Below, one piece after another: positions 1 to 35,906 of a stretch of 35,906 nt of DNA. The first letter of the stretch is position 1. The number at the start of each line of letters is the position of its first letter. The DNA is from Candidatus Brocadia sp. (GTDB lineage: Bacteria; Planctomycetota; Brocadiia; Brocadiales; Brocadiaceae), in assembly GCA_013360945.1 (NCBI GenBank), contig JABWAQ010000041.1, forward strand, positions 1 through 35,906. The letters are read 5' to 3'. The translations under genes were made by a program, and so were the position numbers. The notes beneath the pieces were generated by a model. The model made no database searches, had not been told where the DNA came from, and worked only from the letters and a program-made list of their open reading frames with translations.

Positions 1-40
1 ATAATGCATCTTCGTATTGTATCCGTAAGGGTCTTGCCAT
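1..40 (-). CDS. RAYT / IS200-like (Y1) transposase, N-terminal start only
   Basis: The first 13 codons of a gene that continues beyond the left edge read MARPLRIQYEDAL on the minus strand. This is the usual N-terminus of REP-associated Y1 (HUH) transposases, which cut single-stranded DNA next to REP hairpins. The same leader and start recur at 32479 in a decayed copy, where codon 6 is a stop; here that codon is an intact CGG arginine. This copy may therefore be the functional one, but almost all of it lies outside the window. Confidence 0.7.
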   Translation of the reverse strand, partial: MARPLRIQYEDAL

Positions 41-46
41 CCCAAA

Positions 47-74
47 ATCGTATCAGAAACAAACTATTTGTCAA
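47..74 (-). promoter_or_regulatory. Promoter of the left-edge RAYT
   Basis: On the minus strand TTGACA (74-69) is followed after 16 bases by TACGAT (52-47), then by the ATG at 40. The copy at 32479 has TTGACA and TATGAT at the corresponding place, so the promoter seems to travel with the element. Confidence 0.5.
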
Positions 75-95
75 CAATAAAGATTTGACCCCTAT
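71..95. repeat. Element-end repeat (aataaagatttgacccc type)
   Basis: A short motif, AATAAAGATTTGACCCC on the plus strand, recurs at 18066-18085 and, with changes, at 30667-30686. A shortened form is at 32510-32521. It lies just outside the RAYT start and seems to mark the end of the mobile unit. At 32062 a similar sequence lies beyond the other end of a RAYT copy in the opposite orientation, so it may act as a terminal inverted repeat. Confidence 0.6.
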
Positions 96-110
96 GCCCC
101 CCTCTTATCT

Positions 111-3100
111 TTAAAAACTATACTTCACAACCATCATCAATTCCTCAAGATTATTCAATTGTCCAGGAGCAACTGACAATGCAAATGATGTGTCTAGATT
201 AATATCCGAGTTGTTTCCCCGGCAGAGCTTCCATTCATTTACTCTGGAAAGATTAGTAGAGTTGCCATCGACTTCGACTGAAAAATTTGCCGGGTTATTC
301 TTAACCTTAGCTACAAACATTACATTTTCAATCGATGCATCAATAGTTTGAGCCATATAGGGCAACCTTGATTTATCAATTTTTAAATTTACCGTTCCAT
401 TGTTTTTGAGTAAAAGCCACTCATTGGTCAAGTCATGTTTCATATTCAAGGCAATGTGTAATCCTGTTTGGCTGAGTTGTTGCTTAATTACATTTAGCCT
501 GTCTTTTAAAGAAGTTTCTGCCAATCCGCGCAGCGTTGAACCGCCCTCTCTTGCTGTATATTTTACATGCAGAATCACATCAGAGATGGTGTTGTAGTCA
601 AATTGTCTTACTTCTTTTGGAAGCTCAAGCCGCCAGGTGCTTATTGCCCCGCAACCTTCAAAAGGCAGATACCGTTCATCTCTAAAATTCAATTCAAACA
701 TGCCGTTATCGTTTTGGGCATTGCTGGCAGCAAGAGATTGAATAGATCCAACATTGTAAATAAAACGCTCATCATTGCCAGGGTCTTCAAGGTATCCGGT
801 GGTGGCAATGTTATCAGGATTTGTATTTTTTCGATACCTATTGTTTACCAACGAAAGCTTGGCACTCACCGAGGTATAAGGCCCTACAACACAGGGCAAG
901 CTGATACTTACTGATTTTATCCTTCTGAAATAATGCCCCGGATGATCCATATCATACAAAACCTCGGGCACATCAAAATCACACACCCCCGTCGCTCTAA
1001 GTCTTACCAATGCCAGCGGGTCAAGTTGTGCTAATGAAATATGCTTGGTGATCTCATATTCCCGCTTGTTCTTATCTAAATAGCTCGCTTGCATGCGTTT
1101 GATGTCATAGATAAGATTATCGGCGCTTTGCAAACCTTTCTTCATGCTATCCCAGTATCCGTAAGAGATAAACGCATCATCATTACCCAACTCAAAGCGA
1201 TAGCAGCGTTCCGCTTTCTTAGCGAAATCGTGGGCTAACTGGTAGGATTTGAAATACACAGCACTGATCTGCCCAATCATCCAATCATACAATTCCTTAT
1301 TGGTGAACTTGGTACTCATAAAGTCGGTGGCCATTTTGGAATTTTCGATTTGTAACTCGTGGCTCTTTAAATCAGCTTCTGCAATTTCTTTTCGAATTTC
1401 AGCAGCAACGATCTGTTTGTCTATTTGGGCCATTTCTTTCTTAGCCAAACGTTCCTGTAGTTTCCAATCGTCAAAACGTCGGTCGTAACTTCCGAGTATG
1501 GATGCCCTGTTTGCTTCGTACGATGCCGCAGTGGAGAGTACGGTGAGCACCCCAGACGCTGCGGTAGCGGCATGTGCTAGAAATGTGCCGCCCCATTTTG
1601 CAGCAGCATGTGGACTACCGCCAAATCCAGAAGCGCCAATAGCAAAATCGGGAATCAAAGCCAAAACGCCGGCTGTAGCCTGTATAATTTGCGCTGCCAT
1701 TTGGTAGTCATGCGACTCGCTTAATTTGTCCAAATTCAACTGCTCTTTAGAAATTATTTTTTGAATACTGGAGTAGTACTTATTCCTTTCTTCGGCAGTA
1801 GCTTTCGCTCTTTTTAATGTCTCAATCTGCTCTTTCGATTCTTTAATTTGGAGTAGTTTTGTGTCTTTTATTGCATTGAGCACTTTTATTTCCAATTCGT
1901 TACGCAGCAAGGACATTGCCTCTGCATCTTTTTTCTCCAACGCTTGCAGCAGCGAAATGCCTAAACCCCTTACGTCCGTTGCCAGTTCACTCGCTTTTTG
2001 GGCAAACACAGTGAAGCGGTAAAAAGGCGTAGGTGCGTTAATGCCAGCGAGGACAGCAGAAATATCCAACCCGGCTGCCGCTGCCCGAACCAACATGCCA
2101 GGATCAATAGGCGGCGCAAACAAGGCAAGGCTGCGTTCAACGCCCTCTATATTTTGGCAGTTCCGAATTTTAAACAGGCGGTCGGCTATGCGGTCCCAAT
2201 ACTCCAACATCTTTTCGTTCTGCGGAATGCAGAAGTAGAGCATAGATAATGTAATTGGAGGTGGAGGCAGTTCAGCGCCGCCTTCGGGCAACACTGATAA
2301 ATCTGGCAAAATATTCTCCAGATCAATTAAAGCATTGCCAAAGGCATCTAACTTAGCCTCTATCTGATTATAGGTCTCATAAAGGGCCTTAATAGGAGTT
2401 GGAATAATCCTCGGTTTTGGACCCAATAATTTGTCGGCAAGGATATACATCTGCGTGGCCTGAACAATAGACTCCATGGTATCTTGTCTAAACAAGTAAT
2501 CTCCCCATTCGGTTAGGTTGTCAATGTATTTCATCAGTAACGCCTTTTGATAGGCAACAGGTCTAAACCTTGCTACAACATGGGGTTTGAAAGGCTTGGT
2601 TCTCCATTCGTCAATGGCAAACTCCAATTCCTTTCTTTCGGGTGTATTGGGGTCAGCGATTCTGTATAGCAGTGTGTCAATGCGTTGATTAATATAATCG
2701 GCTGTGTGTGTTAGATAAAATGGTTTTGTTACCCAGTATTTTTCGGGCACATTGCCATCCAAGGCGCCAGTAGGATTGAACATATAATGAAACCAGGTAA
2801 GTGCTTCTTCGAAGCGTTGGTTTTTGGTCAATCTTGTAGCCAATAAAAATGGCACATGGAAAAACAATTCCCAGTTGTATCCGCTGTAAGAACCATCGCT
2901 GCTGAAATCCAAATCCTCAACAGGGTAGGACAACGTTTTTACACCAGCTTCTTCAAGTATGTATGTTTTCGGAACAATACTGCTCGGGTCATAATACTGT
3001 TCAAAATTGAATGATGTTTTCTGCAATTGGGTTTCCCTTTTCATCAATTCCGGAATGCCATCTTTGTAGAGTGTTTTTCTCAAAGCGCAAATCAAGGGAT

Positions 3101-6100
3101 GGTACATATTTTTAAATTGCTCCCCATAAGATAAACCTGCATACACTTTGAGTTCGTCAACAATTTCTTGATACTCATTGTCGGCGACCAGCTCTTGCAG
3201 CAAAGCATTGATGTCAGGATTTTCAGCATACTTTGCCATGTATTTCTTGAAAAGGGCTATAATGTCTTCGATAAGCTGCATCACATCGGAGCCGGTTCTT
3301 TGTACATATACCTCTTCATCGCTATTTTCATCCCTTTTCGACTTATAAAACCCGGGAACAATTACATAAGCATGTTTGCTGTCTTCCTTGAAATAGGGAA
3401 GTAAAGTACCTAGTGGAATTTTAATAAAACGTCGTTCACTATAAGCAGTTTTATTGATGCCATACGCATACGTCACCAAATATTGAAAGAGTAAAGCAAT
3501 CAGGTCGATCAAAGTAAATTGATGCGGATACGACAACCTGAATGTGCCAGGAGTTTTGCCCAAAATTTCATAAAAATTGAAAAATGAAATCGCATTTCTG
3601 ACAGAAAGGTCATCAGCCGGTATTAAGTTTTGTTCGTTATAACGCTGTGATTTTAACCATGTATCTTTAAAATCAGGGAAAAAATCAGGGAAAGACTGAT
3701 CACCTTGAAACGAAAGTTCGGGGTATCCTTTGCATCCTGCTATAGTAAATATTCCATTAAGGTTAATATATTCCGCTTCAAAGGAAGTACTAAAAAGCCA
3801 AACTTGTTGCCCAAGCTCAAAATACATCAAATTGTATTTGTCTCTTTTAAACAGGTTGTCATCGGAAGTAAAATATGAATAAGGAACAAGTATCCCATCT
3901 TTCGAAATTTTCTTCGGCTGCCATTTCTTATTGGCAAATTCGCTGATGGCAAGTTGAATTTTTAGTTTTCGTTTGGGTTTGTCATTATTAACCACAGTAC
4001 CCGCAGTACTGTTGGGAATGGTAGACTGAGGATTTGGATCAGGCTCCTCACTGAACACCGGCCAGGTCAAACATAAACGATTGTTGCGCTCAAATGTTAA
4101 CAGATGGTCACCCGTAATATCCAATTCCACTTTTTCCCAGGGTGTCCAGTAGCGTTCTTTTTCAAATCTCCTGTAATAATAAATGGCAGGGTCGCCGCCT
4201 TTGGTCCGGGCAAATACGTGCATGGTTTTAATGTCGGTCTGATACCATGTTGCCATAACTTCGAGAAATGCGATGTTGTCTAATTTTTCAAGATACCGGA
4301 TTAATGCTTCTTCTGCTGTAAATTCGGTCAATTCATTTTGCTGTAACTCATTTTCAAGTTCGGTAAACAAGAATGATTTATCATCTCTGAGTTCGGCTTC
4401 AATCCAGTTTTCGGGATATACAAAAACCTTGCGGTTGGCTTCCCATACCCGATAGTTTTTCATCCACTTCCACTGTTCCCAGGCTTTGTCGTTGTTTACA
4501 TCGGCTGCTGCTTTTGGCTCTAATCCCATTAAACAACGCTGCACAAAAAGCTGGATGGTACCGTGTGCCTGTACAATCCTGGATGAGGGCATACAGGATT
4601 CCATTTCAACATCAACGAGGAAATAATCATACAAATCATTTTCGGTTTTCATTTCAGGATTTTCAGCCAACAAATAAGCGACCAGGGCATCTCTTTTTTG
4701 TGGGCGAATGGCATTCATAATTTCTTTGAGTGTGCTCAGCCACGTATCTTCATCATATCTTGCTTTCAGCGCAGTGCGTAAAAGGTTTGTTTCAGCATTC
4801 GTCAATACCGGGTTGATATATGCCTGTACCTGAACAACGGTTGAACCTAATTTTCTCAAATGTTCGGCACAATCACTTACAGCCTTCCACGCTTTGGCGT
4901 CTTTATAATTGTTGAGGTCAAACACCGGGAATAAATGTGCGTCGATCGCATCTACATCTTCTTTGGTGTAACCTGTTAGCAATGAAAATGCTTCAATAAA
5001 TTGATTCCTTGTGGCACCACTTGCCGGTAAAAGCATTGCTGTAATGGTAAGGAAACTGATTGGACGCTCTGCATCTGCCGGGTTGGGTACAGGTGTAAGT
5101 TGTTTCAACAGGTCAATCATTTCTGCAAAGGCAATATACCTGGTATAATTAATCGCCACCTGCCCTGTTTGATATGGTATACTGTCCCATTCAAACCAAC
5201 CCAGGTCTTTATTGTTTTTGAAAAACCACTCCACGTCCTGATTTTCCAATTTGAAAGAGTTGACCAGAGGAAACAACTTATGCGTAAGTCTGAGAGCACG
5301 ATACTGGTCGGGAAATGCACCAGCGGTAATGGCTGGCAATACAGGGGTTGTATGTGTAATATCAACATCAATAAGTGCATCAGCACTTAAAATATCGGAT
5401 AAGAAGCTGGTGCCCGGAGCAGGTTGTTTCAATATGGCATATTTCAAAGCAATCTTTACCAGTTCTAAATCTGCTTTGAAAGTTGTGGCAAGTGTTTGCT
5501 CAAGAATGGTTTGCTTGCCTGCTTGAAGCTGATAACCGGCTATGGAATCCAAAAACGCTTTGACTAAATCCTTCTGCTCGCTGCTGATATCGGGTCCGGG
5601 TGCCGCTGCCAGGGCATCAATTTTTGCCTTAATTAAACTGGTATCAAATAAACCATTTAATTTATTATCGGTGAAAGTTTTTGCGTCATTTGCCGAAGTC
5701 CAGTCTTTATCAATGAATTTAATAAAGGTCTTTACATCTTCTTCACCAACATCGCTCAGTTTGGATAGGGCATTTTGCAAGGTTTCTTTCTGCTCCTGGG
5801 CCGACATATTAGCATTAAAGAGAGATTTATTTGTTGAAAAATTATTTTGATAGTCCTTCTGCAATTTCTCCAGTATTTGTTTAATCTTATCATCTTTGAT
5901 TTCTCTATCGGCAAGGTTGCTTGCTTCATGTTGAAGCATGAATGTGACATCTGCAAGTTTTAGAGGAGATTTATTTAAGCTATTCACTGCTTCAACAAAA
6001 TCCAATGTATCCGCCGGTGAATTGGATACGCTGAGCCCGGTTAAGTTGGTGAGCATGACGTAGTCATCGGCTTTGAGTTTCATCTTCCTCATTAACCTTG

Positions 6101-9100
6101 AAGCAGCAAATAGGCTGCTCAGGTTGGAAAAGCTAAGGTTGCCATCAGGTAGCAGCGGCAGCAACTTGTTCAAATCCTGCTCTTTGATTTGCAGGCAAAC
6201 CGAGATGCTGGTTATAAAATTGTTCAGCAATTGAGTGCCGTCCACTTTTTCAGGCAACAATCCCTCATCAATAAATCCATTCTTTGCCTTGTTCAAAAAA
6301 ACTTGTTGGTAGAGGGGTTTAGGAGCATCGTCTTTCAGAATAGTGTGCGGAAGTTCCCCATAAAAGCCTATCAACTCTTCTACCTTAACTCCTGTTTCTT
6401 CTGACAGCTTTAATAAATTGGCGGCTTTAACTAAGCAGGCATCGTTTAATGTTCCGTTGCCCAATTTGGTTTGCGAAATAATCTCATCCATTACTTCCAA
6501 TTTCCATCCCGTTTTCTTTTGCAAACGGAGAAACCGGTGTATGCGATCCAATGCTGCCTCGTCTAGATTGGCTATTTCTTTTTTGGCGGTATCACAGCTA
6601 ATGTCAAGATGCTTAATGAAAAGATTTTTGGTCGGATCAATAAATCTTAAAGAAAGTAGTAAATCCAAATCCTTGTAGGTAAGGCCGGTTTTGTCCAGAA
6701 AATGATCAACCCTTGTCATATAATCCAGAACATCCCCCATAACAGGCGGCGTATCCCACTGGGCAGGAGCATTCCAATATGTTTGCTGGTCAATCAAATT
6801 GGCTTTGGGTGTTACGATCAGATTTCTTTCCGCATCGGTTAATCCCAACTTCTCTGCTGCAATAGCTTTATCGGTAGGGTTTCCCGCCGATTGAAAATCT
6901 TCCATGAGTTTTGCTCTCGAAATATCAAAGCGGGTGAAATAGGCTTTGGCTTCGGTATGGTCTAAATCAAAAGGTAGCTTAAAAGCGTAATTGGTAGTTT
7001 TTAAAGTATTGTAAGCAACTGCATTCACATATTCAGGCGCAGCCGCTAACTCTTCGGCAGGTGACAGTGTTTGTCTCAACCGGAATACCTGGTAATTGTT
7101 TCCTCCCGTGTTGATGATTTTGCAAACGACTTTTTTGTCGCGCAAATAATGAGGCAGTGTTACAGCTGATCCGGTAGTTGTTTCCGTCTCAAAAATCAAT
7201 GCCTGATTAGTTACAGGCAACCCCGCCGCTTCAAGTGTAGTGAATAATCCATTGGAGATTTTTCCTTTCAAAGGGTCTGCTCCGTCTGAAAGCACTCCTG
7301 TAAAATTCACACCTGCATCGGGGGCGATTGCACCTTCCAATAATTCACATACTAAATCTATATAAGGCACAGGTGTATTGGCATTTTCACAGCTTAAATC
7401 AATTTCACCCAAATCGGGTCTTCGTTCGAACAAGACATCTTTAGCAAGATGTGCGGTTGTGGGCGGAATTGTAGTAAGATCCGTCACACTTCTTTTATCC
7501 AAAAACTGGAGAATTTCAACCAAATATGCCGCCGGACTATAAACCGAACGGCAATGCCCGCAGGAACAGGTATCGGTGAGTTTGAAAAGCGATTTCAAAT
7601 TGGGAAAATCTTCGCTTACCGCTTCCAGCTTTAACGATAATGTCTTCATTTCCACTGCGGGCATATGCATAGTTCGCAGGGTGTCCTGAAGTTCACCAGC
7701 TATCATCATAGCAGCCGTTGTGGTCCGTTCTGCTCTTTTGAAAATCTCTTTGGCTTCTTTGGGGGCTATTCCTGCCTTGGGTGCTATTTCATGTACAAAC
7801 CGGGTTTCACCTGCAGCGGTAATGCTATAGGATGAATGAATATTCAGTTTGCGCAGTGCATTGGTTTTACCATAGTGCGGCACTAGTTTAAAAATACGCT
7901 GCACCACCTCTAATTCTTCCCGAATGGCTTCGCTTTCTTTTTTGGTTAGTTTTTTATCTTTCAGGTAGATGGATATATTATCGTGCTGCAAGTCAAAATC
8001 CTCGTGTTTGGATAAAAAGGCAACAATCTCCTTATGGTTTTTCAAAACGGGTTTTTTCTCCCTTTCCAGTTGGGCGGCGAAGGCAGCAGTAGGATACGCC
8101 TTTTCCATTTTTCTAACTATAGAAGAGGCCAACAAGTCTATTGAGGTTGTATCCAATGGCCTTCCAGCAATGTCTGTTCTGGCAGCTAGTTTGGTTAATT
8201 CTTCTTTCCAGGCGGCTCTGTTTAGCTTGGCTAACCTTTTAAGGTCTTCGGGCTTTTTGATTTTGTGTGATTCTTTTATCTGTGTTATAATAGTATTTTC
8301 AAAACCTAATAGTTCTTCTAATGCAATGGATGCCTGGGCTTCATTGACCTTTTCGGCTGTCTCAAAAAATATTTCACTATTGATTTTATTGAAGAAAGCA
8401 CCTGGGTTGTCTTTGTTTTCCTCAAAGATTCTACCCATTTCACCGATCTTATCTTCCAGGACAAAGCGGCTGATGATGCGCATTAGTTTTCTTGGATGCT
8501 CGTTTCTATAATACTCTTCTGCTTGCTTTCTATAGGCTCGGAGCATATCTATATTCTTATTGCTCTCACGCTCCACTTCAGCAGAAACAAGCGTCTCTTT
8601 TACTGCAGTTTTAATATCGTGCTGTATGGTCTTTTCTTCAATCAAAGCAGCATCATACAGTAGTGGCAGGGGTTCAGTATTAATATCGATGGACAATCTT
8701 GCATGAAAAGGTTTTGCAAGGTCGTTTTTTAACAGGGTGTTTTTGCGCAAAAGGGCATAGAAGAAAGCTGCATCAATTCTTGACTCAGCCTGCAAGCGGT
8801 GCGCGACTACTAAATGCTCTATTTTTTCGGCAGGTATCTCAGCTTCTTTTGACAGGAAGGTAATATCACGATGTTCTTTACTCTCTTGCAAGTCGGTAAT
8901 AGCTACCTTTCCGGCCAAGTAAGTCACCTGTTTCAGTATATAATCATACTCCACCACTTCAGGCTTAATAGCCGCTTCAATAGTGACATTGATCTCTTCC
9001 CGGGGCGAGGCATTAAACCGCACCGCATCCATATCGGAGGTAAAGAGCAGGGTTTTCTTTTCACGGGTAATAACCTTTATGACAATATCCGCCGTTTTCT

Positions 9101-9302
9101 TTCCCCTTCCGCTGAGCTGGCTGTGAGACCATCCAATCTCGTATTTTCCGTCTCGGTCAGTGATGCACTCACCCAATAGCTCCTCGCTGCGCATGTCCCT
9201 GTCGTATGCCTGCACGATGAGATTTACCAAAGGCCGATTGAGCCTGTCAACCACCCGCCCGAGAACGAGGTTTTCTTTCTTGTTTTCGACCTGTTTTGCC
9301 AT
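111..9302 (-). CDS. Tc toxin TcA subunit (TcdA/TccA-like pore-forming protein)
   Basis: TcA subunits form a pentameric bell that binds host cells and injects the TcC effector through an alpha-helical channel. This 3063-residue protein has a transthyretin/carboxypeptidase-regulatory-like beta domain at about 15-110, a VRP1-type motif CSCGHCRSVYSPAAYLV near 578, and a neuraminidase/receptor-binding-like region near 1690-1780. A coiled coil lies near 2450-2520, a hydrophobic Ala/Gly-rich pore helix pair near 2530-2600, and a TcB-binding C-terminus includes SLPCVVGPYTSVSAKLS. It is longer than many TcA proteins (about 2500). The start is the ATG at 9302 because GAGGAGG lies just upstream; an in-frame TTG at 9317 falls inside that ribosome site. 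It follows the tcB-tcC gene by 75 bases and is probably co-transcribed with it. The family call is strong; the target host is unknown. Confidence 0.93.
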   Translation of the reverse strand: MAKQVENKKENLVLGRVVDRLNRPLVNLIVQAYDRDMRSEELLGECITDRDGKYEIGWSHSQLSGRGKKTADIVIKVITREKKTLLFTSDMDAVRFNASPREEINVTIEAAIKPEVVEYDYILKQVTYLAGKVAITDLQESKEHRDITFLSKEAEIPAEKIEHLVVAHRLQAESRIDAAFFYALLRKNTLLKNDLAKPFHARLSIDINTEPLPLLYDAALIEEKTIQHDIKTAVKETLVSAEVERESNKNIDMLRAYRKQAEEYYRNEHPRKLMRIISRFVLEDKIGEMGRIFEENKDNPGAFFNKINSEIFFETAEKVNEAQASIALEELLGFENTIITQIKESHKIKKPEDLKRLAKLNRAAWKEELTKLAARTDIAGRPLDTTSIDLLASSIVRKMEKAYPTAAFAAQLEREKKPVLKNHKEIVAFLSKHEDFDLQHDNISIYLKDKKLTKKESEAIREELEVVQRIFKLVPHYGKTNALRKLNIHSSYSITAAGETRFVHEIAPKAGIAPKEAKEIFKRAERTTTAAMMIAGELQDTLRTMHMPAVEMKTLSLKLEAVSEDFPNLKSLFKLTDTCSCGHCRSVYSPAAYLVEILQFLDKRSVTDLTTIPPTTAHLAKDVLFERRPDLGEIDLSCENANTPVPYIDLVCELLEGAIAPDAGVNFTGVLSDGADPLKGKISNGLFTTLEAAGLPVTNQALIFETETTTGSAVTLPHYLRDKKVVCKIINTGGNNYQVFRLRQTLSPAEELAAAPEYVNAVAYNTLKTTNYAFKLPFDLDHTEAKAYFTRFDISRAKLMEDFQSAGNPTDKAIAAEKLGLTDAERNLIVTPKANLIDQQTYWNAPAQWDTPPVMGDVLDYMTRVDHFLDKTGLTYKDLDLLLSLRFIDPTKNLFIKHLDISCDTAKKEIANLDEAALDRIHRFLRLQKKTGWKLEVMDEIISQTKLGNGTLNDACLVKAANLLKLSEETGVKVEELIGFYGELPHTILKDDAPKPLYQQVFLNKAKNGFIDEGLLPEKVDGTQLLNNFITSISVCLQIKEQDLNKLLPLLPDGNLSFSNLSSLFAASRLMRKMKLKADDYVMLTNLTGLSVSNSPADTLDFVEAVNSLNKSPLKLADVTFMLQHEASNLADREIKDDKIKQILEKLQKDYQNNFSTNKSLFNANMSAQEQKETLQNALSKLSDVGEEDVKTFIKFIDKDWTSANDAKTFTDNKLNGLFDTSLIKAKIDALAAAPGPDISSEQKDLVKAFLDSIAGYQLQAGKQTILEQTLATTFKADLELVKIALKYAILKQPAPGTSFLSDILSADALIDVDITHTTPVLPAITAGAFPDQYRALRLTHKLFPLVNSFKLENQDVEWFFKNNKDLGWFEWDSIPYQTGQVAINYTRYIAFAEMIDLLKQLTPVPNPADAERPISFLTITAMLLPASGATRNQFIEAFSLLTGYTKEDVDAIDAHLFPVFDLNNYKDAKAWKAVSDCAEHLRKLGSTVVQVQAYINPVLTNAETNLLRTALKARYDEDTWLSTLKEIMNAIRPQKRDALVAYLLAENPEMKTENDLYDYFLVDVEMESCMPSSRIVQAHGTIQLFVQRCLMGLEPKAAADVNNDKAWEQWKWMKNYRVWEANRKVFVYPENWIEAELRDDKSFLFTELENELQQNELTEFTAEEALIRYLEKLDNIAFLEVMATWYQTDIKTMHVFARTKGGDPAIYYYRRFEKERYWTPWEKVELDITGDHLLTFERNNRLCLTWPVFSEEPDPNPQSTIPNSTAGTVVNNDKPKRKLKIQLAISEFANKKWQPKKISKDGILVPYSYFTSDDNLFKRDKYNLMYFELGQQVWLFSTSFEAEYINLNGIFTIAGCKGYPELSFQGDQSFPDFFPDFKDTWLKSQRYNEQNLIPADDLSVRNAISFFNFYEILGKTPGTFRLSYPHQFTLIDLIALLFQYLVTYAYGINKTAYSERRFIKIPLGTLLPYFKEDSKHAYVIVPGFYKSKRDENSDEEVYVQRTGSDVMQLIEDIIALFKKYMAKYAENPDINALLQELVADNEYQEIVDELKVYAGLSYGEQFKNMYHPLICALRKTLYKDGIPELMKRETQLQKTSFNFEQYYDPSSIVPKTYILEEAGVKTLSYPVEDLDFSSDGSYSGYNWELFFHVPFLLATRLTKNQRFEEALTWFHYMFNPTGALDGNVPEKYWVTKPFYLTHTADYINQRIDTLLYRIADPNTPERKELEFAIDEWRTKPFKPHVVARFRPVAYQKALLMKYIDNLTEWGDYLFRQDTMESIVQATQMYILADKLLGPKPRIIPTPIKALYETYNQIEAKLDAFGNALIDLENILPDLSVLPEGGAELPPPPITLSMLYFCIPQNEKMLEYWDRIADRLFKIRNCQNIEGVERSLALFAPPIDPGMLVRAAAAGLDISAVLAGINAPTPFYRFTVFAQKASELATDVRGLGISLLQALEKKDAEAMSLLRNELEIKVLNAIKDTKLLQIKESKEQIETLKRAKATAEERNKYYSSIQKIISKEQLNLDKLSESHDYQMAAQIIQATAGVLALIPDFAIGASGFGGSPHAAAKWGGTFLAHAATAASGVLTVLSTAASYEANRASILGSYDRRFDDWKLQERLAKKEMAQIDKQIVAAEIRKEIAEADLKSHELQIENSKMATDFMSTKFTNKELYDWMIGQISAVYFKSYQLAHDFAKKAERCYRFELGNDDAFISYGYWDSMKKGLQSADNLIYDIKRMQASYLDKNKREYEITKHISLAQLDPLALVRLRATGVCDFDVPEVLYDMDHPGHYFRRIKSVSISLPCVVGPYTSVSAKLSLVNNRYRKNTNPDNIATTGYLEDPGNDERFIYNVGSIQSLAASNAQNDNGMFELNFRDERYLPFEGCGAISTWRLELPKEVRQFDYNTISDVILHVKYTAREGGSTLRGLAETSLKDRLNVIKQQLSQTGLHIALNMKHDLTNEWLLLKNNGTVNLKIDKSRLPYMAQTIDASIENVMFVAKVKNNPANFSVEVDGNSTNLSRVNEWKLCRGNNSDINLDTSFALSVAPGQLNNLEELMMVVKYSF

Positions 9303-9377
9303 ATTGTCCCTCCTCAAAATTGAGACCTATCTAGTTGTTGCCATGATTTTGAATTTTGACTTTTAGTTTCTTTCAGA

Positions 9378-12300
9378 CTACATTGCCCATGCGTCTGCCC
9401 ACTTTTCGGTGTAAAAATTGCTATGACTCGCGGGGTCTGAAGCAGCACTGGCAGCACTCGGTATACCTATAATCAATAGATAAAGCGGCCCAAGTAGCCG
9501 GCTCTGCCAGGTATGCCCAAATTCGTGCGTCCAATCTGAGAAGCCATGACCGCCTATGACCACAGGGCCGAAGGAGATACCTCCGGGATTACCCATATAA
9601 GCAGGCATTTCTACTTTAGCGCCCAATCCCCATTTAGGGCTAACATCTGCGCCAAGTAGTGTGAAAATGATTCCTGCTCCCAATCCGATAATACTTTGGG
9701 GTGCACCCCAACTAAAATCCAAAGCGCCGAAAAGACCGGATGGATTGAATAGTGTTATAGCAAGAATTAATACAAGCAGGTTGACAATTACATGTGCCAG
9801 CCAGGCAAATATGAACACGATCCCAAGTCCAATTTTTTCTGCCGTTGACCCACCTTTGTACGCCTTATGCCAGGCCTGTAAAATAGCCACATTGCCTGTT
9901 GGGTCCTGGTAAATAATAGGGTTTAGTGCACCGTAAGCATAAAGGTTTAGGTTTTTTGGATTAGATAAGCCCTCCTGGTTGAGCAACGTCTCCTCCCGGG
10001 AGGTTATAGGATTTTTTTGTTGTTGTGGCTTGTGCAATTGTCCGTCTGTTTTCCCTAAGTCGCAGTCTTCGTTTTGGTGCTGATATGGCCGCTTATTGCC
10101 ATCAGGATTATTTTTATCATCGGGTGTATTATCGTAGGTATTTTTATTTTTTCCGTCCTCTTTGTCAGTCTTTGAGTCTTGATTCGCAACCTTGCTTTCC
10201 TTAAACAATGGATCGCATGAAAGCCATCTTCCCAACCACGGCACATAATACCTTGCACTGTGGTATTCCAACCCGCTCTCTTCATCCCGTTCCATGCCCG
10301 TATAGCGATAGCGTTTGGCAGCAGATTTTATGGCTGAGTTTTTTGCCTGGTAAGCGGTAGTGCCGTAAGGATGGTATTCTTCATAGCTAATCACTTGCGC
10401 GGTGTGGTCCAATTCAAGCCCAGCCGAGCCTAAGTGATTGTGCAGTTGATAACGCACTAAAAGTTTTTCGGTGCCATCGTCTACATCATTGCGCGTTTCT
10501 ATCATCACAAAGCGGTGACCTCCATCCATTAGACTCAAACTGATACGTTCTAACCCTACATCTGCACCGCTGTGTTTTTTGTAGAGTTCGTAACCTGCTA
10601 TATAAATCCGTTCTTCTTTTTTGGTTGGCGTATTGCCAGCATCGGCCTGATTTTCTGTTATTTTTCTTATCCGATGCCCTTGTCCATCGTACTGGTAATA
10701 AGTAGTTTCCGGTGTGCCGCCATCAATGCGTTTCTGTCGTATGGTTTTTATGAGTTCTTCTTTGAAGTTCCATCCCATGTCTTCTAAGTGCGGCATGGCA
10801 ATCATATAGCCGTGTTGAGGATGGTGCGGATAGGTGTATGTATTTGCTCCAACCTGTGTGCTGATTAACCTGTTATTCGCAGCCTGGTAGTTGTAGTCCC
10901 TTATCCAGTTGTTACCGGCTGCCTGATGCTTCATTTGCAGGATATTTCCAACATCATCGTATTGGTAGCTTTGCGTATAATTCCGCATCGCCATCGGATC
11001 GCCGGGATTCAATTGGTGCATAAAGGGCGCATCATTCCAGTTGCCTTTGCTGTCAAAAGTCAATGCAGCATCGTTTTCCCTGCCTGTGGCTTCTCTCAGG
11101 CGATAGAGAGCATCATAGATATAGGTTGAAACTCCGGTGATCTTTTGGTTGTCAAAAAACACAACCGGTATGTTTTTATCTTCTCTATGGGTGATATTTC
11201 CAACAGGGTCAAAGGTATAATGCCAATCCTGCAAGGGATCGTTGTTTTGCCTTTTGGTTTCTAATCTTTTGAGACGGAAGGTCTCTTTGTCATAATAAAA
11301 TTTGGTGACAACATCATTACCGTAGACGATTTTTTCACGCTGGCCTTTTTCATTGTAGTCAATGTCTTTGATATAGACAGTGGTAATGGCAGGGTCAGCA
11401 TGGGCTACGGTTTCGCTATTGAGCAATCCTGCTTCGTTGTATGATAGCGTTATGACGCTCCCGTCAGGGGTGGTTTGTTTTGTAATCCTTCCGAGGGCAT
11501 CTGTTTCAGTGGTAAAGGTAAAATCATCATTTTCTAAATTGTTTGCTAAGTTGGCATCTATCCAGTTGGTAACGCCTTTGTAATTCTTGAATAATTTTCG
11601 GGTGGTTGATTTAGGCTGACCTTTGAAATCGTATTCAGGTGTCTCTATGAGTCCGGCAGTGTCGTAATGTTTTACAATTTGTCCTCTGAGGTTTTTCAGT
11701 TCTGGATTAGCCTCTACTTCTCCGTAAAATACCCTGTCGAAAACATTATCAAGCGGAGCGGCGCCATCTCCGCCTAATACCTTGCTTTGTGTGAGACGGT
11801 GCAGGGGATCATCGTAAAAATATCGGAACTCATGATTGCGTTCGTCCCAGGTGCGTAAGGGGTTGCCGAGGATATTGATTAACAGCCATCTCTGCCCGGC
11901 GTCCATGCTGTTTTGATATACCTTGTTGCCCAGCATGTCGTATTTGTATTGCATCACCACATTGCCTCTGGCATCGGTTGTACTTCGCAGATTTCCTTCA
12001 ATGTCTAATTTCACTTGAGTATGATAAAACTCATCCGCCTCTGTGCTTATGTTTTTATTGTGTTCAATGGACAAAACCGGTCTGCCCATAGTGTCAAAGC
12101 ACTGAACATTGGGCGTATTGGCATGTTTGGCTGCTTTATCCGAGGCTGTTTTTTCTTTAACAGGGTCTTTGCCTTCGGCGATCAGTTCGGCATCTATCAG
12201 GCGGTTGGTGCGTTTGTGATACCAGGGAGATTCCAAGATAGTATCATTGGGGTCATAGAAGCTCTGCTTCCAAGAGTTAAATTCGGTTTTTGAAAAAGTG

Positions 12301-15300
12301 CCATCGGGCATTTCGGTTTTAATGAGCCTCCCCAGAACATCGTAATACATCAGGGGCGTAACCCCTGTTTCCACCAATTCCTTCAGATCTTCATATTTGT
12401 GCGTTACTGAAAAGTAAGGCTCGTATCGTTTTACTGTATTGCCTTTGTTGTTGAGCACTGTTCTGCCGTTGCCTATCCAGCGAAGTTGTTTGGGATTAAG
12501 TGCGGCAGTGTTAATGTCTGCAACGGTGTAAGTATTGTCATGGTTTACAATAACTTGTTTTGCCGTTCCTGGCTCTGCCTGCACCTTTTTCATCACTATT
12601 TGACCAAGCCCGTTGGAATATTCGAAACAGAGCTGGACAGGAGAATTGTTGTTCTTTTGAAAATGTTCTTCCCGGACAATAGAGGCGACTACCACAGGTT
12701 TGCCGGAATTTAGATACACGTCAAAGTCATAGACAAATCTTGCTGTAGCATGTTGTAGTAAGCTTTTCCCAAGGTTGGTTAATTGAACGGAGTCCGGGGC
12801 ATTGAAAAAATTGGTAATCTGTGTCTTTTCAGTAGGGGTAGTAAATTCAGTTAAACCTGTTAAATCATCCGCCTCGTTGCCTTTGCCAAATACAGCCATG
12901 GCTTTCACGAAACCAAGCTCATCCACGAGCGCCTCGGATAAATTGGCGTTGGCATCTTTCATCCTTTCTGGTGAAAGTGTGCGGAAATTAAAAAGGTCAA
13001 CACTTGTTTTATTGCCTATTGCATCTTCTATCTCTTCTATGAAAAGGAAGTAGTTGCTGTAGTACTTTACTTTTGTTTTAGCGCCATAGGGATCGGTATA
13101 TAAAATGGGTGTATAAAAACGGTTTTGTGCGTCAACAACAGTTTCAGCATTCTCAATAAACTGCCTTGTGCCCGAACGAATCCACCAGTTGTCATCGCCC
13201 TCGCAGTGAGTGAATTTACCTTCCAGCATCAGGTCTTCGTTGACCCTTGTTCCAAAAATATCGGTGAGGAGGGTCGGCGTGTAAGCCAACTGATAAGTTT
13301 CAAAAGGCAGCGCCAGTGAATCCAACTGATGTAAAGGCAATGCGCCAGTGAGGTCATTTTTATAAAAGATGTTTCGTACATGCTCTATTAATCTTCTTTG
13401 AGCCTTTTCTCCGGCAAGGGGTTTGTCTATTTCATGGTATTCTGCTTTTGAGGATTTAACATCAGACAGTATATCTTCAAAATCACCGACTCTATAAAAA
13501 ATGCCGGTTTTAGTAACACCCTTTAATTCAAAGGTTTTCACTTCAGAAGGCAATCGTAAACGGTATTTATCATCATTCATCGTATCGTTGGTAAAACGAT
13601 TTTGTGTGTAAATAATGGTTGTTTTGTCTTGCGACTGTTGTGTCTCAGCCGGTAAAAAGGCATTTGCTTGCATCCGGGGGTATACAACAGCGGCTGATTC
13701 CAGAACATTGCCGTATTCATCCAATTTAATATTCAGGTTGTGGGCAATTCTCGGGTCTTCTGTATCACGCTCGTAGTTATAGGTAATGGCTTCGCTTTCT
13801 TTTACCACAAAGACGGCATGCTTGTTCATCCCCTTGGGCTGTAGTAGTTCTATGATATAGTTATGGGCAGCAACAGAATAAGGGGTGAGTTGCTTTTTGA
13901 TTTGTTCAGGGGTTGCGCCTACTGATGGTGCGTCGTGAGCAAACACTTCCGAACGCAGGCCAGTGTCTTTGCAGGCCCGCAATGCCTCCCGCCATTCTTC
14001 TGCGCTTAAATGATCAATGATGGAAACATCCAAACCAGGGGCAGCAATGAGACGGGCATCGGACAAAGATGCTTCATTATTGACCACCGTGAAACCATGC
14101 CGTGCCATTTCTTCATACCAATATTCGTGGGCAAACTGATTGAGTATTTTTTCTTTGCTTAAAAATGCCCCGGTATGAAACCACTGTTTGGTAGTAACAG
14201 GTGATTGGTGCAAAGTTTTTTCTACGATATTGCTGGCGTTACCCTTTACCCAGAGATCAAAATCTTCAGTATCTATTTGCTCCACCATACCGAATCCCCT
14301 GAATTCTCTTTCGGCATGGTCATAATAGCCGTGATGATATTTGTAAGATCTGGTGAAACGATAACCCGAAATTCTATCTCTTGTTTCGGTTTTTGAGATG
14401 CAGTGAACCGGAAAATGCAGTTTGGTAACCCATGGCCTGCCAGCAAGCTTGTCTTCAATGTAAAACTTGGCGGAAGGGGTGTATTCCAGCGAAACCTCCT
14501 TGCCAAGGTTGTTTTTGTAAGAAATTAAGATATGCGGTTTCTTGCTGTTCATCAAGTCTATGTACTTTAATGGGACATTAGTATCCTTAGCGAGATTGCT
14601 TGACCACACAATACATGCTACGCCATTGCCGAGCAGATCGGTTACCGTTATTTTTGATTGATTGTGTATCTCAGGGAAGACATCTAGTTCAAAGGCTGTA
14701 GCACTGAAGCGATTGCCGCTTAGGTTTTTCCAGCAGGTGAATTTATTTTTGCCCAGATAAATGATGTCGGTAGTGCCGGAGCCGTCTATATCGGCCAGTC
14801 GTAAATAGGCAGGGTTGAACGCATCAGGATGGTCAAAGACAGGCGCGTTGTCCATACTGATTTTAGACCCGAATTTTCCATAACCCAGATTAGGCCAGTA
14901 ACATACCTCTCCGTTTCTTATCCTGACTATATCCGTTAAACCATCACCCGACATATCTGCAAGGAAAATCGTTTGCGTAATGTCAGCAAATACAAGGTGC
15001 GGACCTTTCTCTTCATCAAATGATTTAGCCGTTTTATAAGCCTGCGTGAACCCTTTCCTGCCGGTGGACTCATACCAGGTAAATATATTATCTTCTGTAA
15101 TTAAGACCTCTGGTTTGCCATCCCCGTTCAGGTCGATCATCCGGGCATTGGAATCTCCCATGTTTATATTGGGTAGATTTTCAAAACTCCGGAATGCCTG
15201 CCACTCTTCCTCGACATTTAATTCAAAGTATCCTTTTGGCTCGCTGTTAAGATTTACCAACTGTTTGCTTCCATCGGCATCCAGATCCATTAATTGCAAA

Positions 15301-16739
15301 CGTGAGCCAATGCCTGCAAAAGAGGGCTTGGGTGAAACCAGTTTTGCCTCTTCAAACCTGCCATCACCCAGATTGTGTTTGTAAAACCAACCTCCGCCTT
15401 GTTCGGTGAGTATTCCAGATAGGCCTTCATTGAATAAATCAGTGAATTGATATTGCGGTTCATCCAATCCTGCGGGTGTATGAACTAAATCATCTTGTGA
15501 AATAAATTTAATATCTTTGTTCCAATCGTGTTTCTGATATTCAAACTCAGTAGACGGCAGATTTTTATTCGTGTATGTCCCATCTGGTTTCTTGATGTAT
15601 CCATACGCGGTAATGGATTTCAAAAAGGTAAAATCCGCTTCGCTTGGAGTGTCATATAAAAAATTGATGGATTTTACTAAAGCCGAGCTACCAGGAAGTT
15701 CGGCAAAATAATGAAACAGCAGGACCCGTTTACAGAGTCTTGTTGTTCTTATTTCAAAACCTGCCTTGTATTCTGAAAATGCGTCTTTTCTGAAATCCCA
15801 ATCCTTAATTTTGGCGTATGGGGCGTTAGCGTCATACTCTCCGTAATCAAATACAGTTTGAAAAAGATAATCTATTTCAGATGGATATGCGTTACCAAAA
15901 TTTTTATACGGCGTTTTGTTGCCGTACAACACCTTTTCTAAATACCGATTGGTGTAAGTAATATCTCCGTTTTCAGTGCGGTTTCTATTGTGCAGCAGCA
16001 AAGTGTCAAAGCCTTTATCGTCTTCTTTTTTATAAATGTAATGGGAACAATTACCTTTGTCATCAAAGACAAATTCAGGCAGCCATTCAAATATTCTGTT
16101 TTCGTTTTTTGGATCGGAAATTCTTGATGCAGCGCCCCAGCCAAAAAGTGTTGTTATATTCTCCTTCGTAATTACTCGCCATTTGATTTCACCTGTAGTT
16201 TTATGAGTCCACCTTTCAATTCGGGCAAATAAACCTTCAATGCGAGGCCTGTAAAATCTCATGGTGAATAGGCCGTCTGAAGAGTCGTTTTCTTTGACTA
16301 TGTAGTTTCCATCTTCATCTAAACTAAAACTGCCGTTCACCTCCTTTTTAAATTCAGGGACAAGGTCTTCTGCTTCTGAAAAAAGGTAGGTGTAGGTATC
16401 CGAATCTATGTATTTTGGAAGTTCTTTATCGGTTTTGCGTTTTATGGACGACAGGCTCAACGTCCACCCCAGGCCGAAAACACCATTTCCTGCGCCGGAA
16501 TTGTAATTTAAATTCAATGCAGGCGAGGCACCACGGGCTGGGGAGAAAGGAAGGGGGATGGAGAAAGAAGCTGTGCCATTTACGGCATTCACAGAAAACT
16601 TTTCATCAATCCCTTTAATCGCCCCGCCGCCTTTGGGCAGCGAAATAGAGGGAATTTCAATCGCGTTGGATTTAGTCCTTCCTCCATCTGTTTTGAAGAG
16701 TTGAGAAGAAGGTTTTGGGGGTTCTATTTCTCTGTTCAT
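9378..16739 (-). CDS. Fused Tc toxin TcB-TcC (SpvB/TcdB + Rhs cocoon) with HEFGH C-terminal effector domain
   Basis: This protein would form the hollow Rhs/YD-repeat cocoon that holds the toxic C-terminus and docks on TcA. In its 2453 residues I see an SpvB/TcaC N-terminal domain (about 30-330), FG-GAP/VCBS beta-propeller repeats with DxDGxG-like motifs (about 440-700), TcdB middle domains (about 700-1060) and many YD repeats. The Rhs core contains DHLGSAGLELD and YHPYG and ends at GRWLSCDP near 2177. The core is followed by an unusual hydrophilic insert of about 80 residues, then LYAYGALNPIIYQDPTGN. The last about 170 residues carry hydrophobic segments (about 2304-2331, 2349-2366, 2417-2434) and H2405-E-F-G-H2409, a zincin-like HExxH. 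A modest AAAGGT lies before the ATG. Effector activity is inferred from the motif only. Confidence 0.93.
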   Translation of the reverse strand: MNREIEPPKPSSQLFKTDGGRTKSNAIEIPSISLPKGGGAIKGIDEKFSVNAVNGTASFSIPLPFSPARGASPALNLNYNSGAGNGVFGLGWTLSLSSIKRKTDKELPKYIDSDTYTYLFSEAEDLVPEFKKEVNGSFSLDEDGNYIVKENDSSDGLFTMRFYRPRIEGLFARIERWTHKTTGEIKWRVITKENITTLFGWGAASRISDPKNENRIFEWLPEFVFDDKGNCSHYIYKKEDDKGFDTLLLHNRNRTENGDITYTNRYLEKVLYGNKTPYKNFGNAYPSEIDYLFQTVFDYGEYDANAPYAKIKDWDFRKDAFSEYKAGFEIRTTRLCKRVLLFHYFAELPGSSALVKSINFLYDTPSEADFTFLKSITAYGYIKKPDGTYTNKNLPSTEFEYQKHDWNKDIKFISQDDLVHTPAGLDEPQYQFTDLFNEGLSGILTEQGGGWFYKHNLGDGRFEEAKLVSPKPSFAGIGSRLQLMDLDADGSKQLVNLNSEPKGYFELNVEEEWQAFRSFENLPNINMGDSNARMIDLNGDGKPEVLITEDNIFTWYESTGRKGFTQAYKTAKSFDEEKGPHLVFADITQTIFLADMSGDGLTDIVRIRNGEVCYWPNLGYGKFGSKISMDNAPVFDHPDAFNPAYLRLADIDGSGTTDIIYLGKNKFTCWKNLSGNRFSATAFELDVFPEIHNQSKITVTDLLGNGVACIVWSSNLAKDTNVPLKYIDLMNSKKPHILISYKNNLGKEVSLEYTPSAKFYIEDKLAGRPWVTKLHFPVHCISKTETRDRISGYRFTRSYKYHHGYYDHAEREFRGFGMVEQIDTEDFDLWVKGNASNIVEKTLHQSPVTTKQWFHTGAFLSKEKILNQFAHEYWYEEMARHGFTVVNNEASLSDARLIAAPGLDVSIIDHLSAEEWREALRACKDTGLRSEVFAHDAPSVGATPEQIKKQLTPYSVAAHNYIIELLQPKGMNKHAVFVVKESEAITYNYERDTEDPRIAHNLNIKLDEYGNVLESAAVVYPRMQANAFLPAETQQSQDKTTIIYTQNRFTNDTMNDDKYRLRLPSEVKTFELKGVTKTGIFYRVGDFEDILSDVKSSKAEYHEIDKPLAGEKAQRRLIEHVRNIFYKNDLTGALPLHQLDSLALPFETYQLAYTPTLLTDIFGTRVNEDLMLEGKFTHCEGDDNWWIRSGTRQFIENAETVVDAQNRFYTPILYTDPYGAKTKVKYYSNYFLFIEEIEDAIGNKTSVDLFNFRTLSPERMKDANANLSEALVDELGFVKAMAVFGKGNEADDLTGLTEFTTPTEKTQITNFFNAPDSVQLTNLGKSLLQHATARFVYDFDVYLNSGKPVVVASIVREEHFQKNNNSPVQLCFEYSNGLGQIVMKKVQAEPGTAKQVIVNHDNTYTVADINTAALNPKQLRWIGNGRTVLNNKGNTVKRYEPYFSVTHKYEDLKELVETGVTPLMYYDVLGRLIKTEMPDGTFSKTEFNSWKQSFYDPNDTILESPWYHKRTNRLIDAELIAEGKDPVKEKTASDKAAKHANTPNVQCFDTMGRPVLSIEHNKNISTEADEFYHTQVKLDIEGNLRSTTDARGNVVMQYKYDMLGNKVYQNSMDAGQRWLLINILGNPLRTWDERNHEFRYFYDDPLHRLTQSKVLGGDGAAPLDNVFDRVFYGEVEANPELKNLRGQIVKHYDTAGLIETPEYDFKGQPKSTTRKLFKNYKGVTNWIDANLANNLENDDFTFTTETDALGRITKQTTPDGSVITLSYNEAGLLNSETVAHADPAITTVYIKDIDYNEKGQREKIVYGNDVVTKFYYDKETFRLKRLETKRQNNDPLQDWHYTFDPVGNITHREDKNIPVVFFDNQKITGVSTYIYDALYRLREATGRENDAALTFDSKGNWNDAPFMHQLNPGDPMAMRNYTQSYQYDDVGNILQMKHQAAGNNWIRDYNYQAANNRLISTQVGANTYTYPHHPQHGYMIAMPHLEDMGWNFKEELIKTIRQKRIDGGTPETTYYQYDGQGHRIRKITENQADAGNTPTKKEERIYIAGYELYKKHSGADVGLERISLSLMDGGHRFVMIETRNDVDDGTEKLLVRYQLHNHLGSAGLELDHTAQVISYEEYHPYGTTAYQAKNSAIKSAAKRYRYTGMERDEESGLEYHSARYYVPWLGRWLSCDPLFKESKVANQDSKTDKEDGKNKNTYDNTPDDKNNPDGNKRPYQHQNEDCDLGKTDGQLHKPQQQKNPITSREETLLNQEGLSNPKNLNLYAYGALNPIIYQDPTGNVAILQAWHKAYKGGSTAEKIGLGIVFIFAWLAHVIVNLLVLILAITLFNPSGLFGALDFSWGAPQSIIGLGAGIIFTLLGADVSPKWGLGAKVEMPAYMGNPGGISFGPVVIGGHGFSDWTHEFGHTWQSRLLGPLYLLIIGIPSAASAASDPASHSNFYTEKWADAWAM

Positions 16740-16798
16740 TGTTTTACCTTTTCATTCAGACTGTATGAGTAAAGGTGCCTGTGTCTGCTTAGCATGCC

Positions 16799-16865
16799 AC
16801 ATAACGAAAAAGCTCAGCGGATGGCACGGCTTTTTGTGCCAGTCCGATGGAGCGATTTGTTAGGC
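16799..16865 (-). other. Integron attC recombination site (67 bp)
   Basis: Read on the minus strand, R'' GCCTAAC (16865-16859) and R' GTTATGT (16805-16799) frame two imperfectly complementary arms, GCTCCATCGGA and TCCGCTGAGC, around the hairpin TGGCAC-AAAAAGCC-GTGCCA. This is the R''-L''-loop-L'-R' layout of attC. R' has one mismatch to GTTRRRY. The site follows the DUF2442 gene in cassette orientation, and its R' end lies 59 bases before the tcB-tcC start. Confidence 0.8.
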
Positions 16866-17107
16866 GTTTTTTTAATTTTTATAGAATCTAAGTATAAAGT
16901 GTCAGGGCATATGTCCTGCCCATGTGGCCATACTACAGTTCCATGCACCGCCCTTACCTGTTGAGAATAAATTTTGTCTTTCAACTCAGGAAATACTCCA
17001 AAATGAAACAAAGGACTGCAATCATATACCCCGAATTCCCCATTGGAAAATGTTATCTCAAGTTTATAGTTATCTCTTGCCTTTACTGCTTTTACTCTTG
17101 GATTCAT
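16814..17107 (-). CDS. DUF2442 family protein, reading through attC
   Basis: A 97-residue protein whose body (LEITFSNGEFGVYDCSPLF, FPELKDK, VRAVHGTVVWPHGQDICPD) matches the small DUF2442 family. That family has no settled biochemical role, is often found beside toxin-antitoxin-like pairs and is common in integron cassettes. The last about 19 residues (from KKTPNKSLHRTG) are encoded by the attC site; the TGA stop lies in the L' arm. An ATG preceded closely by TATAAT-like sequence gives little leader and no clear ribosome site. No GTTAGGC matching its R'' was found upstream, so the left cassette boundary is lost, perhaps through the adjacent RAYT remnant. No DUF4160 partner is present. Confidence 0.75.
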   Translation of the reverse strand: MNPRVKAVKARDNYKLEITFSNGEFGVYDCSPLFHFGVFPELKDKIYSQQVRAVHGTVVWPHGQDICPDTLYLDSIKIKKTPNKSLHRTGTKSRAIR

Positions 17108-17152
17108 GCGATTATACCAAAAAACATTGACATTGTTGGTATATTTATTTTC

Positions 17153-17606
17153 TTACCTTTCGTCCAGCAATGTGGGCAGATGCACTACTCCATCGATACT
17201 CCTGTGGTTTCTTAACCAGTTTGTCCTTACCGGATTCAGTTCAACAGAGCGTGCGGCTGCGTACAGATGGGTTTTGCCCATGGGAAAAGAGGCAAAACGT
17301 CTTGCCATAGGTGTCCTCTCCAGCCTTCCCGGAAGTTTATGCGACTCGTGGTAGCGCCGATGCGCTTCTCCAATTGCCTGACTAAGCGCCTTTTCAGAAG
17401 GTGGGGAACTGCAATCAGGTGTACATGGTTTGGCATCAGGCAATAGGCCCATACTTCAATGTTCCCGTGCGTATTACCACTGAGACATCAAGTCTCTGTT
17501 ATGCCTCATAATCCTCGTCGCAGAAGGATGTCTGTAAATGGCGATTTCCTCGCTGAGTAACATGGTGTGGAACTTCCGGTACGACTACACGAGCAATTCT
17601 GGACAT
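17153..17606 (-). pseudogene. Frameshifted RAYT / IS200-like (Y1) transposase
   Basis: The minus strand encodes pieces of one Y1_Tnp protein in different frames. The start MSRIARVVVPEVPHHVTQRG is at 17606. It is followed by an acidic stretch, then the HUH motif in YCLMPNHVHLIAVP, then EKALSQAIGEAHRRY in one frame and INFREGWRGHLWQ in another, and finally ELNPVR near the end. At least two frameshifts are needed to join them, so no functional transposase is expected. It belongs to a different RAYT subfamily from the copies at 1-40 and 32479. Confidence 0.85.
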
Positions 17607-18065
17607 GCACACATCGTAACTATTTTAAAAACAATATCAATAATTAAGTATGATGTCCCCAGAATACCCATTTCATCTTTCGACTTATAAGGCTTACCTT
17701 GCTCCTGTCATTTCTTCCAGGGACGAGGAGGACTTCCCCAGTTGATACCGCTCCTTTCTCTCCGTATCGCTGCTGATATCCCGCCACCGTTCTTTTCCCT
17801 ATTAGCCAATCAAGGTGTGTGAATTCCGTCTTTGCCTATTATTGACAGGCTCGGCCAGTGGTTCTTGACTTTCACGAGGCTACATCTACGTTCACGTACG
17901 TTACAACCCGGATAGTTGCTCGCCTGGCCTTGGTGTAAACTTTGCCGATGGACTTCAGAAGGTACTGTTTCCACCCCCCTCCCATCCACGCTACATGGCT
18001 TCTGGCTTTTTACCATGATGGGACTTTCACTCGCTAGAATGCAGTACCCTTCTCTGGGCACGCCA
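17607..18065. other. Unassigned intergenic DNA, about 460 bp
   Basis: No convincing gene on either strand. The stretch looks richer in G+C than its flanks. A 104-residue minus-strand reading frame crosses its right part but shows no family motif and runs into the flanking repeat. The composition differs from both neighbours and the region ends exactly at the AATAAAGATTTGACCCCC repeat, so it may be cargo or debris of a mobile element. I do not recognise it. Confidence 0.4.
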
Positions 18066-18085
18066 ACAATAAAGATTTGACCCCC
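18066..18085. repeat. Element-end repeat abutting the SPASM gene
   Basis: AATAAAGATTTGACCCCC on the plus strand, the same motif as at 71-95. Its inner edge supplies the TAG stop codon of the radical SAM/SPASM gene. Confidence 0.6.
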
Positions 18086-19527
18086 TATATCTGGCGGAGT
18101 GCTGTCTTGGTTTGGCGGGGACAATCAGGCGGTGCATCCAAAAGGGTTCCAAAATAAAAAAGGGAATCGCGGTAACAATATCCCTGCCATTTATGGCAAA
18201 GATCAAACTCAGAACAAGTGTAACACACGGTTCCATAGAACTGGTCCCTGGAGGGGTAAAGGAAATTATAAAGCTTAGGTGAATTCCATACACCGGTAAT
18301 CCCCTCCTTAAATACGTTTCCCACTATATGGTTGTCTGCATGGGGAATCTGATCGCAGAGGGTAACATCTCCGTTTGGCTGGATAAGCATACTCACCCTA
18401 CCGCCAGAGCAGATAGAACGCCGATCCCAATCCTCTATACTCTTTTTTTTCTGACTTGAGATACTGGTATCCTCCTGTGCTGTAATAGATACTGAAGGAT
18501 ATTGCTCCCGTAGCCTCTCAATGGCCTCTTTCATGGATAGCTTTTGTTCCTGCGTCAGAAAGAGCGCATCATCGTGTCGATAATAGCTTCGACCATATTG
18601 TACGAACTGGAAGTTAGTTACACCCAGATCAGTGAAAAGGCGCACAAGCCCCTCAGGGGCGTCAAAGTTATAACTGGTGAGGACGCATTTGACCCTCGGT
18701 TGTAACCCGGCGGCTATGAGATTTTTTATGGTCTCAATGGCATTATCCAAATATCGCGAATTTCGGGTCAGCATTTTCGCGACTTCTGTATTCGGACTGT
18801 CTATACTCACCTGGATATCACGTCTGAGGTGCAGTGGCTGATCTGGAATACCAATCCCCAGTTCTTTTAATCTAAATGCTGTTTCCTGAGAAAGTAAACT
18901 CTTTGTTGAGAGAAAGAACACAAACTCTCGTTTTACCATTTCAGCAAGTATCTCAAGCACATCCGTTCTTGTAAAAATATCACCTCCTGTGACGTCAACC
19001 ATAAAAATTTCATTCTCTGAGAGATCGCAGAAGAGATCCTTTAATTGCTCAAAGTCAGCCTCATCACAGGTACGTCTTTCTGCGTAACAGTAAATGCAAT
19101 CGCACCGGCATAAGTTTGTAATGGCGACATTGACTGAAATGGGCCGTGCAAGCCTCTCTATCGGGTATTGATACGAGGAAAAGTCAGGGAATAAATGCTG
19201 ATTTGCTTCACGAAAGGATGGGCTTGGTTCACCTTCAAAAGTAACTATGCCTGCATGTGAAATAAGATCCGTTAGCGTACTTTGGAAAAGGTTCGAATGG
19301 GGATCCTCTTTTTTGTCTGTGATGTCAAGCGCATCGTTCCACGCCTCTTTGATATCATCGAGGGTAAAGGTGCCATCAAGAAAGGGAAGTAGGGTAGCCT
19401 CTAAGGGTGTCAAGACCTTATGGGTTAGTGTATCCGTAACACATTTGTAAACAATTATATTCTTTTTGTCATTCCTAATGCGCCAGGGGGTATTTACTCG
19501 AGGTTTTGCTCCAATGTTTGTTAGCAT
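18085..19527 (-). CDS. Radical SAM/SPASM peptide maturase with PqqD-like leader-binding domain
   Basis: A 480-residue enzyme. Residues about 10-95 resemble a PqqD/RiPP recognition element that would bind a precursor leader. The radical SAM cluster is C140-x3-C144-x2-C147, followed by the SAM-binding DVTGGD near 178-183. The C-terminal SPASM cysteines are C373, C391 (G-x4-C), C435-x2-C438-x5-C444, C451 and C469, for auxiliary 4Fe-4S clusters. Such enzymes form thioether or C-C crosslinks in RiPPs such as sactipeptides and ranthipeptides. The gene lies 66 bases downstream of four cysteine-repeat peptide genes on the same strand, its likely substrates. The start is the ATG at 19527 with GGGGTG just upstream; an in-frame GTG at 19536 overlaps that site. 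The stop lies inside a repeat, so the last residues may have been replaced. The class is clear; the exact crosslink is not. Confidence 0.9.
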   Translation of the reverse strand: MLTNIGAKPRVNTPWRIRNDKKNIIVYKCVTDTLTHKVLTPLEATLLPFLDGTFTLDDIKEAWNDALDITDKKEDPHSNLFQSTLTDLISHAGIVTFEGEPSPSFREANQHLFPDFSSYQYPIERLARPISVNVAITNLCRCDCIYCYAERRTCDEADFEQLKDLFCDLSENEIFMVDVTGGDIFTRTDVLEILAEMVKREFVFFLSTKSLLSQETAFRLKELGIGIPDQPLHLRRDIQVSIDSPNTEVAKMLTRNSRYLDNAIETIKNLIAAGLQPRVKCVLTSYNFDAPEGLVRLFTDLGVTNFQFVQYGRSYYRHDDALFLTQEQKLSMKEAIERLREQYPSVSITAQEDTSISSQKKKSIEDWDRRSICSGGRVSMLIQPNGDVTLCDQIPHADNHIVGNVFKEGITGVWNSPKLYNFLYPSRDQFYGTVCYTCSEFDLCHKWQGYCYRDSLFYFGTLLDAPPDCPRQTKTALRQI

Positions 19528-19593
19528 ACTTTTCACCCCAACATGAAAAATTTCTTAAAACGATTATAATGAGAAAATCAGACAGCCTGTTTA

Positions 19594-19815
19594 TTACTGT
19601 TTCTGACTATTCTTGCACCAATCCTTGCACGCTTTTTTACAACCTTCTTTGCAGCTACTCCCACAGCCCCATCCAAATAGATCACTCTCCTGAATTATTT
19701 CATCGGCAGTTGAAACAGATACAGTATCTGGCAGATCAATCCCTGCTCTTTCCAATGAGTCTTTTAAGATCAAAGAGATGATTTTTAAACGGGGATCGGT
19801 TTTTTTTGGAGACAT
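19594..19815 (-). CDS. RiPP precursor-like peptide, five-Cys CX3C repeat (copy 4)
   Basis: A 73-residue peptide. It has a charged helical leader (PRLKIISLILKDSLERAGID) shared almost exactly with the peptide at 20283, a variable middle and a C-terminal core with C51, C55, C59, C63 and C67, each four residues apart, in a Lys/Gly-rich setting. The first cysteine is preceded by GWG, and the core has two aromatic residues (W49, W66), unlike its siblings. There is no secretion signal. The ATG at 19815 is used because AAGGAAGAG precedes it. It is the last of four such genes and lies 66 bases before the SPASM maturase start. The role as maturase substrate is inferred from gene order and cysteine pattern; a small metal-binding protein is the alternative. 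Confidence 0.8.
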   Translation of the reverse strand: MSPKKTDPRLKIISLILKDSLERAGIDLPDTVSVSTADEIIQESDLFGWGCGSSCKEGCKKACKDWCKNSQKQ

Positions 19816-19891
19816 AATTCTCTTCCTTACCGTAAATATCAAAGGCAGACTGCTTTTTCAATAACTCTCGTTTTAGTTTATTAGGTTTATC

Positions 19892-20110
19892 TCACGCTGT
19901 TTTTGAGGAATCTTTACACCCGTCTGAACACCCGGTATTGCACGATTTCTTACATCCCCCGCCTCCACAGTCCCACAGTGAATTAACATCCAACACGTCA
20001 GTTATCACTGCATTAATCTTATCTGCATTCAGTTTAATACCCTGTTTTGCGAGTGACTCCTTCAGGGAAAGCCTGAGAGGCTCTATTCTCGGATCGGCCC
20101 CTTTTGCCAT
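19892..20110 (-). CDS. RiPP precursor-like peptide, five-Cys repeat (copy 3)
   Basis: A 72-residue peptide and the most diverged of the four. Its leader keeps the pattern DPRIEPLRLSLKESLAKQGI, parallel to DPRLKIISLILKDSLERAGI in the copy at 19594. The core has C48, then C53 (one residue wider because of GGGG), then C57, C61 and C65 at four-residue spacing, and ends KDSSKTA like the NSSKTS of the copy at 20283. GGAGGAGG lies just before the ATG. It lies 76 bases upstream of the next peptide gene. It is probably modified by the same SPASM enzyme, but its core is different enough that the product would differ. Confidence 0.8.
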   Translation of the reverse strand: MAKGADPRIEPLRLSLKESLAKQGIKLNADKINAVITDVLDVNSLWDCGGGGCKKSCNTGCSDGCKDSSKTA

Positions 20111-20282
20111 GACCTCCTCCTTTTCGTGTATATTTATAAAAAGTTTTTTATCTAAGTATCATAGATAAATTATTGTAAAATATTTCATCAGTATTGTGGA
20201 AATCTGCCAATAACCTTAATAACTTTGCAGATGTAACCATATTGAAACGGTTGTTGAAAAAGGGCAATTCCAGGCCATGGTA

Positions 20283-20504
20283 TTATGACGTTTTCGAGGA
20301 ATTTTGACATCCGTCTTTACAACCGTCTTTACAGCCTTCTTTACAGCCTTCCCGGCAGTCACCAAGATCGACCCCTTGCATTATTTCACCGGCAGTTGAA
20401 ATGGCTACACTGTTCGGCAGATCAATCCCTGCCCTTTCCAACGAGTCTTTTAATATTAAAGAGATAAGTTTTAAACGAGGTTCAACTTTTTTTTTCGTAG
20501 GCAT
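20283..20504 (-). CDS. RiPP precursor-like peptide, five-Cys CX3C repeat (copy 2)
   Basis: A 73-residue peptide with the most regular core: C50, C54, C58, C62 and C66 separated by REG, KEG, KDG and KDG. The DNA there is a short tandem repeat of about 12 bases, so units could be gained or lost by slippage. The leader (PRLKLISLILKDSLERAGID) matches the peptide at 19594. The ATG at 20504 is preferred over an in-frame ATG at 20525 because GAGG lies just before it and the shared leader begins soon after. No signal peptide or double-glycine cleavage site is obvious, so the leader protease is unknown. Confidence 0.82.
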   Translation of the reverse strand: MPTKKKVEPRLKLISLILKDSLERAGIDLPNSVAISTAGEIMQGVDLGDCREGCKEGCKDGCKDGCQNSSKTS

Positions 20505-20583
20505 AGTTCCCTCACTCCTAACCATAAATATTAAACGATAAATTGCGTTTCAATAATCTTGTTTTGGTATATTAGTTGTTTCA

Positions 20584-20790
20584 CTATCCTTTTCTGGTAT
20601 CCTTGCACTCGTCTATACAGCCATCTTTGCAGTCAAGAGCGCAACCGCGATCACAATTGCCGAGAGATTTCATCAAATCACTAGCGACAACACCAAGGGA
20701 TGTATCTGACAATGTAACTCGATACCTGGCAAGAGAGTCTTTTAATGTCAGGGATATAAGTTTTAAACGGTTATTCTTTCGTTTTACCAT
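20584..20790 (-). CDS. RiPP precursor-like peptide, five-Cys CX3C repeat (copy 1, first after the riboswitch)
   Basis: A 68-residue peptide starting at the ATG at 20790, six bases after GGAGG; a nearer in-frame ATG at 20796 abuts that site directly. The leader RLKLISLTLKDSLARYRVTL aligns with the other three. The core has C46, C50, C54, C58 and C62, all four residues apart (CDRGCALDCKDGCIDEC). It is the first gene after the GEMM riboswitch and its terminator, so it and the genes after it depend on read-through. It is the most acidic core of the set. Confidence 0.8.
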   Translation of the reverse strand: MVKRKNNRLKLISLTLKDSLARYRVTLSDTSLGVVASDLMKSLGNCDRGCALDCKDGCIDECKDTRKG

Positions 20791-20898
20791 AGCCATCCTC
20801 CGGGTTTGATGATTATCGTGTACTTTTACCTTAATTCTTTGAATCAACTTTTTTCTTTAAGGTAATTATACGTGAAACACTTATTGCCATTATCCTTT

Positions 20899-20957
20899 AA
20901 AACAAACAAGCCTTACTGCAAAGATATTTATTTTAAAACATCTTCGGCAGTAAGGCT
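20899..20957 (-). terminator. Rho-independent terminator of the riboswitch expression platform
   Basis: On the minus strand AGCCTTACTGC (20957-20947) and its continuation pair with GCAGTAAGGCT (20919-20909) and its continuation, giving a stem of about 17 pairs with a small internal mismatch and a loop of about 14 A/T-rich bases. TGTTTGTTTT follows. It lies between the aptamer and the first peptide gene. Confidence 0.85.
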
Positions 20958-20969
20958 GTCTTTTCTTGT

Positions 20970-21066
20970 GCAGTAAAGCTATCTTGTGTAACTCACGTCC
21001 CTGTGCGTTGAAAGACCCTTTACTTTGCGTCCCCCGATTGCTCGGGGTTTGCCTTTATCGTATGTT
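20970..21066 (-). ncRNA. GEMM-I (cyclic di-GMP-I type) riboswitch aptamer
   Basis: On the minus strand the order is AAAGGCAAACC, a stem CCCGA-GCAA-TCGGG closed by a GNRA loop, GGGGACGCAAAG, AGGGTCT and a second stem whose outer strands are AGTAAAG and CTTTACT. These are the hallmark conserved blocks of the GEMM-I aptamer that binds cyclic di-GMP (some variants bind cGAMP). The 3' strand GCTTTACTGC (20979-20970) can instead pair over 10 bases with GCAGTAAGGC (20919-20910), the 3' arm of the downstream terminator. This predicts that ligand binding frees the terminator and switches the peptide operon off. Ligand identity is not decided by sequence inspection alone. Confidence 0.85.
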
Positions 21067-21115
21067 TTGGTTTATTTTTCACTATTGTTAAAACCCTTAC
21101 ATTAACCGTTTGCAT

Positions 21116-21143
21116 CTTATAACACAATACCGTTAGATATCAA
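21116..21143 (-). promoter_or_regulatory. Promoter for the riboswitch-peptide-SPASM operon
   Basis: TTGATA (21143-21138) and TATAAG (21121-21116) are separated by 16 bases on the minus strand, about 45 bases before the GEMM aptamer begins. No other good pair was seen between the RAYT remnant and the aptamer. Confidence 0.55.
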
Positions 21144-21159
21144 GAAGAAAAACAACTTA

Positions 21160-21545
21160 TGTCCCCTTTCTCTTTATTTTTCGGCGTTCACAAGAAAGAT
21201 AGCTTAATACATCACGATTTAGCTTATTTGAATCGCATATCCTGGAGGATTGTAAGAAACCACTGGTATTGCATTTTAACACCTTTGCAGCTTTCTCCAG
21301 GATGGCCTTTGGGGTTGGTATCTCTTAATACGTGCCATTTTGGGGAATTTCAACATCAGGTTTTTCGGAGTGTTTTATATTATGCCGGCGTGTATATGTA
21401 GTGCCAAACCATTGCATGCCTTGAGAAATATCGGACTTTTTGGCTTTGAGGAGCAAATAATAATGGTTATTCATGAGGACATAGGCATAAACCTCAATTT
21501 CAAACCTTTTTGACTGGAATACGTAAAGCATACCGCAGATAATCC
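21160..21545 (-). pseudogene. RAYT / Y1 transposase remnant overlapping the HemN-like gene end
   Basis: Minus-strand reading gives SKRFEIEVYAYVLMNNHYYLL, where the HUH pair is damaged (HxY instead of HxH), then AMQWFGTTYTRR-like text. After frameshifts it gives AKVLKC and SNKLNRDVLSYL, typical of the C-terminal part of a RAYT. The N-terminal third is absent. Its 5' end overlaps the last codons of the HemN-like gene in another frame, so the element's arrival set the present 3' end of that gene. It lies directly upstream of the promoter of the peptide operon. Confidence 0.75.
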
Positions 21546-22729
21546 TGGTTTTCAAAATGGAAATACCGTATAGGGATTAGATAACTATGATCCATGCCCT
21601 TATCCGTTAGTTGTGCCATGTTCTGCTTCTTTAAAATCATGCCTTCCTGGACCATACGTTCCAAACCTTCCTCTATAACTGCTAAAGAATCGAGCCCGAA
21701 ACGATCGACCATTTCTTCATAATGAAATCTTAATTTTTTGGTAAGTCCCATAAATACCCAGCGCCGGATTTGATCTTTCTCACTAAGTGGAATAGAAAGG
21801 ATATTATCGTTGTTTTTTACGTATTTATTCAGATCTTTCGTGTTTCTGAGATAACAACCGTCAACGAAAGATTGGGCCGACACACCGAATCCGAGTATCT
21901 CGCCACCATCCCAGTAGTTCCTATGTTGGACACATTCGTAATTGTAGCTTATTCCGAAATGGGCTGTATGAATACGCAAGTATTTCCACTCCAGCAAACG
22001 GTTGATTGCTCCTTGATAATGAGCTATCCGAAGATAGGCGGGAAGGGGCAACGCATCCTTAAAGACCATCCTCCTAAAAAGACCAGTCATAGTCTGAAGG
22101 GTAAAGGGGTAAACGGAGATATGAGGGACAGATAATTCAACCAGCGCATCTACACTCTGCACAACCGAAGCAGCAGCCTCTCCCGGAAGACCAAACAGGA
22201 TGTCACAGTTGATATTGTTGATGCCTGAGGACCTGGTTGACTCCAGAAGGCCAGGTAAAGTATCTTTGGTTCCTTCCCGCCCCATGGCTGTAAGTATACT
22301 ATTATCTACGTTCTGAACACCAAAACTGAGACGATTAACTCCGATTTCTTTGAAAAACCCTAACTTTTCCTGTGTTGTGGAGGACGGGTTGCATTCCACT
22401 GTAAACTCAGGAATTGCCCTGAGATCCCAAAAACGTGTTAAGGTCATGGCTAATGCTTTCCACTGCTTCATCGATAATATGGAGGGAGTACCTCCTCCAA
22501 TATAAAGGGAGTTTACTACTGGCTGTTTACCTGCATAGACTGACCAACGAACACTGATCTCCCGTTCCAGCGCATTAAGATAACTGAATCTTTCCTCTTC
22601 GCTTGTTCCTGTCACAGAAACATAAAAACAGAAGTCACATTTCGACTTACAAAAAGGAATATGAATATACAAATCTACGCCTCTGGTAATGTGGTGAACA
22701 CCGGAAGATTGTTTCTTGGCGTTAGTTAT
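21500..22729 (-). CDS. HemN/HemW-like radical SAM protein (class C type)
   Basis: The protein reads YIHIPFCKSKCDFCFY (C-x3-C-x2-C, without the fourth cysteine of HemN), IGGGTPS, TVECNP, RLSFGVQNVD and LFGLPGE, all typical of the HemN/HemW family. Members include coproporphyrinogen dehydrogenase, the heme chaperone HemW and methyltransferases acting on RiPPs. The C-terminal winged-helix part is present. AAAGGAGG lies only 7 bases before an ATA codon at 22729 (409 residues); the first ordinary start codon is a TTG at 22672, directly before the CxxxCxxC motif and without a ribosome site. I take the ATA start as more likely. The last about 13 residues lie in RAYT-derived DNA. Location beside the peptide operon suggests peptide modification, but heme-related work is not excluded. 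Confidence 0.82.
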   Translation of the reverse strand: MTNAKKQSSGVHHITRGVDLYIHIPFCKSKCDFCFYVSVTGTSEEERFSYLNALEREISVRWSVYAGKQPVVNSLYIGGGTPSILSMKQWKALAMTLTRFWDLRAIPEFTVECNPSSTTQEKLGFFKEIGVNRLSFGVQNVDNSILTAMGREGTKDTLPGLLESTRSSGINNINCDILFGLPGEAAASVVQSVDALVELSVPHISVYPFTLQTMTGLFRRMVFKDALPLPAYLRIAHYQGAINRLLEWKYLRIHTAHFGISYNYECVQHRNYWDGGEILGFGVSAQSFVDGCYLRNTKDLNKYVKNNDNILSIPLSEKDQIRRWVFMGLTKKLRFHYEEMVDRFGLDSLAVIEEGLERMVQEGMILKKQNMAQLTDKGMDHSYLIPIRYFHFENQDYLRYALRIPVKKV

Positions 22730-22845
22730 TGTGAACCTCCTTTCTTTGCTACCGGATGCTAATTTTCTATACGGCCCTTTGATAGTAGTACACTGTCAAT
22801 CTAATTCGTGATAATACGATTTGTATCGGTTCAACTGCATGGGGC

Positions 22846-22933
22846 TGTGTCATTGCGAGGGTATTGTCCGAAGCAATCCCCCTGGATATTTCAAAGGAGA
22901 TTGCTTCGGGAAAATACCCCTCGCAATGACACA
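22846..22933. repeat. Long imperfect palindrome (REP/MITE-like hairpin)
   Basis: TGTGTCATTGCGAGGGTATT and GAAGCAATC on the left (22846-22878) are the reverse complement, with small changes, of GATTGCTTC and ACCCCTCGCAATGACACA on the right (22899-22933), with a spacer of about 20 bases. The core CATTGCGAGG with GAAGCAATC resembles intergenic palindromes seen in many bacteria. It fills much of the gap between two radical SAM genes. Confidence 0.85.
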
Positions 22934-23007
22934 TACGAGAGAGTCTATTATAGTAAATTAAGTTGACAGTTTAGTAGTCTCTATTTTAATAATTTTTGCT
23001 ATCGAAC

Positions 23008-24399
23008 CTATAACTTCAATGGTAAAAAGATGTCTTCATTTAGAAGATTGATTTTTCTAAATGAGTGATCAAGTTTCTCTTGCAAGGTTGGTACAAGTTC
23101 AACCGGGTACGGCCAGTACGTATGGTAAATTGTAGGGTAGAAATCTTTATGAACCTCAAATTGGTATCCCCATTTCTTATAGGTCTTAAAAATTTCTGTC
23201 CCGGGAAATATATGTAAAAAATTGTGGTAGTATTCATCAACATCTATCCGGCGGATAAAATCCAGTGTTTCAATCGCATCAGCCAGGGATTCGCCGGGAA
23301 GACCAAAAATTGTCCCTGCTACAACATGAAATCCAATCTTCTTTGCAATTTGGACAACAGTCACAATCCTCTCTAAGAAATCCTTCTCTGCTGCATAACC
23401 ATCTTTAGAACCATCTGAGTTGCGAACTTTTTTTATCAAGTTTAGAACTCTGGGATTTCCAGACTCCAGTCCAAATTTCAGGAGCCTAAATCCTGCTGAA
23501 TACATACATTGGAGAATATCTTCAGTCAAATGTTCTATTCGGGTTTCGCAACCGAACAAGATATGTTTTGGTTGATTTTCTGAAATAAGATTACATAATT
23601 TTTTCGTTCGATCTGGGTGAAGAGCAAAAATATCTTCGTTAAGCAGCATAATACGCCTTCCTTTCATCCCTGACCTGTGCAATGCCGAATCTATAAAATC
23701 AATCTCGCTCAGAACTCTTTCATTTGAGTGGAATGCATAACTACGTTCCACCATAGCTGTAGGGTTACAAAAGGTGCAGTGAAAAACACAGCCCCGGCTT
23801 GTGCTTATTCCAACATCTATCCCGGCTTCACCAGGAATAAATCCCGATAGATAGGGAGAGGGAAAATAGTCAAGATTATTGATAGCATATTTCTTTACAT
23901 TAGGATTGAAAAAGATTTCACTATTTTTACGATAAGTAATTGCTGGTTTATCGTACCAAGTTTGACCTGATAAATGAGTTTTAACTACAGCCAGAAAGTT
24001 TATTTCGCTATAGCCCCGGAAGCAAATATCGATGGCTTGACAATTTCTTAATACTAATTCATCCGAGTATGTGGCAGTTAAACCTCCAGCCACTATTAAA
24101 ATAGACGGATTCAGAGCTTTAACTGATAATGCAGCCCGTCGTATTGCATAATAGTTAGTGTCATCGCATGAGAAACCAAGAATTTTAATCCCGTCAGCAA
24201 CAACGGTTCTGGCAAAATCTTCCGGTGTTACAGAATTGAGTACATACTGTTTTGACTTGATATTGCCCTGTTGTAAGAATGCCTGAAGATAGCCACATCC
24301 TAAATGGTAATGAGCACTTAATAATCTTTGAGGTTTTTTTGAAGTTGATTGCGTGAGCCAGACTAAACCTACTATAGGTTTCTTTTTCTTTGTATTCAT
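23008..24399 (-). CDS. B12-binding-type radical SAM protein (third of tandem set)
   Basis: A 463-residue class B-like radical SAM enzyme. Residues about 10-160 form a Rossmann-like cobalamin-binding-type domain (ILGFSCDDTNYY, LIVAGGLTATYSDE), although no DxHxxG cobalamin-ligand motif is visible. The cluster motif is SRGCVFHCTFC near residue 200, followed by LLNEDIFALHPDR, LKFGLESGNPRVL and GTIFGLPGES. Family members methylate unreactive carbons or carry out other rearrangements on peptides, lipids and antibiotics. The start ATG overlaps the previous stop (ATGA), so translation is coupled. It is more diverged than its two upstream neighbours. Substrate is unknown; peptide modification is suggested by the PqqD-like gene at the head of the operon. 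Confidence 0.85.
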   Translation of the reverse strand: MNTKKKKPIVGLVWLTQSTSKKPQRLLSAHYHLGCGYLQAFLQQGNIKSKQYVLNSVTPEDFARTVVADGIKILGFSCDDTNYYAIRRAALSVKALNPSILIVAGGLTATYSDELVLRNCQAIDICFRGYSEINFLAVVKTHLSGQTWYDKPAITYRKNSEIFFNPNVKKYAINNLDYFPSPYLSGFIPGEAGIDVGISTSRGCVFHCTFCNPTAMVERSYAFHSNERVLSEIDFIDSALHRSGMKGRRIMLLNEDIFALHPDRTKKLCNLISENQPKHILFGCETRIEHLTEDILQCMYSAGFRLLKFGLESGNPRVLNLIKKVRNSDGSKDGYAAEKDFLERIVTVVQIAKKIGFHVVAGTIFGLPGESLADAIETLDFIRRIDVDEYYHNFLHIFPGTEIFKTYKKWGYQFEVHKDFYPTIYHTYWPYPVELVPTLQEKLDHSFRKINLLNEDIFLPLKL

Positions 24400-25760
24400 A
24401 CCGGAAGGCCATATTTTTTCGCTAATTCCAATTTTTCTCTTATCATGCTTGTTTTATAGTGATAGAAGGCAGAAAAGATTTTTGGGTTTGATTTAATCAT
24501 CTCTTGAATATCAGGGGTGAGAACATTTTTGTTCATTCTTTCAGACTTTTTTTTGTAATGATCGAAATCAACAAGCAAGATATCGGGATCAAATTCTTTT
24601 TTGTATAACCCCGAGGTATTTAACTCTGATTGAGGTAATGGGCTTAGTATACTCATCTGTGGTTTCACTCCCCTTTCAAGACAATAGATGATTAAATATA
24701 TGGTTTCTTTAAATTCATCAATGGTTTCAAAAGGGAATCCTAAGATAAAAGAGGCTGCAACTTCAAAGTACCTGGCAGCTTTCCCTATTAACGGTTCAAC
24801 ATTATCTATCTTAAATCCTTTACCGGCCTTATTTCTAACACGACTAGACCCCGATTCAATTCCCAGAAAAATCTTTTTACAGCCTGCCTTCTGCATTAAA
24901 GCCATTAAATCATCGTCCAAAAGGTCTATTCTGCACATACAACTCCACTCGATGGATAATTTTCTTTCTATTATTTCAGTGCAAAAACGAAGGACCCTGC
25001 CTCTATTAAGAATAAAAGTATCATCTAATATTGAGAATTTATTTCTTCTGTAATTATTTATTAAAAACAGAATTTCTTTTATAACTGATTCGATTGAACG
25101 CTGTGCAATCTTTTTATCCCAATTGGGCGAAATATCACAAAATAGACATTGATAAGGACATCCCCTCGCAGTCAATAGGGAGGAATTTATATATTTCTCC
25201 ATAGTAAGCTTATGGTAGGCAGGAAGAGGTATCGCATCAATATCCATTTTTCTTGCTCTGGGCGGATTCACTACAATACCATTGCTGCTGCGAAATGTTA
25301 ACCCTGCAATAGACTCCAATTTCCGATGTCCGCGGTGTACTTCAAGAATCTCCACTATTGTCTCTTCACCTTCACCACGGACGACAGCATCTATTTCAGG
25401 GAAAGATTGAAGGATCTCTTTTGCTGTCCCGCCTGGTCCAGATCCTCCAAGGACAATAAATGTTCCTGGTTTGTGTCTTTTAAAGTTTCTCAACCCCCGA
25501 AGCAGAAAAGGTAACATATTAGACATACAACTAATGCCTATTATATCCGCAGAGGTGCGTTTCAGAAAATTTAAAATATTTGTGGTATGATAAGGATTTT
25601 CTTCAAATTCCACCTGATAATCATGGAAATCAACCGAATATCCAGCAGCTTCTAATGCTGATGTCAGATACAACGTTCCCATCGGAATACATGCAAATGG
25701 CTTCTTTGAAGGTTCACGATGAAGAAAGAAATTAACAATTGAAATGTCGTGACACTTCAT
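24396..25760 (-). CDS. B12-binding-type radical SAM protein (second of tandem set)
   Basis: A 454-residue paralogue of the gene upstream. The N-terminal cobalamin-type domain has IPMGTLYLTSALEAAGYSV, IIGISCMSNMLPFLLRGL and VLGGSGPGG; again no DxHxxG is seen. The cluster motif is ARGCPYQCLFC near residue 200, followed by SILDDTFILNRGRVLRFC, IFLGIESGSSRVR and FILGFPFET. The linker IPLPAYHKL before the radical SAM barrel is common in this superfamily. It overlaps its neighbours by 4 bases on both sides (ATGA). Similarity to 25757-27130 along the whole length suggests tandem duplication and then divergence in substrate. Confidence 0.87.
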   Translation of the reverse strand: MKCHDISIVNFFLHREPSKKPFACIPMGTLYLTSALEAAGYSVDFHDYQVEFEENPYHTTNILNFLKRTSADIIGISCMSNMLPFLLRGLRNFKRHKPGTFIVLGGSGPGGTAKEILQSFPEIDAVVRGEGEETIVEILEVHRGHRKLESIAGLTFRSSNGIVVNPPRARKMDIDAIPLPAYHKLTMEKYINSSLLTARGCPYQCLFCDISPNWDKKIAQRSIESVIKEILFLINNYRRNKFSILDDTFILNRGRVLRFCTEIIERKLSIEWSCMCRIDLLDDDLMALMQKAGCKKIFLGIESGSSRVRNKAGKGFKIDNVEPLIGKAARYFEVAASFILGFPFETIDEFKETIYLIIYCLERGVKPQMSILSPLPQSELNTSGLYKKEFDPDILLVDFDHYKKKSERMNKNVLTPDIQEMIKSNPKIFSAFYHYKTSMIREKLELAKKYGLPV

Positions 25761-27130
25761 TGGCGGGTTAACTTTTCTATCTCAAGCCCTAAAGAGTTCA
25801 AATATTCTAATTTTTGTTCAAAAAGTTTATCTTCAAACACATAAAACCCTGGAAAAATACCCGGATGTTCACGAACAAGGTCTACCAGTACGTCAGGTTT
25901 ACCATTCACCAATTCATTTCCCTCTGGTAAATAAAAACGACTGGACACAACACTAGATTGCAGGTCTTCTCTAAAGATGAGTCTATACTTTTTTTCATTA
26001 TACAAACGGCTAAGGGGAAGTGGGGATAAGAGGGCCATACTTACGTCGCAATTAAATTCTTTAAGGTAGAAAAGAAGAAAAACAGACTCTTTCAAATCCT
26101 CCATTGACTCAAAAGGAAACCCCCAGATTAAATTTATCCTTACAATAAATTTATTGCTTGCTTTTTTCACTACTTGAATGAGCCTGTCAATATCAATAGG
26201 TTTTGAAATTTTGCGCAAGACATTATTTGAACCAGACTCAACGCCGAGAAAAATCCGGTAACAGCCTGATTTTTCGAATATTTCGATCATTTCATCCGAT
26301 AGCAAATCAACTCTGCAATAGGCACTCCATTTAATCGTCAAGCCCCTGTCTCGATAGGCTTTACAAAAATCAAAAACCCTTCCCTTGTTAAGGATAAAGG
26401 TATCATCTAAAATAGTGACTTTCTCAAACCCGTATTGTTTCTCTAAGAGTTCCAGCTCTTCTATCACCAGATCTAAAGAGCGATACGTGGTATCATGTCC
26501 CCAATAGGCAGATACATCACAAAAATTGCAAGGAAAGGGACAACCTCTTGCCGTTTGGATGCCAACTGTTTCATAAGAGTTCATATCAACCTGATCATAA
26601 CCAGGGAAAGGAAGATCATTCAAATTCTTTATACGCTTCCGAGGCCTCGTGATATGATATGTACCCTTCTCTTTACTCAAGAGAAGTCCTTCTACGCTTT
26701 CAAGTGATTTTTTACCCTCTAAGGCTCTCAGGAGTTCAGGAAAGGTTAATTCGCCTTCTCCTTTTACAATTACGTCAATGTGAGGAAATTCTGCAATTAA
26801 GCTTTCTGCAACTCCTGAAGGCCCAATTCCACCGAGAACAATCGTTTTATCGGGATAGCTCTCCTTGAAAATCTTTGTACTATTTACCACCAACGGTAAT
26901 AAATTACTCATACAACTGATAGCTAAAACATCAGCATCATCATCTATGAACCTTAAAAATTTGAATGTATCAAGCTGGTCCTTTAATTTCTCCAACTGAT
27001 AATCCCGGAATTTGACGTTGAAGCCTGCATTCCGGGATGCCGAAAGGAGATATAAACATCCCTGAGGCACTCTGGCGCCATCGTACTCTTTACTGGTTTT
27101 TACAGCACAATTTATGAGGGTTATTTTCAT
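25757..27130 (-). CDS. B12-binding-type radical SAM protein (first of tandem set)
   Basis: A 457-residue protein with a cobalamin-type N-terminal domain (VPQGCLYLLSASRNAGFNV, VLAISCMSNLLPL, VLGGIGPSG), the cluster motif ARGCPFPCNFC near 197-204, then TILDDTFILNKGRVFDFC, IFLGVESGSNNVL and WGFPFES. It matches the next gene in nearly every block, so the two are close paralogues. The start ATG at 27130 has only a weak ribosome site. A gap of 285 bases with a promoter-like sequence separates it from the PqqD-like gene. Its stop overlaps the next start by 4 bases. It probably acts with its two neighbours on one substrate. Confidence 0.87.
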   Translation of the reverse strand: MKITLINCAVKTSKEYDGARVPQGCLYLLSASRNAGFNVKFRDYQLEKLKDQLDTFKFLRFIDDDADVLAISCMSNLLPLVVNSTKIFKESYPDKTIVLGGIGPSGVAESLIAEFPHIDVIVKGEGELTFPELLRALEGKKSLESVEGLLLSKEKGTYHITRPRKRIKNLNDLPFPGYDQVDMNSYETVGIQTARGCPFPCNFCDVSAYWGHDTTYRSLDLVIEELELLEKQYGFEKVTILDDTFILNKGRVFDFCKAYRDRGLTIKWSAYCRVDLLSDEMIEIFEKSGCYRIFLGVESGSNNVLRKISKPIDIDRLIQVVKKASNKFIVRINLIWGFPFESMEDLKESVFLLFYLKEFNCDVSMALLSPLPLSRLYNEKKYRLIFREDLQSSVVSSRFYLPEGNELVNGKPDVLVDLVREHPGIFPGFYVFEDKLFEQKLEYLNSLGLEIEKLTRQ

Positions 27131-27328
27131 TCATCTTGCCCTATTAAATTTAGAAAAGAAGGATACCGTACATCTTTCTTTTCTGTATAATGACCTAAAC
27201 ACCTTCTCAGTGTATGTCTCATCAACCGCAATGGGATCAAAAAAACTTACGGGATGCAATCCTCTGTAAAAAAAACCCGAGACTCAAACTCCTGCAGCGT
27301 TTCTGAATAATCTTCTCTCCTCCCGATT

Positions 27329-27357
27329 ATACTACATACGCTACCAGGTACAGTCAA
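27329..27357 (-). promoter_or_regulatory. Possible promoter before the tandem B12 radical SAM genes
   Basis: TTGACT (27357-27352) with TAGTAT 17 bases on, or TATAAT (27331-27326) 20 bases on. It lies in the 285-base gap 27131-27415, which otherwise holds no gene that I can support. Confidence 0.4.
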
Positions 27358-27415
27358 ATGCATACGCCGCTATGTTTTATTCCATTTTGATGCCACACCA
27401 GCTCTTGCCAGGAAT

Positions 27416-27805
27416 TCATTCATATTGAGAAATCACGGATTCCTGATAATCTAGATTTTTCAGTGCAGCTGACAAATCCTTAACAATCACACTTGGTTTT
27501 TCAAAAGATTTCCTTTTCCTTTCTATTAATATTCCGGCATCGATTAGTTCTTTTTTTGCCTTGGTGATTTCTGCTTCCAGATCAATTTCCTTTCCAATAA
27601 GGTACACATTTTTAAGATCATCTATGATCTCTTTCTCTGTCTTCGAATTTCTGATTCCATCAAGAATTATACGTGCCGATTTGTTAATAACAGATACTTT
27701 AGACTCTGATTCATTGACTGCAACTAAATCTTCCCCCATTGCCCTCATCTCAATATTAAATGGAACGTTATAATATTCTTTTTCACGATACTCTTTTTCA
27801 TTCAT
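27416..27805 (-). CDS. PqqD-like peptide-modification chaperone (RRE domain)
   Basis: A 129-residue protein. Its middle (about residues 30-100: SKVSVINKSARIILDGIRNS, then a helix with EKEIIDDL and the final KAKKELIDAGIL) has the winged-helix PqqD pattern that binds RiPP leader peptides and presents them to radical SAM enzymes. The last about 30 residues (KRKSFEKPSVIVKDLSAALK onward) are extra and of unknown role. AAAGGAGG precedes the ATG. It heads the strand-wise row of three B12-type radical SAM genes. The four known peptides lie 7 kb downstream and their SPASM enzyme has its own PqqD-like domain, so this chaperone may serve the other enzymes or another substrate. Confidence 0.75.
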   Translation of the reverse strand: MNEKEYREKEYYNVPFNIEMRAMGEDLVAVNESESKVSVINKSARIILDGIRNSKTEKEIIDDLKNVYLIGKEIDLEAEITKAKKELIDAGILIERKRKSFEKPSVIVKDLSAALKNLDYQESVISQYE

Positions 27806-28649
27806 AATCTGCCTCCTTTCTTAGTTTGAAATATGGTTTATGTAACAAGTATTACCCTATTTTTCAATGCGTACAACCGCGATATTAATAACAAGGAAAA
27901 ACAACCAAAACGAAATTCTCAAACTACTCTCTGTTACTATTCTTATCAGGATGTTTATGAAAAAAGAATGTTGGGTCGAGGATTCTACAGATGCAATGTT
28001 CAGAATAGTGGACGCTATTTCCAGAGTGGGAGTATGCCCTCATTGATTTGGGCATTCAGATACTTACTCACTACATTCCCTAATTGTTCGCTAATACCGG
28101 CGTCGATGATATCCCTGTATTTTTCAGATCATCGGAACCTATGACTAAATACATTACTCCGCTCTTGCATCAAAAGACCCACTTAGGGAGTTGCTACTCG
28201 TGTGATAAATAAGTTGCAGATGCTAACTTCGAAAATTTGCGAGAAAAACAGACCAGAATCACCGCCTTTTTGTCTTTATAACTTGCGGCAAAGAATGTAT
28301 GGCTTTCCCGTTGTACACTTTTTATGCTTTTCCATGAAAATCCAATTCTGTCATTTTACAATCTGCAATGTTAGCGTAGGCGCTGCTTTTGTTTCACAAA
28401 CAAAACATTTTCCCAACGACATTATTCCTTATCTTCTCTCGATCAAATTCCCTGGTGGACAAAGCAATTCTCTCTTTAAAGAGAAAATTAAAATTGCAAA
28501 AGAACTTTTTGATAAATTCCTTGGAAACCTTGTTTTTCCTCTATTACTTTCGACTCATGGTATGCTACAACTCATTTCCTTGAACACATTCACAGGAAAG
28601 AGAATCTTCTTTTTTGAAATAAAATCAAACAGAGCGTGTGGCAGGTATG
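27806..28649. other. No supportable gene (about 840 bp)
   Basis: Two plus-strand reading frames (about 103 and 164 codons) lack ribosome sites and recognisable motifs; the longer one runs antisense into a RAYT remnant. The minus strand has short protein-like pieces broken by stops, for example one beginning MSLGKCFVCETKAA near 28430 and one with KYRDIIDAGISEQLG-like text near 28100 only if a frameshift is allowed. It reads like decayed coding or mobile DNA. I do not recognise the family. Confidence 0.4.
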
Positions 28650-28975
28650 TGGGATACACCTTGATTAGTGATTTAATTTCTTTTAATCGTTTATGAGTTT
28701 CATTTTCTTTCGATATCCTTAATTTCGTCAGAGTTACCCGCCAACTTATGGAAGAATAACCAAGACTAAATAAATTACCAATTCCTTAATTATTATACCT
28801 GTACTCTATAAAAGACAGATCAATAAATCACGATTTTGTTTAAACGAAATACGGTCATCATTATCAGTAAAAATGCCCTTCGTTTATTTCCCCGTGATAA
28901 GACTTGTCCTCGTGCAAACGGGGATATGGTAGTATGCCCTTTCCTTTCAAATTCTATACGCCATTGTCTTACCAT
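28650..28975 (-). pseudogene. Internally deleted RAYT / Y1 transposase remnant
   Basis: The start MVRQWRIEFE at 28975 is followed after a disrupted stretch by VLSRGNKRRAF, then in another frame TDNDDRISF, the N-terminal signature of a RAYT. After a large deletion the C-terminal helix-turn-helix text IGNLFSLGYSSISWRVT and THKRLKEIKSLIKV follows. The HUH and tyrosine region is missing, so it cannot be active. It is a third RAYT subfamily in this window. Confidence 0.7.
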
Positions 28976-29037
28976 AATAGCCAAGGTAGCAAAATTGTCT
29001 TCTCTTGTCAAGAGTGGTGAAATGAAGTCAAATCTTC

Positions 29038-29370
29038 ATTGTTGACAAATCAACCTCGACTCTTTTGATAATCTGAGCAATATGGTTATCATTTTTCAAT
29101 TTTTCTCGTAATCGTTTTTTCCCCTGGCTCACCGTACTATAGTCTATCCCCATCATTTCTCCTATCTCAGTTCCGTTGAGTCCACCAACTTAGTATACCC
29201 CGCTCCCTTTTTATTTCATCAAAACTTTCGTTCGTCTCTTTGCAGAGGACATAACAGTACAGGATGATAGGATAAGTTTTCAGTCCATCATGCAATAACT
29301 CAAGAAACACATTTTTGTCATGATCATCCTTGAATATCGCCTTCCGCTCGTTACATCGACATGTGCCATG
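29038..29370 (-). pseudogene. RAYT / Y1 transposase remnant (copy B of the 32036 element)
   Basis: Nearly the same DNA as 32076-32420, for example CTGGCTCACCGTACTATAGT and GCAATAACTCAAGAAACACA. It has an additional deletion of about 35 bases in the C-terminal helix-turn-helix, and the 5' part encoding MARPL to HVTRRG is lost or altered. Both this copy and the one at 32036 lack the HUH-containing middle, so they descend from one already deleted ancestor. No open protein remains. Confidence 0.8.
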
Positions 29371-29391
29371 CGACCCCTATTTCCTTTTCCC

Positions 29392-29575
29392 CTATTTCCT
29401 TGCTATTTTTTGAGGTATCAAATTTTTGTCAAATTCTAGTGTGTAAGATAGTACCGTTTTTAAATCTATTTTTTTAGAGGCATTCAGAATTTCTATACCT
29501 ACTATTTTGTCTTCAGAAGTTGTATCTAAATTAACCCCTTCAGATAATTCTATAACTCCTTCCGGCTACTTTCAT
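29392..29575 (-). pseudogene. DUF2283 protein remnant
   Basis: Minus-strand text EGVIELSEGVNLDTTSEDKI followed by VGIEILNASKKIDL is the C-terminal half of the small DUF2283 family, which is often found near HicAB-like genes. The N-terminal half is missing: a nearby ATG-ATG-AAA start runs in a different frame. It follows the HicB-like genes on the same strand and ends against the RAYT copy. Confidence 0.5.
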
Positions 29576-29660
29576 CATTTTCTTCCTTAAGTATCGTATT
29601 GATTTTATTTTAAACTTTAGGCTCTTTTTCCATTATGGAGTGAATTCTTAGGTAAGAATA

Positions 29661-29873
29661 TTATGCGTACATTAATTTACTACCTTTTGGTTTAGGGATT
29701 GGATCTCCAAATTCTTTTGCTGTATCAATCCATAATTGAATCGCTTCCTTAGCATTTTTTAATGCATCTTCAGGAGTATCTCCATGAGCCATGCATCCTT
29801 GAAGTTCAGGTATCTCTGCTATAAAAACCTCATCTTCGTTGCTCCAATAAATTATAATCTCATACTTATACAT
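29661..29873 (-). CDS. HicB-family protein, short (second HicB)
   Basis: A 70-residue partial-RNase-H-fold HicB: YKYEIIIYWSNEDEVFIAEI, PELQGCMAHGDTPEDALKNA, then IQLWIDTAKEFGDPIPKPKG. HicB antitoxins neutralise HicA RNases. It lacks a C-terminal DNA-binding domain. GGGAGGAG lies 7 to 8 bases before the ATG at 29873. It is 27 bases after a first HicB gene on the same strand, so the locus has two antitoxin-like genes for one HicA. It could be a spare antitoxin or the survivor of a second HicAB pair. Confidence 0.85.
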   Translation of the reverse strand: MYKYEIIIYWSNEDEVFIAEIPELQGCMAHGDTPEDALKNAKEAIQLWIDTAKEFGDPIPKPKGSKLMYA

Positions 29874-29900
29874 CAATATCTCCTCCCAATTTAACCCCTA

Positions 29901-30164
29901 TCACTCCCTTCTCTCTAACAATGTAAATGCCAACTTCTCCTCGTTTTGAATAACTATCTTCGGGTTGGGATTTCGTGATGGAATTGGTAAACCTTTTTCT
30001 TTTAATAAATTGACATGTTCCTTCATTCCCCACTTTGCTTTATAGATACAATCTTCAATAGAATGCCCTATCCCCGAAAAACCTTCTAAATCTGGAGAGT
30101 AAAAACCAAAGTAATCAGGTTCTTCTGTTGCCTCAATTATTAACGAGTATTCCAGATCAATCAT
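29901..30164 (-). CDS. hicB: HicB-family antitoxin
   Basis: An 87-residue protein with the HicB core: EYSLIIEATEEPDYFGFYSP, DLEGFSGIGHSIEDCIYKA, then a helix and GLPIPSRNPNP. It probably binds and blocks the HicA encoded 9 bases upstream. AGGAGG precedes the ATG. It has no evident ribbon-helix-helix or HTH tail, so operon autoregulation by this protein alone is uncertain. Confidence 0.87.
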   Translation of the reverse strand: MIDLEYSLIIEATEEPDYFGFYSPDLEGFSGIGHSIEDCIYKAKWGMKEHVNLLKEKGLPIPSRNPNPKIVIQNEEKLAFTLLERRE

Positions 30165-30173
30165 TATTACCTC

Positions 30174-30368
30174 CTATTGCTTTCTTTTTATACCTGCTGC
30201 TTTTAGTATAGCATGACAAGTCCCTTTTGGTACTTCTTTTGAACCATGATAATCAACACGAACCAATTTATCCCATCCAGGTTTTCCATAGTATCTTATA
30301 GAACCTTTCTCTTTTATTATTTTGAACCCATTAGTCTCGAGAAGTCTAACCACCTCGCTGAATTTCAT
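30174..30368 (-). CDS. hicA: HicA-family mRNA interferase toxin
   Basis: A 64-residue double-stranded-RNA-binding-like HicA: MKFSEVVRLLETNGFKIIKE, then GSIRYYGKPG, VDYHGSKEVPKGTCHAILKA and AGIK. HicA toxins cleave mRNA. The usual catalytic GSH is GSI here, so the only histidines are in VDYHGSKE and TCHAI. I believe this variant occurs in relatives, but activity should not be assumed. The start has a weak ribosome site. It is followed at once by hicB. Confidence 0.87.
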   Translation of the reverse strand: MKFSEVVRLLETNGFKIIKEKGSIRYYGKPGWDKLVRVDYHGSKEVPKGTCHAILKAAGIKRKQ

Positions 30369-30466
30369 CGGTATTCTCAGTTTCTTGGAAAATATCTTTC
30401 ATTCGAAGAAAGAAATGTTGACGTAAGACAGTCTTAGAAAAAAAATGGGGTCACCCATTAGAAGGC

Positions 30467-30574
30467 TATCCGAGAATGCTTGCACACGACAAATCCTATA
30501 CTATATGTTGATAAAATATTAACATAACAACAATATTTAGTATGGCATTTGTGGATCGATTGAATTCTCGGATA
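30467..30574. mobile_element. MITE-like palindromic insertion (108 bp)
   Basis: TATCCGAGAAT at 30467 is repeated inverted as ATTCTCGGATA ending at 30574. Inner blocks ACAAATCCTATACTA and its near-complement TTTAGTATGGCATTTGT extend the inverted repeat to about 45 imperfect positions per side around an A/T-rich centre. It contains no gene. It cuts a RAYT copy: the right flank resumes in transposase sequence. Confidence 0.65.
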
Positions 30575-30660
30575 AGTTTTCAGCCCATCATGCAATAACT
30601 CAAGAAACACATTCTTGTCATGATCATCCTTGAATATCACCTTCCGCTCGTTACCCCGGC
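30575..30660 (-). pseudogene. RAYT / Y1 transposase N-terminal fragment (copy C)
   Basis: Encodes GNERKVIFKDDHDKNVFLEL and LHDGLKTYP, the same text as the copy at 32036, then stops at the MITE-like element. Upstream it is joined directly to the AATAAAGATTTGA repeat at 30667-30686, so codons 1 to about 16 are deleted. A 60-codon frame runs from here into the MITE but is not a real gene. Confidence 0.75.
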
Positions 30661-30666
30661 GTGTGA

Positions 30667-30686
30667 CAATAAAGATTTGAATCCTA
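30667..30686. repeat. Element-end repeat (diverged copy)
   Basis: AATAAAGATTTGAATCCTAT, a variant of the repeat at 71-95 and 18066-18085. It separates RAYT fragment C from the truncated attC half-site at 30697-30703. Confidence 0.55.
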
Positions 30687-30696
30687 TTTTCTTCTT

Positions 30697-30703
30697 GTTA
30701 GAC
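30697..30703 (-). other. Truncated attC (R'' half-site only)
   Basis: GTCTAAC on the minus strand, six bases after the stop of the 186-residue gene, is the same 7-mer at the same distance as in the complete attC at 33149-33229. Everything after it has been replaced by the mobile repeat. Alone, a 7-mer is weak evidence. Confidence 0.4.
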
Positions 30704-30709
30704 CGCGTC

Positions 30710-31270
30710 TTACAAACGCAATAACTCGCTAAAGTATTCTACTTCCTTCGATAGGGATGTCTCCTGAAGCCCATCTTTATTCAAAATGGAGCGCAGCCTC
30801 AGAAGATTGCCTATTGGAAAATCTGATTGTATCCATTCATTTTTGTAACCCAAGAATCCATATCTTCTTAGAATTCTCTCTGCTTCCATAAGAACCTTCC
30901 TCAATAAGTCGTCCAATGCAACAACAATTCTCAACTTTACATGCTCTGCTGCATTCTTACTACCCAAGTAGTCTTCGCAGTAGTAAATAGTGATAGCCAC
31001 CCTTCTATCCTGCTGTGGTTCAAAAAGCCAGTTGTAACGCCACGGCTCACCTTGCCAGACAAGATGGAATTCGGACTTTAAGCCGCTGGCAAAGGAGTAA
31101 CGGCCATCATTGTATGCGTCAACCTCCAAGAGATTCGACAAAGGTTTGCACAAATAAGAAACTGTAAAGTCAAGCGATGTATTTTTAGCCACTATTCGCG
31201 CTTTTAACCAACCGGACTCTATTGAATTTATAGAGAAGCTGAATTCTTCATATTTGTTTTGGCTTTTCAT
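30710..31270 (-). CDS. Hypothetical protein (integron-cassette-like), 186 aa
   Basis: A soluble protein without signal or membrane segment. It is rich in aromatic residues in the first 110 positions (LDFTVSYLCKPLSNLLEVDA, FHLVWQGEPWRYNWLFEP, VAITIYYCEDYLG) and helical after that (ALDDLLRKVLMEAERILRRY). I recall this mix of a two-layer beta region followed by a helix pair in uncharacterised proteins of mobile regions, but can assign no function. It follows a ParE/RelE-type toxin on the same strand by 36 bases and ends in an attC half-site, which supports a cassette origin. The ribosome site is weak. Confidence 0.7.
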   Translation of the reverse strand: MKSQNKYEEFSFSINSIESGWLKARIVAKNTSLDFTVSYLCKPLSNLLEVDAYNDGRYSFASGLKSEFHLVWQGEPWRYNWLFEPQQDRRVAITIYYCEDYLGSKNAAEHVKLRIVVALDDLLRKVLMEAERILRRYGFLGYKNEWIQSDFPIGNLLRLRSILNKDGLQETSLSKEVEYFSELLRL

Positions 31271-31306
31271 TTCTTACTTTATGGATACTACAATTGGAAT
31301 GACGTG

Positions 31307-31612
31307 TTATAACAAATTCTTTATTTTGCTAACATCGAACAGCCTTGAGGAATGATAAACTGTAAGTATCTCTACTAATTCATCTCTTATTCTATAAATT
31401 ATCCTGTAATTACCAATAATAACTTCTCTGATTTCTTTACGATTTAATTCCGGCACAACCCGTCCGGATTCGGGAAATAATTCTAACCGATCTACTGCCT
31501 CGAAAACTTTAATTGCAAACATCCGTGCGTAATATCTTGAATCCCTTTTAATAAAATTTACTACGGCTTCAACATCTTCTAAAGCTTGAAGAGTCCATTT
31601 TATTTTAGCCAT
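31307..31612 (-). CDS. ParE/RelE-superfamily toxin
   Basis: A 101-residue protein matching the ParE/RelE (plasmid stabilisation) fold: WTLQALEDVEAVVNFIKRDS, ARMFAIKVFEAVDRLELFPE, SGRVVPELN, IREVIIGNYRIIYRI and a final VYHSSRLFD. Members inhibit gyrase (ParE) or cleave mRNA on the ribosome (RelE); sequence here favours ParE-like without proof. Its start overlaps the antitoxin end by 13 bases, so translation is coupled. The pair lies directly after an attI/promoter repeat, which would drive it. Confidence 0.88.
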   Translation of the reverse strand: MAKIKWTLQALEDVEAVVNFIKRDSRYYARMFAIKVFEAVDRLELFPESGRVVPELNRKEIREVIIGNYRIIYRIRDELVEILTVYHSSRLFDVSKIKNLL

Positions 31613-31788
31613 TTTTTCATTTTCTTTTTTGCTTCCTCATGAGAAATACATTGGCCTTCATCTGCCTGTTTAATGCCTTTTTCAATTTTTGCAAGTAAAT
31701 ATAATCTCTCCATTGCTTCTTCAACTGTGATTTTTTCTGGTAAGTCACGCAAACTATTTATTATTTTTTTCTTATCCAAAACAAACAT
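31600..31788 (-). CDS. Antitoxin partner of the ParE/RelE-type toxin
   Basis: A 62-residue protein with helical, charged sequence (IINSLRDLPEKITVEEAMER, LYLLAKIEKGIKQADEGQCI, then SHEEAKKKMKKWLK). The GIxQAxxGxxxSHEEAKxxMxKW ending is typical of small antitoxins encoded before ParE/RelE toxins. GAGGTG precedes the ATG. The gene begins 33 bases after the attI-like repeat copy 1. Confidence 0.82.
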   Translation of the reverse strand: MFVLDKKKIINSLRDLPEKITVEEAMERLYLLAKIEKGIKQADEGQCISHEEAKKKMKKWLK

Positions 31789-31820
31789 TTTTTCACCTCA
31801 GCTTTTTTATTTTTGTTATG

Positions 31821-31896
31821 ACATTTATTTTTATCTTTATTCTATAAATATCTGCATTCTATGTTATGCCATATTAGTTGTCAAACAGAAATAAGG
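31821..31896 (-). promoter_or_regulatory. attI/Pc-like repeat, copy 1
   Basis: About 76 bases repeated at 33568-33644 and, diverged, at 34441-34515. On the minus strand it holds TTGACA (31884-31879), a 17-base spacer and TAGAAT (31861-31856), a good sigma70 promoter directed into the toxin-antitoxin pair. Similarity between the three copies stops at minus-strand AAATGT, the expected attI crossover (G/TT), and different genes follow. This fits a primary recombination site with a cassette promoter. Confidence 0.7.
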
Positions 31897-31899
31897 CTT

Positions 31900-31998
31900 T
31901 ACTGCTATTACCTCGTTTCATTGCTAAAAACGCCCGACTTAAGACTCCAGAGGTTGAAGACGAATGGAATATACTTGAAACAGGATGTGGAAAGCCCT
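31900..31998 (+). pseudogene. Tyrosine recombinase (IntI-like) remnant, copy 1
   Basis: Plus-strand text RFIAKNARLKTPEVEDEWNI followed by LETG matches the larger remnant at 33731 (YLTSLQKDASITSPEGENEW, NLLETR) in sense and position relative to the attI-like repeat. Only about 30 codons remain. It points away from the cassettes, as intI does in an integron. Confidence 0.55.
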
Positions 31999-32050
31999 TC
32001 TGAAGAATTATACTGAAAATCTCAATATCTTTTCGTTATAATATTAAAAT
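31999..32050. repeat. 52-bp direct repeat, copy 1
   Basis: TCTGAAGAATTATACTGAAA continuing to TTATAATATTAAAAT is nearly identical to 34517-34568. In both places it lies beyond the attI-like repeat (and integrase remnant), so it probably marks the outer flank of the former integron platform. Confidence 0.75.
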
Positions 32051-32479
32051 GGAGAAAGAGAAAATGGGGTCAAATATTGTTGACAAATCAATCTCGACAC
32101 TTTTGATAATCTGAGAAATATGGGTATCATTTTTCAATTTTTCTCGTAATCGTTTTCTCCCCTGGCTCACCGTACTATAGTCTATCCCCATCATTTCTCC
32201 TATCTCAGTCCCACTGAGTCTACCAACCCGATACAACAAGTCCATAGCTATTTGCCTCAGGATACCCCACTCCCTTTTTATTTCATCAAAACTTTTGCTC
32301 GTCTCTTTGCAGAGGGCATAACAGTACAGGATGATAGGATAAGTTTTCAGCCCATCATGCAATAACTCAAGAAATACATTCTTGTCATGATCATCCTTGA
32401 ATATCACCTTCCGCTCGTTACCCCGGCGTGTGACATGGTATAATGCATTTTCGTATTGTATTCATAGTGGTCTTGCCAT
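32036..32479 (-). pseudogene. RAYT / Y1 transposase, internally deleted (copy A)
   Basis: From the ATG at 32479: MARPL, then an in-frame TGA, IQYENALYHVTRRGNERKVI, FKDDHDKNVFLELLHDGLKT and YPIILYCYAL. The text then jumps straight to CKETSKSFDEIKREWGILRQ and the C-terminal HTH GTEIGEMMGIDYSTVSQGRK. The MPNHVH motif and catalytic tyrosine region that should lie between are deleted. An open frame of 123 codons from 32407 survives but should not be active. It retains a promoter-like TTGACA/TATGAT upstream and lies against a truncated attC. Confidence 0.88.
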
Positions 32480-32530
32480 TCCAAAATCATATCAGAAAAA
32501 ACTATTTGTCAATGACCCCTATTATTTTAT

Positions 32531-32559
32531 TTGCGGTCGGCTGGATAAATTTGTTAAGT
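32531..32559 (-). other. Truncated attC site
   Basis: On the minus strand R'' ACTTAAC (32559-32553) is followed by AAATTTATCCAGCCGACCGC, an L''-like arm similar to that of the attC at 33149. The loop, L' and R' are missing: RAYT leader sequence (CAATGACCCCTATT on the plus strand) takes over. R'' is the exact complement of GTTAAGT at the other end of this cassette (33155-33149), which confirms that the two ends belong together. Confidence 0.75.
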
Positions 32560-32562
32560 CTT

Positions 32563-33132
32563 TTATTTTCGATTTTGCTTTCTCTCGATGTCAGAGAGCA
32601 GTACCAAAGCTTCAGAAACGAATTCTGACCACTCGATTTCGCCCATTGTGACACGTTCTAATTTGTCCCCAAGGCAGTCAATCAGTGGTTCTTTGATGCG
32701 AGTTCGGCCAAGTAATTCGTGAATAAAGGTCCGATTGGGTGATCTGTTTTCCTGAAGGAAACCGCGACAAACTGAGATGAATTCATTGATGTCGTTTATT
32801 CGTTTCCGGTCCTTGTCTTGAGTCTCGTCTATTAAGCCATATTTAACTTGTAACTCTTCAAAGGCTAAGTCACCGCCCTTCAGGAGAATATCACGATCAG
32901 TGTGTGACCATTCTGCACCACACGAAAAAGATAGCATTTTCGTAGCATCATAAATTGCGGGATATAATGAGAACAGCATTTCTTCTCTGATTTCTTCTGT
33001 TATAGATTCCTTGTCGTTAACTATTTCTACAATCCGAGCCAGTTCTTCGACGACCCTAGACATTTTTTGGATACACCACGGTGCCATGTCATACGGAAAT
33101 CTACTGGATCTTATTTCATTTTCTTTTTTCAT
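32563..33132 (-). CDS. Integron cassette protein of unknown function, 189 aa
   Basis: A soluble, mostly helical protein (MSRVVEELARIVEIVNDKES, EEIREEMLFSLYPAIYDATK, GEIEWSEFVSEALVLLSDIE) with no family motif that I recognise. AAAGAGG precedes the ATG. The gene fills one cassette: 16 bases after the attC R' end at 33149 to R'' three bases after its stop at 32559. The matching 7-mers at both ends show it is a bona fide cassette unit. No promoter of its own is seen, so it would depend on the attI-side promoter at 33603-33632. Function unknown. Confidence 0.8.
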   Translation of the reverse strand: MKKENEIRSSRFPYDMAPWCIQKMSRVVEELARIVEIVNDKESITEEIREEMLFSLYPAIYDATKMLSFSCGAEWSHTDRDILLKGGDLAFEELQVKYGLIDETQDKDRKRINDINEFISVCRGFLQENRSPNRTFIHELLGRTRIKEPLIDCLGDKLERVTMGEIEWSEFVSEALVLLSDIERKQNRK

Positions 33133-33148
33133 ATATGCCTCTTTCTTG

Positions 33149-33229
33149 ACTTAACGGTTGAATTCACCAGCCGAATGCCAGTGAGCGAAGAGACGCTGGC
33201 AGGCGGTCCAGTGGAATGAGTTGTTAGAC
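33149..33229 (-). other. Complete attC recombination site (81 bp)
   Basis: Minus strand: R'' GTCTAAC (33229-33223), L'' ATTCCACTGGACCG, a central hairpin TGCCAG...CTGGCA-like loop, L' CGGCTGGTGAAT and R' GTTAAGT (33155-33149). Both R boxes fit RYYYAAC and GTTRRRY. The arms pair with a few unpaired bases, as is usual for attC. It lies between two same-strand cassette genes. Confidence 0.88.
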
Positions 33230-33235
33230 CACACT

Positions 33236-33538
33236 TCATTCATTCGAAAAATATTTTTGCATCTTGCGACCTGAGTGCAATACAACACCGTGGTCAATAA
33301 GTACCTTCTCAATCGCGGCCCCGACATCGAGGAGTGAGTGAAATGGCAACGGCGCAGAAGGTTCGATGCCGTGGGACTTGTTACGCTCCATCCTCACTAC
33401 GCCTGCAGCCCAAGCATGCTTTGGAATAACTTTCCCCGGCTCGGACGCTATGTCGTTGGTCCAAAACCGAAGTTTCACCTCGATCATTTTTTCGCCTTGC
33501 TTCGCTTCTTTCGATAGAATGTTGTCCTTTGTTGCCAT
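33236..33538 (-). CDS. Integron cassette protein of unknown function, 100 aa
   Basis: A small soluble protein with MIEVKLRFWTNDIA, GKVIPKHAWAAGVVRMERNK, SHGIEP, PLPFHSLLDVGAAIEKVL and HGVVLHSGRKMQKYF. It looks like a conserved cassette protein family without known role. The ATG at 33538 is chosen because GGGAGG lies six bases before it; an in-frame ATG at 33571 falls in the recombination site. The cassette runs from G/TTAGAC (33569) to R'' GTCTAAC (33229-33223); the ends are exact complements. It is the first cassette after attI copy 2 and its promoter. Confidence 0.82.
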   Translation of the reverse strand: MATKDNILSKEAKQGEKMIEVKLRFWTNDIASEPGKVIPKHAWAAGVVRMERNKSHGIEPSAPLPFHSLLDVGAAIEKVLIDHGVVLHSGRKMQKYFSNE

Positions 33539-33567
33539 TCGTATCCTCCCTGGGTTGTTGTGGTCTA

Positions 33568-33644
33568 ACATTTATTTTTATCTTTATTCTATAAAAATCG
33601 GCATTCTATAGTTATGCTACATTAGTTGTCAAACAAAAATAAGG
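33568..33644 (-). promoter_or_regulatory. attI/Pc-like repeat, copy 2
   Basis: The copy with the most complete integron context. On the minus strand TTGACA (33632-33627) and TAGAAT (33608-33603) with an 18-base spacer point into the cassettes. The repeat ends at GTTAGAC (33569-33563), a perfect GTTRRRY core, where the first cassette begins. The integrase remnant starts 87 bases away on the opposite strand. This arrangement (intI, attI with Pc, divergent cassettes) is that of an integron. Confidence 0.75.
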
Positions 33645-33730
33645 AAATTGTGTTGAAATATTGAATAGATTTCTATAATACAACTTCAATTGTATTAGTA
33701 TATGGAATCTTGATAATTATTTGGTTTTAT

Positions 33731-34041
33731 ATGTTTTCAGCTTTCAAAGATTACCTCATTCAAAAAGCGCTGGTTAAAGAAAAAAACGAATCGATTCCAG
33801 AAGCACTTAGTAAAAACGCATGAAGACTGGTATGGCAAGCAGGCTAGTAATGCATTGAGGCTCTATAGCTATTATCTCACTTCATTACAAAAAGATGCAT
33901 CAATTACGTCTCCGGAAGGTGAAAACGAATGGAATCTGCTTGAAACGCGGACACGGGAAGCCCTCAGGCTCAGACACCGGTCATCTAGTGAGGAAAATGT
34001 TTTGGTATGGTCCCGTAATCCATCCGATAAGTCTTTGATTT
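33731..34041 (+). pseudogene. Tyrosine recombinase (integron-integrase-like) remnant, copy 2
   Basis: Begins MFSAFKDYLIQKALVKEKN, then, after a deletion and frameshift, THEDWYGKQASNALRLYSYY, LTSLQKDAS, EGENEWNLLETRTREALRLR and HRSSSEENVLVWSRN. This resembles the extended N-terminal SAM-like domain of IntI/XerC-type recombinases, where a sentence like ALRLRHYSxRTEKTYxxW follows. The catalytic domain (R..H-x-x-R..Y) is absent, so it is inactive. It is divergent from the cassettes at 32563-33538, as expected for intI. Confidence 0.7.
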
Positions 34042-34188
34042 GACTATGTCCAGGTAAATAACTATCTTGATTAGGTTCCTTATATATTGACTATTGCAGA
34101 AGTGTCCCAGATAAACTTTTTCATCATACCTCTTTCTATGCAGCCCTAACCATAAATAGGGTGAAATGCTAGTTTTCGTTTTGTGTAT

Positions 34189-34395
34189 TCAACTTTCCAC
34201 ATGCTGTTTTAGCGATTGATAGTACCTTTTTGCATCTCCAGATGAGAGCCGTTCATCTTCTTTAACCTCGTCCATTAATTTTGCCAATCCGTAATTTTCT
34301 ATAATCTCTTCCATCCGCTCGAATTCTTCAATTGGTATCTGAACTGCGATTGGTTTTTTATGCTCATCTACTATTATTTTTTTATGAATTTCCAA
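34189..34395 (-). CDS. Orphan Phd/RelB-like antitoxin
   Basis: A 68-residue protein: MEIHKKIIVDEHKKPIAVQI, PIEEFERMEEIIENYGLAKL and DEVKEDERLSSGDAKRYYQS. The N-terminal beta-strand followed by helix is of the Phd/YefM/RelB-StbD antitoxin type, which binds operator DNA and a toxin. The start is the TTG at 34395, nine bases after GGAGG; the longer frame from the TTG at 34437 has no ribosome site. No toxin gene follows on the same strand, so it is an orphan. It lies directly after attI-like repeat copy 3, the likely source of its promoter. Confidence 0.72.
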   Translation of the reverse strand: MEIHKKIIVDEHKKPIAVQIPIEEFERMEEIIENYGLAKLMDEVKEDERLSSGDAKRYYQSLKQHVES

Positions 34396-34440
34396 TATGA
34401 TAAGCCTCCTGCTACTTTTTTTCGTAGTATGTATCAAATA

Positions 34441-34515
34441 ACATTCATTTTTATCTTTATGTTATGACTGTCAGCATATTATCGTACGGCGCCGCATAGC
34501 GGTTGTCAAATAAAA
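34441..34515 (-). promoter_or_regulatory. attI/Pc-like repeat, copy 3
   Basis: A diverged copy of 31821-31896: the outer ends match (ATTTTTATCTTTAT on one side and GTTGTCAAA on the other) while the middle contains GTACGGCGCCGCATAGCGG. Minus-strand TTGACA (34509-34504), a 17-base spacer and TACGAT (34486-34481) point to the orphan antitoxin. The repeat ends at AATGTT like the others. It is joined directly to the 52-bp flank repeat, so the integrase has been deleted here. Confidence 0.6.
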
Positions 34516-34516
34516 G

Positions 34517-34568
34517 TCTGAAGAATTATACTGAAAATCTCAATATCTTTTCGTTATAATACTAAAAT
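34517..34568. repeat. 52-bp direct repeat, copy 2
   Basis: Nearly identical to 31999-32050. Here it separates the attI-like repeat from the ABC transporter genes and may contain part of their upstream region (TTTTCGTTATAATACTAAAA). Confidence 0.75.
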
Positions 34569-34609
34569 ATTTATTGTTATGCTGAGTTAAGTAATGATTG
34601 AGAAACTAC

Positions 34610-35761
34610 ATGGTTCGTAAACACATTAATTTATTCCTCCTGGCAACAGAAAATTTATTACGGCACAGGACAAAGACCCTTGTTGTTTGTCTCTGTATTA
34701 TTGCCATCCTTTCACCTTTTGTAACAGCTATTGCTATCTCAGAAGGCATCAGGACACAATCACTGGTTTCTGTTAAAGAAGGTGCAGACCTCTATCTTAC
34801 CTTCGACGAATTCGGCAGGAATGCGGCCATTCCCCTCAAGTATCTTGATGAAATAAAAAAAATCTTCGGAGTAACAAAGGCAATACCACGGATTATCGGC
34901 AGAGGCTTTTTACAAAATAAACTGGCGGTTATTGTTGGCATTAACAAAGAAGACATTCCAAAATCTATCACCTGCATTTCAGGCAGGATTTTTGAAAATG
35001 CAAACGAGGTAGTTGTGGGTCATGAATTGAAAGAGCATTTTAAGTTACAGATCGGTGACCAGTTTAGCATGCGCGGACAACAGCGTAAAAATTTTACCGT
35101 TGTGGGGATTTTCTCTTCAGATTCCAGTATCTGGGGGTCCTCTATGATACTCATGTCTTTCAACGACGCAGGTGAATTATTCGGCAAACAGGGTGTTGCA
35201 ACAGATATACAAATCCACAGTCTGCCGGGACACAACTCAGAAATCGCTACCGATCTCTATGATATCCTGCAAAATGAGCCTTACAGGCTCCAGGATAAAC
35301 AGATGATTCAGTTATATTTTAAAAAGGGATTTATGCTCAAGGAGGGTATATTTACCGCATTATATACCGTAGCATTTGCCCTTGGCATACCGGCTATATT
35401 AGTGGCTTCAGGTTTCGGATTGTCTGAACGAAAAAGGGAGATTGGCATTATGAAGGCTACAGGATGGAATACCTTAGAGGTTCTAGAACTCATCTCCTTT
35501 GAGCAGTTGCTTATTAGTTTGCTCGGGGCGACGATAGCCATTGTGTTATCCATTCTCTGGATTAAACTTTTCAATGGTGCATTTATTGCCCAATTTTTTA
35601 TCGCAGAGATACCGATGCTGCCTAAATTCACTTTACCGGCAAGGTTCCTCCCCTTGCCATGTTTATTGAGTTTCTTTTTTGCCTTTATACTTACGATGGT
35701 TGGCAGTATCTATTCCTCCTGGAAGGCATCCACCGAATCACCGGTTATATCAATGAAATAA
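34610..35761 (+). CDS. ABC transporter permease, MacB/FtsX family
   Basis: A 383-residue membrane protein with one N-terminal membrane segment (LVVCLCIIAILSPFVTAIAI, about 25-45), a periplasmic MacB_PCD-like domain of about 210 residues (VTKAIPRIIGRGFL, NEVVVGHELKEHFKLQIGDQ, FTVVGIFSSDSSIWGSS) and three C-terminal segments (TALYTVAFALGIPAILVASG, ISLLGATIAIVLSILWI, LLSFFFAFILTMVGSI). The motif ERKREIGIMKATGW is the coupling-helix signature of the family. Such permeases work with a LolD/MacB-type ATPase on lipoproteins, peptides or toxins by mechanotransmission. That ATPase follows 3 bases later. I chose the ATG at 34610; a TTG at 34598 is possible. Substrate unknown. Confidence 0.88.
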   Translation: MVRKHINLFLLATENLLRHRTKTLVVCLCIIAILSPFVTAIAISEGIRTQSLVSVKEGADLYLTFDEFGRNAAIPLKYLDEIKKIFGVTKAIPRIIGRGFLQNKLAVIVGINKEDIPKSITCISGRIFENANEVVVGHELKEHFKLQIGDQFSMRGQQRKNFTVVGIFSSDSSIWGSSMILMSFNDAGELFGKQGVATDIQIHSLPGHNSEIATDLYDILQNEPYRLQDKQMIQLYFKKGFMLKEGIFTALYTVAFALGIPAILVASGFGLSERKREIGIMKATGWNTLEVLELISFEQLLISLLGATIAIVLSILWIKLFNGAFIAQFFIAEIPMLPKFTLPARFLPLPCLLSFFFAFILTMVGSIYSSWKASTESPVISMK

Positions 35762-35764
35762 AGC

Positions 35765-35906
35765 ATGATAAAAACTGAGCATTTAAGTAAATATTATAGC
35801 AGCCATTCTCAACACGAAGTACGTGCCATACGGGATATTACTTTAGAAATCACGAAAAAGAGCTTTGTGATATTCAAAGGACCTTCCGGCTCCGGGAAAA
35901 CCACCC
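35765..35906 (+). CDS. ABC transporter ATP-binding protein (LolD/MacB type), 5' part only
   Basis: The open frame starts MIKTEHLSKYY and reads VRAIRDITLEITKKSFVIFK up to the Walker A motif GPSGSGKTT, where the window ends. It is 3 bases after the permease stop, so the two are one operon and form one transporter. Length and Walker B cannot be checked. Confidence 0.92.
   Translation, partial: MIKTEHLSKYYSSHSQHEVRAIRDITLEITKKSFVIFKGPSGSGKTT

Follow-up and report, generated by a model that had tools for sequence, protein, structure and literature searches.

A cassette of five genes in the window (the whole stretch of 35,906 nucleotides of Candidatus Brocadia sp. DNA analysed here) probably represents an unnamed class of radical SAM RiPPs. 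We put at about 55% the probability that peptides made of a leader and a CX3C tail are modified by a SPASM maturase, most likely by formation of thioether rings. As is typical of RiPP systems, short precursor genes stand beside a gene of modifying-enzyme type and are conserved together with it. The original prediction had linked the peptides to the SPASM enzyme, and this link is firmer now because of cross-genome comparison: the genes form a conserved block, they co-occur in relatives, they are paired in distant phyla and in none of the control loci, and the type of peptide tail agrees with the enzyme tree.

The four precursor genes

Table 1. Features of the window, with positions counted from its first nucleotide.
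Feature	Position	Strand	Description
Radical SAM/SPASM maturase	18085-19536	-	483 aa, GTG start
SPASM domain	18115..18411	-	residues ~376-474 of the maturase; PF13186, E 1.7e-10
Leader-binding-like (PqqD/RRE-type) domain, predicted	19237..19503	-	maturase N-terminus, residues ~12-100
pepD	19594-19815	-	precursor, 73 aa; Cys 51, 55, 59, 63, 67
CX3C core of pepD	19615..19665	-
pepC	19892-20110	-	precursor, 72 aa; Cys 48, 53, 57, 61, 65
CX3C core of pepC	19916..19969	-
pepB	20283-20504	-	precursor, 73 aa; Cys 50, 54, 58, 62, 66
CX3C core of pepB	20307..20357	-
pepA	20584-20790	-	precursor, 68 aa; Cys 46, 50, 54, 58, 62
CX3C core of pepA	20605..20655	-
Conserved block	18086..21151		sole long alignment (84%) of the window with 39 kb sampled around the G009 cassette
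Upstream set	21500-27805	-	three B12-type radical SAM genes, HemW-like gene, PqqD-like gene

Four adjacent genes for five-cysteine peptides, spaced i,i+4 with one i,i+5 gap, had been predicted, and both a survey of frames and a count of gaps bear this out. Cysteine gaps are 4,4,4,4 in pepA, pepB and pepD, and 5,4,4,4 in pepC, where the first gap is the longer one. The window has 614 stop-to-stop frames that reach 30 aa or more, and the pattern CX3CX3CX3C occurs in 4 of them, exactly pepA to pepD, against 3 frames in total over 100 order-2 Markov windows. When the residues of the tails were shuffled, a spacing as regular was found in 62-84 of 100,000 shuffles. Position +4 is Cys, and an acidic residue (D/E) is present at +2 in 57 of 122 CX3C steps, a count taken over 32 chosen peptides, many of them near-copies, that left out P0141 (cut short) and P0144, P0146-P0152 and P0192 (other leaders). 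The proposed leader, RLKxISLxLKDSLxRxGI, describes pepB and pepD but not pepA, which has RLKLISLTLKDSLARYRV, or pepC, which has RIEPLRLSLKESLAKQGI.

It had also been suggested that all thiols lie on one face of a helix. The predicted model of pepB lends this no support: helices span residues 9-24 and 31-44 and the core is without a helix, although confidence is low (pLDDT block means of 40-52 from residue 41 onward) and the model is neutral on a helix formed after modification. As for regulatory signals, promoter sites in 17800-21500 numbered 10 against a shuffle mean of 7.0, and terminator sites 3 against 3.2.

Architecture of the maturase

The gene next to the peptides had been called a radical SAM/SPASM enzyme, and this is confirmed; its SPASM domain matches PF13186. 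Invariant in the 22 aligned family members are both the CX3CX2C motif, at residues 143-150, and seven SPASM cysteines (376, 394, 438, 441, 447, 454 and 472), which are predicted to be ligands of two auxiliary clusters.

According to the predicted model (mean pLDDT 90), the N-terminus folds into strands 13-15, 18-22, 27-31 and 39-41 followed by helices 44-52, 59-69 and 79-93. The fold aligns with SkfB from residue 16 and with SuiB from residues 10-12. Pfam PqqD did not match the window maturase and matched one of the 22 members, at E 0.088. The PqqD-like domain of the original prediction thus stands as a fold aligned with the N-termini of SkfB and SuiB, not as a Pfam hit, and from this fold match the N-terminus is predicted to be a leader-binding domain. 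Radical SAM and SPASM domains together with an N-terminal leader-binding-type fold, this last part by predicted fold, make up a sactipeptide-type architecture. SkfB carries an N-terminal RRE. In the fold search, SuiB and PqqE were among the best matches, while CteB (structure entries 5why and 5wgg) was weaker than SkfB. A figure legend in PMC8326336 names an N-terminal RRE in PqqE and SuiB.

A conserved block in few relatives

The five genes, pepA to pepD plus the maturase, are the conserved part of the window in the related genome G009. Within the block, paralogues also match one another across the two genomes, and the piece 20897-21060 (164 bases) matches elsewhere at 69.5%. All cysteines of pepA-pepD are retained in G009, whose pepB starts two codons late in our alignment (A3, row 5). 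Against this 84% identical block, dN/dS is 0.30 for pepA, 0.32 for pepB, 0.10 for pepC, 0.32 for pepD and 0.16 for the maturase; as read from these substitutions, the four peptides and the enzyme are shown to be under purifying selection.

A profile of the precursors found matches in 3 of 98 relatives, the very three that carry the close maturase. Genome G022 matches the window at 99.85%, and its maturase appears as two matches in different frames that overlap near residue 400, so this copy may be broken or misread. Using the maturase profile A2 at E 1e-50, the enzyme was found in 3 of 392 Planctomycetota genomes, in one of 250 genomes from the class of the Bathyarchaeota locus, and in 3 of 58 from the order to which the Anaerobacterium locus belongs, with weak matches in two of these. 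One observation counts against the preferred reading: a 216,649-base contig has three precursor clusters and does not appear among the 120 listed of 141 maturases.

Scanning IMG/VR with A2 returned at least six relatives of the maturase. Among the matches listed, only L053 is long (25% identity over residues 41-473), and downstream of it lie both a CX3C peptide and an ABC transporter; the other five relatives listed are pieces of 20-24% identity without peptides of the CX3C or the second type described below. We do not claim a phage-borne system.

Distant relatives pair the enzyme with two types of tail

Peptide pairing reaches distant phyla, with relatives in other bacteria and in archaea. 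Among 19 loci with maturase relatives, a CX3C-repeat peptide adjoins the enzyme in 8 and a peptide ending in CxxCxNGx(H/R)W in another 8. In these 16 loci one end of the peptide lies no more than about 1.3 kb from the enzyme. Neither type was present in 24 control loci with weaker radical SAM relatives, whose flanks were shorter (at most 1.5 kb per side in L006-L021 and L042-L044, against at most 6 kb in L022-L036 and L053). Two results weigh against the preferred reading: the search for a peptide at the remaining 3 of 19 loci (L031, L034 and L036) found none, and the intermediate relatives L042-L044 (204-217 bits) are without a paired peptide inside 1.5 kb.

The second tail, first located by position at its eight loci, has just two cysteines, together with N, G, W and either H or R, at the C-terminal extremity. 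Tail type tracks the enzyme tree, which leaves out L004 and L036, includes 13 rows that belong to neither tail group, and assigns the tail type of P0057, P0027, P0106, P0104 and P0098 only because their maturase clusters and the peptide clusters agree in the length of the longest contig; L053, L005 and L033 sit on long branches. A conserved leader is seen across 14 CX3C-type and 15 second-type leaders. As far as sequence comparison goes, the second-type leaders share homology with the majority of the CX3C leaders compared, bearing in mind that the peptides were partly gathered by a profile (A4) that mixes both tails and may favour leader similarity. A leader common to all CX3C loci was not detected: with either leader profile, the leaders at the five most distant loci (L005, L032, L033, L035 and L053) do not rise above the scores of their shuffled versions. 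Ten neighbour proteins scanned at six loci include one exporter, no recognised protease and no radical SAM protein.

Proposed mechanism and alternatives

We hypothesize that the maturase most likely binds the conserved leader of pepA-pepD and would then join tail cysteines to nearby residues, giving small thioether rings, each with a loss of 2 Da. The link would run from the Cys sulphur to a neighbouring residue inside the CX3 unit, with the alpha carbon slightly favoured because the maturase scores nearer to SkfB and PqqE than to CteB. With one enzyme beside four precursors that resemble one another, four related products would be expected. That the product is not exported is slightly favoured, since the neighbour proteins include one exporter and no recognised protease.

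The same enzyme could modify the peptides without thioethers, for example by a C-C link, oxidative decarboxylation or epimerisation, the cysteines serving later as metal ligands. SuiB and PqqE rank high in the fold search, the second tail suits a C-terminal, cofactor-type chemistry, and the five best NCBIfam models are those of mycofactocin, GeoRSP, WgkB, NirJ2 and SynChlorMet ScmE, with PqqE close behind, all below cut-off. The best of them, mycofactocin maturase TIGR03962, gives 94.4 of 265 bits; being so far below its cut-off, it leaves room for other radical chemistry. We consider this alternative unlikely, though it deserves serious attention.

Other explanations separate the peptides from the enzyme in part or altogether. 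Evenly spaced cysteines are able to bind metal, and pepA-pepD might be small proteins that bind a metal or cluster and work unmodified, next to a radical SAM enzyme with another job; this is improbable in view of the conservation of the block, the co-occurrence in relatives, the pairing in 16 loci but in no control, and the agreement between tail type and enzyme tree. The peptides could instead be substrates of the larger set (Table 1) that lies upstream of them, on their strand, within the window, in which case the SPASM enzyme would contribute one tailoring step. However, G009 keeps the peptides and the SPASM enzyme, while the set is without a long match in the 39 kb sampled there, and the neighbour proteins scanned contain no radical SAM enzyme, which makes this explanation very improbable.

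Returning to the thioether reading, it is tempting to go further, in a proposal that as a whole is speculative and rather doubtful. A single maturase family, spread over bacteria and archaea, would use radical chemistry to turn CX3C repeats into ladders of thioether rings, with anammox bacteria making four such products together, and its leaders would drift meanwhile. In Peptococcaceae and methane-cycling archaea, a clade descended from it would have kept the leader but been re-tooled to a C-terminal tail of the CxxCANGWHW type; this tail would become a small cofactor, redox or metal, that stays inside the cell, and not a secreted peptide.

If the thioether reading is correct, this unnamed class offers a natural experiment, in which one enzyme family acts on two unlike tails and, in part of that family, a single leader family carries both. 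Leader-core modularity and core choice would become directly testable, the class would probably supply multi-ring peptides built on a very simple repeat, and peptide-derived products would be expected in anammox bacteria and methane-cycling archaea. No title on this peptide and maturase class was found among the matches listed from the open-licence literature.

Comparison with known families

The view that the core comes from no named class needs amending. NCBIfam already includes families with CXXX repeats that are predicted to be radical SAM targets, namely TIGR04114, TIGR04117 (Syntroph_Cxxx) and TIGR04118; TIGR04115 (rSAM_Cxxx_rpt) is presumably, to judge by the model names, their maturase partner. 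Like our peptides, these are short proteins with tandem C-x-x-x units at the C-terminus, and their profiles match pepB, pepD and some relatives, but only weakly and below cut-off. TIGR04117 (cut-off 50 bits) gives 23.6 bits for pepD (E 3.9e-5), 21 bits for pepB (E 2.6e-4) and no match for pepA and pepC. Its 8 matches in 294 Planctomycetota genomes are all weak, none above cut-off; the cassette described here accounts for one of them and its counterpart in G022 for another. TIGR04115 was rejected as the system to which the window maturase belongs: at E 1e-5 the enzyme is absent from the matches of this model (cut-off 350 bits) in the genome that the window comes from, where the best match, at 142 bits, is another locus. 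About 1 kb from the Anaerobacterium TIGR04115 gene, which is above cut-off, lies instead a frame of 234 aa whose Cys repeats are of the CSG/CTG type.

Mycofactocin maturase differs in that the peptides beside the window enzyme are CX3C repeats. The maturase stays under the sactisynthase cut-offs, with 47.3 of 850 bits for AlbA and 45 of 625 for StsB. Known sactipeptides are mostly hairpins, in general with 1-4 links, according to an excerpt of PMC8326336. Unlike SkfA/SkfB and subtilosin (AlbA), the core here consists of tandem CX3C units. The SCIFF model TIGR03973, a six-Cys-in-45 profile, did not match the window peptides at E 1 and gave the L005 peptide 15.4 of 50 bits.

Ranthipeptides, such as freyrasin (PapA/PapB) and thermocellin (CteA/CteB), differ in that position +4 here is Cys and not Asp/Glu, as in the freyrasin CX3D/E motif, and in that CteB matches the window maturase less well than SkfB does. 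The PapB model matches 12 of the 22 family members at E 1e-5 and is not among the best 25 of 50 families for the window protein. According to an excerpt of PMC9413430, PapB installs six Cys-Asp links, each within a CX3D motif. Ranthipeptides are nevertheless like the plan proposed here, with short Cys motifs that are repeated, one SPASM enzyme and several rings.

Results

Four putative precursor peptide genes, pepA to pepD, each end in five cysteines, as the original prediction had described. The gaps are 4,4,4,4 in pepA, pepB and pepD and 5,4,4,4 in pepC (its single i, i+5 step), and the SPASM enzyme, hereafter the maturase, is indeed the next gene. The products have 68-73 aa, and 17 alignment columns are invariant in all four, including L16, L18, K19, S21, L22, L29 (pepB numbering) and the cysteine ladder. 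Among the 614 window frames that reach 30 aa, CX3CX3CX3C is confined to pepA-D, and 100 Markov windows together yielded three such frames.

Table. Features of the window
Feature	Position	Strand	Remark
pepA	20584-20790	-	precursor peptide gene
pepB	20283-20504	-	precursor peptide gene
pepC	19892-20110	-	precursor peptide gene
pepD	19594-19815	-	precursor peptide gene
Radical SAM/SPASM gene	18085-19536	-	483 aa; follows the four peptide genes
HemW-like gene	21500-22672	-	180.9 of 205.4 bits
Three B12-binding radical SAM genes	23008, 24396, 25757	-	within 21500-27805
PqqD-like protein	27416-27805	-	129 aa; PqqD E 0.0041, 17.9 of 23.4 bits
Two very large genes with Tc-type domains	111-16739	-	TcA_TcB_BD, ABC_toxin_N, SpvB, TcdB middle regions, RHS repeat (Pfam)
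ParE-type toxin gene	31307-31612	-	PF05016, E 1.4e-18

The minus-strand genes at 21500-27805 may make up another radical SAM pathway, separate from that of pepA-D. Two of the B12 genes were scanned with NCBIfam, with ApyD as top match, well below its cut-off.

Judging from conservation, pepA-D and the maturase form one unit. When 39 kb of the relative G009 were compared with the window, the sole long match was 18086-21151 (84%), with one extra 164-base match (69.5%) besides cross-matches between peptide genes. G009 keeps the four peptides with every cysteine; dN/dS is 0.30, 0.32, 0.10 and 0.32 for pepA-D and 0.16 for the maturase. The precursor profile A3 matches 3 of 98 relatives (G000, the window's own genome, G009 and G022), with four peptides in each, and the same three carry a maturase of 86-100% identity. 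Because a near-identical stretch is common to G000 and G022, the three genomes amount to about two independent cases. At E 0.001 the maturase finds matches in 82 of the 98, mostly weak; G063, another of the 98, combines a maturase at 30% identity with a divergent CX3C peptide that A3 misses.

The window is 99.85% identical to G022 over 35.7 kb, a comparison that excludes its first 247 bases. The matching chromosome, G022:C1, has been placed in a different genus of the family; the window contig's own genome has 5.29% contamination. Recent transfer or mis-binning may explain the identity. In G022 the maturase (G022:C1:41715-43162) is split between two matches that lie in different frames and overlap around residue 400.

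A maturase search at E 1e-10 returned 141 proteins, 120 of them listed, and pairing was counted on the 19 loci with genome context (15 from one genome-contig scan, plus L003, L004, L005 and L053). A CX3C-repeat peptide adjoins the maturase relative at eight: L003, L004 (a near-copy of the window), L005, L024 (Anaerobacterium), L032 (Neomarinimicrobiota), L033 (Bathyarchaeota), L035 (Elusimicrobia) and L053 (viral collection). At eight others, L022 and L023 (Peptococcaceae) and L025-L030 (Methanoperedens, Methanosarcinales or an archaeon), a peptide read as 59-74 aa ends in CxxCxNGx(H/R)W; L028 has two copies. By sequence, this tail represents a second, unnamed core, accompanying the same family of maturases in Peptococcaceae and in methane-cycling archaea. 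Neither peptide type was found near the maturase relative at L031, L034 and L036. Upstream of the Methanosarcina maturase of L031 lies a 30-aa frame (5390-5479, +) resembling a leader without a core.

Short frames of either tail pattern occurred at none of the 24 control loci (L006-L021, L042-L044, L054-L058), whose radical SAM genes are weaker relatives. At L043, from the order of Anaerobacterium, a 46-aa Cys-rich frame (4095-4232, +) lies downstream of a weaker SPASM relative.

Discussion

In a tree of 34 maturases the tail types are split by one change (support 100/99), the CxxCxNGx(H/R)W enzymes forming a clade within the CX3C enzymes on the root as drawn. The case for the peptides being substrates is best supported here by tail type following the enzyme, together with the clean control loci. 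When a profile of 14 CX3C-type leaders (anammox-type, Anaerobacterium and six further ones) was compared with one of 15 second-type leaders, the two matched with 89% probability and a score of 28.9; the highest of 200 shuffles reached 14.2. For the five most remote CX3C peptides (L005, L032, L033, L035, L053), the leader did not outscore its own shuffles with either leader profile; these peptides keep the ladder, with a leader beyond recognition, and the picture of one leader with two tails is therefore confined to part of the family. Ten neighbour proteins from six loci had no function in common, and the one ABC exporter among them was at L053; secretion thus does not show up as a common feature.

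Across 32 CX3C-type peptides, 122 of 141 cysteine gaps are i, i+4; in these steps K stands at +1 in 47, D/E at +2 in 57 and S/T at +2 in 28, and G at +3 in 82. We propose that the N-terminal domain of the maturase would hold the leader while the radical SAM cluster abstracts a hydrogen from a residue within a CX3 unit; a cysteine near an auxiliary cluster would then attack this residue, closing a small ring, and repeated closure would yield a ladder. This is modelled on what PMC8326336 gives as the proposed mechanism of SkfB and AlbA. We lean weakly towards attack on the alpha carbon, because the maturase is nearer SkfB than CteB and such grouping, according to part of a review (PMC11002830), separated sactisynthases from QhpD-like ranthipeptide synthases. 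The PapB model also matches 12 of 22 maturase family members at E 1e-5. Window-type peptides depart from the CX3D rule of freyrasin, as their +4 residue is Cys; a link from Cys to the +2 Asp/Glu is nevertheless possible, since PapB tolerates Cys-Xn-Asp with n of 0-6 (PMC9413430).

Among the matches listed, and apart from the general SPASM domain, no NCBIfam model exceeded its cut-off for the window maturase, the leader family or the second tail. TIGR04115, the presumed maturase family of the NCBIfam C-x-x-x targets, does not take the window maturase. An Anaerobacterium gene that exceeds the TIGR04115 cut-off has nearby a 234-aa frame with many CSG/CTG-type Cys repeats (L074, 9005-9706, -), likely a target of that predicted system. 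The original prediction had assigned the core to no named class. This stands in so far as pepD and pepB fall under the cut-off of the CXXX-repeat target model TIGR04117 (23.6 and 21 of 50 bits; 18.7 bits for the Bathyarchaeota peptide). It yields in that NCBIfam already includes C-x-x-x repeat proteins as predicted targets of radical SAM enzymes, and such a target is thus a kind already known, as a prediction.
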